Source: an uncultured Olsenella sp.
GTDB taxonomy: Bacteria > Actinomycetota > Coriobacteriia > Coriobacteriales > Atopobiaceae
Assembly: GCA_900314495.1 (NCBI GenBank)
Contig: OMVJ01000009.1
Span: 1 to 64,000, forward strand
Direction: 5' to 3'
Length of the DNA: 64,000 nucleotides
The notes under the pieces were generated by a model. That model was not told where the DNA came from. It ran no database searches and worked only from the letters and a program-made list of their open reading frames with translations. The position numbers and the translations under genes are program-made. Of this stretch, positions 1-64,000 are shown piece by piece (position 1 is the stretch's first letter; each line of letters opens with the position of its first letter).

Positions 1-42
1 GAGGGGCGCCGAGTAGCGTTCTTCCAGTGGGGTCTTTTCCAT
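1..42 (-). CDS. 5' end of a gene cut by the window edge
   Basis: On the minus strand an ATG at 42 opens a frame that runs off the left edge and reads MEKTPLEERYSAPL. An AAGG-type ribosome binding site sits about 8 bases upstream. The N-terminus is faintly like adenylosuccinate lyases (ERYS near the start), but 14 residues are too few for a call. Confidence 0.35.
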   Translation of the reverse strand, partial: MEKTPLEERYSAPL

Positions 43-236
43 GGTGCCTACCTTGGTTCTGCGTTTGGAGTGCGTTTTTGTGTGCGTTTGCGCCGCCCGG
101 CAGGCTCTGGACGAGCCAGCCAACCCGCGACTCCCCTAGGGTAGCACGAGAAGGGGCTTCTCGGCCGAATTTGCATATACGGAAACGCCGAGCGAACGCG
201 ACGCACTCCGCGGCGTGCCCGGGGCCCGGGCCCTGC

Positions 237-1085
237 CTACGCCAGCAGCGTGAGGTACCAGTCCACCAGGCTGGGGCCCAGGAGCGCGACCACCCAGCAG
301 GCGCAGGCGATGGCGGGGCCGAAGGGGAAGGCGTGCGGCGGGACCTCTGCGGGGGCGTCCGCCCGGTGCGCGCGGCCTTCTTTTGCAGGCGGCTCTCCAC
401 TTGGGGCGCGCCGACGGCCGGCCAGGAGCAAGAGGCCGTGAGAGGCAAGCCCGAGCAGGCATGACAGGGCCACCACGAGCAGGCCCTGCTCCAGGCCGAA
501 GCAGAGGCCCACCACGAAGAAGAGCTTCACGTCCCCGCCGCCCAGGCTGTCGCGGCCAAGCGCGCGGTCCATGACAAGCGTGAGGAGAACCAGCGGCAGC
601 GTTATGGCCACCGCGCTGAAGAGGGATGCCAGCAGGAGCCAGGCGGCGTCGGCCGTCCCGCGCGCGCCCGCCAGCCCGATGTACGCCAGCCGGGTAACGA
701 TGGCCGCGAGGATGGTCCAGTTGGGGATGACGTAGGCCAGCAGGTCCGTAAGGGAGAGCGTGAGGAGTATGGCCGCCAGCGCCGCCATCTGCGCCAGCTC
801 CGGCGAGGGGCCGAAGCGCCAGAGCAGCGTGGCCCAGGCCAGCGCCAGGACCAGCTCGGCCGGGCCGCGCATGGCCACGCGGTGGCCGCAGACGGGGCAC
901 CGGTGGGCCAGCGGGCGCAGTGCCAGGGGACGCCCGCAGCTGGCGCAGCGGAAGGCCGCGGTCCGCATGGATGCGTCATGCACCCAGGCCCACGCGCAGC
1001 GCGAGGCGGCGGCACCGGCAACGAGGCCCATCGCCGCGGTTACAAGCGTGGCGCAAATGTTCACGAGCGAGACGGATGCGGGCAT
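237..1085 (-). CDS. Prepilin peptidase (type IV leader peptidase, A24)
   Basis: This 282-residue polytopic membrane protein should cleave, and possibly N-methylate, type IV pilin-like leader peptides at the cytoplasmic face of the membrane. Near the N-terminus are the paired cysteine motifs CASCG and CPVCG typical of the PilD N-terminal domain. The two aspartates expected of this aspartyl protease lie in SLTDLLAYVIPN and GGGDVKLF. About seven hydrophobic segments follow. The ATG at 1085 is chosen because AGAGGGGG precedes it; the frame is open to 1187 without a better site. No pilin genes lie nearby. Family call is firm; the substrate is unknown. Confidence 0.9.
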   Translation of the reverse strand: MPASVSLVNICATLVTAAMGLVAGAAASRCAWAWVHDASMRTAAFRCASCGRPLALRPLAHRCPVCGHRVAMRGPAELVLALAWATLLWRFGPSPELAQMAALAAILLTLSLTDLLAYVIPNWTILAAIVTRLAYIGLAGARGTADAAWLLLASLFSAVAITLPLVLLTLVMDRALGRDSLGGGDVKLFFVVGLCFGLEQGLLVVALSCLLGLASHGLLLLAGRRRAPSGEPPAKEGRAHRADAPAEVPPHAFPFGPAIACACWVVALLGPSLVDWYLTLLA

Positions 1086-1194
1086 GGCACCCCCTCTGAA
1101 GTGCGCAGATATGCACGAGCTACCCAAGGGGGCAAGAGCCGCCCCCCAATGGGGTGAGGGGTAGGTTAGCACTCGGTGGGAGAACATGCCGTGT

Positions 1195-1257
1195 CAATGG
1201 GGGACGTTTCTCTTTTGTCACGGCGTGCCCATGTCAAAAGGGAAACGTCCCCCATTG
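1195..1257. repeat. Long inverted repeat of the GGGGGACG family
   Basis: Arms 1195-1217 and 1235-1257 are 23 bases long and complementary except for one position, with a 17-base loop. The core GGGGGACGTTTC and the AAAAGGGAAACGTCCCCC reading of the other arm are shared with repeats at 63266 and 63511. It lies between the amylase and prepilin peptidase genes. A further fragment of the same repeat lies at 1267-1286. Confidence 0.85.
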
Positions 1258-1297
1258 TCCTGGCAGAAGGGAAACGTCCCCCTGTCTCTCCCTCCTG

Positions 1298-2752
1298 TCA
1301 TGAGACAAAAGGTGCGTCCCCCTGTCTCACGTAGACGCAGAGCTTGTCGGAGCCGCAGGCAAAGGTGGCGGTGCCGTCCTCGCCAATGACGACGGAGCGA
1401 GGCTCCCCCAGTACCGTGACCCAGCGCTCGCCGGCGTGGATCCTGCCCACGCACATGGTCTTGGAGCCGCCGTCCCTCTCGCTCAGGATGCAGGCAAGGC
1501 CAAGGTCACCGTGTTCCGGCTCGCCCTCGCGCGTCCAGCCAATGATGTCGGGCTCGTCCAGGTAGTCGCGCTGGGTGCCGTAGGCATAGCGGCGGCGCAG
1601 GTCCATGAGGAGGGGCAGCTCCGCAACGGCGGGCCCGCCCTCGTTCGGCATGCCAAACAGGTCCCCGTACGTAACGCAGGGGTAGCCGTCCTGGCGAAGC
1701 AGGATCAGCGCGTAGGCGCTGGGCTTGAACCACGGCTCCACGAAGCCGAGCAGGGCCTGGCCGGGCTGCGTGTCACGGCTGGCGACGAACGTCACCGCGT
1801 GAACGGGGTCCTTCTGCACCAGCGTGTTGTCGAGGATGCGCGAGAGGTCAATGCCGCCCTCGTTCTTGCTTGCGGCATAGAGGCGGTAGTACAGCGGCAC
1901 GTCGAAGAGCCTCATGCAGCGCTCCGAGCCAAGGTACTCCTGAAGCTCGCGCACGTCGGGCGACCAGTACTCGCCCACCGAGAAGAGCTCCCTGCCGGTG
2001 GCGCGGCGCAGGTCAGAGAGCCAGTTCAGGTAGAACTGGCGGTCCATGTGCCTTATGGCGTCCAGCCTGAAGCCGTCCAGGTTGCTGCCGTTGACGTACC
2101 ACTCGCCCCAGCGCTCCAGCTCGTCGTAGACGGGCTGGTACATGACGTCCACGACGTCACCCATGAGGTAGTCGTAGGTGCCCGTCGCCACCTGCTCCGC
2201 CCTGCCAGCCCAGCGCTTGCCGCCGAAGAGGTAGATGGAGTTGCGCTTGGTGTCCTCGTCGTAGTCCGTGCCCAGGAAGCAGTTCCAGTCCCACGCGAAG
2301 TCTGAGTACTTGCCCGCGCGGCCCGGGTACCAGAAACGCGTCCACGCCGTGATGGGGTGCTGGGACGAGACCGCCTGGTTGCGGTTGACCTGCGAGACCT
2401 CCGTGGCCTCCACGCGCTCCGTGCCGTCCGCGCCAATGCGGTGGTCCAGCACCACGTCCGCCAGGACCTCCATACCGTTGGCGTGAATGGCGTCGATTGC
2501 GGCCTGGTACTCCGCCCTCGTGCCGTACTTGGTGGCAACGGTGTCCTTCTGGTCGAACTCGCCCAGGTCATAGGTGTCGTACACGCCGTAGCCCACGTCG
2601 TTCTTGCCGGCCTGGCCCTTGTATGCCGGCGGCAGCCACACGGCCGTGATGCCCGCCTTGGCAAAGAGCTCCGCCTGGTCTGCTACACGAAGCCAATGCT
2701 GCCCGTCTGCAGGAAGGTGCCAGGAAAAGCCTTGCAGCATGGTTCCGTTCAT
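1298..2752 (-). CDS. Alpha-amylase, GH13, cytoplasmic type
   Basis: This 484-residue protein has no signal peptide and should hydrolyse alpha-1,4-glucans inside the cell. Its length and layout fit bacterial GH13 subfamily 5 enzymes. Visible motifs are region I DVVLDHR (residues 99-105), region II GFRLDAIRH with the nucleophile Asp231, and region III GEYW with the acid/base Glu261. Region IV reads FVASRDTQ (322-329), where the family normally has FVDNHDTQ; the catalytic-site Asp327 remains, but the usual Asn-His pair is replaced by Ser-Arg. The last residues are encoded by the palindromic repeat at 1301. The ATG has AAGGAG five bases upstream. Activity may be altered. Confidence 0.9.
   Translation of the reverse strand: MNGTMLQGFSWHLPADGQHWLRVADQAELFAKAGITAVWLPPAYKGQAGKNDVGYGVYDTYDLGEFDQKDTVATKYGTRAEYQAAIDAIHANGMEVLADVVLDHRIGADGTERVEATEVSQVNRNQAVSSQHPITAWTRFWYPGRAGKYSDFAWDWNCFLGTDYDEDTKRNSIYLFGGKRWAGRAEQVATGTYDYLMGDVVDVMYQPVYDELERWGEWYVNGSNLDGFRLDAIRHMDRQFYLNWLSDLRRATGRELFSVGEYWSPDVRELQEYLGSERCMRLFDVPLYYRLYAASKNEGGIDLSRILDNTLVQKDPVHAVTFVASRDTQPGQALLGFVEPWFKPSAYALILLRQDGYPCVTYGDLFGMPNEGGPAVAELPLLMDLRRRYAYGTQRDYLDEPDIIGWTREGEPEHGDLGLACILSERDGGSKTMCVGRIHAGERWVTVLGEPRSVVIGEDGTATFACGSDKLCVYVRQGDAPFVS
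1301..1329. repeat. Palindromic repeat overlapping the amylase 3' end
   Basis: The 7-base arms TGAGACA and TGTCTCA enclose AAAGGTGCGTCCCCC. The element and its flanks (1299-1330) match 10849-10880 base for base. Read on the minus strand it supplies roughly the last ten codons of the alpha-amylase; the stop codon (1298-1300) abuts it. Confidence 0.85.
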
Positions 2753-2934
2753 CTACACTCCTTGCGACGCACACAACGCGGACGCGTGGTGCTTGACATT
2801 CCACCAATAGGAATTAACCGTACCACTTAATCGACAAAAGGTAGCTAATTGACTGCAAGTGTACACCGTTCTGGAACATGGGGTGTTTTCGCAATGCAAT
2901 GGTCACGCATGGCCAAGGCACGCCCGCGCTCCCC

Positions 2935-3540
2935 CTACCGGCCCACAAGCTCGTCCAGAGTGCTGCCGTAGGCCGGCAGGAACTCCGCCATGAAGTCGCG
3001 CAGCTCCGGCAGGTCCTGCGCCATTGTCTCCAGCGAGGCGCGGGTGGTCTTCTCCGCGCTGCGGAAGTCCGCGTTGCCGGACCCGTCCTCCTCAATGCAC
3101 TTGAGCAGGGCGGAGAGCTTGTCCGCCGCCTTCACAAGGCGCAGCACGTAGGGGTCCTCCCCCTCCTCCGCCGGGCGCAGCAGACGCTGGTAGGTGGGGC
3201 GCAGGTCCTGCGGCAGGGAGGCAAGCAGCTGGTCTATGGCGGAGTCCTCCACCTCCGCGTAGGCGTGCTGCGTGCGGCCCGAGTAGTACTTGACGGGGGT
3301 GGGCAGGTCCCCGGTAATGATCTCTGGCGCGTCGTGGTACAGGCCCAGCACGGCCGCGCGGTCCGCGTCCAGCTGGCGGCCGTAGCGCACGTTGCCAATC
3401 TCGCACAGGGCATGCGCGATCATGGCCACGCCCAGGGAGTGCTCCGCTATGTTCTCGGGCTGGGTGTTGCGCATGAGCGCCCAGCGCTCTATGTAGCGCA
3501 TCCTGAAGACGATTGCGAAGAAGTTTGATTCTCTCAACAA
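2935..3540 (-). CDS. yfbR: 5'-deoxynucleotidase, YfbR-like HD protein
   Basis: This protein of about 201 residues matches E. coli YfbR (199 residues) in length and layout. It begins LLRESNFFAIVFRMRYI and has the HD metal-site motifs EHSL and YHDAPEIITGDLPTPVKYY. YfbR dephosphorylates deoxynucleoside 5'-monophosphates in the cytosol. No ATG fits: GGAGG at 3547-3551 lies right against a GTG, so the TTG at 3540 (six bases on) is taken as the start. The open frame reaches 3738, but the extra part does not resemble the family. Confidence 0.88.
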   Translation of the reverse strand: MLRESNFFAIVFRMRYIERWALMRNTQPENIAEHSLGVAMIAHALCEIGNVRYGRQLDADRAAVLGLYHDAPEIITGDLPTPVKYYSGRTQHAYAEVEDSAIDQLLASLPQDLRPTYQRLLRPAEEGEDPYVLRLVKAADKLSALLKCIEEDGSGNADFRSAEKTTRASLETMAQDLPELRDFMAEFLPAYGSTLDELVGR

Positions 3541-3719
3541 GTTCACCCTCCAAAGTCCGCAGGCGGCAAGAAACCAACCGTCTGCAGGTCGTGCGCCAAA
3601 AACATTCATGAAAAGCACGTTAATTGAGCCATTTTGAGCAAAGCTCGCTTTATGATGCAGGTTAACGCAATCTATATGCACTCTGCCTGCACGCATCAAG
3701 TTGATTGGAGAGTTTGCGC

Positions 3720-3962
3720 ATGCGCAAGAAGACGGCATTCGAGGGCAAGAACCACATCTACGACACGGAGAAGGCCAACGAGCTCAAGCACCGCACCGTC
3801 GGCGAGTTCGGCGACCCCGCTGGCTACGAGGAGACCCTGTACCAGACGCGCGGCGGCCTGTACTTTGCCTACGGCATCGGCGGCGCCGAGTCTCCGTACG
3901 GCACGGAGGGCGACATCAAGCCCCTCACCGCAGAAGAGGCCGAGGCCGACACCTGGGAGTAG
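3720..3962 (+). CDS. Small acidic protein of unknown function
   Basis: This encodes 80 residues beginning MRKKTAFEGKNHIYDTEKAN and ending in an acidic tail (LTAEEAEADTWE). There is no membrane segment, signal peptide or cysteine. The ATG at 3720 follows TTGGAGAG at a good distance, and a strong terminator lies 24 bases past the stop, so it appears to be a genuine monocistronic gene. It is divergent from the YfbR gene. I do not recognise the family. Confidence 0.7.
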   Translation: MRKKTAFEGKNHIYDTEKANELKHRTVGEFGDPAGYEETLYQTRGGLYFAYGIGGAESPYGTEGDIKPLTAEEAEADTWE

Positions 3963-3986
3963 GACTTCCAAACTGCGGCAACCCTA

Positions 3987-4020
3987 GGGGCCGGGGAGCA
4001 CGTCTCCCCGGCCCCCTTGC
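3987..4020 (+). terminator. Intrinsic terminator after the small gene
   Basis: GGGGCCGGGGAG (3987-3998) pairs perfectly with CTCCCCGGCCCC (4004-4015) over a 5-base loop. Confidence 0.8.
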
Positions 4021-4135
4021 GTAAAGCGGTATCCTGTGCAGGTACGAACCGGGGGCGGCAGCCGCCAGCCCCGCACCAGCAGCGCACGAGAGCCGCGCCA
4101 CGACGGCGCGCCACCCACCACCGAAAGCTACCAAC

Positions 4136-5134
4136 ATGGACCTTGCCCAGGCACTTGAACAAGCGAACGCCTACACGCTACCCGGCTTCCTCACCACCGA
4201 CGCGGCCCTGACGTCGGAGCGCGAGAAGAACGAGCAGGCCATAGCCCTGCTGATGGACGAGTGGTGGAAGGCGCCGCTTGGCAAGGAGCCCTTCCCCTTC
4301 AGCCTGGTGCTGGGCCTGGCGGACCGCAACCGCGAGGTGTGCGACGAGTACGGAACGGAGCGGTTGGACGGCGTCGCGGGTACCAGCCTTTCCCGCCGCC
4401 TCTCTGACGACGACCTGGTGGCCGGCGTGGCCGCCCTGCAGCACCGCAGCCCGGAGGAGGTTCGCCGTGTGGCGGGGCCGGGCCTCAACGACCTGGGCGT
4501 GGCCTACGTGGAGGCCCCCGTCTCCGGCATGATCTGCGGCATTGACCTTGAGACCACGGAGCGCTACCCGGACCGCGGCTACATCATCAACGTTGGAATG
4601 GAGTTCGTGCGCCTGGCGCCCAAGGGGCGCGCGGAGCGCGGCTACGCCCAGTACTGCGGCATTCCCCGCATGTACGAGCAAAAGGGCGTGCCGCTTTCCC
4701 GCGTGCACCACATTACCTGGGCGGACCTGAAGGGCAAGAGGCCCTTCCGAGAGAACCGCAAGCTGCAGGAGGCCCTGCTGACGGCCCTGCAGACCTTCCC
4801 CTTCATGGCGCACAACGCAGCCTTCGAGGACTCCTGGCTCATGCTGAACCTGGACGGCTACGCGGAGGGGCGCAAGGCCGGCCGCATCATCCCCATTGAC
4901 ACGCGCGACATCTGCCGCCGCATAGACCCAGACTACCGCACCCTGCCACACGACTCCCGCCCCGGCGCCCTGGAGAACTGGGCCCGCCGGCGCGGCACGC
5001 TGAAGGCGGACGAGAAGGAGCGGCACCTGGGCCTGGAGGACGTGGACCTCATGTTCCGCACCGTGGAAGCGGAGTTCGCGGAGAGGAACATGTTCGCGGA
5101 GGCCGGCGCCAAGGAGACCAAGCGCGGCAAGTAA
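4136..5134 (+). CDS. DnaQ-like 3'-5' exonuclease (DEDDh)
   Basis: This 332-residue protein has an N-terminal part of about 130 residues without a recognised domain, then a DEDDh exonuclease fold. Exo I is GIDLETTE, Exo II is AHNAAFEDSW and Exo III is HLGLEDVD, giving the acidic metal ligands and catalytic histidine. It likely trims DNA or RNA 3' ends in repair or RNA processing; substrate cannot be told from sequence. It stands alone, ends at a strong hairpin, and has only a weak Shine-Dalgarno (GAAAG) before the ATG. Confidence 0.82.
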   Translation: MDLAQALEQANAYTLPGFLTTDAALTSEREKNEQAIALLMDEWWKAPLGKEPFPFSLVLGLADRNREVCDEYGTERLDGVAGTSLSRRLSDDDLVAGVAALQHRSPEEVRRVAGPGLNDLGVAYVEAPVSGMICGIDLETTERYPDRGYIINVGMEFVRLAPKGRAERGYAQYCGIPRMYEQKGVPLSRVHHITWADLKGKRPFRENRKLQEALLTALQTFPFMAHNAAFEDSWLMLNLDGYAEGRKAGRIIPIDTRDICRRIDPDYRTLPHDSRPGALENWARRRGTLKADEKERHLGLEDVDLMFRTVEAEFAERNMFAEAGAKETKRGK

Positions 5135-5152
5135 ATAGCCGCAAGCTACGAA

Positions 5153-5192
5153 CAAGGGGCACTCGCGCCACCACCGCGCGAGTGCCCCCTTG
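5153..5192. terminator. Bidirectional terminator
   Basis: Thirteen-base perfect arms at 5156-5168 and 5176-5188 (GGGGCACTCGCGC and complement) are flanked by AA and TT. It separates two convergent genes. Confidence 0.85.
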
Positions 5193-5254
5193 GCAAACGC
5201 ATGCACCTGTGTGAGACGCCCCCATGCGAGACCTGCCGCCCGGCGCCTTGCCGC

Positions 5255-6211
5255 CTACGCGGCGCGCAGGTTCGAGCCCTCCGTCACGCCGGCGTCCTGG
5301 GAGTGGACCAGCTGGAAGCGGGGACGCGGGGACTCCGGCTGCGGGGCCCTGCCGCCGGCCTTGCGGCTGCCGACCAGCTCGCAGGCGAGGGCGCCACCCA
5401 GCACCAGCGCGGCGCCCAGGATGCGGCCGGGGCCCAGGGGCTCCCCCAGCACCAGGGCGGACATGACCACGGAGCTCAGGGGCTCAAGGTAGCCAAGCAC
5501 GGAGACCGACTGGACGTTGAGCTGGGCGATGGACGTGAAGTAGAGGTAGCAGCCGATGCCGGTGTTGACTATGCCCAGCATGAGGATGGCGGGCACGAAG
5601 GAGAGCTGGATGGGCTGCAGGCCGCCCACGACCAGGGTGTAGACGGCAACCACGGCGAAACTGGCCACCAGCTGGATGGTGGAGGCCTCCAGGCCCTTGA
5701 CGTCGGGCGAGGCCTTGCCGGCAATGACCATGACGGCATAGAAGGCAGCCGCACCGAGACCGCAGAGCACGCCCTCCAAGGAGGCGGCGCCGCTCATGCC
5801 CTGGGAGACAACCAGGAAGGCGCCCAGAACCACGGCACCGAAGCAGGCCAGCTTGGCGGCACCAAGACGCTCGTGCAGAAGGACCGGCGCCAGGGCCATG
5901 ACGATGACGGGGCCCAGGTAGTACAGGAGCGTGGAGGTGCCCACGCCTATGACCTGGTAGGCCCTGAAGAGGAAGATCCAGCTGATGCCGAGGGCCGCGC
6001 CGGAGACGAAGAGGGCCGCGGACTGCTTGATGTGCTTCCTGCCCACCAGCTCCTGGCGGGAGAGGAGCAGCACGGCCACCAAGAGGGCGGCGCCCAGGAA
6101 GGTGCGGAGCAGCACCGTCTGGTAGCTGGGCAGCAGAATCTGGCTGGCAACGATGCCGTTGGAGCCAAAGAGCAGGAGCGACGCTATGTACTTTGCCTGA
6201 GACTTGGACAT
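5255..6211 (-). CDS. EamA/DMT-family transporter
   Basis: This 318-residue membrane protein has ten hydrophobic segments in two EamA repeats. The segment GYLEPLSSVVMSALVLGEPL is typical of the second repeat. Members export or import amino acids, nucleotides or sugars across the cytoplasmic membrane; the substrate here is unknown. The ATG at 6211 is preceded by GGAGGG. It is divergent from a LysR-type gene, the usual layout for a regulator controlling its neighbour transporter. Confidence 0.88.
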   Translation of the reverse strand: MSKSQAKYIASLLLFGSNGIVASQILLPSYQTVLLRTFLGAALLVAVLLLSRQELVGRKHIKQSAALFVSGAALGISWIFLFRAYQVIGVGTSTLLYYLGPVIVMALAPVLLHERLGAAKLACFGAVVLGAFLVVSQGMSGAASLEGVLCGLGAAAFYAVMVIAGKASPDVKGLEASTIQLVASFAVVAVYTLVVGGLQPIQLSFVPAILMLGIVNTGIGCYLYFTSIAQLNVQSVSVLGYLEPLSSVVMSALVLGEPLGPGRILGAALVLGGALACELVGSRKAGGRAPQPESPRPRFQLVHSQDAGVTEGSNLRAA

Positions 6212-6263
6212 TGGAGCCCTCCAGCTTGCCCGTGTCACGCACTTCCTTACTTTCTGCTAATAG

Positions 6264-6289
6264 TTTCTCACGCGTTACTACTTGAGAAA
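6264..6289. promoter_or_regulatory. Dyad in the EamA/LysR divergent region
   Basis: TTTCTCA (6264-6270) and TGAGAAA (6283-6289) form an inverted repeat with a 12-base spacer, midway between the divergent starts. A TATGAT hexamer at 6312-6317 could be the -10 of the LysR gene. A LysR-binding role is inferred. Confidence 0.45.
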
Positions 6290-6354
6290 AGCGCGAGTTA
6301 GGCAAGTGTCGTATGATGATTTCGCATGCATAGGCGAGACACCGGAGAAGCACC

Positions 6355-7245
6355 ATGGAGCCAAACATACTCAAGTACCAGGCCTTCGTGGAGACCGCCC
6401 GCCTGGGCAGCCTCTCCGCCGCGGCGGACATGCTGGGCTACTCGCAGTCCGGCGTGAGCCGCATGGTCGGCGACCTTGAGCGCGAGTGGGACGTCCGACT
6501 CTTCCAGCGCGGGCGCAAGGGAATCTTGCTCACGCCGGACGGCGAGCGCATCCTGCCCCTGGCGCAGGAGCTGTGCGGCACCTTCCACAACCTGGAGGAG
6601 CGCGTCGGGGAGGTGCGCGGGCTGGAGACGGGCTCCGTGCGCATTGGCACCTTCTCGTCCATCACCACCTACGTGCTGCCCCAGGCCCTGGGCCGGCTGC
6701 AGCAGCGCCACCCCTACATAAACTACGAGCTCCTGCTGGGCGACTGGGGAGAGATCACCCGCTGGGTCAGCTCCGGCAGGGTGGACGTGGGCTTCATGCC
6801 CTTTGACCCAAAGGCCGGCCTGACGGCCATCCCCCTGCTGCGGGACGAGCTGGTGGCCGTGATGCCGGAGGGGCACCAGCTTGCCGAGAAGAGCCGCATA
6901 ACCCTAGAGGAGCTTGCGGGCGAGCCCTTCCTCATGCTGGAGCGGGGAACCGAGGGCCTGGTGCCCAAGCTCTTCAGCACGGCGGGCCTCTCCCCCGACG
7001 TGTGGATTCGCACCTGGGACGACTACGCCATCATGGCGCTGGCAGAGGCGGGGCTGGGCGTAAGCGTCCTGCCCGCCCTCATCCTTTCCCGCTGCCCGTT
7101 CAAGATCGTGCAGCGGCCGCTGGAGCCCCGCCGCTGGCGCACCATATATGCCGTGTACAAGAGCCGGGACGCGCTCTCACGCGCGTCCCGGGAGTTCCTT
7201 GAGGTTGTGACCCGCGGCGGCGGGCTGGACGGGGCGGAGCTGTAG
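6355..7245 (+). CDS. LysR-family transcriptional regulator
   Basis: This encodes 296 residues. The winged helix-turn-helix occupies about residues 1-65 (KYQAFVETARLGSLSAAADM and SQSGVSRMVGDLE), followed by a periplasmic-binding-like effector domain with RIGTFSSI and a late GLGVSVLPAL motif. The ATG follows GGAGAAGCACC. It is divergently paired with the EamA transporter, which it probably regulates. The effector is unknown. Confidence 0.92.
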   Translation: MEPNILKYQAFVETARLGSLSAAADMLGYSQSGVSRMVGDLEREWDVRLFQRGRKGILLTPDGERILPLAQELCGTFHNLEERVGEVRGLETGSVRIGTFSSITTYVLPQALGRLQQRHPYINYELLLGDWGEITRWVSSGRVDVGFMPFDPKAGLTAIPLLRDELVAVMPEGHQLAEKSRITLEELAGEPFLMLERGTEGLVPKLFSTAGLSPDVWIRTWDDYAIMALAEAGLGVSVLPALILSRCPFKIVQRPLEPRRWRTIYAVYKSRDALSRASREFLEVVTRGGGLDGAEL

Positions 7246-7289
7246 GAGCGGCAACCAGCGCCAGGGCCCCAGGCACGCTCCGCCGGCAG

Positions 7290-7913
7290 CTAGTCCTGGC
7301 CGATGTCCTCAATCCGCACGCAGAACTTCACCCACTCCTGCCGTAGCTCCCAGACGCCGGCCTGGATGTAGCGGTCCGGGCAGTTTTCCGCGGAGGTGAA
7401 GAGCTTCTGCCAGCTGTCCTGCACCTTGCGCTTCTGCACGGGGTAGAAGGGGGTGGAGAAGAGGTCCGCCGGCTGCCTCACGCCAATGCGGTCCAGCTCC
7501 TTCTGGAAGGCGCGCTCGTCCTCCCGCGAGTCACCCACGTAGTGCAGGTTGAGGATCTTGTTCCAGACGCGCAGGTCGAAGAGGACGCACTTGTCGCGCG
7601 GCACCTCCAGCATGAGGGAGTAGCCTCCCGGTGCGGGGTAGGAGTAGTCCTGGCTGCGGTACAGCCAGATGGCGGAGTCCGCACCCTCCGGCTTGGGCAC
7701 CCGCTGCTGGGCCCACTGCGTGAAGAAGGAGTAGGCCGTCTTGAAGGACCAGGCCACCTCGCCGTACTTGGCGTCTATGTACTCGCGCTTGACCATGCTC
7801 ACGCCGTCGCGGCGGATGGTGTCCACCACAACGGGCGCCTGCGCCGTCCACAGCTGTATCGTCTGGCCGTCCGCGGCCGCGGCGGTGGCCGGAATTCCCT
7901 CTTCGCTACTCAT
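7290..7913 (-). CDS. DUF3841 protein, downstream copy
   Basis: This 207-residue soluble protein has the DUF3841 layout: an N-terminal IQLWTAQAP segment, then YSLMLEVPRDKCVLFDLRVW, and a late DSWQKLF. It belongs to the same family as the gene just upstream, but the two are clearly diverged. Its ATG lies inside the upstream gene's last codons (ATGAGTAG), so translation is coupled. Function of the family is unknown. Confidence 0.75.
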   Translation of the reverse strand: MSSEEGIPATAAAADGQTIQLWTAQAPVVVDTIRRDGVSMVKREYIDAKYGEVAWSFKTAYSFFTQWAQQRVPKPEGADSAIWLYRSQDYSYPAPGGYSLMLEVPRDKCVLFDLRVWNKILNLHYVGDSREDERAFQKELDRIGVRQPADLFSTPFYPVQKRKVQDSWQKLFTSAENCPDRYIQAGVWELRQEWVKFCVRIEDIGQD

Positions 7914-8490
7914 CTTCCGCTCCAAACTGCGCATCCACAACCCACTCCGGTAGGATCTCCCAGCAAATGCCCACGTTCTTGCGCATGTCCTCGTTGGGCT
8001 GGAACACCCGCTCCCAGCTGCGGGTTATCTTGGCCTTCACGTCTGGGTGGAAGTTGCCGGCGTGGCCCATGGTGATGGCCGTCTCGTTGGCAATGCCGCG
8101 ACGCTCCAGGTCCCGCTGGTGGGCGGCCTCGTCCGCGGGGTCCTTGGGAACGTAGAAGTAGTTCACCCGGTAGCCCCACTTGTCGTAGTCCAGTATGAAG
8201 ACCTCTTCCCGCGGAATGTCCAGCGTGAGGGATACGGTGCCCTCCACGCGGCCCAGCTTCTGCTCCTCCGTGAGCGCCAGCCATATGGGGAACTCGGCTC
8301 CCTGCGGGACCACCATGCCGCGACGCTTGCAGCCCTCTGCCAGCCAGCGGTAGAGGCTCACGTAGTAGTCTGTGATGGTGTCGTTCTTGCTGCGCACGTA
8401 CTCCTCCAGGCACACGTAGCGCCCGTCTCGCTGCAGCTCTTCGTACATGATTGCGGCTTGCCGGGTGTACACCCGCAGCGTCTCGCCCAT
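7906..8490 (-). CDS. DUF3841 protein, upstream copy
   Basis: This 194-residue protein begins MGETLRVYTRQAAIMYEELQ and contains VSLTLDIPREEVFILDYDKW and a late SWERVFQ, matching the segments of the downstream paralogue. The ATG at 8490 is selected on family similarity; the ribosome site is poor (GGAATGCC) and the frame is open to 8676. It overlaps the next gene by 8 bases. A TATGAT hexamer at 8574-8569 could be its -10. Function unknown. Confidence 0.75.
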   Translation of the reverse strand: MGETLRVYTRQAAIMYEELQRDGRYVCLEEYVRSKNDTITDYYVSLYRWLAEGCKRRGMVVPQGAEFPIWLALTEEQKLGRVEGTVSLTLDIPREEVFILDYDKWGYRVNYFYVPKDPADEAAHQRDLERRGIANETAITMGHAGNFHPDVKAKITRSWERVFQPNEDMRKNVGICWEILPEWVVDAQFGAEDE

Positions 8491-8828
8491 GGCATTCCAA
8501 TCCGTTGAGGGATTCCGGCCCGTTTGCAGTGGTGCTGGTTGCGCCCTCGCGCCCCCGCCAGACAAAACATCATAGGGCGGCAATCCATGACCACGTCGGT
8601 TTACTAGGGTAGCGGTTGCGGAGAACAAGGTAAGTGGGGCGTCGGGCGTGCTGCTACTTGCGCCGCGGGAATGCAACTCGGGACCCAGTTTCTTACGGTC
8701 ATCGTTTTAGTAATATGCGATTATTGAAAAAGACTTGCGCGTACCGTATATTTAGTAATGCATAGGGTGCATATGTGCAGCAAACCGCGGCGATTCTTCG
8801 CCGTTTCCGACCTAGAGGATGAGGAAGC
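8491..8828. other. Divergent intergenic region, DUF3841 / TetR
   Basis: These 338 bases hold no convincing gene. The right half is AT-rich and carries the TetR promoter at 8724-8752. TTTAGTAAT occurs twice as a direct repeat (8706-8714 and 8751-8759), bracketing that promoter. Confidence 0.6.
8724..8752 (+). promoter_or_regulatory. Promoter of the TetR-family gene
   Basis: TTGAAA (8724-8729), a 17-base spacer and TATATT (8747-8752) form a near-consensus sigma70 promoter. The second TTTAGTAAT repeat overlaps its -10 end and the predicted start site, as expected for an autoregulated repressor. Confidence 0.75.
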
Positions 8829-9488
8829 ATGGGCCGAAACAAGTACACGCCCGAGCAGCGGACGGAGATCATCACGACGTTCCTCTCGGCAACGAAGGCG
8901 ATTCTGGACGTGGAGGGGGTGAAGGGCGTCTCCATTCGCAAGGTCGCCGCAAACGCGGGGTACAACAGCGCCACCCTGTACCTCTACTTCAAGGACGTGA
9001 ACGACCTCATCACGCTGGCCTCCATCGGCTACCTTGAGGGCTACTGCGGCATGCTCGCCCACTCCGACGAGCTCATGCCCGACACCCTGACCGCCTACCT
9101 GTACTCCTGGCGCGTCTTCTCGCGCTACGCCACCGTCTACCCCGACATCTTCTACCAGCTCTTCTTCAGCAAGCACAGCGAGCCCCTGTCTGAGTCCATA
9201 GAGCGCTACTACTCCATATACCCGGAGCAGCTCAACAACCTGGACGACAAGATCTACGACATGCTCAACAGGGGCGAGCTTGCCGAGCGCAACCTGGTGC
9301 TGCTCACCCAGCTGGCAAAGAGCAACGTGGTCGAGACCAAGCGGATCGAGAACATCAACCGCCTCACCGTGGCCTACTTCAAGTCCCTGCTGGAGGAGTA
9401 CATGGAGGCGGAGGACCACTCCATGGCGGACGACTCCATTGCCCAGAAGATGCAGGAGATCAACATCTTCCTGCTGCAGCTGAGCTAG
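8829..9488 (+). CDS. TetR-family transcriptional regulator
   Basis: This 219-residue protein has an N-terminal TetR helix-turn-helix (VSIRKVAANAGYNSATLYLYF, about residues 35-55) and a helical C-terminal ligand domain rich in Tyr and Leu. The ATG follows AGGAAGC. The gene stands alone between a near-consensus promoter and a terminator, divergent from the DUF3841 pair. Its ligand is unknown; the promoter repeats suggest autoregulation. Confidence 0.88.
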   Translation: MGRNKYTPEQRTEIITTFLSATKAILDVEGVKGVSIRKVAANAGYNSATLYLYFKDVNDLITLASIGYLEGYCGMLAHSDELMPDTLTAYLYSWRVFSRYATVYPDIFYQLFFSKHSEPLSESIERYYSIYPEQLNNLDDKIYDMLNRGELAERNLVLLTQLAKSNVVETKRIENINRLTVAYFKSLLEEYMEAEDHSMADDSIAQKMQEINIFLLQLS

Positions 9489-9544
9489 GGCGAGGGCCTG
9501 GGGGCGGCAACGCCGGTCCCACCTGCCGTCTTGCACTAACATGT

Positions 9545-9585
9545 GGGCGCCCCGCCGGAACGTGCCAGCGGGGCGCCCCTTCCTT
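9545..9585. terminator. Bidirectional terminator
   Basis: Eleven-base perfect arms (GGGCGCCCCGC at 9545-9555, GCGGGGCGCCC at 9568-9578) followed by CTTCCTT. It ends the TetR gene and the convergent selenium operon. Confidence 0.85.
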
Positions 9586-9606
9586 GCGGCTTGGCCGTGG
9601 CGGACG

Positions 9607-10743
9607 CTAGCGGGCAATCTCCTGCACGGCGGCTACGGCCGCGTCCACCTCATCCTGCGTGGTGAACCAGGCGAAGCTGAAGCGGACCACGCCCTGCTCC
9701 ACCGTGCCCAGCGCGCGGTGCATGCGCGGGGCGCAGTGGGCGCCGGGGCGGGTGGCTATGTCGTAGTGCTGGGCCAGCTCGTCAGACACCACGGCGGAGC
9801 TGTAATCCCGAATGTTCAGCGGCACGATGGCGCAGCGGTCCGCCGCCTGGAAGTCGCCGTAGACGGTCACGCCCTCCACGTCGCAGACGCCCTCGTAGAA
9901 GCGGCGCATGAGGGCCTCCTCGTGGTCGTGGATGGCCTTGAGGGTGACCTCGTCAATGTAGTCCAGGGCGGCGACCAGGCCCGCCAGGCCGTGGCTGTTG
10001 AGGGTGCCCGCCTCCAGGCGCGTGGGGTACTCGGTGGGCTGAGTCTCCGAGTAGGACTGGACGCCGGTGCCGCCCACCTTGAAGGGGGAAATCTCCACGC
10101 CCTCGCGAATGCAGAGGCCGCCCGTGCCCTGGGGGCCCATGAGGCCCTTGTGGCCCGTGAAGCACACGACGTCCAGACCCATGGCATCCATGTTCACCAC
10201 GTGGCTGCCGGCCGTCTGGGAGGCGTCCACCACCACCAGTGCGCCGTGCTTGTGGGCGATGCTGGCCACCCGGGCCACGTCCACCATGTTGCCGGTAACG
10301 TTGGAGCCGTGCGTGACGGCCACCAGGCGGGTGCCGTCGGTGACCAGCTGCTCCAGCTGGTCGTAGTCCAGGTTGCCCCTCCGATCCACGCCGCAGAACT
10401 GCAGGTCCACGCTGTGCTCGTCGCGAAGGCGGTACAGGGGGCGCAGCACGGAGTTGTGCTCCATGTCCGTGGAGACCACGCGGTCCCCCTCGTGCACCAG
10501 GCCCGTGAGGGCCACGTTCAGGGCCTCCGTGGAGTTGTTGGCAAAGGCAACGTGGTCCGGCTGGGGGCAGCCGAAGAGCTTGGCAACCTTCTCGCGGGCA
10601 ACATAGTCCGTGCGCGTGGCCTTGAGCGATGCGCTGGAGACGCCGCGCGAGGCGTTGCCCATGGTGTTGAGGGCCTGCACCACGGCATCGATGACCTGCT
10701 GCGGCTTGCGCATGGTGGTCGCAGCGTTGTCGAGGTAGATCAT
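9607..10743 (-). CDS. Cysteine desulfurase-like enzyme of the selenium locus
   Basis: This 378-residue class V aminotransferase begins MIYLDNAATTMRKPQQVIDA. The PLP lysine lies in FTGHKGLMGPQG and the persulfide-carrying cysteine in RPGAHCAPRMH. Such enzymes mobilise sulfur from cysteine or selenium from selenocysteine. A family of these desulfurases is known to travel with yedF and selD in selenium-using genomes, which fits this position directly after yedF. The start at 10743 has GGAGGAG ahead of it. A hairpin at 10760-10791 separates it from yedF, so it may be transcribed partly on its own. Confidence 0.85.
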   Translation of the reverse strand: MIYLDNAATTMRKPQQVIDAVVQALNTMGNASRGVSSASLKATRTDYVAREKVAKLFGCPQPDHVAFANNSTEALNVALTGLVHEGDRVVSTDMEHNSVLRPLYRLRDEHSVDLQFCGVDRRGNLDYDQLEQLVTDGTRLVAVTHGSNVTGNMVDVARVASIAHKHGALVVVDASQTAGSHVVNMDAMGLDVVCFTGHKGLMGPQGTGGLCIREGVEISPFKVGGTGVQSYSETQPTEYPTRLEAGTLNSHGLAGLVAALDYIDEVTLKAIHDHEEALMRRFYEGVCDVEGVTVYGDFQAADRCAIVPLNIRDYSSAVVSDELAQHYDIATRPGAHCAPRMHRALGTVEQGVVRFSFAWFTTQDEVDAAVAAVQEIAR

Positions 10744-10759
10744 GTTCTCCTCCGTAGCA

Positions 10760-10791
10760 AGGCGGAGGGGCAACCAGGTACCCCTCCGCTT
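10760..10791 (-). terminator. Hairpin between yedF and the desulfurase
   Basis: GCGGAGGGG (10762-10770) pairs with CCCCTCCGC (10781-10789), extended by a G-U pair. It has no long U-run and may attenuate rather than end transcription. Confidence 0.5.
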
Positions 10792-10850
10792 CCATACATA
10801 CTCTGTGTTGCTGGGACGGGGACGCGAGCGGGCCTTGCGACTCATTGGCA

Positions 10851-10879
10851 TGAGACAAAAGGTGCGTCCCCCTGTCTCA
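10851..10879. repeat. Palindromic repeat after yedF
   Basis: The second exact copy of the 1301-1329 repeat (identity extends over 10849-10880). It begins immediately after the yedF stop codon and could end or stabilise that transcript. Confidence 0.85.
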
Positions 10880-11497
10880 CTACGGACGGAGAATGAGGCT
10901 GGCCTCCAGCTGCTTCTGCACGATGACGTACATGTTGGAGGCGGAGCCCACGGCCAGCTTGTCCGTCAGGCCATAGAAGTTCAGGCAGGTGCCGCAGGAG
11001 ATGATCTCCACGCCGGCATCGGCCATGAGCTTGAGGTCCTCCAGCGCGGGCGAGCCCTCGCAGGTCAGGCGCACGCCGCCGTTGTAGAAGAGGATGGTCT
11101 TGGGCAGCTCGTCCATCTGGCTCAGCGTGTAGATGAACATCTTCATCAGGTTGCGGCCCAGCTCGTCGTCGCCCTCGCCCTGGTGGTCGGCGGCAACGAC
11201 GACCACGACGTTGCGCTCTGCCGGGGCGAACTGCTGCGCCTCGGCCTCGTCCACGGCCTCCTCGGTGCCGGAGACGGTGGTGGTGACCTCGTAGTTGCCG
11301 TCCTCCAGCTGCTTGGACTCGGAGGTGTAGCCCTTGTCGGAGGCAAGCTTGGCCAGGTTCTTGACGGCGGTCTCGTTGTCGACCTTGGTCACGACCACGC
11401 CGGCGCCCTCCAGGCCCTTGATGGCCTTGATGGTCTTGACGACGGGAATGGGGCAGGCGTTGCCGATGGCGTCAACCTCTACGATCTTGTCACTCAT
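10880..11497 (-). CDS. yedF: Selenium metabolism protein YedF
   Basis: This 205-residue protein joins an N-terminal TusA/SirA-like domain (GNACPIPVVKTIKAI, with the sulfur-carrier-type CPIP motif) to a C-terminal DsrE-like domain containing GEGDDELGRNLMKMF and ISCGTCLNFYG. This fused form is the selenium-associated YedF, a marker of selenium use thought to carry reduced selenium or sulfur; the biochemistry is not settled. It starts 6 bases after selB ends, so the two are co-transcribed. Confidence 0.9.
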   Translation of the reverse strand: MSDKIVEVDAIGNACPIPVVKTIKAIKGLEGAGVVVTKVDNETAVKNLAKLASDKGYTSESKQLEDGNYEVTTTVSGTEEAVDEAEAQQFAPAERNVVVVVAADHQGEGDDELGRNLMKMFIYTLSQMDELPKTILFYNGGVRLTCEGSPALEDLKLMADAGVEIISCGTCLNFYGLTDKLAVGSASNMYVIVQKQLEASLILRP

Positions 11498-11503
11498 TGA
11501 TAT

Positions 11504-13420
11504 CTACTCCCCTTTCTGGAGGTCACTGGGCTTGAGCAGCGTGCGCACGCCATCCACCATCTTGGAAATGTGGCACGCGTCGAAGTAGTCAAGGTAGAGC
11601 TGGGCGTACTTGCGGGAGACGCCCAGCTTGGTGCGGTAGTCGCCAAGGGCGACCGTGCTGGAGTCCGCGAACATGCCCATGAAGGTGGAGAGGGCCTTGG
11701 CATAGGCGGTGCGGTGCACCGTGGCCGTTGGCGAGACCGCAACCAGGGTCCCCGTCTTGACCAGGTGGGCGGACACCTCGTTGAAGAGGGCACGGCGGCT
11801 CTGGAACCTGGCGGCAACCTCCTCGTTGAGGGGGGCCTCCAGGCCGGCGTCCTGGTACAGCTTGGTGAGCTCGTCCATCATGGCCCTCTGCTCAGACGTG
11901 GGCGTGGGGGCGTAGCCCGGCAGACGGACCACGCTGCCAGACACCTCGACGGTGCCGTGCGAGACGAGCCAGTTGATGAGGTCGTTGGCAATGCCCAGGT
12001 CGGCCTGGTACACGCGCTGGCGGAACTCGCCAAGGCTCATGCCCTCGTCCAGCGTGTGAACGCGGTGGTAGGCCGTGAGGGCCTTGGACATGTCTGCCGC
12101 CAGGTCCTCCAGGGCGGCCACGCTCACGTAGCGCTTGCCCACCATGTGGAGGGTGCCGTCCTGGACGTAGCGGTCCAGGATGGCGCGGACCACGGGCTCC
12201 TCCATGCCGGCGAGGGTGGCCACCTCGGCCGAGGTCAGGGGCTTGATACCGGAATCCAGCACCAGCTGGCGGGCGCGCTCCTCCGGCCTCCACGCAAGGT
12301 GAGCCAGGTGCGCCAACACCTTCTCGTTGTTGCGCTTGAGCTTGCGGGTGGTGGGCTCTAGAATCTCTCCGCCGCCAACCGTGACGACGGGCGAGAAGAA
12401 GCGGACGATGAACTTGTCCTGGTTGCGCATGGTGAGCTCTTTGGAGAGCGTGAGCTGGGCGAAGCAGCTCTCGCCGGGGTCCAGCACGTCGCGGTCCAGC
12501 AGGCGAACCTTGGCCATGAGCTCCTGCGTGCCGTGGTAGAAGTGCAGCTGGGAGGAGTTGCGCACGCTGTAGGGCGAATCCGCCATGAGCTGCATGCGCA
12601 CCGCCACCTGGTTGGTCTGGATCATGGAGTTGGGAGCGGCGACCGTGCAGCCGCGCTGGATGATGGTGGAGTCCACGCCCGCCAGGTTCACAGCCACGCG
12701 CATGCCCGCGTAGACCTCGGTCTGGGCAACGTTGTGGGTCTGCAGGCCGCGCACCTTGGCGGTGACCTCCTGCGGGTAGATGTCCGCCACGTCGCCCGGG
12801 CGGAGCGTGCCGTCCACCAGCGTGCCCGTAACGATGGTGCCGAAGCCGCGCTTGGTGAAGACGCGGTCCACCGGCAGGCGGAAGGGGCTGTCAACGCGCT
12901 TGTCGTCCGCGTTGGCCACAAGGTCCACGATCTTGTTCTTGAGCTCCTCTATGCCCTGGCCCGTGGCCGCGGACACCGGAATGATGGGGGCGTCCTCAAG
13001 GAAGGTGCCCTTGACGCGCTCACGCGTGTCCTCGGAGACCACCTCCAGCCAATCCTCGTCCACCAGGTCTGCCTTGGTGAGGACGATGATGCCGGACTCA
13101 ACGTCCAGAATCTGCAGGATGTCCAGGTGCTCCTGGGTCTGGGGCATGAAGCCCTCGTCCGCGGCAACCACCAGGAGGACGACGTCTATGCCCGTGGCGC
13201 CGACAATCATGTTCCTGACCAGCTTCTCGTGGCCGGGAACGTCAATTATGCTGGCCGATTGGCCGTTGGGGAGTACCAGCTGCGCAAAACCAAGGTCGAG
13301 GGTGATGCCGCGACGCTGCTCCTCCTCCAGGCGGTCGGTGTTCGTGCCCGTGAGGGCCTTGGTCAGCCAGGTTTTACCGTGATCTACGTGACCCGCAGTT
13401 CCAATGACGACATGCTTCAT
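11504..13420 (-). CDS. selB: Selenocysteine-specific elongation factor SelB
   Basis: SelB brings Sec-tRNA-Sec to UGA codons marked by a SECIS hairpin. The 638-residue protein begins with a GTPase domain (GHVDHGKT at the P-loop, DVPGHE for G3, TKAD for G4), then EF-Tu-like beta domains, and ends with winged-helix repeats that bind mRNA; the length is typical. It lies between selA (56 bases upstream) and yedF. Its clients in this window are selD, grdA and grdB. Confidence 0.97.
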   Translation of the reverse strand: MKHVVIGTAGHVDHGKTWLTKALTGTNTDRLEEEQRRGITLDLGFAQLVLPNGQSASIIDVPGHEKLVRNMIVGATGIDVVLLVVAADEGFMPQTQEHLDILQILDVESGIIVLTKADLVDEDWLEVVSEDTRERVKGTFLEDAPIIPVSAATGQGIEELKNKIVDLVANADDKRVDSPFRLPVDRVFTKRGFGTIVTGTLVDGTLRPGDVADIYPQEVTAKVRGLQTHNVAQTEVYAGMRVAVNLAGVDSTIIQRGCTVAAPNSMIQTNQVAVRMQLMADSPYSVRNSSQLHFYHGTQELMAKVRLLDRDVLDPGESCFAQLTLSKELTMRNQDKFIVRFFSPVVTVGGGEILEPTTRKLKRNNEKVLAHLAHLAWRPEERARQLVLDSGIKPLTSAEVATLAGMEEPVVRAILDRYVQDGTLHMVGKRYVSVAALEDLAADMSKALTAYHRVHTLDEGMSLGEFRQRVYQADLGIANDLINWLVSHGTVEVSGSVVRLPGYAPTPTSEQRAMMDELTKLYQDAGLEAPLNEEVAARFQSRRALFNEVSAHLVKTGTLVAVSPTATVHRTAYAKALSTFMGMFADSSTVALGDYRTKLGVSRKYAQLYLDYFDACHISKMVDGVRTLLKPSDLQKGE

Positions 13421-13476
13421 AGCTTGCCGCCCCCCGAACTGACCTCCTTGGTCACGATTGCTGCGTACTCCGTCAT

Positions 13477-14892
13477 CTAGCTAATACCTTCCGTGTTGAC
13501 TCCGCGGGCGACCTCTGCAAGCGCTTCGCACACAAGGCCGTCATCACCCTCCTGGAGGGTGCGCACGCACACCAGGACCCTGTCCTTGTACAGACGCGTG
13601 ATGACGGGCTTTGGCACGTCGCGCAGCCTGCGCTCAAGTTCCGCCGCCGCAAGGCCGGGAACGTCTATGGCAACGGCCGCCCCGTCCAGCATAACACCTG
13701 GCATGGAGCCTCCGCCCACCTCATCCTGCACATCCAGCACCTGGTGCCCAATTCCGGGCACTTCGTTCGCAATTCGTTCGTCCAGGGCACGCGCGTGGGC
13801 ACGGCAGGCCTCCGCGTCCATGGCCAGCATGCGGACCACGGGAATCTTCTCCGCGGCCTGCTTGGGGTCGCGGTAGAGCTGCATGGTCATCTCCAGCGCG
13901 GCAAGGGACATCTTGTCTATGCGCAGCATGCGGGTGAGCTGGTTCTTCTTGATGCGGTCTATGAGGTCCTTGCGGCCGACCAGGATGCCGCCCTGGGCGG
14001 AGCCGGCCAGCTTGTCGCCCGAGAAGCACACCACGTCAGCGCCGTCCTTGAGCAGGCCCTTGATGGTGTCCTGCTGGCCCAGGCCGGGAATCTGCAGGGG
14101 GTAGAGGGGCGCGGCACCCATGTCGTACAGGACGAGGGCACCGGCGGGCTTGGCAATCTGCGCGAGCTCCGCCACAGAGACGTTCTCTGTGAAGCCGACC
14201 ATGACGAAGTTGGAGGTGTGGACCTTGAGGAGCGCCTTGGCACCCTGCTCCGAGAGGGCGCGCTGGTAGTCGCTGAGGTGGGTCTTGTTGGTGGTGCCCA
14301 CCTCTATGAGGTTGGCCCCGCTGCGAACCATGATCTCCGGCACGCGGAAGGCACCGCCGATCTCCACCTCCTCGCCGCGCGAGACCGCCACGCCCTGGCC
14401 CTGGCACAGGGTGTTGAGCATGAGGAAGACGGCACCTGCGTTGTTGTTGACGACCATGGCCGCCTCGGCGCCCGTGACCTCGCAGATGACCTTCTCTATG
14501 TGGGCATAGCGAATGCCGCGCTCGCCGCGCTCCAGGTTGTACTCCAGGTTGCTGTAGCCCTCCGCCACCTGGGCCACGTGCTGGGCAACCTCGTGCCCCA
14601 GCGGCGCACGGCCCAGATTGGTGTGCAGCACCACGCCCGTGGCGTTGATGACCGGCCTCAGGCTGTAGGCGCCACGGCGGCGCAGCGTGTTGGCGACGTC
14701 CGCCGCAACCTGCTCCGGCGTACCGACCTCCTGGACCGTGCCGTCCAGGACGGCGGCACGCAGGCCGTCAAGGTAGGCACGGACGGCCTCGCGAAGCTGG
14801 TCGTGGGTATAGTCCTGCTCAAGGCCCTGGAGCGCGTCCTGCGCAAGCAGGACGTCCACCTTCGGAATGAGCTTCAACGCCTCTTTGCCCAT
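13477..14892 (-). CDS. selA: L-seryl-tRNA(Sec) selenium transferase SelA
   Basis: SelA converts Ser-tRNA-Sec to Sec-tRNA-Sec with selenophosphate, using PLP. The 471-residue protein has the PLP-lysine motif FSGDKLAGSAQGGILVGRK and the early INATGVVLHTNLGRAPL signature. The ATG at 14892 is preceded by GGAGG; the frame continues to 14955 without a better start. tRNA-Sec ends 75 bases upstream, so bacterial-type Sec synthesis and its tRNA are encoded together. Confidence 0.97.
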   Translation of the reverse strand: MGKEALKLIPKVDVLLAQDALQGLEQDYTHDQLREAVRAYLDGLRAAVLDGTVQEVGTPEQVAADVANTLRRRGAYSLRPVINATGVVLHTNLGRAPLGHEVAQHVAQVAEGYSNLEYNLERGERGIRYAHIEKVICEVTGAEAAMVVNNNAGAVFLMLNTLCQGQGVAVSRGEEVEIGGAFRVPEIMVRSGANLIEVGTTNKTHLSDYQRALSEQGAKALLKVHTSNFVMVGFTENVSVAELAQIAKPAGALVLYDMGAAPLYPLQIPGLGQQDTIKGLLKDGADVVCFSGDKLAGSAQGGILVGRKDLIDRIKKNQLTRMLRIDKMSLAALEMTMQLYRDPKQAAEKIPVVRMLAMDAEACRAHARALDERIANEVPGIGHQVLDVQDEVGGGSMPGVMLDGAAVAIDVPGLAAAELERRLRDVPKPVITRLYKDRVLVCVRTLQEGDDGLVCEALAEVARGVNTEGIS

Positions 14893-14967
14893 ATGGCCTC
14901 CTTCGGAAAGCCGACGCACACCTACACAAAAACGGTGCCCAGGAGACCTGGACACCGCGAGTTTACC

Positions 14968-15064
14968 TGGCGGGAGCAGGTGGGAATCGAACCCACCCGA
15001 GCAGCATTACCTGCTCACACTGGTTTTGAAGACCAGGAGGCACACCAGTTACCCTTCTACCCCC
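14968..15064 (-). tRNA. selC: tRNA-Sec (anticodon TCA)
   Basis: The 97-base gene reads 5' to 3' on the minus strand. The acceptor strand GGGGGTAG pairs with CTGCTCCC (8 bp, two G-U), followed by G and an encoded CCA. The anticodon arm is CTGGT-CTTCAAA-ACCAG with anticodon TCA, matching UGA. A long variable arm (TGAGCAG with its complement GCTGCTC) and the T arm GTGGG-TTCGATT-CCCAC complete it. The 8-bp acceptor and long extra arm are hallmarks of bacterial tRNA-Sec. Confidence 0.96.
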
Positions 15065-15142
15065 ACGTTGTCTGGCACCCCAGATAACGTAGATGAGAAT
15101 AAACGCGGTTAGTCAATCAGTCAACAAAAAAGAAAAACGAAT

Positions 15143-16357
15143 CTACGAAAGGTTCCCAACGGCGTCCTTGGTCACGTTGTGCCAGGAGATCTGGCTGACG
15201 TCGCAGGGCACGCAGGGCATGGAGAGCGCCTGGAGCAGGGCTGCCCTCAGGCGGGCCTCAAAGCCCGGCAGCTCCCCCTCACAGGGCGTGTCCACGCTGG
15301 CCATGGCGGGCGGCTCAACCCAGACGACGGGGGCATTGGGCACGCGCTCCTGGAGCCAGGGCCTGACGCCAGGCAAGTCAGTAGTCACCACCTTGCAGCC
15401 GCAGGCCAGCGCCTCCACCACCACCAGCGGCAGCCCCTCATAGAAGGAGGGCAGGCAGTACACCTCCGCCGCGTGGTACTCCCGCGCCAGCTCCGCCTGG
15501 GGAAGCTTGCCCAGGAAGTCCGCCTCCCAGCGGATGGAGCGGCCCAGGCCCGTGATGGCGGCAAACTCCGCGTCGTCCTCTCCCCTGCCGCCCGCAAGGC
15601 GCAGGCACAGGGACGGCGTGCCTTCGGGCAGCTGGTCCGCGGCAATGGCGTCCGCGGCGCGCAGGAGGCTGGGCACGCCCTTCTTGCCCCAGATCTTGCC
15701 CGCATAGCATATTCGGCCGGGCTGGCGCGTCACGTCCGCGCAGCCCTCCGGCGAGAAGACCCTGGTGCTGATGCCCGTGCCTATGACGTGGATGCGCGCT
15801 GGGTCCAGGCCGTAGGTCTGCTCGATCTGCTGCGCCTGGGCCTCGTGCAGGGCGAACACGGCATCCAGGGAGCGGATTGCCTCCAGGATCCTCTGCCGCT
15901 CCAGCTGGCGGGTGGCCATCTGGCGCAGGTCCGTGGAGTGGCACACGGCTCCCACGGGCAGGCCGGGCGCGCAGGCGCGGACTATGGACGTCACTAGGTA
16001 CAGGTGGTGGCAGATTATGGCGTCCGGGCGGAACTCCTCCAGCGCCTGGCGGACGCGGGCCTGGAAGGCGGCCACAAAGAGCGAGGTCATCTGGGGCGTG
16101 AGGTCGCGGTAGCGGGTGGCGGGGTACGGCATCACGTCGGACATGCCGCACACGTGGAAGGGCAGCGCCTCCGTGTGGAAGCGCACGTCGAAGACGGCCG
16201 TCTGCTCGGGAAGGGCGGTAATGACGTCCTCCGCGTCCACGCCGCACACCACGGCCGTCTGGTGGCCAAGCTCAATCTGGGCCTTGACCATCTCCGTCAG
16301 GTAGACGCCGCTTCCCGTGCCGTCGGGCTTCTGTGCGGTTACGTTCAGGATGCGCAT
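15143..16357 (-). CDS. Family 4 glycosyltransferase in the selenium locus
   Basis: This 404-residue GT-B enzyme begins MRILNVTAQKPDGTGSGVYL and carries the GT4 C-terminal signature FYEGLPLVVVEALACGCKVV, with both glutamates of the E-x7-E motif; GKIWGKKGVPSLL marks the start of the second domain. The ATG follows GGAGG. It sits 76 bases after selD and before tRNA-Sec on the same strand, an odd place for a sugar transferase. In selenoneine synthesis, a glycosyltransferase (SenB) uses selenophosphate from a SelD homologue to make a selenosugar, so a selenium role is worth testing. The fold is certain; acceptor and donor are not. Confidence 0.85.
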   Translation of the reverse strand: MRILNVTAQKPDGTGSGVYLTEMVKAQIELGHQTAVVCGVDAEDVITALPEQTAVFDVRFHTEALPFHVCGMSDVMPYPATRYRDLTPQMTSLFVAAFQARVRQALEEFRPDAIICHHLYLVTSIVRACAPGLPVGAVCHSTDLRQMATRQLERQRILEAIRSLDAVFALHEAQAQQIEQTYGLDPARIHVIGTGISTRVFSPEGCADVTRQPGRICYAGKIWGKKGVPSLLRAADAIAADQLPEGTPSLCLRLAGGRGEDDAEFAAITGLGRSIRWEADFLGKLPQAELAREYHAAEVYCLPSFYEGLPLVVVEALACGCKVVTTDLPGVRPWLQERVPNAPVVWVEPPAMASVDTPCEGELPGFEARLRAALLQALSMPCVPCDVSQISWHNVTKDAVGNLS

Positions 16358-16378
16358 GGGTCCTCCGCGGGTAAGAAT

Positions 16379-16399
16379 CGGGGGCGCAGCGCACCCCCG
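16379..16399 (-). terminator. Weak hairpin between selD and the glycosyltransferase
   Basis: CGGGGG (16379-16384) pairs with CCCCCG (16394-16399) around a small inner stem; on the minus strand ATTCTT follows. It may trim rather than stop transcription into the glycosyltransferase. Confidence 0.4.
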
Positions 16400-16433
16400 A
16401 ACCACAAATCACATACGTAATATCATGACGCTT

Positions 16434-17477
16434 TTACTCAACAATGCGGACGAAGCAGTCCTCCTTCTGGTGGAAGTCGCCAACGTGGGCGGCGGTGAGG
16501 CCCTGCGCCCTCAGGGCGTCCACCAGCATTTCCGCGTCTTCGGGGGCCACGGCAAACATGAGGCCGCCGGATGACTGCGGGTCGAACATGAGGTCCGCCA
16601 CCTCTGTGGGCAGGGACGCGTCCCACTTCACGCGGTTGGAGAAGTAGTCCTGGTTGCGGTAGGTGCCGGCGGGGATGATGCCCATGCGGGCGAACTCATC
16701 CGCGTCGGGCACCAGGGGGACGTCGCTGTAGCGCAGGTAGGCCGTGACCTCCGCGCCCTCGGCCATCTCGCACAGGTGACCGGCCAGGCCGAAGCCCGTG
16801 ATGTCCGTGCAGGCGTGCACGTCGAAGTACTGGCCAACCTCGGCCGCGTACTTGTTGAGCTGGGCCATCTCCTGGTACAGGTCGTTCATGTCCGCCTGGT
16901 CAACCAGGCCGCCCTTTACGGCCGTGTTCATGACGCCGGAGCCTATGCGCTTGGTGGCAACCAGGGCGTCTCCGGGCTTGGCCGCGCTGTTGGCCAGAAT
17001 CTTCTGCGGGTCAACGAAGCCCATGACGCACATGCCGAACTTGGGCTCGTCGTCCACGATGGTGTGACCGCCGGCAATGGTGATGCCGGCCTCGCGCGCC
17101 TTGTCCGCGCCACCCTTCAGCACCTCGCCCGCCATGTCCACGCCCAGGCAGTTGGGCCAGCACAGCAGGTTCATGGCCAGCGTGGGCGTGCCGCCCATGG
17201 CGTACACGTCCGAGATGGCGTTCGCGGCCGCAATCTGGCCAAAGAGGAAGGGGTCGTCCACCATGGGCGGGAAGAAGTCCACGGTGCTGATGAGTGCCGT
17301 CTGGTCGTTCACCTTGTACACGCAGGCGTCGTCCGCCGTGTCGTACCCGATGAGCAGGTTGGGGTTGGGCAGGTTGGGAATCTCGCTCAGGACCTGAGCG
17401 AGGGCACCGGGTGCCATCTTGGCGGCTCAACCGGAAGCCGCCGTCATCTCTGTAAGGCGTTTGGCGTGTGCAGACAT
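16434..17477 (-). CDS. selD: Selenophosphate synthetase SelD, a selenoprotein
   Basis: SelD makes selenophosphate from selenide and ATP, the donor for SelA. Full length is 347 residues. The ATG at 17477 has GAGGAGAGG upstream and the N-terminus reads MSAHAKRLTEMTAASGUAAK, where U is the in-frame TGA at 17429-17427 (codon 17). This is exactly where SelD enzymes carry their catalytic Cys or Sec, followed by the conserved Lys. Later motifs are DFFPPMVDDPFLFGQIAAAN, AGGHTI and the C-terminal DPQSSGG. A gene finder that treats TGA as stop would start falsely at 17417. Confidence 0.96.
17403..17429 (-). promoter_or_regulatory. Sec UGA and SECIS-like hairpin in selD
   Basis: The UGA at 17429-17427 is followed after 11 bases by GGCAC-CCG-GTGCC (17415-17403 region), a 5-bp stem with a 3-base loop. 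The spacing matches bacterial SECIS elements. SelB dependence is inferred. Confidence 0.7.
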
Positions 17478-17516
17478 GCGTGTACCTCTCCTCGTGGACT
17501 GATGATTAAGAATCTT

Positions 17517-17545
17517 ATTGCAAGGATTCTGGGCCATGATATCAA
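17517..17545 (-). promoter_or_regulatory. Candidate selD promoter
   Basis: On the minus strand TTGATA (17545-17540), a 17-base spacer and TGCAAT (17522-17517) lie about 40 bases before the start codon. The -10 match is only moderate. Confidence 0.45.
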
Positions 17546-17564
17546 CCCGGAATTGTTCAACTGA

Positions 17565-17593
17565 TTGGAAAATACCACGGCTTACAGTATGTA
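17565..17593 (+). promoter_or_regulatory. Candidate promoter of the DUF3343 gene
   Basis: TTGGAA (17565-17570), 17 bases, then TATGTA (17588-17593), giving a leader of about 70 bases. Confidence 0.4.
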
Positions 17594-17672
17594 CTCACCG
17601 CGAAAAACTAATCGCTTGGAGGGTAGCGTTCCTCTTGCCGGCCGCCAAGCACCACCCGACAGGAGTACAAAG

Positions 17673-17915
17673 ATGCCGCTCTCGCCCAAGAAGGATTGCA
17701 TCATCGTCGCCTTTGACCGCACCACGGACGCCATGGCCATGGAGAAGGCCTGCATGGAGGACGGGGTGCCCGGCCGCATCATCCCCATGCCTCCCCAGAT
17801 CTCTGCCGGGTGCGGCATGGTCTGGAAGGCGGACCCCGCGGACAAGGAGGCCGTGCTGGCGGAGGTCGAGAAGATTGGCTTGACGCCTGCCTCAGTCCAC
17901 CAGCTCATGCTTTAG
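17673..17915 (+). CDS. DUF3343 protein, putative Se/S carrier
   Basis: This 80-residue protein reads through IVAFDRTTDAMAMEKACMED and then GRIIPMPPQISAGCGMVW, the conserved C-terminal core of DUF3343 with its single key cysteine. Members co-occur with selenium and anaerobic sulfur genes and are suspected selenium or sulfur carriers; no reaction is proven. The ATG at 17673 follows AGGAG; the frame is open upstream but without a better site. It is divergent from selD, so a shared control region is likely. Confidence 0.85.
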   Translation: MPLSPKKDCIIVAFDRTTDAMAMEKACMEDGVPGRIIPMPPQISAGCGMVWKADPADKEAVLAEVEKIGLTPASVHQLML

Positions 17916-17940
17916 GGCAGCGGCTCAACGCCGTGCCAAC

Positions 17941-17971
17941 GTGACACTTGGGGCCCGTCCCCTAGTGTCAC
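17941..17971. repeat. Palindromic repeat, GTGACACT type
   Basis: Arms GTGACACT and AGTGTCAC, then a T-T mismatch and GGGG/CCCC, around a 5-base loop. Its GTGACA ends and GGGG/CCCC core place it with the interspersed family, though it is more diverged. Confidence 0.7.
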
Positions 17972-17976
17972 GAAAG

Positions 17977-18015
17977 AAGGGGTCCCACCTTGCGGTGGGG
18001 CCCCTTCCTCTTTGT
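17977..18015. terminator. Terminator between DUF3343 and the BCCT gene
   Basis: AAGGGGTCCCACC (17977-17989) pairs with GGTGGGGCCCCTT (17994-18006), 13 bp with one G-U, then CCTCTTTGT. It serves convergent genes. Confidence 0.85.
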
Positions 18016-18045
18016 GCCTCGAAGGATGCGTTTGTCGCCCAGCGA

Positions 18046-19602
18046 CTACGCCTTGGCCTTCTGAGCCTTGACCTTGGGTGCGACAGCCTGCGCCTGGCTT
18101 GCCTCATCCTCGTTGAGCGCCTTAACGAGCGAGAACATGACGGCGATCATGATGAAGATGAAGGGGAAGGCAGCCGCGATGGAGATGGTCTGCAGCGGCT
18201 TCAGGCCACCGGCCATGAGCATGCCGATTGCCATGACGGACTGGACGATACCCCAGATGAACATGCGCTTCTTGGGCGGGTTCAGGGCGCCGTTGGTGGA
18301 CAGCATGCCAAGGACGAAGGTGCCGGAGTTGGCGGAGGTGATGAAGAAGGTGCACAGCAGCACGATGGCCACCAGCGAGAGCACCGTGCCCAGCGGGTAC
18401 TGCTGCAGCACGACGAAGAGGCCGGTCTCGGGCGTGGCGGCAATCTTGGCCAGCTCGTCCAGGGCGATCTTGCCGGTCATGCCGAGGGTGGTGCCCAGGG
18501 AGCCGAAGACGGCGAACCAGGCGATGGAGGCGATGGCGGGAACCAGGACGACGCCAGCCACGAACTCGCGAATGGTGCGGCCCTTGGAGATGCGGGCAAT
18601 GAAGACGCCGACGAAGGGTGCCCAGGCAAGCCACCAGGCCCAGTAGAAGATGCGCCAGCTGAGGGCCCAGCTGTTGTCACCGTAGGCGGAGATGCCCAGC
18701 GAGTCAGAGATGAAGTTCTGGATGTAGGCGCCGGTGCCACCGATGAGGTTGTTGAGGATGTCGACCTTGGGGCCAAGCAGGAAGCAGGCAGCCAGCAGGC
18801 CGATGGCGATGTAGAGGTTCATGTCGGAGATGACCGAGATGCCCTTGTCGATGCCGGCGACGGCGGTGCCGATGTAGATGACGGAGATGATCAGGATGAT
18901 GATGATCTGGGTCAGCAGGTTGTTGGGCAGGCCGAAGAGGAAGTTGAAGCCGGCGTTGATCTGCATGACGCCCAGGCCAAGGGAGGTGACGACGCCTGCG
19001 ACGGTGGCGAAGACGGCCAGGATGTCGACGAGCTTGCCAAGCCAGCCAAGGGTCAGCTTGGTGCCGATGAGGGGCTCCAGCGTGGTGCTCACCAGGCCGG
19101 GCTTGTTCTTGCGGAACTGGAAGTAGGCAAGAGCCAGGCCGATGATGGAGTAGTTAGCCCACGGGGTGAAGCCCCAGTGCATGAAGCAGGCACGGAAGGC
19201 ATACAGGGCCGCACCAGCGCTGCCGGCGGCGGAGCCGTCGGGCAGGTTGGTGGCCACGAGGTCGGAGATGGGCTCGGCGACGCCCCAGAACACCAGGCCG
19301 ACGCCCATGCCGCAGCCGAAGAGCATGGCGAACCAGGTGCTGGTCTTGTACTCCGGCTTGGAGTCGTCGGGACCCAGCTTCATGCCACCGTGCTTGGAAA
19401 GCGCGATCACGATGGCGAACACGACGAAGGCGAACATGACGGCCATGTACAGCCAGCCGAAGTTCACCGTGAAGAACGAGAACATGGCGTTGGAGACGGC
19501 GGAGAACGCGTCGTTGAAGCCGACGGCCGCGACGATGATTACCGCGCAGATAGCCAGCGACACGATAAAGACCGTGTTCGAGCCCTTCTTTTCTTCTTCC
19601 AT
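18046..19602 (-). CDS. BCCT-family betaine/carnitine/choline transporter
   Basis: This 518-residue protein has about twelve membrane segments and a charged C-terminal tail (VKAQKAKA). Family motifs include GCGMGVGLVFWGVAEP and the transmembrane-8 tryptophan stretch IFYWAWWLAWAPFVGVFIAR, whose aromatic box binds trimethylammonium groups. BCCT carriers import glycine betaine or related compounds, often with Na+. It follows the V-ATPase genes on the same strand after a 105-base gap. Position beside a glycine-reductase block suggests that it brings in betaine or another substrate, but the substrate is not shown by sequence. Confidence 0.92.
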   Translation of the reverse strand: MEEEKKGSNTVFIVSLAICAVIIVAAVGFNDAFSAVSNAMFSFFTVNFGWLYMAVMFAFVVFAIVIALSKHGGMKLGPDDSKPEYKTSTWFAMLFGCGMGVGLVFWGVAEPISDLVATNLPDGSAAGSAGAALYAFRACFMHWGFTPWANYSIIGLALAYFQFRKNKPGLVSTTLEPLIGTKLTLGWLGKLVDILAVFATVAGVVTSLGLGVMQINAGFNFLFGLPNNLLTQIIIILIISVIYIGTAVAGIDKGISVISDMNLYIAIGLLAACFLLGPKVDILNNLIGGTGAYIQNFISDSLGISAYGDNSWALSWRIFYWAWWLAWAPFVGVFIARISKGRTIREFVAGVVLVPAIASIAWFAVFGSLGTTLGMTGKIALDELAKIAATPETGLFVVLQQYPLGTVLSLVAIVLLCTFFITSANSGTFVLGMLSTNGALNPPKKRMFIWGIVQSVMAIGMLMAGGLKPLQTISIAAAFPFIFIMIAVMFSLVKALNEDEASQAQAVAPKVKAQKAKA

Positions 19603-19707
19603 TTGGAATCCTTTGCTACTTTCGGACGGTAGGGAAACCGTCCTTCCTTCCCTTCGCGATGACGCGCAGGCACCTTGACGAGGGGTGCCAACACGCCCTA
19701 GAGCAAG

Positions 19708-20373
19708 CTACTTGGTGCGCTCGGCCTCCTCTCTCCTGCCCTGCTGCACGACCATGTCCTTCACCTTCATGAGTCGTACCTGGGTGCTGCGCTCGTTCTC
19801 GTCGAGCTTCATGGTGATCATGTGGATGTTGGCCTTGGCCTCGGGAATGATGACGTGCTCCAGGGCGTTGACCCTTCGGCGCGTCTTCTCGATCTCCGTC
19901 GCCATGAGCTGGCAGGACTTCTCCACCTCGGCAAGCCTGAGCATGTCGGGCAGAAGGTCCGCCAGGCTCTTGACGGAGGCGTCGAGGTCACCCGAGGTGA
20001 AGGCGAAGCCATAGGAATAGATGTCGTTGGCGTCGCTGGTGCGCATCTTGGTCGTGAAGGCCGGCACGTCGACGCTCATGACGTTCTTGGTGGAGGTCTC
20101 CAGGTAGACCTTCTGCTTGGGGGCCATGAGGGCGCCCTTGAGGGTCTCCTCAGACATGCCCGCCCTGGCAAGCACCAGGTTGCGGTTGGCCTGCTTGATG
20201 CCCTTCTCCACCTTCACGCGCAGCTCCATGTCCTCACGCACGAGGTCGAGGAACTGGCGCATGAGCTCGTCGCGCTTGTCCTTCAGCAGCTTATGGCCCT
20301 TGACTGCTGTCGCGAGCTTCTGCTTCTGGCGCGTGAGCTCCATGCGAGTGGGATTCACGTTCTTGCCTGGCAT
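19708..20373 (-). CDS. ntpD: V-type ATPase subunit D (central stalk)
   Basis: Subunit D forms the rotor shaft inside the A3B3 head. The 221-residue, coiled-coil-rich protein has the standard start (NPTRMELTRQKQKLATAVKG) and the later motif RRVNALEHVIIPEAKANI. It is the last gene of the ATPase operon; 63 bases separate it from ntpB. A small GGCACC hairpin at 19668-19688 lies downstream. Confidence 0.97.
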   Translation of the reverse strand: MPGKNVNPTRMELTRQKQKLATAVKGHKLLKDKRDELMRQFLDLVREDMELRVKVEKGIKQANRNLVLARAGMSEETLKGALMAPKQKVYLETSTKNVMSVDVPAFTTKMRTSDANDIYSYGFAFTSGDLDASVKSLADLLPDMLRLAEVEKSCQLMATEIEKTRRRVNALEHVIIPEAKANIHMITMKLDENERSTQVRLMKVKDMVVQQGRREEAERTK

Positions 20374-20436
20374 CTCATCCTCCTCTCTGGTCCTTGTTGG
20401 GGACCTGTGGCGCGGCGTCGCCGCCGCGCCCGGGTC

Positions 20437-21819
20437 TTAGTCCTCGTCCGGCTTCTCGTAGTACTCGTCCAGCATGGCGTCGGAGATACGCTTGAGCTCG
20501 GAGCGAGGCAGGATGCGGAGGAGCTTCCAGCCAAGGTCGAGGGTCTCCTCGATGGAACGGTCCGTGTTGTAGCCCTGCGACACGTACTCGGCCTCGAACT
20601 CATCCGCGAACTTGGCGTAGAGGAGGTCGATGTCGGTAAGTGCGGCCTCGCCCAGAATCGTCATGAGTTCCTTGGCGTCCTTGCCGCGCGCGTAGGCGGC
20701 GAAAAGCTGGTTCATGGTCGCCGCGTGGTCGGCGCGGGTCTTGCCCTCGCCGATGCCCTTGTCCTTGAGTCGGGAAAGCGACGGCAGGACGTTGACGGGC
20801 GGCTGGATGCCCTTGGAGTAGAGGTCGCGGGACAGGATGATCTGGCCCTCGGTGATGTAGCCGGTGAGGTCGGGGATGGGGTGCGTGATGTCTTCCTCGG
20901 GCATGGTAAGGATGGGGATCAGGGTGATGGAGCCCTTCTTGCCACGCTGGCGGCCGGCGCGTTCGTACAGGGTCGCAAGGTCCGTGTACATGTAGCCGGG
21001 GTAGCCACGACGGCCCGGGACCTCCTTGCGTGCGGCGGAGACCTCACGCAGAGCGTCGGCGTAGTTGGTGATGTCCGTCATGATGACCAGGACGTGCATG
21101 TCCTTCTCGAAGGCCAGGTACTCGGCGGCGGTGAGGGCCATGCGCGGCGTGGAGATACGCTCGACTGCCGGGTCGTTGGCCAGGTTCTCGAAGAGGACCG
21201 TACGGTCCAGGGCGCCCGTCTCCCTGAAGGAGGACTCGAAGAAGTTTGCCTCCTCGTAGGTGATGCCCATGGCCGCGAAGACAACGGCGAACTTGTCGTC
21301 CGTGCCGCGGACCTTGGCCTGGCGGGCAATCTGGGCGGCCAGCTGGTTGTGGGGCAGGCCGGAGGCAGAGAAGATGGGCAGCTTCTGGCCACGAACCAGC
21401 GTGTTCAGGCCGTCGATGGCGGAGACGCCGGTCTGGATGAACTCTGCCGGGTACACGCGGGCGGCGGGGTTCATGGGCAGGCCGTTGATGTCCATGCGGG
21501 CGTCGGGCAGGATCTCCGGGCCACCGTCGATGGTGCGACCCAGGCCGTCGAACACGCGCCCAAGCATGTCCTCAGAGACGCCAAGCTCCATGGCGCGGCC
21601 CAGGAAGCGGACCTTGCTGTTGGAGAGGTTGATGCCCGTGGAGTCCTCGAAGAGCTGGACCATGACGTTGGGACCGTCGACCTCAAGCACCTTGCAGCGG
21701 CGAACCTCGCCGTTGGCGAGCTCGATCTCGCCGAGCTCATTGTAGGTGACGCCCTCGACGCCCTTCACGAACATAAGGGGGCCGGCGACCTCCTCGATGG
21801 TGCGATACTCTCTTGCCAT
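20437..21819 (-). CDS. ntpB: V-type ATPase subunit B
   Basis: This 460-residue non-catalytic head subunit carries the family signature [19 protein letters not shown] and lacks an intact P-loop, as expected. It alternates with subunit A in the hexamer. Its ATG overlaps the ntpA stop as TAATG, so the two are translated together in the 1:1 ratio needed. Confidence 0.97.
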
Positions 21820-23594
21820 TAGCGCTCAGCCTCCCTGTCGTCGAGACCAGCAATCTCCTCGGTGAGGGCGGCCAAGGTCGCCTGGTACTCTGCCTCGACC
21901 TTGTCCTCCGGGGTGTACTTGAAGCGGCCGATGCGCTCGCGCACGTTCATCTTCACCAGAAGATCGATGCTGGCGCCGGCCTTGAGGGCATCCCTGCCCT
22001 GCAGGTAGAACGCATCCACGAGCTTCATCATGCAGTACTGCTTGCGGAGCGAGGTGTAGGTGTCGATGGCGTCGAAGGAGTTCTGGTGCAGGAAGTCCTC
22101 GCGGATGCTTCGCGCCGCCTCCATCTTCAGACGGTCCTGCGGGGACAGGGCGTCCATACCGACCATCTTCACGATCTCGTTGAGGGACGCCTCCTCCTGC
22201 AGCAGGTTCATGAGGTCCTGGCGAGTGCTCATCCAGTCGGAGCGCACGTTCTCGTTGAACCAGGGCTCAAGAGTGTCAAGGTAGAGGCTGTAGGACTGCA
22301 ACCAGTTGATGGCCGGGAAGTGGCGCTGGTGCGCAAGCTCGGCGTCCAGGCACCAGAACACCTTGACGATGCGCAGCGTGGCCTGGGAGACGGGCTCGGA
22401 GATGTCGCCGCCAGGAGGCGAGACTGCGCCGATGGCGGACAGCTGGCCCTCCCTGCCCTCGCTGCCCAGGGCGACCACGCGGCCGGCGCGCTCGTAGAAC
22501 TGCGCCAGACGGCTGCCCAGGTAGGCGGGGTAGCCTTCCTCGCCGGGCATCTCCTCGAGACGGGCGGACATCTCGCGCAGAGCCTCTGCCCAACGGGAGG
22601 TGGAGTCTGCCATGAGTGCCACGGAGTAGCCCATGTCGCGGAAGTACTCGGCGATGGTGATGCCAGTGTAGACGGAGGCCTCACGGGCGGCCACGGGCAT
22701 GTCGGACGTGTTGGCGATGAGCACCGTGCGCTCCATCAGGGACTCGCCGGTCTTGGGGTCCTTGAGCTCCGGGAACTCGTTCAGAACGTCCGTCATCTCG
22801 TTGCCGCGCTCGCCGCAGCCGATGTAGATGACGATGTCGGCCTCTGCCCACTTTGCCAGCTGGTGCTGGGTGACGGTCTTGCCGGAGCCGAAGGGACCCG
22901 GGATTGCCGCCACGCCGCCCTTGGCGATGGGGAAGAAGGCGTCGATGACGCGCTGGCCGGTGACCAGCGGCATGTCGGGGGGAAGCTTCTTGGCGTAGGG
23001 GCGACCGCGACGGACGGGCCACTTCTGCACCAGGGTGAGCTCGTGGGTCTCGCCGTCCTCGGACTCAACCACGCACACCGTCTCGCGGATGGTGTGCTCA
23101 CCGCCCAGGATGCTCTTCACGGTGCCGCTCACGCCGTAGGGCACCATGATCTTCTGCAGGACGACGGGGGTCTCCTGCACGGTGCCGATGACGTCACCGG
23201 CCACGACCGCGTCGCCCACCTTGGCAGTGGGGACGAAGTCCCAGACCTTCTCCTCGTCCAGGGGCGAGACCTGCACGCCACGGGGCAGGAGGTTGCCGTT
23301 GGTGGCCTCCACGATCTTGTTCAGCGGGCGCTGGATGCCGTCGTAGATGGAACCCATGAGGCCGGGGCCAAGCTCCACGGAGAGCGGCATCTCGGTCGAG
23401 ACGACGGGCTCGCCGGGGCCGAGGCCCTGCGTCTCCTCGTAGACCTGAATGGAGGCCTCATCGCCGTGCATCTCAATGACCTCACCGATCAGCTGCTCGT
23501 TGCTGACGCGCACGACGTCGTACATGTTCGTATTGCGCATGCCGGAGGCAATGACCAGAGGACCGGAGACCTTCTTAATAACTCCTGTGCTCAT
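21819..23594 (-). CDS. ntpA: V-type ATPase catalytic subunit A
   Basis: This 591-residue catalytic subunit has the Walker A sequence GPFGSGKT, the [10 protein letters not shown] segment and the non-homologous insertion of about 90 residues typical of V/A-type A subunits. It hydrolyses (or makes) ATP. The ATG at 23594 is chosen because AAGAAGG lies 11 bases upstream; an in-frame GTG at 23606 overlaps that site. It overlaps ntpB. Confidence 0.97.
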
Positions 23595-23621
23595 TGAGTG
23601 TTTCACCTTCTTATCTGTGAA

Positions 23622-23951
23622 TCAGTTCTTGCCGAACAGGATGTCGCTGCCGACGGACTGCTCGACGGAGTGCTTGACGGACTCGATGCCGTAGCCGGTG
23701 TTGTTCTTCACGCCCGGAATGGGAATGACCGCAGGCAGCGGCTTCGCGCTGAGGGCCGACACCTGGTCCCACAGGGAGGCGGCCAGCTCCTCCGTGATGT
23801 AGACGATTCCGTAGCGGGCGTCTTCCGACGTGATGCTCCGGAAGGTGCTTGCCGCCTCGGGCGTGCCTGGCTCCACGGGGAACAGGTCGAAGCCCACGGC
23901 ACCGAATCCGTAGATGCTGTCGTAGTCACCGATGACGGCGATCCTATCCAT
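23622..23951 (-). CDS. V-type ATPase subunit F
   Basis: This 109-residue protein begins MDRIAVIGDYDSIYGFGAVG and contains YGIVYITEELA, the usual marks of subunit F, which binds the D shaft. Its start lies 8 bases inside the 3' end of ntpC. The Enterococcus operon calls this position ntpG. Confidence 0.93.
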   Translation of the reverse strand: MDRIAVIGDYDSIYGFGAVGFDLFPVEPGTPEAASTFRSITSEDARYGIVYITEELAASLWDQVSALSAKPLPAVIPIPGVKNNTGYGIESVKHSVEQSVGSDILFGKN

Positions 23952-24915
23952 ACATCTCACGCATCCTCTCCAGTGTCTGCTTCTCGCTGAAGCCGTTGGT
24001 CTTTGCGGTCACGATGATTCGCACGTTGCGGACCTCGTTCTCGCGAGCAAGGTAGTAGGCAACCACGGGACCCACCGAGGTGCAGTTGGTCTTCTGGGGC
24101 TTGAGGGCCTTGATCAGCCTGTTGTCGCACCAGCGCTCGAACTCGGAGTTGGAGACCCTCAGGGCCTCCGCCGCGTCCTTCAGGCTGGAGGACTCCAGGT
24201 ACTTGAGCAGGTCCTCCTCGCCGTGGACGGCCGCCTGCGCCAGCTTGCTGGCACTGACCTCCCGGCTGGGCGCCAGGGCCTGCTCAACGAAGTGCAGGTC
24301 CTTGCCGGTACGCGCGCAGCGCACGGCAATCTTGATGTCCGAGCTGGAGACGTTGGCCTCGCAGTAGTCTATGAGCACCTGGCTCTTGGTGCTCTTGGCC
24401 GCCTCCAGCATGTCGAGCAGGCAGGCCTTGTCCAGGATGACGTCGCACCACTGGCCGTTGCCGGTCTGGGACATGATGTCGAAGGCGTGCTGCGCGGGCT
24501 TGCGCATCTTCTCGGGCAGGACGCCCAGGTTCTGGTCAGTGAAGGCCTTGTACAGCACGTCATGGCCAAAGTTGGGCAGCTCGTAGAAGGCCGTGGGCAC
24601 CTTGTTGCCAGCGCAGATCTCCTTGATGATGCACTTGAGGTTGTGGTAGTAGCGCGGCATGGTCAGGACGTCGAAGACGGCCTGATCCACCCTCAGGTCG
24701 TGCATGAGCTTGAGGGTCTTGTTCTGCTCGTAGGCAAGCAGCTGGTCGGCGTCGAGCTGGCCGGAGCCGTCGCCCCACCCGCGGTCCTCGAGGTAGGAGA
24801 CCACGGACTTGGCGTCCTTCATGGAGCACATCTGCTTGATGTCGTCGTCGTTCAGCAGCCCCCTCTCGAGGACCCTAATGCGGGCGACGGCGAATATGTA
24901 GTCGCTATCCCTCAT
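23944..24915 (-). CDS. ntpC: V-type ATPase subunit C (d-type rotor cap)
   Basis: This 323-residue helical protein links the shaft to the membrane K ring. The start MRDSDYIFAVARIRVLERGL at 24915 is the family N-terminus; the open frame upstream is arginine-rich shadow sequence. The ATG is 5 bases after the ntpE stop and the 3' end overlaps the F gene. Confidence 0.93.
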   Translation of the reverse strand: MRDSDYIFAVARIRVLERGLLNDDDIKQMCSMKDAKSVVSYLEDRGWGDGSGQLDADQLLAYEQNKTLKLMHDLRVDQAVFDVLTMPRYYHNLKCIIKEICAGNKVPTAFYELPNFGHDVLYKAFTDQNLGVLPEKMRKPAQHAFDIMSQTGNGQWCDVILDKACLLDMLEAAKSTKSQVLIDYCEANVSSSDIKIAVRCARTGKDLHFVEQALAPSREVSASKLAQAAVHGEEDLLKYLESSSLKDAAEALRVSNSEFERWCDNRLIKALKPQKTNCTSVGPVVAYYLARENEVRNVRIIVTAKTNGFSEKQTLERMREMYG

Positions 24916-24919
24916 TCGC

Positions 24920-25516
24920 CTACACCTGCCACAGCGTCTTCTGGACCGCGTCCTGCATCTTGTCGCGATACTGCGCGAACAGGGCATCAAGCGTGCAGTT
25001 CTCGTCGATGCCGCCATAGCGCAGGATGAAGCCGTCCTTTATGTCCGCCGGCTCCTTGCCCACCTTGAGGCTGCCGCCAGCCGCTTCCGCGGCCTTCTGA
25101 AGCTCGGCCTCGAAGCCCTTGGGCAGGCGCGCAAGGTCTGCGGCAGAGAACAGGATGGTGCCGGCATTGGGCTCCGCGTGCGTCTTCACCAGGTCCACCA
25201 GCATGGAGAAGTACTGCTCGGCCGGGAGGGCGGCAAGCTCTTCCTGCGCCTTCTGCAGCACGACGGAGATGATTCCCTGACGCCAGGCAAGCTTCTCCTG
25301 GCGGTCCTCCATCTGCTGCCTGGAGACCAGGCGCTGCTCGTGCTGGGCCTTCTCCACCTCAAGACGCCTCTCGGCGTCCCTGGCGGTCTTCTCGGCGGAC
25401 GCTTGCGCGGACGCGATGGTCGACTCCGCATCGGTGCGAGCAGCATCCAGCAGCTCCTGCGCGCTCTTGTTCGCATCCTGCAGAATCTCTGATGTGATTG
25501 CGTCTATACCCGCCAT
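24920..25516 (-). CDS. ntpE: V-type ATPase subunit E (peripheral stalk)
   Basis: This 198-residue protein has a long N-terminal coiled coil (SAQELLDAARTDAESTIASA onward) and a C-terminal globular domain ending in DGFILRYGGIDENCTLDALF, the subunit E pattern. With the small H/G subunit it forms the stator stalk. GAGGAGAGA precedes the ATG at 25516. Confidence 0.93.
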   Translation of the reverse strand: MAGIDAITSEILQDANKSAQELLDAARTDAESTIASAQASAEKTARDAERRLEVEKAQHEQRLVSRQQMEDRQEKLAWRQGIISVVLQKAQEELAALPAEQYFSMLVDLVKTHAEPNAGTILFSAADLARLPKGFEAELQKAAEAAGGSLKVGKEPADIKDGFILRYGGIDENCTLDALFAQYRDKMQDAVQKTLWQV

Positions 25517-25579
25517 ACTCTCTCCTCTCTCATGAATCGAATCCCGCAATGCGCCAACTGGCAAGTCGTTGCTTGACGA

Positions 25580-28082
<2,503 letters not shown>

Positions 28083-28107
28083 ATCTTCACCCTCCTTTCA
28101 TCAAAAC

Positions 28108-28164
28108 ATAATCGCGATTATTCTTTCCCTAAATAGCAGAAAACGATGACCGCTTGGCCATCGT
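28108..28164. promoter_or_regulatory. Palindrome and hairpin ahead of ntpI
   Basis: ATAATCGCGATTAT (28108-28121) is a perfect 14-base palindrome. A small hairpin follows, ACGATG(A)CC pairing with GG(C)CATCGT (28143-28164). Both lie in the 130-base gap between the H and I genes, so this gap may hold a control point. Confidence 0.5.
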
Positions 28165-28212
28165 GATCGTAGGGACTTGCTTGGAACACGCATTGACAGG
28201 AACACGCAGCGC

Positions 28213-28521
28213 CTAACCAGCCAGGATTACCTGCTTCACCGCGTCAACTGCAGCGGGGACCCTCGCAGAGAGCTCCGCAGGAATCTCCACGGACACCTGC
28301 TTGGCAGCGACGTCGGCAGCATGCTCGCGCTCCTCCGCGCGCCACGCCTCCAGGGTCTCGTGCCGCTTGGCGGCAGCGTCCTTCTGTGCGTCCTCGACAA
28401 TCTGCTTGGCCTTGGCCTCCGCGTCCTGACGAATGTCCCTAGCCTGACGCTTGGCGTCGGCCACGATCTCTTCCGCCTCTGCCTCGGCCTTCTTGACCTT
28501 GCCGATGGTCTCTTCGATCAC
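28213..28521 (-). CDS. V-type ATPase subunit H/G (stalk coiled coil)
   Basis: This short protein of about 102 residues is nearly all charged coiled coil (KAEAEAEEIVADAKRQARDI), as in the AhaH/NtpF stalk partner of subunit E. A GTG at 28521 is the start: AGGAGG lies 8 bases before it and no ATG fits. It is the first gene of the ATPase operon (order H-I-K-E-C-F-A-B-D, as in Enterococcus ntp). Confidence 0.85.
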   Translation of the reverse strand: MIEETIGKVKKAEAEAEEIVADAKRQARDIRQDAEAKAKQIVEDAQKDAAAKRHETLEAWRAEEREHAADVAAKQVSVEIPAELSARVPAAVDAVKQVILAG

Positions 28522-28542
28522 TGTTCCTACCTCCTTTCGGTG

Positions 28543-28570
28543 GGGGCTGGCTGCCCTCGCAGCCAGCCCC
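28543..28570. terminator. Hairpin between grdD and the V-ATPase operon
   Basis: GGGGCTGGCTGC (28543-28554) pairs perfectly with GCAGCCAGCCCC (28559-28570). On the minus strand no U-run follows, and the ribosome site of the H gene comes directly after it. It may be a processing or stability element. A weaker ATCAGAA/TTCTGAT stem lies at 28591-28615. Confidence 0.55.
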
Positions 28571-28625
28571 ACTCGGACTTGCAGGAGAGTATCAGAACCA
28601 AAAGACGTTTCTGATTCTGATGTGT

Positions 28626-29780
28626 TTAGCTCAGGTAACCTGCGTCCTTCAGGACGTCGCGGGCCTTGGCCTCGTTGGCATCGCTCACCAGGATGACGGG
28701 GCCGGTGCAACCCATGCCGGTCTCGGCGTACATGCCGGCCTTCCACAGGGCCTGCGCGGCGTCGTCCAGATCCATGACGTCCACGCCCAGGATGCCAGCA
28801 GGAACGGGCTCCGCGGGAGGAGCGACAACCTCCTCCTTGGGGCCGGCGGCGGCAGCCTTCTTGGCCTCCATGGCGGCGATGATGTCGTTCAGGCCGGCCT
28901 TCTCGGCGGCGGCGTACTCAGCCTCAACCTTTGCGAAGACCTTGTTCTTCACGAGCTCGGCCGCGAAGACCAGGGCGTTGGCGATGACGGGGGCGCCGGA
29001 GGCACGGGACACGATGAGCACGAGCTTCTCGTAGCCCTTGCCCACGCCGGGGCCGTAGCCATAGCCAACGGACTCGAAGGAGCCGCCGGTCGTGAAGGAG
29101 GACAGCATCTTGTTCAGCACGTTGCCGGTCAGAGGATCGGTAACCAGGACGTCGGGGGTGCCCTTCAGGACGTCGTTGCCGCGCAGGACACAGCCGCCGT
29201 CGGCGCGGGAGGACTCGGCGAAGTCGAAGTCGTAGCCGCCCTCCTGCAGCTGCTTGAGGGCCTTCTCCACCTGGCGGGCACCGTTGACGTTCAGGATGCC
29301 CACGGTCGGGCGCTCGATGCCCGTTGCCTTGGCAACCGCGAGGCCGTCGATGGCGTTGTAGATCATGCCCTCGACGGGGTCAGACGCGGAGGTGCCAGTG
29401 GTGTTGGCAACGAACATCTCCTTGCCAACGGCCGGGGTGACGGGACGGCCAACGGTGGAGACGCCGATGGGGAACGGGTAGTGCATGGTGACGGCGCCGT
29501 CAATCTCGCCGGAGTCGAGAAGCTCGTCCATCTTCTTGTGGCCGGCCTCGTCGTCATCCACGTGGATGGTGGTGATGCCCTCATGCTCGAGAGAGCCAAT
29601 GTAGTAGACGTCGACGCCCTTCTTGGAGGCAGCGACGGCCGCGGCCATCGCGTTCTCCTCGCCGTGCTCGGAACCCATGCCAGTGAGGGCGATCTTGGGG
29701 CGCGGGCCGAAGGAGCCGCTCTCAAGACCGTCTGCCATCTGCATGAAGGCGTCGGCGAGAGTCTTCTGGAGGTTGCTCAT
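28626..29780 (-). CDS. grdD: Glycine reductase complex C, subunit GrdD
   Basis: GrdD (384 residues) is the alpha subunit of protein C, which with GrdC takes the acetyl group from carboxymethyl-selenoprotein A and releases acetyl phosphate. It belongs to the PlsX-like fold family (KIALTGMGSEHGEENAMAAA) and has a proline/alanine linker near residue 325. It starts 14 bases after grdC with GGGGAGG upstream. Confidence 0.93.
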   Translation of the reverse strand: MSNLQKTLADAFMQMADGLESGSFGPRPKIALTGMGSEHGEENAMAAAVAASKKGVDVYYIGSLEHEGITTIHVDDDEAGHKKMDELLDSGEIDGAVTMHYPFPIGVSTVGRPVTPAVGKEMFVANTTGTSASDPVEGMIYNAIDGLAVAKATGIERPTVGILNVNGARQVEKALKQLQEGGYDFDFAESSRADGGCVLRGNDVLKGTPDVLVTDPLTGNVLNKMLSSFTTGGSFESVGYGYGPGVGKGYEKLVLIVSRASGAPVIANALVFAAELVKNKVFAKVEAEYAAAEKAGLNDIIAAMEAKKAAAAGPKEEVVAPPAEPVPAGILGVDVMDLDDAAQALWKAGMYAETGMGCTGPVILVSDANEAKARDVLKDAGYLS

Positions 29781-29794
29781 TGCTCAGACCTCCC

Positions 29795-31333
29795 CTACTC
29801 GGCCTGCTCGAGCAGAGCCTTGGCGAAGTCGCGCATGGTGGAGGCGATCATGCTCTTGACCTCTTCCTCGGACACGCCAGCGTTGTCGCCCTGGCCGTCG
29901 TTGGCCTCGATGAGGAAGGAGACGCCGTCGAAGAGGTTGGTCATGCGGCCCAGGAACAGGGAGCCCTTGCCGATGATCATGACGCGCTTCCACTCGCCGG
30001 CCATGATCTTGTTGCGGGCGTGGCCGATGATGGGCACACCAGAGGGGATGTGACCCTGGGTGGGGGCGAAGCCCTGCAGGCCGTGCTCCTTGACGAAGGC
30101 AGCCATCTGCTTCTTCTCGATCTGGCCCTTCTTCACGCCCAGGGCGCCGATCATCTTGAAGTTGGCCAGAGGCACGTCACCAGCGCCACCCGGCTTGGTG
30201 ATGTCGGGGTTCTGCATCTCGGGCGAGAACTTGTCTACGTCCATGACGGAAAGGCCGGCGGCCTCCAGCGGATCGTAGACGAGGGAGCCGATGACCTGCT
30301 GAGGAGCGGAGCCGGTGCCCACGGAGACGCGGCCCAGGTGCTCCAGGTTGATGACGGGGCTAACGCCGTCGTCCTGAGTGATGATGAAGCAAAGGCCGCC
30401 GATCATGTCCTCGAGCGCGGGCAGGCCCTTCTTGACGTGCTCCTTGCCGTTCATGCCAAGCTTGGCGGTGCAGCCACCGGCGGTGACGGCAACGGTCTTG
30501 TAGGCACCCGCGGCAACCAGGGAGGCAGCCTCGATGAGGGTGTGGGTGGGGGCGGCGCAGAAGCCACGGGCGTCGGAGCCGGTGGCGTTCACAAGGCCGG
30601 CGATCTCAGCAGCGGCCTTGGCGAAGTTGCCACCACCGCGCTGGTTCATGTCGCCGCAGGCCTCCTCGGAGCAATCGATGACGTACTCGATGTCCTCCTT
30701 CTGGATGCCGGCGTTCTTGATGCCGTGGAGCAGCGCGAGAACAGAGGACGCCTTCTCGACGATGTTCTCGTGCATGATTTCCGCAGAGAGGTTATGGTCC
30801 ACATCGTGGGCGCGGCAGACGCAACCCACGAGCTTGTTGTCAATGTAAAGACCCTCAGAGGCCTCCTCGGCAACGAGGCGCTCGATCTCGGCGTGATCCG
30901 TCGCCGCGGGGACACGGGCGATGATGGACTCGTCAATCAGCGGGTCGGCAGCGAGCTTATCCTTGGTGGCCTCGATGAACTCGCCATCAACCTTGACGAG
31001 GTCGAAGACGTCGCAGGCAGCCATGAGGAGGGTGAACTCGTCCTCGGGCATAATCTCGCCGAACTGGCCGTAGCGGTCGCTGCAGCCGCAATCCTTGTCA
31101 TACCAAGGGAACGGGAGCTCGTCCAGATCCTCGGGCACCTTGTTGCCAATGTAAACCTGATTGGGCAGGTAGTTCAGAGTCTGGTCATAGGTGCGCAGGT
31201 GGTTCGGCAGCTCCTTCAGGTAATCGCTGCCCGGGTTGACGACGCGCTCGGTAGTCTGAGTGGTGCCGTTCCAGATGACCATATCGGGCGTGTGCGCCAG
31301 AACAAAGCCGGCACCCTTGATGACGCTCTTCAT
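29795..31333 (-). CDS. grdC: Glycine reductase complex C, subunit GrdC
   Basis: GrdC (512 residues) is the beta subunit of protein C. Its second half resembles ketoacyl-synthase-type thiolase folds, with a candidate active cysteine in ARGFCAAPTHT and the glycine-rich GTGSAPQQVIGSLVYDPLEA. It lies after a strong terminator that follows grdA, so it may depend on read-through or a separate promoter. Confidence 0.93.
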   Translation of the reverse strand: MKSVIKGAGFVLAHTPDMVIWNGTTQTTERVVNPGSDYLKELPNHLRTYDQTLNYLPNQVYIGNKVPEDLDELPFPWYDKDCGCSDRYGQFGEIMPEDEFTLLMAACDVFDLVKVDGEFIEATKDKLAADPLIDESIIARVPAATDHAEIERLVAEEASEGLYIDNKLVGCVCRAHDVDHNLSAEIMHENIVEKASSVLALLHGIKNAGIQKEDIEYVIDCSEEACGDMNQRGGGNFAKAAAEIAGLVNATGSDARGFCAAPTHTLIEAASLVAAGAYKTVAVTAGGCTAKLGMNGKEHVKKGLPALEDMIGGLCFIITQDDGVSPVINLEHLGRVSVGTGSAPQQVIGSLVYDPLEAAGLSVMDVDKFSPEMQNPDITKPGGAGDVPLANFKMIGALGVKKGQIEKKQMAAFVKEHGLQGFAPTQGHIPSGVPIIGHARNKIMAGEWKRVMIIGKGSLFLGRMTNLFDGVSFLIEANDGQGDNAGVSEEEVKSMIASTMRDFAKALLEQAE

Positions 31334-31395
31334 TTCTTGCAGTCCCCTTTTCCTGTATCAGTCCTCCGGCCCCATGCCGGAAAGAATGCGAAGTA

Positions 31396-31434
31396 CGAAA
31401 AAGGAGGGGTGTCGACCCATGTCGGCACCCCTCC
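31396..31434 (-). terminator. Intrinsic terminator after grdA
   Basis: On the minus strand a 14-bp stem (arms 31421-31434 and 31403-31416, one G-U) with a 4-base loop is followed by TTTTT. This is a textbook terminator inside the grd cluster. Confidence 0.9.
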
Positions 31435-31447
31435 CCAGGAAGTGCTT

Positions 31448-31924
31448 CTAGTCGAGGTACTTGCAGTAGTCGTCGCGGACAGCCGTCATCTCGTCACGAA
31501 TGTCGTCGAGATCGAGAACCATCTCCATCATGGAGACCTGGTCATCGTAGACGTCCTCAGGAATCTCTGCCTTAACCTCAGGCTCGCAGACGTGGTAAAC
31601 CGTGAGTCCCAACTGGACCCCAGTCAACGGACCTGCGAAGGTCGGGTCGCCATTGGTGACGGTCTCAGCCGTCAGACCAGCGCCCTCGCCGTCAGCGGTA
31701 CCAAGGATAACGGTAACGTTCTCAGCGCCATACTGCTCTGCGAACTCCTTGACACGCTTCTGGTTCTCCAGGTCCATTGCACCTGCAGCCGTTCAAACGA
31801 AGCACTCGGTAGGCGCGAAGATCACTTCGCCACCGGCCGCTTCGGCACAAGCCTTGATGGCATCACCGGGGACACCATCACGGTCACCGATAGCGATGAC
31901 CTTCTTTCCCTTAAGAATGCTCAT
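31448..31924 (-). CDS. grdA: Glycine reductase selenoprotein A, GrdA
   Basis: GrdA (158 residues) is the small selenoprotein that carries the carboxymethyl group between proteins B and C. The N-terminus [20 protein letters not shown] leads to TECFVU with Sec44 encoded by TGA at 31795-31793, then [11 protein letters not shown]. Cys41 and Sec44 form the CxxU redox pair. Stopping at the TGA would leave only the fragment from 31777. The ATG at 31924 follows AAGGGAG. Confidence 0.97.
31769..31795 (-). promoter_or_regulatory. Sec UGA and SECIS-like hairpin in grdA
   Basis: After the UGA and 7 bases, CAGGT-GCAATGG-ACCTG (31785-31769) forms a 5-bp stem. Confidence 0.6.
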
Positions 31925-32004
31925 GCCAACTCCCTTCTAATACTCGTACCTAGTAAACAATGGCCACCCGCCCTCACGCGGGCGGCCACAACACCAAGAA
32001 GACC

Positions 32005-32328
32005 TTAGAGGTACTTCTTGATCATTGCCTCAACGTTCTCGGGCGTGGCGTCATCCTTGACGCACTCGTCCACCTTCTCGCCGTTCTGGTAAATGGCGAT
32101 GACGGGGAGGCCCAGAATCTTCTGGCCGATGGCCAGACGACGGGCCTTGGTGGTGTTCAGCGAGCAGAACTTGATCTGGTCGCCGTACTTGTCAGCAAAG
32201 CCGTGGATGTGCGGCATGAGGGCGGCGCAAGGAACGCAGCCGTCACCGAAGAAGTCAACGAGGACGGTACCCTCAGCCTGGAGGACCTCGGGCTCAAACG
32301 TCTTCTTATCAACCTCGAGCATGGACAT
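32005..32328 (-). CDS. trxA: Thioredoxin of the glycine reductase system
   Basis: This 107-residue thioredoxin has the active site GDGCVPCAALMP: a CVPC redox pair instead of CGPC. The same GCVPC site is known from the thioredoxin that serves glycine reductase in Eubacterium acidaminophilum. It should reduce the oxidised GrdA selenide-sulfide. It lies 23 bases after trxB. Confidence 0.95.
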   Translation of the reverse strand: MSMLEVDKKTFEPEVLQAEGTVLVDFFGDGCVPCAALMPHIHGFADKYGDQIKFCSLNTTKARRLAIGQKILGLPVIAIYQNGEKVDECVKDDATPENVEAMIKKYL

Positions 32329-32351
32329 GATGGAACTCCCTTTCTACTCTG

Positions 32352-33296
32352 TTACTTCAAGCTATCAATGTAGCGATAGGCGGCCTTGGCGGCAATTGCG
32401 CCGTCGGCGGCAGCCGTCACAACCTGACGCAGGCTCTTGGGCCTGACATCGCCGGCAGCGAAGACGCCGGGGACGTTGGTGGCCATGTCGGCGTCCGTGG
32501 GGATGTAACCACGCTCGTCGAGCTCCACCGCGCCCTTGACGACATCCGTGTTGGGCAGGTAGCCGATGAAACCGAAGAGGCCGAACAGGCCATCCTCAGG
32601 ATCGGCCTCGATGGTCGTGAGCTCACCGGTCTTGGTGTTCTTAACGATCATCTTGTTGAGCAGGTCGTCACCATCGACCTCCTCCACAACGGAGTTCCAC
32701 ATGAACTCGAGCTTCGGAGTCTTGAAAGCCTTCTCCTGGACGAGCTCGTCAGCGCGAAGCGCGTCGCGACGGTGAATAACGGTGACCTTACGAGCATAGT
32801 GAGTGAGGTACATGGCCTCCTCGACGGCGGAGTTGCCGCCACCGACAACGTAGACCTCGAAGTCCTCGAAGAAGCCGGCGTCGCATGTGGCGCAGAAGGA
32901 AATGCCGCGACCGACGAACTTCTCCTCGTTCTTGCAGCCGATGGGACGCGGGTGAGCGCCCAGTGCAAGAATGACTGCCTTGGCCTGGTAGTCGCCCTTG
33001 GTGCCGTGCAGGGTCTTGACGTCGCCGTCGAGCTCGACGGACTTGATGGTGTCGCTCTCACGTTGAGCACCAAACTTCTCGACCTGCGCGGTCATGCGAG
33101 CGATAAGGCTAGGACCGGACTCGCCCTCAAGCTTGGAGCCAGGATAGTTCTCGATCTCGTTGGTGATGGCAATCTGGCCACCATCCTGACCCTTCTCGAT
33201 GATCAGGGTATCAAGACGGTCCCTGCCGGCGTAGATGCCAGCGGCCAGGCCAGCGGGGCCAGCTCCAAGAATGATCAAGTCGTAGATCTTACCCAT
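32352..33296 (-). CDS. trxB: Thioredoxin reductase
   Basis: This 314-residue flavoprotein has the FAD motif ILGAGPAGLAAGIYA, the NAD(P)H motif VVGGGNSAVEEAM and the redox pair CATC. It passes electrons to the neighbouring thioredoxin. GAGGAG precedes the ATG. An 11-bp inverted repeat lies between it and grdB. Confidence 0.96.
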   Translation of the reverse strand: MGKIYDLIILGAGPAGLAAGIYAGRDRLDTLIIEKGQDGGQIAITNEIENYPGSKLEGESGPSLIARMTAQVEKFGAQRESDTIKSVELDGDVKTLHGTKGDYQAKAVILALGAHPRPIGCKNEEKFVGRGISFCATCDAGFFEDFEVYVVGGGNSAVEEAMYLTHYARKVTVIHRRDALRADELVQEKAFKTPKLEFMWNSVVEEVDGDDLLNKMIVKNTKTGELTTIEADPEDGLFGLFGFIGYLPNTDVVKGAVELDERGYIPTDADMATNVPGVFAAGDVRPKSLRQVVTAAADGAIAAKAAYRYIDSLK

Positions 33297-33322
33297 TACA
33301 CACTCCTCTTGCCGTTAAATAA

Positions 33323-33364
33323 TCCCGATTAGGATATCTTGACTTCAGTATACCCTAATCGGGA
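33323..33364 (-). terminator. Inverted repeat between grdB and trxB
   Basis: TCCCGATTAGG (33323-33333) and CCTAATCGGGA (33354-33364) are perfect 11-base arms around 20 bases; on the minus strand TTATTT follows. It could be a terminator, or an operator, since the TAATC/GATTA arm recurs upstream of grdE. Confidence 0.6.
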
Positions 33365-33373
33365 CAAAAGCAA

Positions 33374-34711
33374 CTAGATCTTTACCTTGAACACGGTCTG
33401 TTCGGTAATCGGCGTCGCCAGAGCGTCCAGCGCGACACCAACGCGGTGGTAGCGAAGCTTCCACTGCTCTTCCTTCGGCGTCTCGGGATCGCCCAGGGGG
33501 TAAGGAATGGAGATGGTCGGCACGATGCGGTTCGCACCAACGGTCAGAGAGACCGGGGTGAGGTTGCACATGTGGACCACGGGGAAACCAGCGCGCTCAA
33601 AGACCTTAACCATCGTTGCACCGCAACGAGTGCAGGTGCCTCAAGTGGAGCCAACGATGATGCCGTCGACGCCGTCCTCCTTGAGGAACGGGATGATCTC
33701 GGCGGCCATGCGAGCGGCCTCGCCCTCGGTGGTACCAGTACCAACGGTGGAGTAGAAGTAGGGGTGCAGCTTGCCGATCTTGCCCTCCTTCTCGTACGCA
33801 CGCATGGCGTCGAGAGGCACGCAGACGTTGGGGTCAGCGTCGGCAGCAGCGGGGTCATAGCCGGCGTGAATGGTCTTGTAACCATTGGCAGCACGGTTGG
33901 GCAGAGCGTCGAGGCCGGAGATGTCGTAGCGGCCCCAGCGAGTGGCGGAAGCGGACTGGATGCGGTCCGGGTTGTCCACGGGGACGATGCCGCCAGTGGT
34001 CACCAGAGCGATGTTGGCCTTGGAGAGGTCAGCAATCGGGTCGGCGATAGGCACAACGTCCTTCTCGGGGATGATGAGCTCGGTCTGGTAGGGCTCACCC
34101 TTGATCTTCTTGCGCAGCATGTCGACGCCACGGAAGGCCGCAGTGTTCTCATGCTTGTTCTCCAGGAAGACCTCCTTGCGCATGCCGCGCGCGAAGTAGC
34201 CCTCGGCGTCAGCGCCCAGGGTGGGCTCGCCGTTGAGGACCTTGCAGAGGTACTTGCACATGGCAGGAACGTCCTTGCGCATCTTAGCAGCGGAGTTGCC
34301 GCCCTTGAAGATGATGACGTCCTTCTTGTACATGTCGACACCAGGGGTCTCGACGTTGAACGAGGTCACCGCGGGAACGTGGAAGTGCTCCTGGACGGCC
34401 TTGCAGATGGCGCCGCAGGCCACGGTGTAGCGGCCAGCCTGGAAGGCGGGGCCAGCCACGAAGGCGTCCATGGGCTTGTCCTTGATCATGTCGATGATGC
34501 GGGCAACGGCCTCATCGGTGTTGGAGCCCATGAAGTTGTCGCCGCAGACCACGGTGTAAGTGACGTGGGCGTCAGCCTTGGCCATAGCCTTGTCGATAGC
34601 CATGGTGGGGCCCAGGGTGCCCTCGACGATGTAGGGCTCGATGCCGGCCTTCTCCTCGCCACCAACGCCAGCGAAGAACTGGTTGATGTAGCAAATAATG
34701 GACTTGGACAT
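33374..34711 (-). CDS. grdB: Glycine reductase selenoprotein B, GrdB
   Basis: GrdB (445 residues) is the selenoprotein subunit of substrate-binding protein B. Sec357, encoded by TGA at 33643-33641, lies in VGSTUGTCTRCGAT, the UxxCxxC site. Downstream sequence continues to KVKI at 33374. Treating TGA as stop would split the gene into 356- and 79-residue pieces. It is 25 bases after grdE; AAGGAGG precedes its ATG. Glycine, sarcosine and betaine versions of protein B are similar, so substrate is not certain. Confidence 0.95.
33613..33643 (-). promoter_or_regulatory. Sec UGA and SECIS-like hairpin in grdB
   Basis: The UGA is followed after 11 bases by TCGTTGC-GGT-GCAACGA (33629-33613), a perfect 7-bp stem with a GGU loop, very like the Escherichia coli SECIS loop. 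Confidence 0.75.
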
Positions 34712-34736
34712 GTTCGTTCCTCCTTTCAGAAGCTAA

Positions 34737-36059
34737 TTAGAATTCCTTCATGGTCTTGAGGGACGCACCAGAGATGTGGTCGCCGCAGAACCAGTTGTTG
34801 TCCTCCATGATGATGGAGCCGTCGTCGCGGGCAGACTTGCCCAGGATCTCGTCGTAGCCCCAGGAGCCAGACATGCCGTCGCGGTTCATGGCCTCGAGGT
34901 TGCCGATGACGGTCTTGCAGGCGGGAAGCTCGGTGAGCTCGCCCACGTTGCCGGTGGAGACGAGGGCGTTCATCTTCTCGTTCAGAACGACGAGCGGCTG
35001 GCCAACGCCGGTGCGGCCGTCGGACTCGTTGGAGATGCCCACGACGCCGATGCCGGCCTCCTCAAGGACGACCTGGCAGCGCACGTAGTCAGTGTCGGGG
35101 TTGCCGTAGCCCTCCTCGGTGACGATGGCATAGTCAACGCCCAGGTTGATGGCCATGTCGCGCACCATGATGGCGGAGCGCTCCTTCTGGTCAAGGGCGA
35201 CGTTGAGGTTGGACATGATGACGCCGACGAAGTTGTAGTCGATGCCGTCGTACTTGTAGAGCTCCTTGATGGTCGGGAAGTTCTGGAACTCATAGGTGGA
35301 CCACTTGGAGGAAGCAGGCATGAAGGAGCCGGAGATGATGGCGCCGTCGAAGACCTCGGTGGGGCTGACGTAGGTGGGGAGGAACTTGTTCATATCCCAG
35401 CCGTACCACAGGTCGTTGTAGCCGAGGGCCTCCATCTGGGACTGCGGCTGCAGCACGATGGCGACGTTGGGAAGATCGTTCTTCTCACGCTTGAGGATGG
35501 GGTCGAAGGTGTAGGACTCGGTCTCTGCAGGCTCGACGTCCTTGGCGATCTTGCCGATCCACTCGGCGAAGCGGTGACCAGCCCAACGGAGGGCATGGTT
35601 GCACTTCTGCTGCTCGTGGCGCTCGAACTCCTCGTCGGTGTCACCAACGAGGCAGATGTTGATGAGCTCGGACCAACGGGTGTGCTTGGCACCCTCGCCG
35701 CCCATGTCGATAACGCCGTCGCCGAAAGAGCCCCACTCCTTGCCAACCACGGTGACGCAGCAGCCCTTGAAGGCCTTCAGCTCGCCGTCGCCAGCGGGGA
35801 CGATGTCACCGGTGACACCCGGGAACAGCGTGCGGTCGTCCATGCGGACGCGCGGCTCGATGGTCTCGATGACGGGCACGATACGGGTGTCGTCACCAGG
35901 GTGCGCAATGACAATGTCCAGGTCGGTGATGTGGTCGTCCTCGCCCTTGAGGTAGGCGATGGCGGCCTCCTTGTCGATGGTGAGGATTCCGTCAGCGAAA
36001 GAGTTCTCGCTGCCCAGAACGACATCCTTGACAGGAATATTGCCGATTTCCAGCTTCAT
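34737..36059 (-). CDS. grdE: Glycine reductase protein B proprotein, GrdE
   Basis: GrdE (440 residues) is made as a proprotein and cleaved into the two other subunits of protein B, leaving a pyruvoyl group that forms a Schiff base with glycine. In Clostridium sticklandii the pyruvoyl precursor is Cys242. Here the corresponding stretch reads VFDGAIISGSFMPASSKW (residues 236-253) with Ser245 and no cysteine anywhere between 153 and 328. Serine is the usual precursor in other pyruvoyl enzymes, so processing may still occur. It heads the grd operon, 73 bases after a good promoter; AAGGAG precedes the ATG. Confidence 0.93.
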   Translation of the reverse strand: MKLEIGNIPVKDVVLGSENSFADGILTIDKEAAIAYLKGEDDHITDLDIVIAHPGDDTRIVPVIETIEPRVRMDDRTLFPGVTGDIVPAGDGELKAFKGCCVTVVGKEWGSFGDGVIDMGGEGAKHTRWSELINICLVGDTDEEFERHEQQKCNHALRWAGHRFAEWIGKIAKDVEPAETESYTFDPILKREKNDLPNVAIVLQPQSQMEALGYNDLWYGWDMNKFLPTYVSPTEVFDGAIISGSFMPASSKWSTYEFQNFPTIKELYKYDGIDYNFVGVIMSNLNVALDQKERSAIMVRDMAINLGVDYAIVTEEGYGNPDTDYVRCQVVLEEAGIGVVGISNESDGRTGVGQPLVVLNEKMNALVSTGNVGELTELPACKTVIGNLEAMNRDGMSGSWGYDEILGKSARDDGSIIMEDNNWFCGDHISGASLKTMKEF

Positions 36060-36138
36060 GTGGCATTGCTCCTTTCTTGCAGTTCTCGTTTTCCCTTCGA
36101 CCGAGGCGGGCCCATACCCGCTCCGATTCGCTAGGCAA

Positions 36139-36167
36139 ATTTTATAAACGCGGTGAACCTAAATCAA
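36139..36167 (-). promoter_or_regulatory. grdE operon promoter
   Basis: On the minus strand TTGATT (36167-36162), a 17-base spacer and TAAAAT (36144-36139). The palindrome TAATCGATTA ends five bases upstream of the -35, a common place for a regulator. Confidence 0.7.
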
Positions 36168-36328
36168 TCCGTAATCGATTAGAAAAAGAGCACTCGCCCG
36201 AACGGCGCAAAATCGTCGATGACTGGACAATACCTTCATTCTTTTTGTGATTAGCTAATCGCGTCTTATCTGCGGTTATGCAAATCAGCTCGACGCATTT
36301 GAGGCAATGTGCGTCTCAGGCATAAAGT

Positions 36329-36358
36329 GGCGGGTGGCCCTAGGGACCACCCGCCCTT
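36329..36358 (-). terminator. Terminator after the first double-cubane gene
   Basis: GGCGGGTGG (36329-36337) pairs with CCACCCGCC (36347-36355). On the minus strand ACTTTAT follows. Confidence 0.65.
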
Positions 36359-36461
36359 CTCGCGTCTGCATGGAACCGAAGGTACCTAGGCGAATCAGCC
36401 GCCTGCGATGCATCGACGTCCCGCGGGCTCTCCCACTTCGAGGCTCGCCCCGTTGCTAGCC

Positions 36462-37745
36462 CTAGATCATCTCCAGGAAGGCTTGGATGCGGGTCTTGAG
36501 CTGACCCTCGTCCTCGGTGGAGTAATCAGTGGTGATGTGCATGTAGGGCACGTTGTTCTCCTGTGCGGTGAGCTCCATGCCGAAGGCCTCCATCTCGTAG
36601 ATGGTGCAGAACTGCAGGGAGCAGTCGATGATGCCGTCGGCGTTGAGGTCCTTGGCCATCTGCATGACGTCCTGCTCACGGCCATGGTTGGGCGTGAAGA
36701 TGGCGCACTGGATGTTGAAGTAGCGGTCGGCAATGTCGTCCAGCATCTGGTCCACGGTCTCGCCGGTCTCGGCAACCAGGTCCTTGTAGTAGCGGGAGCC
36801 GGTGCAGCACTCCTCGCCCACCACGACGCCGCCGGACTTCTCGATGATGTTGAAGAGCTTCCAGTTGGGCACTGCCATGGGGGTGCCGGTGTACAGGATG
36901 CGCTTGGCGCCCTTGGGGGCAACGCCCTCCCCCGCCGCGACGCGCTGCTCGCACTCGTCGCAGACCTTGTTGATGGCGTCAGCCAGGCGGACCGGGTCGT
37001 CCATGAAGGCAGCCTGGGTCAGCAGGAGGCTGTCGAGGCCAGAGATGGGCGTGGGATCCGCTGCGCGCAGCTTGGACAAGCGCTGGAGGGCACGACGCTT
37101 GTTGTTTGCCAGGATGATGCCCTCGTGCAGGGACTCGGGCGTGATCTTCTGGCCGGTCTCCTGCTCAAGGCGCTCCGCCAGACGGTGGATCTCGTTGCGC
37201 CACATCTGCTTGGTCTCGTCCGTGCGCACGTGCGGCACGTCCACGACGTACATGGGCTTCTGGGTGGCAAACCACTCGTAGGCCTTCTTCTTGCCGTCGC
37301 AGGTATTCTCGCCAATCACGAGGTCGGCGCTCTGGATGTAGGGGCACACACGGCCCAGGCGGAAGCCGGCGAAGCTCTTGATGAGCGGGCAGGTGTTGCG
37401 CGGCAGGTGCTTCTCAACCTCAGAGGTTGCGAAGTCGGCACCGGAACAAAGTCCGATGGGGATGCCACCGGCAGCCGTCACAATCTCCTCCGGCACGTAC
37501 AGGCAGAAGGAGCCGATGATCTTCTTGGCGGCACCAGTCTCCTTGGCGTCCAGCTTCTCCTTGATTTCCCCGGAGTGCAGGTTGGTGGCAAAGACGTTCA
37601 GGTAGTCGCACGCCTGGGGGCGGTTCTGCTGGGCCAGGAACATGTCACCGTACATCTGTCCAACCGCGCCAAGAAGCATGTCGTGCGCCTTGGTATCCAT
37701 GCCAAGGCTCTCCCACATGGGGTAGAAATCAACTTCCTCTGCCAT
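36462..37745 (-). CDS. HgdB/double-cubane-type Fe-S protein, copy 1
   Basis: This 427-residue protein belongs to the 2-hydroxyacyl-CoA dehydratase D-component superfamily. The motifs NTCPLIKS, VCPY and GENTCDGKKKAYE place it with the double-cubane cluster proteins rather than with dehydratases; further cysteines are in GEECCTGSRY and CSLQFC. Such proteins use an [8Fe] double-cubane cluster, energised by an ASKHA ATPase, to reduce small molecules; natural substrates are unknown. Start: ATG at 37745 with AGAGAGGA. The activator is encoded 2.3 kb away, divergently. A CAAACA-TGC-TGTTTG dyad at 37836-37850 lies upstream. Confidence 0.87.
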   Translation of the reverse strand: MAEEVDFYPMWESLGMDTKAHDMLLGAVGQMYGDMFLAQQNRPQACDYLNVFATNLHSGEIKEKLDAKETGAAKKIIGSFCLYVPEEIVTAAGGIPIGLCSGADFATSEVEKHLPRNTCPLIKSFAGFRLGRVCPYIQSADLVIGENTCDGKKKAYEWFATQKPMYVVDVPHVRTDETKQMWRNEIHRLAERLEQETGQKITPESLHEGIILANNKRRALQRLSKLRAADPTPISGLDSLLLTQAAFMDDPVRLADAINKVCDECEQRVAAGEGVAPKGAKRILYTGTPMAVPNWKLFNIIEKSGGVVVGEECCTGSRYYKDLVAETGETVDQMLDDIADRYFNIQCAIFTPNHGREQDVMQMAKDLNADGIIDCSLQFCTIYEMEAFGMELTAQENNVPYMHITTDYSTEDEGQLKTRIQAFLEMI

Positions 37746-37994
37746 TTTGAGTCCTCTCTCCTTGTGCTTGCGAAGGCTTGCGCCAGTGCTTGCCGCATTC
37801 CCCAATGCGACAACTTGACTTTATGGGTAAGAGACCAAACATGCTGTTTGACATGGGCAAACGGATTGCGGCCGTTCGCAAGTGTGGCATCAAAACGATT
37901 ACCTTATGCGCGCCTTAGCAAGCAGAATCGCGCACCGAATAGTTTACGAACCGCCGCGTTGCACAATCTCATCGCGTTTACTGTTGCAACAGCG

Positions 37995-38026
37995 AAGCCG
38001 CCCCGTCGCAAATGGCGGGGCGGCTT
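37995..38026. terminator. Hairpin after the TDT gene
   Basis: AAGCCGCCCCG (37995-38005) pairs with CGGGGCGGCTT (38016-38026), 11 bp. No U-run. A CTGTTGCAACAG palindrome (37981-37992) adjoins it. Confidence 0.6.
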
Positions 38027-38070
38027 GGTTGAGGCTGCCGTTCTATGCTGGGAAGCGTTGCAGGCGAGCC

Positions 38071-39000
38071 TTACGCTGCCTGCTTCTGTCCACCGAAGAT
38101 GTGCATGAGGAAGCGGACCAGGGCGTAGACAACCAGGCAGGCGGCCAGGATGGTCTCCACCAGGACGATGGGGGCCAGCCAGGGCGCGGGGGCCTCCAGC
38201 TTGGCCAGGCAGGCCATGGTCATCTTGAGGGCGATGGCCGTGATGACAAACGGGAAGGTGTAGGCCGCGTAGGAGGGGTAGAAGTTCTTGTCCTTCAGCA
38301 GGCCGGGCAGCTTGACCAGGACCATGATGAAGAAGACGGTGGCAACGACCTCCAGGCCAATGAGCAGGGGCTGGCTCTTGGGGGCAACGGACTGCACGTA
38401 GGCGGCAACGCAGAGGCTGGCCGGGGCGGTGCAGATGCAGAAGACGGGACGAGCGGGCACGGGAGGCTCGCCGACCTTGGTGTAGCGCATGTAGACCGCG
38501 ACGGAGATGGCGATAAAGGTGATCAGGCCGAACCAGAAGGTGAAGGCGCCGAAGGCCTCCATGCCGAAGGCGGGGGCGGAGACGCCGGCGACGGCGATTC
38601 CCACGTAGACGATGTACCAGCTGGGGAAGACCTGCTTGAGGTCGAAGTGGGCCACGAACTTGACCGTGAAGTACGCGATCAGGCCGATGTGCAGCGCAAC
38701 GGCAAACCACCAAATTCCCAGGCCAAGGCCCGCGGCCCCAAGGTACTGCTTGACGTAGGTGGCAAGCAGCATGAGGGCCATGGAGAAGGTGCCAGAGATG
38801 CTGGCCAGCATGGGGTTGGCCATGTTCTTCTTGAAGGTGTCCATGTCTGCGAAGACGCTGGCGATGAACAGGATGCCCAGAAGGGCGGAGATGATGCCGA
38901 AGCAGATGCGGATGCCCTCGCCGTAGGTTTGCAGCAGGTTGCCCAGGGCGGCGCAGCCGAGCATGACGCCCGTGATGGGCAGTGGAACTCGCTTAAGCAA
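38071..39000 (-). CDS. TDT-family anion transporter (TehA/SSU1-like)
   Basis: This 309-residue protein has about ten membrane helices with the TDT/SLAC1 repeat pattern, including VFPSWYIVYVGIAVAGVSAP. The family includes tellurite-resistance TehA, fungal sulfite exporter SSU1, malate carriers and plant anion channels. A TTG at 39000 is taken as start because AAGGAG lies 7 bases before it; the frame opens at a GTG at 39033 with no ribosome site. It follows the C_GCAxxG_C_C gene with a hairpin between. An anion such as sulfite is a reasoned guess. Confidence 0.85.
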   Translation of the reverse strand: MLKRVPLPITGVMLGCAALGNLLQTYGEGIRICFGIISALLGILFIASVFADMDTFKKNMANPMLASISGTFSMALMLLATYVKQYLGAAGLGLGIWWFAVALHIGLIAYFTVKFVAHFDLKQVFPSWYIVYVGIAVAGVSAPAFGMEAFGAFTFWFGLITFIAISVAVYMRYTKVGEPPVPARPVFCICTAPASLCVAAYVQSVAPKSQPLLIGLEVVATVFFIMVLVKLPGLLKDKNFYPSYAAYTFPFVITAIALKMTMACLAKLEAPAPWLAPIVLVETILAACLVVYALVRFLMHIFGGQKQAA

Positions 39001-39025
39001 TGAAGTACTCCTTCGCTCAAATGCC

Positions 39026-39051
39026 AAGCCCACTACCGGGGTAGTGGGCTC
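39026..39051. terminator. Hairpin between the redox and TDT genes
   Basis: AGCCCACTAC (39027-39036) and GTAGTGGGCT (39041-39050), a perfect 10-bp stem with a 4-base loop, no U-run. Confidence 0.55.
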
Positions 39052-39094
39052 CTTACCAACTAGTTATTCCGCCAGCGGTGAGAGGAACTACCGA

Positions 39095-39658
39095 TTAGCG
39101 GGTAACGGGGACGACCTCGGCGATCGGGGTCTTCTCGTACGGCTGGTCGCCGCCCTCGGTGCCCTCGTCCAGGTTCTTGATGCCCTCCTCGCGGCAGATG
39201 ATGGTGGCAACCTTCCAGGCGGAGAGGCCAGTGAACCAAATGCACTGCTCCTTGTGCTCGCCGTGGCCCATGTCGAACTCGCGGGTGAGGACGCGGCAGC
39301 ACAGGGCGTGCTTCTTGTTGGCCTCGCGGAACCAGTCGTGCAACTCGTGGGTCAGGCCCATGCAGCGGACGACCTTGGGGTCCTGGGGACCCTTCTGCTC
39401 CGTGCGGCCGTAGAGCAGGCCCAGGGCCGCGACGCCACCGTTGGCGGCACCGCAGATGCAGCCGGACTTGCCGACGCCGATGGACATGCCGGAGGTCATT
39501 GCAATAATCCAGTCGGGAACGTCAATCTTGAAGCTGTCAACGATGGCAGAAAGAACGGCCTCGTCGCAGAAGTAGCCACCCTTGTAGTAGCCCTCGGCAA
39601 GGCGCTCCACCTCGTGCGGGCTGACCTCGGTAACGTTAAGCGGGAAGTTCGTGGCCAT
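39095..39658 (-). CDS. C_GCAxxG_C_C family redox protein
   Basis: This 187-residue soluble protein has the pattern of the C_GCAxxG_C_C family: an early Cys in GGYFCDEAVL, then SGCICGAANGGVAALG, then Cys residues at VVRCMGL, HALCCRVL and QCIWFTGL. The family is predicted to be redox-active and often sits beside membrane carriers or molybdo/sulfur enzymes; no reaction is proven. GAGAGGAGA precedes the ATG. It is the first gene of the leftward unit controlled at 39708-39742. Confidence 0.82.
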   Translation of the reverse strand: MATNFPLNVTEVSPHEVERLAEGYYKGGYFCDEAVLSAIVDSFKIDVPDWIIAMTSGMSIGVGKSGCICGAANGGVAALGLLYGRTEQKGPQDPKVVRCMGLTHELHDWFREANKKHALCCRVLTREFDMGHGEHKEQCIWFTGLSAWKVATIICREEGIKNLDEGTEGGDQPYEKTPIAEVVPVTR

Positions 39659-40033
39659 TGCTGGTCTCCTCTCTCGTGCGCCCTCCCCCTGAAGGCGCTC
39701 CTCCTTAATACCCCATTGGGGTATCTTTGCGGAGCTTTTATAGCATGGGAAGTTTTACTAATCACTATGAAATTGCGCTCATTGCAGGAGGTCACGTGGC
39801 GGCGATGCGGCCAACGGCCGAAGCCCCGCCAGCGGCACATCCGCAGGCAGAAGGATGCCATTTTCGACGCGAAACATCATGAATGCAATGATTAGCGAAA
39901 ACGGACCCACTGAACTCCTGATGCGCCTGTTGCCAGACCGATTAGTTTTTCGCGATGTGGGTACCCCGCGCATAATGCAAGTGGCCACCAGAAGCCATTA
40001 CTACATTAGTAAGTCTCGTCCGAACGGAGCCGC
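39659..40033. other. Divergent control region of the double-cubane cluster
   Basis: The 375 bases hold a leftward promoter (TATAAA -10 at 39742-39737), the operator at 39708-39724, and on the right a CATAAT hexamer (39971-39976) preceded by GGGTACCCC (about 39957-39965), possibly the rightward promoter and a second half-operator. A 28-codon frame at 39796 has a good ribosome site but no other support. Confidence 0.6.
39708..39724. promoter_or_regulatory. CsoR/CstR-like operator
   Basis: ATACCCC-ATT-GGGGTAT is a perfect 17-base dyad of the C-tract/G-tract type bound by DUF156 (CsoR, CstR, FrmR) repressors. It lies just downstream of the TATAAA -10 (39742-39737), where bound repressor would block the leftward transcript. 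No DUF156 gene is present in the window. Confidence 0.65.
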
Positions 40034-40786
40034 ATGAGAAGCATTGGCATAGACATCGGATCCACGGCGACCAAGGTCGCCGTGCTCAACAACAACGAGC
40101 TGGAGCTCACGCTCCTGGCGCCCACGGGCTTCTCCAGCATCGAGGCGGCTCAGAAGGCAGCCGAGGAGCTCAAGGCACACTGCATCGACGTCGCGGACGA
40201 GAAGGTCGTGGCCACCGGCTACGGACGCATCGCCGTGCCCTATGCCCAGAAGGCCGTGACGGAGATCACCTGCCATGCCAAGGGCGCGTGGTGGCTCTTT
40301 GGTAGGAACGGCGTGGTCATAGACGTGGGCGGCCAGGACACCAAGGTGCTTGAGCTGCGCAATGGCATGCTCAAGAAGTTCCTCATGAACGACAAGTGCT
40401 CCGCCGGCACCGGCAAGTTCCTGGAGGTCATGGCCAACCGCATGAACGTGACCCAGCAGCAGCTTTCCGACCTTGCCGCCAAGGGCGAGAAGATCACAAT
40501 CTCCAGCATGTGCACCGTCTTTGCGGAGTCCGAGATCATCTCGCTCATCGGCCGCGGCGAGCCGCTGGAAAACATTGCCTCGGGCGTCATCGAGTCCGTG
40601 TGCAGCAAGGTGGTAGCGCTTGCCTCGCAGATTCCCGGCGACGAGTGCTTCCTCACCGGTGGCCTGTGCGACAACGAATACATTGTGGGCCGCCTGGCAG
40701 ACAAGCTGGGCAAGCCCGTCTCCACCCGGCCGGAGGCGCGCTACGCGGGAGCCATTGGGGCGGCTCTCGCCGGCCAGCGCCTGTAA
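40034..40786 (+). CDS. ASKHA ATPase activator (BcrAD/BadFG/HgdC type)
   Basis: This 250-residue protein begins MRSIGIDIGSTATKVAVL (phosphate-1 loop) and has VIDVGGQDTKVL (phosphate-2). The two cysteines that hold a [4Fe-4S] cluster at the dimer interface are in CSAGTGKF and SMCTVF. Such activators hydrolyse ATP to send low-potential electrons to a dehydratase or double-cubane partner. It is 67 bases before the second double-cubane gene and is the only activator near two partners, so it may serve both. Start: GGAGCCGC-ATG. Confidence 0.92.
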   Translation: MRSIGIDIGSTATKVAVLNNNELELTLLAPTGFSSIEAAQKAAEELKAHCIDVADEKVVATGYGRIAVPYAQKAVTEITCHAKGAWWLFGRNGVVIDVGGQDTKVLELRNGMLKKFLMNDKCSAGTGKFLEVMANRMNVTQQQLSDLAAKGEKITISSMCTVFAESEIISLIGRGEPLENIASGVIESVCSKVVALASQIPGDECFLTGGLCDNEYIVGRLADKLGKPVSTRPEARYAGAIGAALAGQRL

Positions 40787-40853
40787 GGCTCGCCAACCAC
40801 AATTCGGTCACACATATATATGTAATAGGCAATAGCCAGAGAGAGGGATCACC

Positions 40854-42050
40854 ATGCCAACCGCAACCGTTCTTCCCAACAGCACCACCGCCATCCCGGC
40901 GCCGCTGGACCTGCCCAAGAACTTCGAGGAGTACGACGAGTCGCGCCGCAAGAGCTTCATGCGCGTGCACGACTTCAAGCAGGCGGGCGGCCGTCTTGTG
41001 GGCACCCTGTGCAGCTATGCTCCGGCCGAGGTCATCGAGGCCGCCGGCGCGGCCTGCGTGGGCCTGTGCGGCACCAGCAACGCGCCCATTCCCGCGGCGG
41101 AGACCGTGCTACCCAAGAACCTGTGCCCGCTCATCAAGTCCACCTACGGCTTCGCGTTCACGGACCAGTGCCCCTACACCTACTTCAGCGACGTCATCGT
41201 GGGCGAGACCACCTGCGACGGCAAGAAGAAGATGTACGAGCTCCTGAACGACATCAAGTCCACCTACGTGCTGCACCTGCCCAACGGCCAGCTGCGCGAG
41301 CACGAGAAGGACGGCTGGTACGAGGAGGTCAAGGCCCTGAAGGAGAAGCTGGAGCAGATGTACGGCATCGTCGTCACCGACGACGACCTGCGCCAGGCGG
41401 TCCACAACCGCAACCTGTACCGCAAGGCCCTGCTTGACCTGTTTGAGCTGCAGGCCACCGACCCCTGCGCCATGACCTCCGTGGAGCTCATGAGCACCCT
41501 GCAGGCGGGCACCTTCGCCATGGATGTTGTCGCCCAGGCCGAGAAGATCGAGGCGCTGGTGGCCGAGCGCAGGCAGCAGCAGGCGGAGGGCAAGTCCGCC
41601 GTGCCCGCGGGTGCCAAGCGCATCGTGCTCTCCGGCTGCCCCGCGGGCGGCCTCATCAACAAGGTGGGCAAGACCATAGACCAGAACGGCGGCGTCATCG
41701 TCTGCCTGGACTCCTGCATGGGCGAGCGCACCAACTCCATGATGATTGACGAGGACGCGCCCGACATCCTGCGCGCCATTGCCGACCGCTACCTGCAGAT
41801 CAACTGCTCCGTCATGACCCCCAACAGCGGCCGCATGGAGAACACCCTGGCCATGGTGGAGAAGTACCACGCGGACGGCGTGGTGGACGCGGTGCTGCAG
41901 GCCTGCCACACCTTCAACCTGGAGAGCGTGCGCATGGGCCAGGCCATGGAGGAGCGCGGCATTCCCTACATGAAGCTGGAGACTGACTACTCCGACGGCG
42001 ACCTGGGTCAGGTGTCCACGCGCCTGTCTGCGTTCATAGAGATGATCTGA
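40854..42050 (+). CDS. HgdB/double-cubane-type Fe-S protein, copy 2
   Basis: This 398-residue protein is a diverged paralogue of the gene at 36462. It shares NLCPLIKSTYG, QCPY and GETTCDGKKKMYE. It differs in having SGCPAGG where copy 1 has TGTPMAV, and CLDSCMGER where copy 1 has GEECCTGSR, so the two may handle different substrates. Family and activator dependence are clear; substrate is not. AGAGGGATCACC precedes the ATG, and a strong hairpin follows the gene. Confidence 0.87.
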   Translation: MPTATVLPNSTTAIPAPLDLPKNFEEYDESRRKSFMRVHDFKQAGGRLVGTLCSYAPAEVIEAAGAACVGLCGTSNAPIPAAETVLPKNLCPLIKSTYGFAFTDQCPYTYFSDVIVGETTCDGKKKMYELLNDIKSTYVLHLPNGQLREHEKDGWYEEVKALKEKLEQMYGIVVTDDDLRQAVHNRNLYRKALLDLFELQATDPCAMTSVELMSTLQAGTFAMDVVAQAEKIEALVAERRQQQAEGKSAVPAGAKRIVLSGCPAGGLINKVGKTIDQNGGVIVCLDSCMGERTNSMMIDEDAPDILRAIADRYLQINCSVMTPNSGRMENTLAMVEKYHADGVVDAVLQACHTFNLESVRMGQAMEERGIPYMKLETDYSDGDLGQVSTRLSAFIEMI

Positions 42051-42106
42051 CGTTTTCGCAGGTAATGGCGCCAAGCGCTTTCGCTGGTGCCCCATTTGAA
42101 CGCGCA

Positions 42107-42146
42107 AGCCGCCCGGCAGCCCATCGTGGCCGCCGGGCGGTTCTTC
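42107..42146 (+). terminator. Terminator after the second double-cubane gene
   Basis: CCGCCCGGC (42109-42117) pairs with GCCGGGCGG (42132-42140), then TTCTTCC. Confidence 0.75.
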
Positions 42147-42238
42147 CTGGCGCGCGGCACACGGCGCACGGCGATGTCTCCTGGCCCCGCGCTCAGCGAA
42201 GTGGTCACCATTGCTCGACCTCGGTCCTTCTCGTAAAC

Positions 42239-42286
42239 TGAATATTCATTAGTGCTGCGTATTCACATATGAATATGCATGCATAT
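42239..42286. promoter_or_regulatory. Three stacked AT-rich palindromes
   Basis: TGAATATTCA (42239-42248), TATTCA-CATA-TGAATA (42260-42275) and ATATGCATGCATAT (42273-42286) lie directly before the next gene. They probably mark its promoter and operator. Confidence 0.55.
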
Positions 42287-42310
42287 GCCAGTTTCATGAA
42301 AGGAATTTGC

Positions 42311-43429
42311 GTGGAAGCGTTCTTGGTGGGAGAGACATCGGGCCAGTTGTTTCGACATGCACGGTACGGAGACTGGCCACGCATCCATTCGTGCCAGAAG
42401 CGCTGCGTCGCGGTTCCCGAGGACTGCCCCCGTGCGCAGTGGTGGCGCGAAGTCATGAGTGAGCTCGAGCCGTACATCACGATCGACGAGGGCCACCCCC
42501 TTGAGCTCTGCGTGCCCAGCAGGGACAAGAGAATCCGGACGAAGCAACAGGACCACCTGGTCGATTGCCATATAGTGACGGGCACTCTCCCCAAGGGGAG
42601 CTTTCTGCGTTTGGAGCTTGAGACAGGCACCTCACTCTATATTCAGTCACCCGCCTACTCCTTTGCCTGGTATGCACGGCAACTGGAAGCCATCGTTCAG
42701 TCGGGAACATTGACTTACGAGCAAGGCAGGGCCATTTTGCAGTCCTATGGCTACGAGCTATGCGGAACCTACGCACTGGACGCCCGCGACTCGAACGAGG
42801 AGGCCCACTACTTCCTGCAACCTGCGACAACCACCGAAGAAATCATTGCTTGGTGCAAGGGCGCATTGCGGCGGAAGGGTGCCCAACTTGCACTCGAATG
42901 CGCAACGACGATGCTCGACGGCTCGGGGTCTCCGAGAGAGACCTTCCACTCCATAATGCTTACGTCTTGCGCGGATATGGGTGGAGTAGAGCTCGGCAAT
43001 GCATTGCTCAATCATCCCATCAACGTCTCCTCGGAGTTGAGGCGGGCCTTCCATCGGTGGCCGATGCGGCCCGACCTGCAGTTCCCGGAGATTGGCCTCT
43101 TCATCGAGCACCTTGGGCCAAAGCATGGCGAGGCCACCCAGTTCATGGAGGACGCACTTCGCGCGCAGGACTACAGCGCGGCGGGAGCTCTCCTGTACCC
43201 AACCACGAAGGAAGATTTTGAGTCGGCGGCAGCGTACGACCGCTTCTTGCGACGGGTTGGCCTGGGGCTGTTAAGGCGACCCGACGCAAATGCGCAGCAT
43301 GCGGGCAGTTATCTGCTCTCGCTGCTAGACGACCGGCAAGCGACCAAGACTCGTTGGAGCGTTTTCGACGTTCAGAACGACAGAATGAAGGACTATTGGC
43401 AGACCAGGCTTGTCATCGATAACGCGTGA
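42311..43429 (+). CDS. Hypothetical protein, possible PD-(D/E)xK fold
   Basis: This 372-residue protein has no membrane segment. The first 120 residues are unrecognised; a middle part (AIVQSGTLTYEQGRAILQSY) is followed by GSGSPRETFHSIML, and a late RPDLQFPEIGLFIEHL could hold the Asp and Glu of a PD-(D/E)xK nuclease, though the lysine is not evident. The layout recalls uncharacterised coriobacterial proteins. The GTG at 42311 is chosen for AAAGGA 7 bases before it; an ATG at 42269 lies in the palindromes. Base composition is less GC-rich than its neighbours, suggesting transfer. Confidence 0.65.
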   Translation: MEAFLVGETSGQLFRHARYGDWPRIHSCQKRCVAVPEDCPRAQWWREVMSELEPYITIDEGHPLELCVPSRDKRIRTKQQDHLVDCHIVTGTLPKGSFLRLELETGTSLYIQSPAYSFAWYARQLEAIVQSGTLTYEQGRAILQSYGYELCGTYALDARDSNEEAHYFLQPATTTEEIIAWCKGALRRKGAQLALECATTMLDGSGSPRETFHSIMLTSCADMGGVELGNALLNHPINVSSELRRAFHRWPMRPDLQFPEIGLFIEHLGPKHGEATQFMEDALRAQDYSAAGALLYPTTKEDFESAAAYDRFLRRVGLGLLRRPDANAQHAGSYLLSLLDDRQATKTRWSVFDVQNDRMKDYWQTRLVIDNA

Positions 43430-43454
43430 AGGCCCGCATACTAGACGCCCCTCG

Positions 43455-43559
43455 AATTCTTGTACACCTCAACGTCCCCAACCTCCAACTGCACATGCTA
43501 TAGTGCCTGTTGGCGTGCTCTCACTGACGCCGCGGCAGGCATTGAGGTGTACAAGAATT
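43455..43559. repeat. Nested inverted-repeat element (ncRNA or MITE-like)
   Basis: Perfect 18-base arms, AATTCTTGTACACCTCAA (43455-43472) and its complement (43542-43559), enclose 69 bases. Inside, TGCCTG/CAGGCA and GGCGT/ACGCC form a nested stem. The element could be a structured RNA, a cruciform or a small mobile-element remnant. Confidence 0.75.
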
Positions 43560-43744
43560 GGAGCCCCCTATTCTATGGGGTACGCTGCGAGGCGCTTGAG
43601 GCCAGCTTGTCCGCGATTTTGTTATCGGAACAATTAATACCAACGGTCCGTCAGTGCTCAGTGGGCCTCGTGTCCGTGCCACAACCCAGCCAGGTGGGCG
43701 AATTCCCCTCGCTACGGCCAAGAAACCGCCCCATACTAATGAAA

Positions 43745-43778
43745 TCGGGCGGTGCCCCCTCAGGTGAGCACCGCCCGA
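43745..43778 (-). terminator. Terminator of the amino-acid ABC operon
   Basis: TCGGGCGGTGC (43745-43755) pairs with GCACCGCCCGA (43768-43778); on the minus strand TTTCATT follows. Confidence 0.8.
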
Positions 43779-43833
43779 CGACTCTATTCGTCACGCCTAA
43801 CGTATCACGGTAATTCGGGCACCGCCCGCCAAC

Positions 43834-44574
43834 CTATACCTCCAGGTAGCGCTGCAAGAACTTCTGCAAACGCTCGTGCTGGGGATGGTCAATCACCTCG
43901 CGCGCGGGGCCACACTCCGCAACCACGCCTTCGTCAATGAAGGCAACACGGTCCGCCACGTCGCGCGCAAAGCGCATCTCGTGCGTGACGATGATCTGCG
44001 TGACGTTCTCCTCCTCCACCACACTCTTGATTACGTCGAGCACGCCTTGGACAAGCTCCGGGTCAAGGGCGCTGGTCGGCTCGTCGTAGAGCATGACCTC
44101 CGGCTTGAGCGCCAGTGCCCGCGCTATGGCAACGCGCTGCTGCTGGCCGCCGGAAAGCTCGTCTGGCATGGCGTTGGCCTTGTCCGCAAGACCGACGCGT
44201 TCCAAGAGCGAGCGCGCCTCATCCTCCGCCTGCGCCTTGTCCGCCTTCTTCACCACGGTAAGCGGCATCGTTATGTTCTGGATGACGGTCTTGTTTAGGA
44301 AGAGGTGGTAACCCTGGAAAACCATCGCGGTGGCACGGCGCATCTCCAGGTACGTGGCCTTGCTGATCTTGCCGCCCTCGTAGCGGTGGGCGCCAATTTC
44401 CACCGTGCCCGCGTCCGGCTGCTCCAGCAGGTTCAGGCACCGCAGAAAGGTGGACTTGCCAGAGCCGGACGGCCCTATGATGGCGACCGTCTCTCCATCC
44501 TGGACGTCCAGGTTGACGCCTTTGAGCACCTCCACGTCGCCAAACGACTTCCTCAGCCCTTCAACATGTACCAT
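43834..44574 (-). CDS. Amino-acid ABC transporter ATP-binding protein
   Basis: This 246-residue GlnQ/HisP-type ATPase has Walker A GPSGSGKST, signature LSGGQQQR and Walker B VMLYDEPTSALD. It energises uptake through the permease encoded 8 bases upstream. The operon order is binding protein, permease, ATPase. Confidence 0.95.
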   Translation of the reverse strand: MVHVEGLRKSFGDVEVLKGVNLDVQDGETVAIIGPSGSGKSTFLRCLNLLEQPDAGTVEIGAHRYEGGKISKATYLEMRRATAMVFQGYHLFLNKTVIQNITMPLTVVKKADKAQAEDEARSLLERVGLADKANAMPDELSGGQQQRVAIARALALKPEVMLYDEPTSALDPELVQGVLDVIKSVVEEENVTQIIVTHEMRFARDVADRVAFIDEGVVAECGPAREVIDHPQHERLQKFLQRYLEV

Positions 44575-44582
44575 GCCCCCAC

Positions 44583-45236
44583 CTACTTCATTCTCTTCTC
44601 GATGGCCTTCTGTAGCTTGGTGAGCACGGTGCAGAAGATCAGGTAAATGATTGCAACCTCAATGTAAAGGGCCAGCGGCTCGTATGTGATGGCAGCAATC
44701 CGCTGCGTCACCATGAACATCTCGGCCACCGTGATGTTGGCGGCAAGCGAGGTGTCCTTCACCAGGCTGATGAAGGTGTTGAACAGGGGCGGCACGCTGA
44801 TCTTGAGCGCCTGCGGCATGATGACGTGCCAGTAGGATTGCACCGTCGTCATGCCGCAGGACATGCAGGCCTCCTTCTGCCCCTGCGGCACGGCCTCGAT
44901 GGCGGCGCGCACGGTCTCGGACGCGTAGGCGCCAACGTTCAGCGAGAACGCGACGATGGCCGAGGGGATGGCCGGAATGGTGAGGCCGACGCTGGGCAGG
45001 CCGAAGAAGATGATGTACAGCTGCACCAGCTGCGGCGTGCCGCGGAAGATCCAGACGTAGAAGCGCACGATCTGGCTGGCCACGGGCACGTGCCGCACGT
45101 TGACGATTGCCGTCACGATGGCGATGACCAGGCCAATCGCGAAGGAAATCAGCGTCAGCGGAATGGTGTAGACAAGACCTGGAAGGAGAATCTTGGGAAA
45201 GGAGTCTATCCAGATCTGGAGTATACGTTCGGACAT
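44583..45236 (-). CDS. Amino-acid ABC transporter permease
   Basis: This 217-residue HisMQ-type permease has about five membrane helices and the EAA-loop region AIEAVPQGQKEACMSCGMTT that docks the ATPase. It starts 12 bases after the binding protein gene ends. Confidence 0.94.
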   Translation of the reverse strand: MSERILQIWIDSFPKILLPGLVYTIPLTLISFAIGLVIAIVTAIVNVRHVPVASQIVRFYVWIFRGTPQLVQLYIIFFGLPSVGLTIPAIPSAIVAFSLNVGAYASETVRAAIEAVPQGQKEACMSCGMTTVQSYWHVIMPQALKISVPPLFNTFISLVKDTSLAANITVAEMFMVTQRIAAITYEPLALYIEVAIIYLIFCTVLTKLQKAIEKRMK

Positions 45237-45248
45237 GTGCTGCTCCGC

Positions 45249-46109
45249 CTACTTCTGGGTGGTGACGTCCTCGTCAAAGTACTTCTTGGAGATCTCCGCC
45301 AGGGTGCCGTCCTCCTTGAGGGCAGCGACGGCCTCGTTGATCTTGGCCTGCAGCTCCGTGCAATCCTGGCGCATCATGACGGCAACCTCCGTGAAGTCGT
45401 CCGTCCTGGCAACGATCTGCAGCGGGGAGTCCGGGTTGTTCTTCAGGTAGTCAAGCTCCGTCAGCTCCTCAACCAGGACCGCGTCCGCCCTGCCCTGTTC
45501 CACCAGCTGCACGGAGTCCTGGAAGCCCGTGGTGGTGACCAGCACGCCGCCGTTCTCCTCCACGATGGCCGTCCAGTTGCTGGTGGCGGTACCGGCGCAG
45601 TTCTTGCCGTTGAGGTCCGCGACGCTGGAGATTCCGCTGTCAGGCAGCGCGAGCACGCCACCGTATGCGTAGCAGTAGGGCTCAGAGAAGATGTACTTCT
45701 CCTTGCGCTCGTCGGTGATGGCAATCTGGTCCATGCAGGCGTCGCACTGCTTGGCATCCATGCCAGAGATGAGCGAGTCCCATTTGGTGTCCATCCAGTC
45801 CACCGTCAGGCCCATCTTCTCGTAGATGGCGTTGCCGATCTCCACGTCGAAGCCAGTGAGCTTGTCGTCCGCATCGCGGTAGGCGTAGGGGGCGTACGCG
45901 GTCTCGGTGCCGACCTTGATGGTCTTGGCGGAGTTGATAGCGTCCCAGGTGGCGTCGCCGGAGGAAGCCGCGGAGCCAGCGGAGGAACCGGCCGCGCTGG
46001 AACTGGAACCGGAGCCGCCGCACGCCGTCAGGGCCAGGGACGAGGCCGAAAGGCCGGTGATCGCGAGGAAGCTCCTCCTGCTAAGGATTGCGTCATTGTG
46101 CATGGCCAT
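45249..46109 (-). CDS. Amino-acid ABC transporter binding lipoprotein
   Basis: This 286-residue family 3 solute-binding protein has a lipoprotein signal peptide with lipobox LTAC-G and a Ser/Gly/Ala linker. SRRSFL before the hydrophobic core resembles a Tat motif. The mature part has the usual KVGTETAYAPYAYRDADDK and GFDVEIGNAIYEKMG segments. A polar amino acid is likely; which one cannot be told. The ATG at 46109 follows GAAGGG. Confidence 0.93.
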   Translation of the reverse strand: MAMHNDAILSRRSFLAITGLSASSLALTACGGSGSSSSAAGSSAGSAASSGDATWDAINSAKTIKVGTETAYAPYAYRDADDKLTGFDVEIGNAIYEKMGLTVDWMDTKWDSLISGMDAKQCDACMDQIAITDERKEKYIFSEPYCYAYGGVLALPDSGISSVADLNGKNCAGTATSNWTAIVEENGGVLVTTTGFQDSVQLVEQGRADAVLVEELTELDYLKNNPDSPLQIVARTDDFTEVAVMMRQDCTELQAKINEAVAALKEDGTLAEISKKYFDEDVTTQK

Positions 46110-46227
46110 ATCAAATCTTCCCTTCTCGTGACAAAGAGCTGCACGCACAAGACCGTACATCCAAATAGTTTCAAGTAATAATCCGAAGAATTGCACGCTT
46201 GTGTTCAATTCAATCGATTGCAAGAAA

Positions 46228-46265
46228 TCGCACGTCAGTACCCCAGACGGGCGGTACTGACGTGC
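46228..46265 (-). terminator. Terminator after the mog-like gene
   Basis: CGCACGTCAGTACC (46228-46241) pairs perfectly with GGTACTGACGTGCG (46252-46265); on the minus strand ATTTCTT follows. Confidence 0.85.
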
Positions 46266-46303
46266 GATGGCATCACTCTTTCTTTTTTATAATCACCTCG
46301 GGA

Positions 46304-46894
46304 TTATCGACCCGCAACCTGTGTCTGGCCCACAACGTTGTCGGTCGCCGCGCAGTCCGCCGTACCACCGCGCAGCATTCGCAAGCCGTGGCCGATGGGG
46401 CCAATCACGGCCGAGACGTTCTCCACCGCCGCCTTGGGGCTGCCCGGCAGGTTGACGATGAGCGTGCCCGCAACGAGGCCAGCCACCTCGCGCGAAAGGC
46501 AACCGTGGGGAGTGATTGCCATGGAGGCCGCGCGCATTGCCTCCGGAATGCCCGGCGCAATGCGCTCGCACACGGCGATCGTGGCCTCTGGTGTGACGTC
46601 GCGCGGCGAGAAGCCCGTGCCGCCCGTGGTCAGCACCAGGGCAACGTCCGCGGCCACCTCCGCGCGCAAGGCGGCCTGAATCTGGTCCGACTCGTCGGGC
46701 ACGATGCGCGTGTCCACCACGTTATAGCCGTTATCCCGCAGGAGAGCCACCAGCGCGGGGCCGCTCGCGTCCTCGCGCTCGCCGCGGGCGCCGCGGTCGC
46801 TCACGGTTATGACGGCGGCGGTGTAGGTGACCTTCTGGTGGTCGGCGTGGTCGTGCGCCTCCGATGAGACGCGAGAACCGCCCCCCTGTCTCAT
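46304..46894 (-). CDS. MogA/MoaB-family molybdopterin adenylyltransferase
   Basis: This 196-residue protein has the MoCF fold: AAVITVSDRGARGEREDASG, then LTTGGTGFSPRDVTPEA and LPGSPKAAVENV. It likely adenylylates molybdopterin before molybdenum insertion. The ATG at 46894 comes one base after the upstream gene's stop, with GGGGAGG before it. Its first nine codons or so lie inside a palindromic repeat of the window's interspersed family, which gives an atypical N-terminus (MRQGGGSR). Confidence 0.88.
   Translation of the reverse strand: MRQGGGSRVSSEAHDHADHQKVTYTAAVITVSDRGARGEREDASGPALVALLRDNGYNVVDTRIVPDESDQIQAALRAEVAADVALVLTTGGTGFSPRDVTPEATIAVCERIAPGIPEAMRAASMAITPHGCLSREVAGLVAGTLIVNLPGSPKAAVENVSAVIGPIGHGLRMLRGGTADCAATDNVVGQTQVAGR
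46864..46894. repeat. Palindromic repeat inside the mog-like gene start
   Basis: ATGAGAC (46864-46870) and GTCTCAT (46888-46894) enclose a core with the run GGGGGG on the minus strand. The ATG of the mog-like gene is the end of one arm. Confidence 0.75.
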
Positions 46895-46895
46895 G

Positions 46896-47957
46896 CTATG
46901 CCTCCCCAGTGAAGGGGCAGCGAGGCATGAGGTCGAACTGGCCCTTGAGCGCAAGTCCGCCCTCGCCCAGCTCCACCACGTCGGCCTTGGTCAGCTCCAC
47001 GCCGGCAACAATGCGGGGAAGCAGCAGGTCAAACACCGTGGCCTTGCTGTACATGACGCAACCGGGCAGGCCGCAGACGGGCACGGTACGACCGTCGACG
47101 GCAAAGTACCCAAGCAGCATCATTGCACCGGGCAGGACGGGGGCGCCGTACGTGACGATGCGCGCGCCGGCCCGTTTGATGGCGCCGGGAGTGTTGTCAT
47201 CCGGGTCAACACTCATGCCGCCCGTGCAGCACACCAGGTCAACGCCCGCTGCCAGCGCCTCGCGAATGGAGGCAACGATGTCATCCACCACGTCGCCCGG
47301 CGTGGAGTGGTAGGTGGTCGTGATGCCGAAGGGGGCCAGCTTGGCCTCCACCATGGGGGTGAAACGGTCCTTGATGCGGCCCTTCTGCACCTCGGAGCCC
47401 GTGGTGATGATGGCGGCGGTCTTCAGCTTGAAGGGCTCCACGCGCATGAGCGGCCCGCACTCGACCACACGCGCCGCGGCCTCCGCCTCCGCCACGCGGG
47501 ACTCCTCAATCACCAGGGGAATGACGCGGGTACCCGCCAGGTCGTCCCCAGCCAGCACGGTCAGGTTGGCGCGGCGGGTGGCAACCATGACCTGGTCAAC
47601 GGAGTTGACGGCGCGCAGACGGGCGGAATCCACCAGGAAGACGCCGTCGCAGGTGGCCTTGATGCCAATCTTGCCTTCGCGCGGCTCGCCGGCAGCCTCC
47701 GTGTTGGCGCCGAGGCAGAGCGCGGCCATGCGGTGGGCCGCGTCGTCCTCGTGAAGCATCCCGGGCTCCAGCTCCCACACGTAGAGGTTCTCCTTGCCCA
47801 TGCTGAGCAAAACGGGGATGTCCTCAGCCTGTACAACGTGGCCCTTGCGGAAGCGCGGCCCCTTGTAGCGCTCGCCGTCCTCCCCGCCCACGATGATCTG
47901 CGTCATATCGTGGCAAAGCACGTGCCCAACCGCGTCCTCAGTCCTGACCAGCTTCAT
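46896..47957 (-). CDS. Molybdopterin-binding protein (MoeA-like C-terminal domain)
   Basis: This 353-residue protein has an N-terminal part of about 165 residues (MKLVRTEDAVGHVLCHDMTQ) and a C-terminal MoCF domain with ITTGSEVQKGRI, CCTGGMSVDPDDNTPGAI and VCGLPGCVMYSKATVFD. It resembles MoeA-related proteins of anaerobes rather than full MoeA, and may insert or hand over molybdenum cofactor. GGAGGGG precedes the ATG at 47957. It forms an operon with the mog-like gene. Confidence 0.85.
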   Translation of the reverse strand: MKLVRTEDAVGHVLCHDMTQIIVGGEDGERYKGPRFRKGHVVQAEDIPVLLSMGKENLYVWELEPGMLHEDDAAHRMAALCLGANTEAAGEPREGKIGIKATCDGVFLVDSARLRAVNSVDQVMVATRRANLTVLAGDDLAGTRVIPLVIEESRVAEAEAAARVVECGPLMRVEPFKLKTAAIITTGSEVQKGRIKDRFTPMVEAKLAPFGITTTYHSTPGDVVDDIVASIREALAAGVDLVCCTGGMSVDPDDNTPGAIKRAGARIVTYGAPVLPGAMMLLGYFAVDGRTVPVCGLPGCVMYSKATVFDLLLPRIVAGVELTKADVVELGEGGLALKGQFDLMPRCPFTGEA

Positions 47958-48479
47958 GAGAACCCCTCCCCCGGAGCCCAAGCGGCATCAAGCCACCCTC
48001 GTGCCGTCTTTTTGTGCATGGGTATGCACAGCATAGTACCATCCTGTTTGTCTTGTGCCCGCACAAATTGTACGCCTCTACGCGTCCGTCGCACGGTGTA
48101 CGGTGGTCGGCACGCACCTACTGGCAATGCCAAAAGCAACGAGCCCCTGAGAGCCGTTTTGCGGCCTCAGGTGCGCTTTCACGGGGTAACTTCGACCTTA
48201 CCGGCGGAACCGTCAGAAGTGCCTCTACTGCCCCGGGGCGGAAATGTACCCAAAAACACCCCAGTTGACCTGCGGGTTTTCTAGTGCCGATACTACACCT
48301 AGGGAGAAACCCCACCCGAGAACACCCGTTACGAACTGCGGTTTCTTGGAGCCGCGTTGAAAGCGCCCTCGCAAGAACCGTCGCACCTTTTGCCCTGCAA
48401 ATGAAGAAACTCCAGTTAGCATCATCAAATATGGTAGCAATTCAAACCAAGGTGCGACGGTTTTTGGAGTGCGACCCGC
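47958..48479. other. Gene-free region with repeats
   Basis: The 522 bases hold no supported gene. A hairpin (CCTGAG with CTCAGG, about 48147-48172) is followed by two imperfect direct repeats near 48241-48281 and 48316-48355 (sharing AACACCC and CTGCGG segments), then a 14-base inverted repeat: AACCGTCGCACCTT at 48376-48389 and its complement at 48449-48462. Confidence 0.6.
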
Positions 48480-49364
48480 TCACAGCGTCGCTTCGCGCTC
48501 ATAGAGCCGCGCCACGGGTTCGCCGGCCTCCTCCACGGAGATGCCGTACTGGCCAACGTGCGTGGGCACGCCAAAGCGGCCGTGGTAGTCACTGCCGCCG
48601 GTGACGAACAGGCCGTACTGGGCGGCAAGCTCGTGGGCCATGCGAATGTGGTCGGGCGTGTGGGCGTGGTGGTAGGCCTCGATGCCCATGAGGCCCGCGT
48701 CCACCATGTCTGGCACGGCAGACCAGGAGTCCATCTGGCCGGGGTGGGCAAGAACGGGCACACCGCCGGACTCGCGGATGGCACGGATGGCCTCCATGGT
48801 GTCCGGGTACTTTGGCGACCGGTGGTAGCGGCCATGCTTGGACGAGAGGAGCTCGCGGAATATGCGGTCGTAGTCCGGGTCGCGCTTGGAAAGGCCGGAC
48901 AGCGCCTCCATGATGTGCTGCTTGTAGATAGTGGCCGAGGGGCCGGCGGCGGCGATGACGTCATCCACCGTGATGGTGCGGCCTTTGTAGGAATAGCCGC
49001 TGACCATGACCTGCCAGGCAATCCACAGCGTGTTGGCCGCACGCTCGGTGCGAGTGTAGAGGCAGACCTTCTCCACGGGGGTGGACTCGTCCGGCGTGGA
49101 CACCAGGTTGTAGCCCAGCACGTGGACGTTGCGGCCAGTGGCGGGGTTGCGGGTGGAGACCTCCACGCCCGCCAGAATGGGAAAGCCCGTCTGGCGCGAG
49201 AGGGCGCGAATCTCCTGCGAGTGGGCAAGGGTATCGTGGTCTGTCACGGCAATGCCCGAGAGACCCTGCGCCTGTGCCTCCTTAACCAGCTGCTCCACCG
49301 AGAGTGAGCCGTCCGAGTATGTGGTATGGGTGTGCAGGTCTAGCCTGCCTGGTGCAAGTTGCAT
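48480..49364 (-). CDS. PHP-domain phosphoesterase
   Basis: This 294-residue protein has the PHP metal motifs LDLHTHTTYSDGSLS, VTDHDTLAH, GVEVST, VLAHPGQ and GGSDYHGRFG. Relatives include YciV/RNase AM, which remove 5' nucleotides or act on 3',5'-bisphosphonucleotides. The ATG at 49364 has GAGAGGGGAG before it. It stands alone. Confidence 0.88.
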   Translation of the reverse strand: MQLAPGRLDLHTHTTYSDGSLSVEQLVKEAQAQGLSGIAVTDHDTLAHSQEIRALSRQTGFPILAGVEVSTRNPATGRNVHVLGYNLVSTPDESTPVEKVCLYTRTERAANTLWIAWQVMVSGYSYKGRTITVDDVIAAAGPSATIYKQHIMEALSGLSKRDPDYDRIFRELLSSKHGRYHRSPKYPDTMEAIRAIRESGGVPVLAHPGQMDSWSAVPDMVDAGLMGIEAYHHAHTPDHIRMAHELAAQYGLFVTGGSDYHGRFGVPTHVGQYGISVEEAGEPVARLYEREATL

Positions 49365-49489
49365 GGGGGTCTCCCCTCTCAGCAGGTACCGATCGTTGTG
49401 TGGCACGCCCAAATGTTAGTACATCCGCGCTGGCGACTGACGACACGGTTCACTTGCCGTTCGGCTCATTCCGCCGAAATGCGAACTTC

Positions 49490-49594
49490 GTTACGTTCGT
49501 TCAGCAATTGATAACGTTGAAAAGCGCGCTGGGAGCGAGAAAACAAGGCTCCTAGCGCGCAAATCGACGATATCAATGTTTTGCCGAACGTAAC
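49490..49594 (-). terminator. trp operon terminator in a larger nested hairpin
   Basis: The core stem is GCGCGCTGGGAGC (49524-49536) with GCTCCTAGCGCGC (49548-49560), one G-U; on the minus strand TTTTCAACG follows. Outer arms extend it: ATTGATA/TATCAAT (49507-49513, 49571-49577) and GTTACGTTCG/CGAACGTAAC (49490-49499, 49585-49594). Confidence 0.8.
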
Positions 49595-49628
49595 CATCCG
49601 TGCCGCCTGCCGCCGCCGGCCGCGCCCC

Positions 49629-50444
49629 CTACGCCGCGTGGGTGGCGTCGGCCATGGCGCGCACGTAGTCCGCCACCAGCGGCACCGCGTCCGCGCCGTG
49701 CTCGGCCAGCATGCGCTCGATGGCGGAACCCACGATGGCGCCGTCGGACACGGCGGCCATGCGCGCGGCCTGCTCGGGCGTGGAGATGCCAAAGCCCACG
49801 GCAGCCGGCACGTTGGGGTTTGCCTCGCGCACCAGCCTGACCATGGCGCCCACGTCCGTGGTGATCTGCTTGCGCACGCCGGTGACGCCCAGCGAGCTGA
49901 CGCAGTACACGAAGCCCGTGGCCTCCCGCGCAATGGCGCGGATGCGCTCGTGCGAGGTCGGAGCTATCAGCGATACCACGTCCAGCCCCTCCGCCGCAAA
50001 GGGCACGGAGAACTCGGCCTTCTCCTCGAAGGGGACGTCGGGCAGGATGATGCCCTGCATGCCAACCTCGCGCTCGCGGGCGGCAAAGCGCTCGCAGCCG
50101 TAGCCGTACACAACGTTGGCGTAGGTCATGAACACCAGCGGGATCCTGACGCCGCGGGCGCGGGCGCGCTCCACCATGTTGAACACGTCGTCCGTGGTCA
50201 CGCCGGCGGAAAGCGCGCGCAGGTTGGCCTGCTGTATGACGGGGCCCTCGGCCGTGGGGTCCGAGAAGGGAATGCCCAGCTCAATGAGGTCGGCGCCGGC
50301 CTCCTGCATGGCCAGCAGCAGGTCCTCCGTAACGTCCAGGGAGGGGTCGCCGCAGGTGACGAAGGGGATGAAGGCCTTCTTTCGGCTGCCGTCCGGGGCG
50401 GTGAATGCGTCAATGATGCGCGGCGCGGCGCTTGCGTTAGTCAT
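49629..50444 (-). CDS. trpA: Tryptophan synthase alpha chain
   Basis: TrpA (271 residues) cleaves indole-3-glycerol phosphate to indole. The catalytic Glu is in [19 protein letters not shown] and the catalytic Asp in [11 protein letters not shown]. The ATG at 50444 overlaps the trpB stop (ATGACTAA), so the two subunits are coupled. It is the last trp gene. Confidence 0.96.
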
Positions 50445-51666
50445 GGAGGTCCTCCCCACGGTAGCGGGCGATGGCGGCAACGTCCTTGTCGCCACGGCCG
50501 GAGAGCGTAACGATGATGGTCTGGTCGGGCCGCATGGTGGGCGCCAGCTGCATGGCGTAGGCCACCGCGTGCGCGCTCTCGATGGCGGGAATGATGCCCT
50601 CCATGCGCGAGAGGTACTCGAAGGCGTTCACGGCCTCGTCGTCGGTGATGGGCACATACTCCGCGCGGCCGGAGTCGTGCAGGGCCGCGTGCTCCGGGCC
50701 AACGCCCGGGTAGTCCAGGCCGGCAGAGATGGAGTACACTGGCGCGATCTGGCCGTACTGGTCCTGGCAGAAGTAGGACTTCATGCCGTGGAAGATGCCC
50801 ACGCGGCCGGTGTTGATGGTGGCAGCCGTCTCGAAGGTACCGATGCCGCGGCCGGCCGCCTCGCAGCCAATGAGGCGCACGCCCTCGTCCGGGATGAAGT
50901 GGTAGAAGGAGCCCATGGCGTTGGAGCCGCCGCCCACGCAGGCGATGACGGCGTCGGGCAGCTTGCCCTCGGCAGCCAGGATCTGCGCGCGGGCCTCGCG
51001 CGAGATGACGGCCTGGAAGTCTCGCACGATGGTCGGGAAGGGGTGCGGGCCCATGGTGGAGCCAATGAGGTAGTGCGTGTCGTCGATGCGACTGGTCCAC
51101 TCGCGGAAGGCCTCGGAGACGGCGTCCTTGAGGGTGCCCGTGCCAGCGTCCACGCCACGCACCTCCGTACCCATGAGCCGCATGCGGTACACGTTCAGGG
51201 CCTGGCGCTCCATGTCCTTCACGCCCATGTAGACCACGCACTCCATGCCCATGAGGGCGGCGACGGTGGCCGTTGCCACGCCGTGCTGGCCGGCGCCAGT
51301 CTCCGCAATCAGGCGGGTCTTGCCCATGTGCTTGGCAAGGAGGGCCTGGCCAAGGGCGTTGTTGATCTTGTGAGCTCCGGTGTGGTTGAGGTCCTCCCGC
51401 TTGAGGTATACCTTGGCGCCGCCCAGGTCGCGCGTCATGTTGGCAGCGTAGTACAGGTTGGACGGCCGGTTGGCGTAGTTGTTGTACAGGTCCGTCAGCT
51501 CCGCGTTGAACTGCGGGTCGTCCTTCAGGCGCTGGTAGGCCTCGTCCAGCTCTATCACGGCGTTCATCAGCGTCTCCGGGATGTACTGGCCCCCGTGAAT
51601 GCCGAACCGCCCCTTTGAGCTGGGAGAGTTCTCAACAGGAGAATTCCCGGTGGGAGAATCGCTCAT
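50437..51666 (-). CDS. trpB: Tryptophan synthase beta chain
   Basis: TrpB (409 residues) joins indole to serine using PLP; the PLP lysine is in [13 protein letters not shown] and the phosphate-binding loop is GGGSNAMG. The start has AGGAGTGCAAG upstream and overlaps the trpF stop as ATGA. The first 18 residues are a Ser/Pro-rich extension before the usual core. Confidence 0.97.
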
Positions 51667-52340
51667 CTTGCACTCCTCACGGCGGCGACGGCCGCCCTCA
51701 TCTTTGCCTGGTCCTTGGTGCCATCCGTCTCCACTCCCGAGCTCATGTCCACGGCCAGGGGGTGGGTGGCGGCGATGGCCTCCGCCACGTTGTTGGGGTC
51801 GAGGCCGCCCGCCAGGACGAAGGGCCGCCCCACGCCCGAGACCAGCGACCAGTCGAAGCGCTGGCCCGTGCCCTGCCCGTTGTCCAGCAGGATGACGTCC
51901 GCGCCCGAGGCCTGGGCCCGCGAAACGTCCTCCGCGCTGCGCACGCGGAAGGCCTGGATAACGGGGGCGTCCGGCACGCCGGCCGCCGCCAGCTCTGCAC
52001 GCAGCCGCGCGAGATACGCCTCGTCCTCATGGCCGTGCAGCTGGCAGGCGTCTATGGCACCTGCGGCAACGAGCGCCGCCACGGAGGCGGGGTCCTCGTC
52101 CACGAAGACGCCCACACGCACGATGGCGGGGTCCACGCCCGCAGACAGCACCGGCAGGTCCGCCGCCGGCACGTTGCGGTGGGACCTCGGGAAGTCCACC
52201 ACGAAGCCCACCAAGTCGGGCGCGGCCGCGTTGGCCGCGGCCACGTCCTCCGGCCGGTGCAGCCCGCACAGCTTGACCAGCGTTCCCTGGTGCTGCCGCG
52301 TCAGCAGGTCCCGAGCAGCGGCGATACTTGCCGCGCTCAT
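51663..52340 (-). CDS. trpF: Phosphoribosylanthranilate isomerase
   Basis: TrpF (225 residues) isomerises phosphoribosylanthranilate. The catalytic Cys is in [13 protein letters not shown] and the catalytic Asp in [15 protein letters not shown]. It overlaps trpC and trpB by ATGA. An N-terminal extension of about 20 residues precedes the family start. Confidence 0.93.
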
Positions 52341-53143
52341 CGCAGGCCCCGCAGGTCGTCCAGCATGGCCCGCTTGTCGTCCGCCCGCATGAGGGTCTCT
52401 CCTATGAGCACCGCGTCCACGCCGGCCTCCTCCAGCCGCGCCACGTCCTCCCGCGTGCGCACGCCAGATTCGGACACGAACACGCGGTCTGGCCCCACCA
52501 GCGGCCGCAGGTCAATGGAGCGGCCGAAGTCCACCTGGAAGGTGCGCAGGTCACGGTTGTTGACGCCGATGACGCGGGCGCCGGCGGCGATGGCACGCGG
52601 CACCTCCTCCGGCTGATAGGCCTCCACCAGGGCGGAGAGGCCCACGGAATGCGCCACGGCAACAAGGTGCGCAAGCTCCTCGTCATTCAAAATGGAGCAT
52701 ATGAGCAGGACGGCCTCCGCCCCCGTGACCTTGGCCTGGTACACCATGTACTCGTCCACCACGAAGTCCTTGCGCAGCACGGGAATGTCCACGCTGGCGG
52801 CTACGGCTGCAAGGTGGTCGTCCGAGCCCTGGAACCAGTGGGGCTCCGTAAGGCAGCTGATGGCTGCGGCGCCCGCCGCCTGGTAGTCCCGCGCGATGTC
52901 CGCCGGGCTGTACGTGGGCGAGATGAGCCCCTTGGAGGGCGAGGCCTTCTTGCACTCGCAGATGAAGGACATGCCGGGGGTGGCCAGGGCGCGCTCGAAG
53001 GGGAAGGTTGGCTCCCCCTCCCGCGCCGCCTTGGCCTGAGCGCGGCCGCGCATCTCGTCCGCGGGCATGATGTCCTGTTCCCAGGCCACGCGGGCGCGGG
53101 TGCGGTCCGCAATCTGCTGCAAAATGTTGCGCTGGTCTGACAT
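52337..53143 (-). CDS. trpC: Indole-3-glycerol phosphate synthase
   Basis: TrpC (268 residues) closes the indole ring. Motifs: ECKKASPSKGLI, VLRKDFVVDEYMVYQA, GVNNRDLRTF and SESGVRTREDV. It overlaps trpD as TAATG and trpF as ATGA. Confidence 0.96.
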   Translation of the reverse strand: MSDQRNILQQIADRTRARVAWEQDIMPADEMRGRAQAKAAREGEPTFPFERALATPGMSFICECKKASPSKGLISPTYSPADIARDYQAAGAAAISCLTEPHWFQGSDDHLAAVAASVDIPVLRKDFVVDEYMVYQAKVTGAEAVLLICSILNDEELAHLVAVAHSVGLSALVEAYQPEEVPRAIAAGARVIGVNNRDLRTFQVDFGRSIDLRPLVGPDRVFVSESGVRTREDVARLEEAGVDAVLIGETLMRADDKRAMLDDLRGLR

Positions 53144-54165
53144 TACGCGTTCGACTCCTTGATGAAGGCCTCCAGCGTGGCGGTGGCGGCGCCAGAGTCA
53201 ATCTGCTGCTGCGCGAGGGCGATGCCATCCTTGATGCTCTCCGCCTTCTGCGCGGCGTAAAGGCCGGCCGCGGCGTTGAGAACGGCAATGTCGTGCTTGG
53301 GGCCGGTCTCCTTGCCCGCCAGGATGTCGCGCGTGGTCTGCGCGTTCTCCTCCGGCGTGCCGCCCACCACGTCGGACTTGGCGCAGCGAGTGAAGCCGAA
53401 CTGTTCCGGCGTGATCCGCGTGGTGCGGTAGAAGCCGTCGCGCAGCTCGGTCACCTTGGTTGGGGCGGAGAGGGAAATCTCGTCCATCTTGTCCTCACCG
53501 TACACCACCAGGCCGCGCTTGACGCCCAGGCTGCAGAGGACGTTGGCAAGCGGCTCGCACAGGTAGCCGTCGTAGACGCCCAGCACGAAGTAGGTGGGCT
53601 TGGCGGGGTTGGTGAGCGGGCCCAGGATGTTGAAGACGGTGCGAAAGCCCAGCTCCTTGCGGATGGGGCCCACGTACTTCATGGCGGAGTGGTACTTCTG
53701 GGCGAAGAGGAAGCTCATGCCGCAGCCCGCCAGCTCCGCGCGCACCTTCTCGGGGTCCTGCTGCAGGTTTACGCCCAGGGCCTCCAGGCAGTCCGCGGTG
53801 CCGGACTTGGAGCTGGCGGCGCGGTTGCCGTGCTTGGTCACCTTGGCACCGGCCGCGGCGCAGATGAGGGCGGCCGTGGTGGAGATGTTGAAGGTGTTGG
53901 AGCGGTCGCCGCCGGTACCCACGATCTCCAGCGTGTCGATGCCGGGGTGCTCCACGGGGGTGGCCAGCTCGCGCATGGCCGTAGCGCAGCCGGAGATCTC
54001 CTCGATGGTCTCCGCGCGGGTGTTCTTGGTGGAGAGGGCCGCCAGGAAGGCCGCGTTCTGGGTGGGCGTGGTCTGGCCGCTCATGATCTCCCTCATGGTG
54101 GTGTAGGCCTCGTCGTAGGTGAGGTCCCCGTGCTGGACGATCTTGTCGATTGCTTCCTTGATCAT
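53143..54165 (-). CDS. trpD: Anthranilate phosphoribosyltransferase
   Basis: TrpD (340 residues) attaches the phosphoribosyl group to anthranilate. Motifs: [29 protein letters not shown] and [10 protein letters not shown] 92-base gap separates it from trpG, the only real gap in the operon. Confidence 0.96.
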
Positions 54166-54257
54166 TGTGGCTTCCCTTCTTGTTGGGTTGCGCAGGCGTC
54201 TGCCTGCGGTTTGTTGGCTGTTCGTTGCCGTTCTGCGCCGCTTGAGGGCGGCGAGGG

Positions 54258-54842
54258 TTAGCTCTTTGCCTCCCGCACCAGCGCCATGAAGTTGCGGGCC
54301 ATCTGCGGCCCCTCCGGCGTGAGGATGGACTCCGGATGGAACTGCATGCCAAAGGTGGGCTGATCCACATGCTGCACGGCCATGACTTCACCGTCCGCCG
54401 TGGTGGCCACCGCCTTGAGGCAGGCCGGCAGGGTGCTGGCATCCGCCGCCAGCGAGTGGTAGCGGCCCACGCGTATGGGCATCCGCATGCCATGGAAGAG
54501 CGGGCAGTCCGCGTCCGCCATGGCCAGTGAGGACTTGCCGTGCATAACTTCTGCGGCATAGGTAACCGTGCCGCCAAAGGCCTCGCATATGGCCTGGTGG
54601 CCCAGGCACACGCCCAGGATGGGCACCTTGCCGCTGAGGGCGCGCACCGCATCCTCGGAGATTCCGGCGTCGGCCGGGCGGCCCGGCCCCGGTGAGATCA
54701 CCAGCGCGTCCGGCGCCATGGCCGCAAGCTCCCCCACCGTCAGGGCGTCGTTGCGCACAACCCGCACGTCCGGGTCCACCGACGCCAGCAGCTGGTACAG
54801 GTTGTAGGTGAAGCTGTCGTAGTTGTCCAGCAGAACGATCAT
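54258..54842 (-). CDS. trpG: Anthranilate synthase glutamine amidotransferase
   Basis: TrpG (194 residues) supplies ammonia from glutamine. The triad Cys is in [15 protein letters not shown] and His-Glu in QFHPESILT; the start is [15 protein letters not shown]. Its ATG overlaps the trpE stop (ATGA). Confidence 0.96.
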
Positions 54843-56365
54843 CGGTCTATGCCTCCCTCGGACTCCTGGAGCGCGGCCACCACGGCGCGCGCCTTGTTCT
54901 GGCACTCCTGGAACTCGCGCTCCGGAACGGAGTCAATCACTATGCCGGCACCGGACTGCACGCAGACCACGCCGTCCTTCTTGTAGGCCAGGCGAATGCC
55001 GATGCAGGTGTCCAGGTTGCCGGAGAAGTCCAGGTAGCCGATGGCGCCGCCGTAGATGCCGCGCTTGGCGCCCTCCAGGTCCTGGATGATCTGACAGGCG
55101 CGCAGCTTGGGCGCGCCGGAGAGCGTGCCCGCGGGCAGGATGGCGTCCACGGCGTCCACGGCGTCCTTGCCGGGTGCGATGGTGGCGCTCACCGTGGAGC
55201 CAATGTGCATGACGTGCGAGAAGCGCAGGATCTTCAGGTACTCCTCCACCTTCACGGTGCCCACCTGAGCAACGCGGCCCAGGTCGTTGCGGCCAAGGTC
55301 CACCAGCATGTTGTGCTCCGCAAGCTCCTTCTGGTCCGCCAGGAGGCCGCGCTCCAACTCCTCGTCCTCCTCGGGCGTCTTGCCGCGCGGGCGCGTGCCG
55401 GCCAGGGGGTAGGTGAGCAGGGTGCCGTCCGTCAGCTTGGCCAGGGTCTCCGGCGAGGCGCCTGCAAGCTCCACGTCCTCGCTGGTGAAGTAGAACATGT
55501 AGGGAGAGGGGTTCTCCGCCCGCAGCAGGCGGTAGGCGTCGAAGAGGCTGCCCTGCGCCGGCGCGGTTATGGGGTCGGACAGGACCACCTGGAAGATGTC
55601 TCCCTCGCGGATGTGGTCCTTGGCCACCTCCACCATGCGGCAGTACTCCTCGCACGAGAACTGCGGGGTCAGCGGCTGCTCCAGCCGCAGCGGCCTGAAG
55701 ACCTTGCGCTCGCCCTCGCGCAGGATGCGCTCGATGGCGTCCAGGCGCCGTCCCGCCTGCGCGTAGGCGGTAGCGACGTCGCCCGTCACGTCCACGCCGG
55801 CAACCAGCACTAGCCGCTGGCGGTAGGTGTCGAAGGCGATGACGTCGTTGAAGAGCATGAGGTCCATGTCCAGGAAGTCCGCGTGGCCCAGGCCGTCGCG
55901 CCGCAGGGTGGGCTCGGCATACTTGAGGTAGTCGTACGAGAAGTAGCCCACCAGGCCGCCCACGAAGGGCGGGAAGCCCTCCAGCTGGGGCGTGCGGTTG
56001 GCCGCGATTAGTTCGCGCAGGTAGGGGCCGGGGTGGTCCACCTGGCGCTCCTCCACCGTGGGCGCGGGCGCCTGATCAGGCAGGACGGACTCCACGCCGG
56101 TGCGCACGCGTAGGGTGCCGTCCAGGCAGGTGATCTCCATGCTGGGGTCGAAGCCCAGGAAGGACCAGCGGCCGGAGCGCTGGTCCGCCTCCGCGCTCTC
56201 CAGCAGGAAGACGTGGTGGCTGGCCGCGCGCAGGCGACGCATCACCTCTATGGTCGTGAACTGGTCTGCCAGGAGCTCGCGCCGCACCGGCACGCGACGA
56301 TACTCCCCACCTGCGGCGATGCGCTGCACCTCCGCCAGCGTGGGTGTCAGCCTGGTCTCCTCCAT
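54839..56365 (-). CDS. trpE: Anthranilate synthase component I
   Basis: TrpE (508 residues) converts chorismate to anthranilate. Motifs: LAGTRPRGKTPEEDEELE, NDLGRVAQVGTVKVEEY and LSGAPKLRACQIIQ. The ATG at 56365 follows GGAGAGGAGGGG. It heads trpEGDCFBA and is preceded by a T-box leader, so expression should rise when tRNA-Trp is uncharged. Confidence 0.97.
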   Translation of the reverse strand: MEETRLTPTLAEVQRIAAGGEYRRVPVRRELLADQFTTIEVMRRLRAASHHVFLLESAEADQRSGRWSFLGFDPSMEITCLDGTLRVRTGVESVLPDQAPAPTVEERQVDHPGPYLRELIAANRTPQLEGFPPFVGGLVGYFSYDYLKYAEPTLRRDGLGHADFLDMDLMLFNDVIAFDTYRQRLVLVAGVDVTGDVATAYAQAGRRLDAIERILREGERKVFRPLRLEQPLTPQFSCEEYCRMVEVAKDHIREGDIFQVVLSDPITAPAQGSLFDAYRLLRAENPSPYMFYFTSEDVELAGASPETLAKLTDGTLLTYPLAGTRPRGKTPEEDEELERGLLADQKELAEHNMLVDLGRNDLGRVAQVGTVKVEEYLKILRFSHVMHIGSTVSATIAPGKDAVDAVDAILPAGTLSGAPKLRACQIIQDLEGAKRGIYGGAIGYLDFSGNLDTCIGIRLAYKKDGVVCVQSGAGIVIDSVPEREFQECQNKARAVVAALQESEGGIDR

Positions 56366-56390
56366 GTCCCCTCCTCTCCGGGACGGGCAT

Positions 56391-56720
56391 GAAGAAAGCC
56401 CGCCCCCAACGAACGCGACAGAGAACTCTGCCTTCGTCAAGGACGGGCCTTGCGGCTCGCGGTGCCACCTTGATTCGCGGGGTCGGGCGGTTACGTCTTG
56501 AGCTTGCCCCTCCCCACGCACTTTTCCGGGTGCCAACACACCCTGGCACGTGACGTGCGCCCTACGTCGCAGCCTACTTGGTGACCCTGCGCCGCGCCTG
56601 GTTCCCGCAGCCCATGCCCCATTCGGTGCGCCCTCGGCGGCCCATTCGACACCCCGCATCTCGTCCCGGATCACACCGTCCCGGGCTCTCTCTGCGCGCG
56701 CTGGTGACTACTTTTCCGCT
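56391..56720 (-). promoter_or_regulatory. T-box leader of the trp operon
   Basis: On the minus strand the T-box sequence AAGGTGGCACCGCGAGCC (56471-56454) is followed by a terminator: GCCCGTCC (56448-56441) pairs with GGGGGCGGGC (56407-56398), then TTTCTTC (56397-56391). Uncharged tRNA would favour the antiterminator. The specifier loop is not resolved; TGG occurs several times, and tRNA-Trp is inferred from the genes. The 5' limit is approximate. Confidence 0.85.
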
Positions 56721-56829
56721 TCTTCGGTTTGGTGGAACTATTCGATTGACAGGAAGAATAGCACCCAAGGCATATTCCGCGGATGCGGAAACGATTCTGT
56801 AACAAGGGGGACACCGCCACCGGTCGCCG

Positions 56830-57324
56830 CTACTCCCCCTTGGCCTGGCGCTCGCGGTATGCCGCAAGGTCACGCTGGTACTCCACGCCGCGACGCCTGA
56901 GCAGCTTCGTAATAACAAACGTGAGCACGAAGAGAATCAGCAGGTAGAGGGCCACGAACAGGGCCCAGGCAGCCGGTACGTCAGCCGGCAGCCAATTGCC
57001 CAGCAGCGCGCACAGCACCAGCACGGGGAAGTACGTAAGGCCGAAGCCCGCCACGCGCCTGCCGTATGCGATGCCAAAGGCCCGCTCCCAGTTGAACCAC
57101 AGCTGCTGGAGCACCCCACAGGCCACACCCGCCAGAATGAAGCTGAGGCAGAAGGCCATGCCAGTGTCCCACACGCCGGCCGCCGCACCGGCCAGCAGCG
57201 CAACAGCCAGCATGCCGCACGCCATGCCAGAGCCCGCGTAATACCCGGCGCCTATGGCCGCGCCGGCGCGCACGAACGGCCCATCCTGCCCAAAGCCCTG
57301 GTCTGCTCCATCGTTCTTCTTCAT
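56830..57324 (-). CDS. DUF3021 membrane protein
   Basis: This 164-residue protein has four membrane helices with the DUF3021 pattern and a basic C-terminal tail (EYQRDLAAYRERQAKGE). The ATG follows GGAGGGG. DUF3021 genes are regularly paired with a LytTR regulator, as here, and are thought to modulate it at the membrane. About 100 bases to its right on the trp side hold nothing recognisable. Confidence 0.78.
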   Translation of the reverse strand: MKKNDGADQGFGQDGPFVRAGAAIGAGYYAGSGMACGMLAVALLAGAAAGVWDTGMAFCLSFILAGVACGVLQQLWFNWERAFGIAYGRRVAGFGLTYFPVLVLCALLGNWLPADVPAAWALFVALYLLILFVLTFVITKLLRRRGVEYQRDLAAYRERQAKGE

Positions 57325-57346
57325 CAGACTCGCCCCCTCCTTGCCG

Positions 57347-57802
57347 CTAGCTAGCGGCACCGATCTTCTCCTTAATGGCCTGCGCATACGTTCGCGTGAC
57401 CACCGCACGCTGGCCGCCGTCCAGCTCCAGCACCATGCGGCCGTTTGGCTCCGGCCGGATGGCCACCACCTTGTCGAAGTTGACGATGACCTGCCGGGAC
57501 ACGCGCACGAACTCCGTTCCCTGCAAGGCCGCCTCAACCTCAAAGAGCCTCATGGGGCTCTCCAGCGCGCGGCCGTCAACCGTGCGGATGAGTACCCGGC
57601 GCTCCTCCACCTCCACAAGCGCCACCTGGCTCAGTGGAATCAGGCGTCGCTCACTGCAGGTGGGGCTCTCGTAGCCCGTCAGCCGCCCCGTCGCCGCGCG
57701 TAGGCACCGCACGATGCGGCCCACGCGTTCGTCTCCTGGCGCGCAGCGAACGGTCACCTCCAGCTGGCTGCGGCCCTCCTCCTCAATCACTTGCACGTCC
57801 AT
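57347..57802 (-). CDS. LytTR-domain transcriptional regulator
   Basis: This 151-residue protein has no receiver domain. An N-terminal region of about 50 residues is followed by a LytTR DNA-binding domain (LIPLSQVALVEVEERRVLIR, then FVRVSRQVIVNFDKVVAIRP). GAGGAGGATGCG precedes the ATG at 57802. It forms an operon with the DUF3021 gene 22 bases downstream. Confidence 0.88.
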   Translation of the reverse strand: MDVQVIEEEGRSQLEVTVRCAPGDERVGRIVRCLRAATGRLTGYESPTCSERRLIPLSQVALVEVEERRVLIRTVDGRALESPMRLFEVEAALQGTEFVRVSRQVIVNFDKVVAIRPEPNGRMVLELDGGQRAVVTRTYAQAIKEKIGAAS

Positions 57803-57921
57803 CGCATCCTCCTCGCCCTTGCCTTGACTACAAGGTACTCGCTGGAGAACGGCAGACCCTTGACACAGAACCCACATGCACGAATGGGCAACCGAGTTGC
57901 ACGCGAGAATCGATTCTCTTC

Positions 57922-58010
57922 GTTCGCAAAGATTTTTCTCTAGAGATTCAATTTCGTTGCGTTCGCAAAGAGTTTCTCGATAGGTGATGATATAGTTGCG
58001 TTCACAAAGA
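57922..58010. promoter_or_regulatory. Three operators with 39-bp spacing before hipBA
   Basis: GTTCGCAAAGA occurs at 57922-57932 and 57961-57971, and GTTCACAAAGA at 58000-58010, exactly 39 bases apart each time. The best copy is a TTGCG-TT-CGCAA dyad. A TATAGT hexamer at 57991-57996 may be the -10. HipB binding is inferred. Confidence 0.75.
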
Positions 58011-58036
58011 AATTAGCGTGGCTCGGGGGCGGGGAA

Positions 58037-58255
58037 ATGGATCGAATACTCACCACGAAGGACATCGGAACCGCAATCCGCAAAGAGCGCAAGCGGCAGG
58101 GCTACACGCAGGTGCAGCTTTCCGAGCTCACGGGCATCGGGGTCTCGTACATCGGCAACATCGAGCGGGGCAAGGTGACGGCGGAGATTGGCAAGGCGCT
58201 CGAGCTTCTCACCCTGCTCGGGATTGACATCTTCGTGCAAAAGCGGGGTGAGTAG
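58037..58255 (+). CDS. hipB: HipB-like antitoxin, XRE family
   Basis: This 72-residue protein is mainly a Cro/CI helix-turn-helix (GTAIRKERKRQGYTQVQLSE and GIGVSYIGNIERGK). It ends two bases before hipA, the toxin gene. It should bind HipA and repress the operon through the repeats just upstream. Confidence 0.9.
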   Translation: MDRILTTKDIGTAIRKERKRQGYTQVQLSELTGIGVSYIGNIERGKVTAEIGKALELLTLLGIDIFVQKRGE

Positions 58256-58257
58256 CA

Positions 58258-59538
58258 ATGGAGTTGCTCGTCGGACGCCTGCAAGGAGCTGCGCCAACGC
58301 TGGTCGGCCGCATTGCGGGAACCCGCGAGGACGGCTGCCACTTCAGCTATGACCCAGAGTACCTGGCCAGCGATGGCGCCCAGCCACTTTCCCTCTCACT
58401 GCCGCTCAGTGCGGAGCCCTACGCCCAGCCGGCGTTCAGGCCCTATTTCGAGGGTCTCCTCCCCGAGGGGGAGCCTCGGGCACGCCTTGCGGCGGAAATC
58501 GAGGTCAGCGAGAACGACTGGCTCTCCATTCTCTCGTACAGCGGGCGGGACTGCATAGGTGACGTTGTCATCTCTTCGGACGGCGACCACCTTGCAACAA
58601 TGGCTGGCGAGTTCGGTTATGAGCCGATTCCCAGCGAAGAGCTCGAATCGATCTTCTCCAGCCCTCGCCGCATGGCGGCCTCCAACAACGCCTCTCGGCT
58701 CTCGCTGGCAGGCACGCAGGACAAGATCGGCCTCGCTCACGCTCCTACTGGGCCGTGGGACGATGGCTGGCTCCGTCCCAAGGGGCTCAGCGCGACGACC
58801 CATATTCTGAAGACAAGCGAGCTGCGCGACCTGCCTGAGCTTGAGTTTGTTTGCATGGGCGCCGCCAAGCTATGCGGAATACCGTGCGCGACCACGCACC
58901 TCATCACCTGTGGTGGCAAAGCCGTCGTGGTAAGCGAACGCTTTGACCGCACGACTGCGACCAAGGACGGAAGCCTCGCGGTAACGCGTGTGCACCAAGA
59001 GGACCTGGCACAGGCATTCGGTGTGGATTCGGCTTCCAAGTACGCGGAGCTACCCGGAGGAACCGTAGGCGCAATCGCCAGCCTGATACGGCGGCATTCG
59101 TCGCGACCGCTGGCAGACCTCACGCAGCTGGCGGATGTGCTCCTCTTCAACTACCTGGTGGGCAACTGCGACGCCCACCTGAAGAACCTCTCGCTTTCGT
59201 ACGGGCACAAGGGCGGCGTACGGCTGGCGCCGGCATACGACCTCACCAGCACCACGTACTTCGAGCGGTTCTCGCGAGACATGGCAATGGACCTGGGAAG
59301 CCACCGCAACATAGACGAGGTCGCACCAGAGGACTTGGTATCCATGGCGGCGCAGCTACAGATTCCCGCCCCGGCCGTCCGCAGGCGGGCAGAAAACCTG
59401 CTCATACATGTTGCCTCCGGGCTTGCCAGCATGGCAGACTCGCCTGAGGCACTGGGGAGCACACCGTACGTGGTGGAGGACCTGCTGGAGGATATGGCCC
59501 CTCGCATCAGGACGGTGCGGGCGTTCGCCGAGGGATAG
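58258..59538 (+). CDS. hipA: HipA-family serine/threonine kinase toxin
   Basis: This 426-residue kinase has the HipA N-terminal domain (PYFEGLLPEGEPRARLA), the phosphate-binding loop region SLAGTQDKIG, the catalytic loop NCDAHLKN and the metal-binding AYDLTST. E. coli HipA phosphorylates GltX and causes growth arrest; the target here is unknown. All key residues look intact, so the toxin should be active. Confidence 0.92.
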   Translation: MELLVGRLQGAAPTLVGRIAGTREDGCHFSYDPEYLASDGAQPLSLSLPLSAEPYAQPAFRPYFEGLLPEGEPRARLAAEIEVSENDWLSILSYSGRDCIGDVVISSDGDHLATMAGEFGYEPIPSEELESIFSSPRRMAASNNASRLSLAGTQDKIGLAHAPTGPWDDGWLRPKGLSATTHILKTSELRDLPELEFVCMGAAKLCGIPCATTHLITCGGKAVVVSERFDRTTATKDGSLAVTRVHQEDLAQAFGVDSASKYAELPGGTVGAIASLIRRHSSRPLADLTQLADVLLFNYLVGNCDAHLKNLSLSYGHKGGVRLAPAYDLTSTTYFERFSRDMAMDLGSHRNIDEVAPEDLVSMAAQLQIPAPAVRRRAENLLIHVASGLASMADSPEALGSTPYVVEDLLEDMAPRIRTVRAFAEG

Positions 59539-59572
59539 GGACGGGCCGCTCACGATGGCGCTGCCCTCTCGT

Positions 59573-60535
59573 CTACTCCTCGCCCTGGCCCAGCACGCGA
59601 ATCTGGTCCCCCGCGCGCACGGTGCCCCCGCGCGTGACCACGCAGAAGATGCCGCGCGTGGGCATGACGCACATGCCCGTCTTGCGGCGGATCTCGCAGT
59701 CGTTGTGGCACTTCTTGCCAATCTGCGTCACCACCAGGCGCGCCGGGCCAATGGCCAGCGTGGTGCCCACGGGCAGCTCGTGCACTGCGATGCCGCGGGT
59801 CAGGATGTTCTCCGCGAAGTCACCGGCTGCGAGGTCCGGGAAGCCGGACTCGCGCATCATCTGCACGGACTCGTCTGCCAGCAGGCTGACCTGGCGGTGC
59901 CAGTTGCCCGCGTGTGCGTCCCCCGCGATGCCCGAGCCAACCACGAGCTGGATGGCATCCACGGGGTGCTTGCGCTCGCCCTTGCGCTCGGAGACGCTGA
60001 CGGCCGCGACGGTGGCTACCTGCGGCGCATTGGCAGGCGCCGGCTCGGCGGCGGCTTCGCCCTCCGCGCCCTCCCGCACGAAGTGGCCGGACTTGCCGCC
60101 GTCCTTCTCAAGCAGGCGCACGTCCGTGAGCACCATGTCGCGCTGGTTGGCCTTGCACATGTCGTAGATGGTCAGACAGGCAACGGACGCCGCCGTCATG
60201 GCCTCCATCTCCACGCCCGTCTCGCCGCAGCAGCGGGTGGTGGCCTCCACGGCAATGCCGTCAGGCTCGTAGCTAAAGCTCACGTCCACGCCAGTCAGCT
60301 GGATGGGGTGGCACATGGGCACCAGCTCCCAGGTGCGCTTGGCCGCCATGATGCCCGCAACCTGCGCAACCGCCAAGACGTCGCCCTTCTTAACGCCGCC
60401 TGTGCGCACGAGCTCGAGCGTCTGAGCGTTCATGAGCACCTTGCCAGCCGCGCGCGCCACGCGCTGGGTCTTGGGCTTCTGCGACACGTCCACCATGCGG
60501 GCGCGTCCCTGGTCGTTGAAGTGCGTGAGCGGCAT
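59573..60535 (-). CDS. moaC: MoaC-MOSC fusion protein
   Basis: This 320-residue protein joins MoaC (residues 1 to about 160: [36 protein letters not shown]), which makes cyclic pyranopterin phosphate with MoaA, to a MOSC domain (from about 185: [20 protein letters not shown], with Cys in [10 protein letters not shown]). MOSC domains move sulfur or bind molybdenum cofactor. A short Ala/Glu/Pro linker joins them. It starts 3 bases after moaA ends. Confidence 0.92.
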
Positions 60536-60538
60536 GGC

Positions 60539-61513
60539 TCAGCCCCCTATCTCGTTCATGGCACGGAGCGACTCGCTCGCGTGCGTCCTGTCCATGTGGT
60601 GTTGCGCCGGCTTGCCGTAGATGCCGCGGCGGATGGCCTCCACCAGCTCCGGCCCTTCCAGGCCGCGGAGCGGGATCTCCGTGGAGGAGTGCAGGCAGGG
60701 CTTGAGCCTGCCGTCCGACGTGATGCGGATGCGGTTGCATTCGGAGCAGAACCGGTGGCTGAGCGGGCGAATGAGACCCACCGTGCCCCTCCAGCCAGGC
60801 ATGCGGAAGAGCTGCGTCACGCCGTCGCCGCGCACGGGCTCCAGCCCGGGCAAGGCGTCCAGAACCACGTCCGCCGGGACGAACCTCTGGCGCGGCCAAC
60901 AGGCGCACTCCCCCATGGGCATCAGCTCGATGAAGCGCACGGAACTCACGCCAAGGGGGCCGTCCGCGCCGTTGCGCGCCAAGCCGGCGATGCGGGTGAC
61001 CTCGTCCACGTTGACGCCGCCCATGAGCACACAGTTGACCTTGATAGGGTCCAGGCCCGCCCGGTGCGCGGCACGCAGGCCAGCCAGGGCGTCTTCCAAG
61101 TGCCCACGCCGCGTGATGGCCTGGTAGCGCGCCGGGTCAAGCGTGTCCAGGCTGACGTTCACGCGGGAGAGACCCGCCGCCTTCAGGTCCACCGCAAGGG
61201 CCGCGAGCAGCGTCGCATTGGTGGTCATAGTTACTTCGTTGATGCCAGGCACAGCGGCAAGCATGCGCACCAAGTCCACGATGCCGCGGCGTACGAGGGG
61301 CTCGCCGCCCGTTATGCGCAGCTTGCGTATGCCCAGGCTCGCCGCCGCGCGGACGATGGCCTCCATCTCCTCGAAGCTCAGAATGTCCGAGTGGGCCAGC
61401 TTGGGCACGCCGTTCTCCGGCATGCAGTACGTGCACCGGCAGTTGCACAGATCGGTGACAGAAAGCCGCAGGTAGCTGATCTCTCGCTCTTGCCTATCGA
61501 GCACCGCGCTCAC
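60539..61513 (-). CDS. moaA: GTP 3',8-cyclase MoaA
   Basis: MoaA (324 residues) is a radical-SAM enzyme that starts molybdenum-cofactor synthesis from GTP. The N-terminal cluster motif is CNCRCTYC, the C-terminal cluster cysteines are in FCSECNRIRITSDGRLKPCL, and the protein ends in the required Gly-Gly. The start is a GTG inside the 3' end of modC (20-base overlap) with a weak ribosome site. Confidence 0.94.
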   Translation of the reverse strand: MSAVLDRQEREISYLRLSVTDLCNCRCTYCMPENGVPKLAHSDILSFEEMEAIVRAAASLGIRKLRITGGEPLVRRGIVDLVRMLAAVPGINEVTMTTNATLLAALAVDLKAAGLSRVNVSLDTLDPARYQAITRRGHLEDALAGLRAAHRAGLDPIKVNCVLMGGVNVDEVTRIAGLARNGADGPLGVSSVRFIELMPMGECACWPRQRFVPADVVLDALPGLEPVRGDGVTQLFRMPGWRGTVGLIRPLSHRFCSECNRIRITSDGRLKPCLHSSTEIPLRGLEGPELVEAIRRGIYGKPAQHHMDRTHASESLRAMNEIGG

Positions 61514-62561
61514 CGCCCGTCAGAGGCATGACACAGGCCGGGTCTATGGTCAGTGCCAGCCGGGAGGGGTTGCCCAGCCGAGCCCAGTCGTCCTTCTCGA
61601 GCTCGTAGCGCAGAAGGCCGCCCGCCGGAGTGCGCAGCATAACGATGGTGGAGAAGGTGCTGTCGATCACCCGGTCAACGGTGCAAGGAATTCTGTTGCA
61701 GTCACCCTGGCAGGCTGGCCGGAAGTAGTGGGCGCGAATGCCCACGTCCGTCACGTCCGCGGGCACGGGAATACCGGTCGCCAGCGTGACGCCCCAGTCC
61801 TCGCAGCGAAGCATGCCGTCCCCCACCACCGTGGCGTGGCTCACGTTCTTGCAGCCGCTTATGAGGGCCGCCCCAAGCGTGAGCGGGCGCGCGAAGAAGT
61901 CCCGAACGGGCAGCTTGGGCTCGGACTTGCCGTCGCTCAGCACGCAAACCGTATCGCACATGCGGTAGACCTCGTCGCGGTTGTGCGAGACGAAGACCGT
62001 CCCGCCCGGGAAGCTGCGCAGCGTGTCCGCGAGCTCCAGCTCCAACTGCCAGCGCAGGTAGCCGTCAAGCGCCGAGAAGGGCTCGTCCAGGAGGATGACC
62101 TCGGGCTCGTTGGCCAGGATGCGGGCCATGGCGCACCGCTGCTGCTGGCCGCCGGAGAGCTCTGCCGGGCGCGCGGCCTCCAGCCCCGTGAGGCGCATGA
62201 CCGCAATGTGGCGTTCGGCGCGCTCGCGGCGGTCCGCCTTGCTGCCCCCGCGCACGCCGCACATCACGTTCTGCAGCACGGTCATGTTGGGAAAGAGGGC
62301 GTAGTTCTGGAAGAGGTAGCCAACACGCCGCTGCTGGGGCGGCAGGTCAATGCGCTTGTCCGAATCGAACAGTACGCGGTCACCCAGCACAATGCGGCCG
62401 CTGTCCGGTCGCTCTATGCCCGCGATGCACTTGAGGGTCATGGACTTTCCGCAGCCCGAGGCGCCCAGGAGGCCCAGAACCTCGTTGGGGCGGTCCACCT
62501 GCACGTTCACGTCCAAGGTGAAGGTGCGCAGGCGCTTCCGTATGCTGACCGTGAGCGCCAT
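61494..62561 (-). CDS. modC: Molybdate ABC transporter ATP-binding protein
   Basis: ModC (355 residues) has Walker [10 protein letters not shown], signature LSGGQQQR and Walker [13 protein letters not shown], followed by a C-terminal regulatory part of about 120 residues. The P-loop ends in Ser-Met instead of the usual Ser-Thr. Its ATG overlaps the modB stop (TAATG). It is followed by moaA, tying molybdate uptake to cofactor synthesis. Confidence 0.92.
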
Positions 62562-63241
62562 TACGCTACGCCCCCCGTTGCCTTGGAGCGCGACCGCTGC
62601 TCCAGGAAGTTCATGGCCAGCAGCACCACGGCAGAGATGGCAAGGTTCACGAGCACCCAACGGAAGGCCAGGGCGTCGTCCCCCGTACGCCACAGCTGGT
62701 ACACCGTGGTGGAGATGGTAGCCGTGGTGCCTGGGGTGTAGCCGGCAATCATGGAGGTGGCGCCATACTCGCCCAGCGCCCGCGCGAAGGCCAGGACCGC
62801 GCCGGCTATGATGCCCTGCCGGCAGCACGGCATCTTCACGCGCCAGAAGGTCCAGACGTTGGACTTGCCGAGCGTGCGCGCCGCGTCCGCCAGGGAGCGG
62901 TCGAAGGATTCGAAGGCGCCGCGCGCCGTGCGGTACATGAGGGGAAAGCTCACCACCACCGTGGCGAAGATGGCGGAGTACCAGCTCATGGTCAGCTTGA
63001 CGCCAAAGGTGGCCAGCACCCAGGAGCCAATGGGGCGGCGCGGACCCAGCAGAATGAGCAGCAGGTATCCCACGACCGTCGGAGGCAGGACCAGCGGCAG
63101 CGTCAGGATTACGTCCAGAATTCCCTTCATCAGGCGCGGCGCGCGGGCAACCAGGTCCGCCAGCCACACGCCAAGGAAGTAGACCACGACCGTGGAGACG
63201 GCCGCGATCCTCAGCGAGTTTATGAGCGGAAACCAATCCAT
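62561..63241 (-). CDS. modB: Molybdate ABC transporter permease
   Basis: ModB (226 residues) has about five membrane helices and the ATPase-docking loop ARALGEYGATSMIAG typical of molybdate/sulfate permeases. The ATG at 63241 follows AAGGAGC. No modA is in the window; the substrate is inferred from the moa neighbours. Confidence 0.9.
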   Translation of the reverse strand: MDWFPLINSLRIAAVSTVVVYFLGVWLADLVARAPRLMKGILDVILTLPLVLPPTVVGYLLLILLGPRRPIGSWVLATFGVKLTMSWYSAIFATVVVSFPLMYRTARGAFESFDRSLADAARTLGKSNVWTFWRVKMPCCRQGIIAGAVLAFARALGEYGATSMIAGYTPGTTATISTTVYQLWRTGDDALAFRWVLVNLAISAVVLLAMNFLEQRSRSKATGGVA

Positions 63242-63265
63242 GCTGCTCCTTGCATGAGACACGGG

Positions 63266-63296
63266 CGTGACAGGGGGACGTTTCCCTTTTGTCACG
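63266..63296. repeat. Palindromic repeat upstream of modB
   Basis: CGTGACA and TGTCACG arms around GGGGGACGTTTCCCTTT. It lies just before modB, and the frame of modB would read through it if started at 63310. Confidence 0.8.
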
Positions 63297-63409
63297 CACT
63301 CCTGTCGCATCCAATTACAAACTAATTGTTATGTTAACAGAATAAAAGTTAGGCCAACGGCCGATTCTTCTACGTCTTTGGGAACGCGAAGAGTCTAGCA
63401 TTGAATGCC

Positions 63410-63461
63410 CTCACAAAAGAATCCCCTCACGCACTGCGGTGTCCACAGCGCGAGAGGGGAT
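63410..63461 (-). terminator. Terminator after the transglutaminase-like gene
   Basis: ATCCCCTC with CGC (63421-63432) pairs with GCG and GAGGGGAT (to 63461); on the minus strand TCTTTTGTG follows. Confidence 0.7.
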
Positions 63462-63510
63462 CAACGGGCAAAAGGCTTCAGCTCAGACAAGGGGACGAGC
63501 CACGTGGAAT

Positions 63511-63541
63511 GTGACAAAAGGGAAACGTCCCCTTTTGTCAC
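63511..63541. repeat. Palindromic repeat at the end of the transglutaminase gene
   Basis: GTGACAAAAGGG (63511-63522) and CCCTTTTGTCAC (63530-63541) are perfect 12-base arms. The element ends one base before the stop codon of the neighbouring gene. Confidence 0.85.
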
Positions 63542-63542
63542 G

Positions 63543-64000
63543 CTACTTGCTCTCCTCGAAGGTGTAGGTGTACACGAAGTTCGCGGGATCGTACATGTCC
63601 AGCGGAGCGCCATCCACCTCGGCGTACGGGTAGTTGAAGTCGTTCAGAGGCTCGGCAGCCTGAGCGGGCTCCAGCGTGAGGTCGCGGCCGGACGTCTGCT
63701 GGATGCGCTTCTCGTCCCAGTTGCCCCAGTAGTACTCCTGCGTGGCCTTTGCATCGTCGGAGGACTTGTCCCACTTGTTCTTCAGGACGGCCTTCAGCAC
63801 GTCAGCGGGGTCAGCGGCAACCCAGCCGGTACCGGGCAGGTACCACTCGGCCCAGCAGTGCTGGCCCTTGGTGGCGTCGGCGTCGGTCATGCGGATGCCG
63901 AAGTGCTCGCGGGCGGGCACGCCCACGGCGCGGCACAGGCCGATAAAGGTGGAGTTGATGTCCGTGCACTTGCCGGTCATGGAGCCGGCCAGCAGGGAGC
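63543..64000 (-). CDS. Transglutaminase-like protein, C-terminal part
   Basis: The frame is open to the right edge, so the start is missing; about 152 residues are visible. The triad can be read: Cys in GKCTDINSTF, His in GQHCWAEWYL and Asp in VAADPADVL. Bacterial members are usually cysteine peptidases or amidases, often exported; the N-terminal part needed to judge export lies outside the window. Confidence 0.87.
   Translation of the reverse strand, partial: SLLAGSMTGKCTDINSTFIGLCRAVGVPAREHFGIRMTDADATKGQHCWAEWYLPGTGWVAADPADVLKAVLKNKWDKSSDDAKATQEYYWGNWDEKRIQQTSGRDLTLEPAQAAEPLNDFNYPYAEVDGAPLDMYDPANFVYTYTFEESK

Follow-up and report, generated by a model that had tools for sequence, protein, structure and literature searches.

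Two diverged double-cubane proteins sharing one activator lie in a selenium-utilisation island and probably help the cell to obtain usable selenium

What do two deeply diverged double-cubane proteins (DCCPs) reduce when they are encoded together with a single activator ATPase, an anion channel and a small redox protein? DCCPs reportedly reduce acetylene, azide and hydrazine in vitro, as Jeoung and Dobbek are said to have found in 2018. Here, we analysed a stretch of 64,000 nucleotides from a gut bacterium, an uncultured Olsenella sp. (contig OMVJ01000009.1, positions 1 to 64,000; hereafter the window), which contains the following locus:

36462..37745, minus strand: DCCP1, clade-A double-cubane protein (NF040772 476.6 bits; tree; 8 invariant Cys)
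38071..39033, minus strand: TDT/SLAC1-family anion channel (PF03595 1.2e-19, 71.1 bits, cut-off 27.9)
39095..39658, minus strand: C_GCAxxG_C_C putative redox protein, CGC (PF09719 1.3e-22, 80.6 bits, cut-off 27; TIGR01909 above cut-off)
39659..40033, no strand: divergent intergenic region, 375 bp (sequence)
40034..40786, plus strand: ASKHA activator ATPase, CoA_E_activ (TIGR00241 238 bits, cut-off 125.4)
40854..42050, plus strand: DCCP2, clade-B double-cubane protein (NF040772 480.6 bits; tree; 8 invariant Cys)

The frames of all five genes are intact, and the five families that an earlier sequence-only reading had placed here are each confirmed by profile. Both DCCPs score above the 350-bit cut-off of the NCBIfam equivalog NF040772 (double_cubane), both match the Carboxydothermus DCCP structures 6eno and 7yyl (phmmer E~1e-130 for DCCP1), and both lie near a cognate ASKHA activator ATPase; the two are 36% identical to each other. 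The sequence-only reading had pointed to differing cysteines in the two copies, but the conserved ones do not differ: eight cysteines are invariant across the family (102-103 of 103 rows), and all eight are present in DCCP1 and in DCCP2. In a tree in which long outgroup branches leave the detail of the root unsure, the 103 DCCP rows form one group with the dehydratases outside; DCCP1 falls into clade A (support 97) and DCCP2 into clade B together with E. coli YjiM. Neither paralogue clusters with true acyl-CoA dehydratases, the grouping that had been named beforehand as refuting the sequence-only reading. (R)-2-hydroxyacyl-CoA dehydratases and class I benzoyl-CoA reductases share the Pfam family PF06050, the fold family and the activator principle with the DCCPs, which could suggest that one or both paralogues are subunits of such enzymes. 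Score, conserved cysteines and phylogeny exclude this identity for practical purposes: the DCCPs stay far under the family cut-offs (HadC 108 of 700 bits; BzdN 84 of 454 bits), HadC and BzdN lack several of the eight invariant cysteines, and the dehydratases and reductases form a separate clade with another function. Moreover, dehydratase-type genes occur elsewhere in the genome, on C31.

The activator matches 1hux (E 2.8e-52) and the DCCP reductase 7yyl_E (E 7e-37). It is the only one in the locus, as had been noted, but not in the genome, where further activator domains occur on C31 (fused to HGD-D and adjoining two dehydratase-type subunits) and on C42. Likewise, the two units do diverge across the 375-bp gap, yet the minus-strand unit extends beyond the locus toward a glycine/betaine-reductase operon, the start of GrdE lying 402 bp past DCCP1. 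The gap is not kept in the sister genome: there, the units are separated by a dipeptidase-like gene and an ABC transporter. The channel is placed by the SLAC1 Pfam family alone, at a level that assigns no substrate, and remains below the TDT/TehA subfamily cut-offs (TIGR00816 27 of 237 bits; PRK10764 57 of 342). In-frame TGA codons in the TDT genes of G210 and G277 were considered as the mark of a new selenoprotein and rejected, as the TGA precedes the conserved start region.

Which genes surround the locus? On the side of DCCP1, the window contains a Sec-dependent reductase operon followed by genes for the use of selenium:

34737..36059, minus strand: GrdE/GrdI-like reductase component B alpha (PF09338 534.9 bits)
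33374..34711, minus strand: GrdB/GrdH-like selenoprotein (in-frame UGA; SECIS at 33603-33640, Rfam SECIS_4 59.4 bits)
32005..33296, minus strand: thioredoxin reductase and thioredoxin of the grd operon (ORFs 32352-33296 and 32005-32328)
28626..31900, minus strand: GrdA (Sec), GrdC, GrdD (NF040748, NF040746, NF040747 above cut-off)
18046..19602, minus strand: BCCT betaine-type transporter (NF047988 609.7 bits, cut-off 650; TIGR00842 above cut-off)
17565..17915, plus strand: Se/S carrier protein-like, former DUF3343 (PF11823 76.4 bits)
16434..17474, minus strand: SelD with one in-frame UGA (TIGR00476 387.8 bits with the UGA read)
15143..16405, minus strand: GT4-family glycosyltransferase adjoining selD (PF13439, PF13692)
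14968..15064, minus strand: tRNA-Sec, selC (ARAGORN; Rfam RF01852 71.4 bits)
13477..14955, minus strand: SelA (TIGR00474 542.8 bits)
11504..13420, minus strand: SelB (TIGR00475 343.7 bits)
10880..11497, minus strand: YedF (TIGR03527 206.2 bits)
9607..10851, minus strand: cysteine desulfurase/Sec-lyase, SclA-like (TIGR01977 above cut-off; SclA 348 bits, below the 525 cut-off)

Thus, selABCD is complete within the window, and a 33-kb stretch holds the DCCP pair, the activator, the whole Sec machinery and a betaine-type reductase that depends on Sec. With the UGA read as Sec, the GrdB/GrdH-like protein finds its best subfamily in betaine_GrdH (NF040795, 754.2 bits, cut-off 775), and the thioredoxin reductase and thioredoxin are 71% identical to TrxB/TrxA of another grd locus (L037). 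The selenium-utilisation genes SelABCD, YedE, YedF, DUF3343 and Sec lyase, as given by Lin et al. 2015 (PMC5322559), form a set similar to that in the window. The GT4-family gene is seen again in other selenium/DCCP loci; its match to SenB is weak (26.6 of 300 bits), and this assignment was rejected.

Is the DCCP connected with selenium beyond this island? We surveyed co-occurrence in about 600 genomes, counting the DCCP alone and not its activator. In Coriobacteriia, SelD was found in 115/116 genomes with a DCCP compared with 89/184 without (Fisher p 7e-25); in a Bacillota-type sample the corresponding counts were 78/79 and 91/171 (p 8e-16). The dependence persists among close relatives: within genus g30, 29 of the 30 SelD-positive genomes carry a DCCP and none of the 10 SelD-negative ones (p 1e-8), and the genus-stratified contrast of DCCP and SelD gives a z of 6.3. 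SelD is also present in 48/49 genomes of DCCP2 relatives outside the Coriobacteriia, and among 14 control genomes a DCCP was found only in E. coli and M. jannaschii, the same two in which SelD exceeded its cut-off. As the DCCP is almost confined to selenium users across hundreds of genomes, its natural role is probably to help the cell get usable selenium. Selenide supply in general does not depend on the DCCP, because many SelD-positive genomes lack it.

These counts bear on the proposal that the DCCP is a general anaerobic reductase which merely shares lifestyle and genomic islands with selenium use. DCCPs and selenium use are indeed both common among anaerobes, E. coli yjiM-yjiL lies apart from selenium genes, and in genome G131, DCCP1 and an activator are present although SelD and YedF are both missing. 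The contrast between close relatives within g30 and the repeated operon fusion in distant lineages described below nevertheless make such a coincidence highly improbable.

The gene neighbourhoods point in the same direction. Within the stretches fetched (up to 10 kb per side), selD or yedF accompanied DCCP2 in 26/30 Coriobacteriia loci and in 6/50 others; selenium genes do not adjoin most Bacillota DCCP loci. Operons combining DCCP, activator and selD with yedF, SclA or the Se carrier were found in L008-L014, L128, L134, L135, L139 and L148, of which the Bacillota-type L135 additionally contains GrdA, GrdE, GrdB and BCCT, like the window. The link to selenium occurs in both old clades of the DCCP tree. 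The pairing of the DCCPs, which the sequence-only reading had suggested, proved to be evolutionarily stable: 36/36 paired loci combine one DCCP of each clade, A and B, with one activator. Conservation of all five genes together held in part: TDT and CGC genes adjoin each other in 9 genomes as a fixed pair, and all five genes are found together in at least three further Atopobiaceae genomes (G222, G145, G153), but the widespread core is DCCP plus activator, often without TDT and CGC. Conversely, the TDT-CGC pair is found within a selD-yedF operon even without a DCCP (L174, G598).

The sequence-only reading had proposed a dedicated reductive pathway for a small inorganic or organic anion, possibly a sulfur oxyanion; we weighed it as a pathway for an inorganic anion without connection to selenium. 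Carriers of sulfite and of dicarboxylates belong to the TDT family, and the small nitrogen compounds that DCCPs are said to reduce in vitro would fit such a pathway. Its frame, double-cubane proteins with a shared activator and built-in transport, stands. The sulfur-oxyanion substrate is unsupported, because the partner genes are those of selenium and not of sulfur: near the locus we identified no genes of dissimilatory sulfur metabolism, the DCCP follows SelD in both large samples as well as inside single genera, and TDT-CGC lies in the selD-yedF operon mentioned above. We give this reading only a slim chance.

By itself, the selenium association does not distinguish a role in selenium supply from one in the service of Sec enzymes. 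The two DCCPs could give or restore very low-potential electrons to glycine/betaine reductase or formate dehydrogenase, for example to rescue over-oxidised Sec, rather than produce selenide. The grd operon follows directly downstream of DCCP1 in G222 and in the window, where selD is farther away, at 19-25 kb from the DCCP genes; DCCP, activator and grd genes occur together in L037, L135 and G145; and nearly all Bacillota-type DCCP-positive genomes have SelA. A DCCP was present in 77/162 genomes with SelD and SelA and in 1/7 with SelD but without SelA (p 0.12). However, many DCCP/selenium operons have no adjoining grd or fdh (L128, L134, L073), the nearest partners handle selenium and are not Sec enzymes, and G538 carries the operon DCCP1-activator-SclA-selD-yedF (L139) in a genome with no SelA match. 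We therefore regard service to Sec enzymes as unlikely.

Selenium might also be obtained from organic sources, by reductive C-Se cleavage of organic selenium compounds, methylated or not, to selenide. In Type 1 mlp clusters, which belong to methyl-selenium metabolism, a 'dicubane cluster protein' and its reductase are listed as putative selenium genes together with grd and sel genes (PMC10418091), and NMT1-type ABC transporters adjoin DCCP and activator in L047, L051, L052, L058 and G145. The transporter of G145 scored far under the cut-offs of both SaoP and SaoA and was rejected as either. In contrast to the mlp clusters, no methyltransferase/corrinoid cluster was identified in the window, which has two DCCP clades, one activator and the TDT-CGC pair instead, and many DCCP/selenium operons have inorganic-type partners only (SelD, YedF, Se carrier, SclA). 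Salvage of organic selenium appears quite unlikely to us.

We thus favour, at somewhat better than even confidence, the reading that the five genes form the reductive part of the selenium-utilisation island and that the DCCPs reduce selenium species to selenide. Hydrolysis of ATP by the activator would drive electrons onto the double-cubane clusters, which may reduce Se(0), selenite-derived selenium or carrier/persulfide-bound selenium to selenide, and YedF and the Se carrier would pass this on to SelD. The TDT channel may move selenium in anionic form, and a role as electron relay or in binding selenium could fall to the C_GCAxxG_C_C protein. DCCP1 and DCCP2 might form a single mixed enzyme or act on two selenium substrates. 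An ATP requirement is plausible, because a calculation from textbook constants places Se(0)/HSe- near -0.57 V at 10 uM selenide and pH 7, a potential that NADH and most ferredoxins cannot reach, while S(0)/HS- is within reach by the same calculation. We speculate further, and on the whole doubtfully, that the natural role of the DCCPs is to provide SelD, at the expense of ATP, with selenide from forms of selenium that are hard to reduce, for example Se(0); clade A and clade B would act as a two-protein enzyme with one activator, and the TDT channel would carry a selenium anion. Cells would then make a nitrogenase-like investment of energy to assimilate a trace element.

How does the locus compare with known systems? 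DCCP1 is 48% identical to the DCCP of Carboxydothermus hydrogenoformans, which works with an ATPase reductase (6eno, 7yyl), and has the same eight cysteines and the same activator family; here, in contrast, one activator is shared by two DCCPs that have diverged deeply, and the selenium island around them also contains TDT and C_GCAxxG_C_C. E. coli YjiM falls into the same clade as DCCP2 (43% identical) and likewise has an activator alongside, but YjiM-YjiL is a lone pair with no selenium genes adjoining. A provisional DCCP-selenium link is already published: PMC10418091 cites Haft and Gwadz 2023 for the dicubane cluster protein as a putative selenium gene. Earlier, a STRING table for Slackia listed a '2-hydroxyglutaryl-CoA dehydratase subunit' and a 'CoA-substrate-specific enzyme activase' as partners of YedE, YedF, LysR-like and DUF3343 genes; in the passages of that paper (PMC5322559) that were found, these two are neither discussed nor put forward as candidates for a role in selenium use. 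The present analysis recognises them as DCCP and activator and follows the DCCP through about 600 genomes. The quantification, the paired architecture, the TDT partner and the thermodynamic rationale were not met in the accessible literature.

The locus joins two questions, the natural substrate of the double-cubane proteins and the source of free selenide for SelD in anaerobes, and the near-perfect dependence of the DCCP on SelD in two large samples makes their joint answer directly testable. If the selenium reading is true, an ATP-driven, nitrogenase-like enzyme would determine in part how bioavailable selenium is in the anoxic gut.

The five genes put forward by the sequence-only reading are all real, as judged from open reading frames and profile matches:

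36462-37745, minus strand: DCCP1, a double-cubane protein (model NF040772)
38071-39033, minus strand: TDT/SLAC1 channel (TDT)
39095-39658, minus strand: C_GCAxxG_C_C protein (CGC), adjacent to TDT
40034-40786, plus strand: ASKHA ATPase (activator)
40854-42050, plus strand: DCCP2, a double-cubane protein

They form one end of a selenium island, because downstream of DCCP1 on the minus strand lies a Sec-dependent reductase (grd) operon (GrdE-like, GrdB/H selenoprotein, TrxB, TrxA, GrdA, GrdC, GrdD), followed by the Sec machinery. In order, the genes beyond it encode a V-type ATPase, a BCCT betaine-type transporter, SelD, a GT4 glycosyltransferase, tRNA-Sec, SelA, SelB, YedF and a Sec-lyase-like cysteine desulfurase, with a Se/S-carrier gene by selD on the plus strand. 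The SelD gene itself contains UGA, and the GrdB/H gene carries a SECIS directly after its UGA (Rfam SECIS_4). The GrdB protein matches betaine reductase best (754 bits, cut-off 775), in agreement with the BCCT neighbour. The V-type ATPase operon (19708-28082, minus strand) lies between grd and the BCCT/sel genes, likewise in G153 (locus L178), and may link ATP made from the reductase's acetyl phosphate to the ion gradients behind betaine uptake. Two neighbouring DUF3841 genes (7290-8676, minus strand) stand just past the sel cluster.

The window comes from a draft genome of 2.8 Mb (99% complete), where it lies on contig C36; the nearest relative found is another uncultured Olsenella (G222, L007; Atopobiaceae). 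Both double-cubane proteins passed the curated model (DCCP1 476.6 and DCCP2 480.6 bits, cut-off 350); they share 36% identity with each other, 48% and 39%, respectively, with the Carboxydothermus DCCP, and 24-27% with HadC and BzdN. Eight cysteines are invariant across 103 DCCPs and present in both proteins, and several of them are absent from HadC and BzdN. The cysteine differences claimed earlier between the two copies were indeed seen, outside these eight positions. C262 and C284 of DCCP2, found in 75 and 61 of the 103 rows, are missing from DCCP1 and the Carboxydothermus DCCP, C262 also occurring in YjiM; a possible role is an extra ligand or selenium-binding site. In our tree, whose root is unsure owing to a quick method and long outgroup branches, DCCP1 groups with the Carboxydothermus DCCP (clade A), DCCP2 groups with E. 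coli YjiM (clade B), and the dehydratases fall outside both. Contig C31 of the same genome (about 52-56 kb; L003-L006) holds two dehydratase-type HGD-D genes and then a 605-aa fusion of HGD-D and activator, a separate and probably true 2-hydroxyacyl-CoA dehydratase-like system.

Is the selenium neighbourhood common to relatives? Among 80 DCCP2 loci collected on similarity alone, with flanks of up to 10 kb each side, selD or yedF lay within the fetched stretch in 26/30 Coriobacteriia loci (expected about 1.6% per locus) and 6/50 others (about 1.3%, p 5e-5). Collinsella usually shows, on a single strand, DCCP1-DCCP2-activator-SelD-YedF-Se carrier-SclA (L008-L014; SclA, Sec-lyase-like enzyme). 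G145 has a single island, SclA-GT-carrier-YedF-SelB-SelA-SelD-GrdD...GrdE-TDT-CGC-activator-ABC transporter-DCCP2-DCCP1-YedE (L126, L127, L140), and G557, from the Bacillota-type sample, reads YedE-DCCP2-activator-YedF-SelD-GrdA-GrdE-GrdB-BCCT-TrxB (L135). In G153 (L177-L179) DCCP1, DCCP2, activator, CGC-TDT, grd, V-ATPase and selD recur across about 50 kb. All 36 loci with both clades, many from closely related Collinsella-type genomes, contain a single A copy, a single B copy and a single activator; the pattern reaches beyond that group to L134 and L141-L144.

Two further neighbours were observed. The GT4 gene (15143-16405, minus strand) adjoins selD with 28 bp between reading frames; in both Coriobacteriia and Bacillota a GT4 gene again stands next to selD, yedF or DCCP (L011, L013, L056, L065, L113, L124, L126, L129, L152, L179). 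The enzyme matches the selenosugar synthase SenB weakly, and may belong to selenosugar or other selenium metabolism without having been recognised as such. NMT1/NitT-TauT-type ABC transporters, whose binding proteins contain cysteines, lie directly beside activator-DCCP2 (L047, L051, L052, L058; L140:4142-6887) and are possible selenium-compound importers.

The dependence of DCCP on SelD was observed at genome level. Counting DCCP over the cut-off and SelD at E below 1e-50, 116 of 300 Coriobacteriia genomes hold DCCP and 204 SelD, with SelD in 115/116 DCCP-positive genomes; in a 250-genome Bacillota-type sample centred on Tissierella, SelD occurs in 78/79 versus a background of 169/250. Outside Coriobacteriia, 48/49 genomes with a DCCP2 relative have SelD. 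Shared ancestry does not account for this association, since the contrast persists within genera: in nine of ten DCCP-holding genera of mixed SelD status DCCP occurs only in SelD-positive members, one genus (g30) has it in 29/30 SelD-positive versus 0/10 SelD-negative genomes, and the stratified test gives z 6.3. There are three exceptions: G343 is a MAG; in G515 SelD was not found, yet activator-DCCP2-YedF-SclA-Se carrier stand consecutively (L138); and G131 (Atopobiaceae) has DCCP1 and activator with SelD and YedF absent, either because selenium use was lost recently or because the role is independent of selenium. The G131 pair is kept on C14 (L125); in the sister species, G159, about 25 kb separate selD and DCCP1. 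G538 holds DCCP1-activator-SclA-SelD-YedF (L139), and SelA was not found in its genome, perhaps through assembly loss; this single case speaks for a role in supplying selenium rather than in serving Sec enzymes.

The TDT-CGC pair is an accessory that can occur apart from DCCP and is linked to selenium in its own right. G598 has no DCCP match, and its pair lies inside YedE-SclA-CGC-TDT-carrier-SelD-YedF-SclA (L174); in G277 the nearby DCCP1 is interrupted by a stop and frame change; in G205 (L171) the stretch fetched around the pair contains no selenium gene. Nine Atopobiaceae genomes have TDT relatives sharing more than 50% identity, in every case with a CGC gene adjacent. The G277 DCCP1 pseudogene (L183; C3:118234-119087) has an intact CGC-TDT next door in a SelD-positive genome.

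The DCCP-selenium link is not in itself novel, since earlier work points to it: both annotations appear in a table of STRING partners of YedE, YedF and DUF3343 in Lin et al. 2015 (PMC5322559), with no discussion of them in the passages found, and PMC10418091 ties DCCP provisionally to selenium, citing Lin et al. 2015 and Haft and Gwadz 2023. No large-scale test with within-genus contrasts, pairing of A and B with one activator, TDT-CGC partner or potential argument turned up in the literature searched.

The reductive pathway first proposed for these genes, possibly for a sulfur oxyanion, is largely re-assigned to selenium, on the SelD dependence and the selenium operon partners. ASKHA activators push electrons onto such clusters, spending ATP. 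Clade-A and clade-B DCCPs may or may not form one complex; their activator-driven clusters would reduce a selenium species. From textbook constants at pH 7 we calculated -0.72 V (1 M) and -0.57 V (10 uM) for Se(0)/HSe-, versus -0.26 V and -0.12 V for S(0)/HS-. Because the selenium couple lies far lower, ATP-driven reduction would be sensible for selenide, not sulfide.
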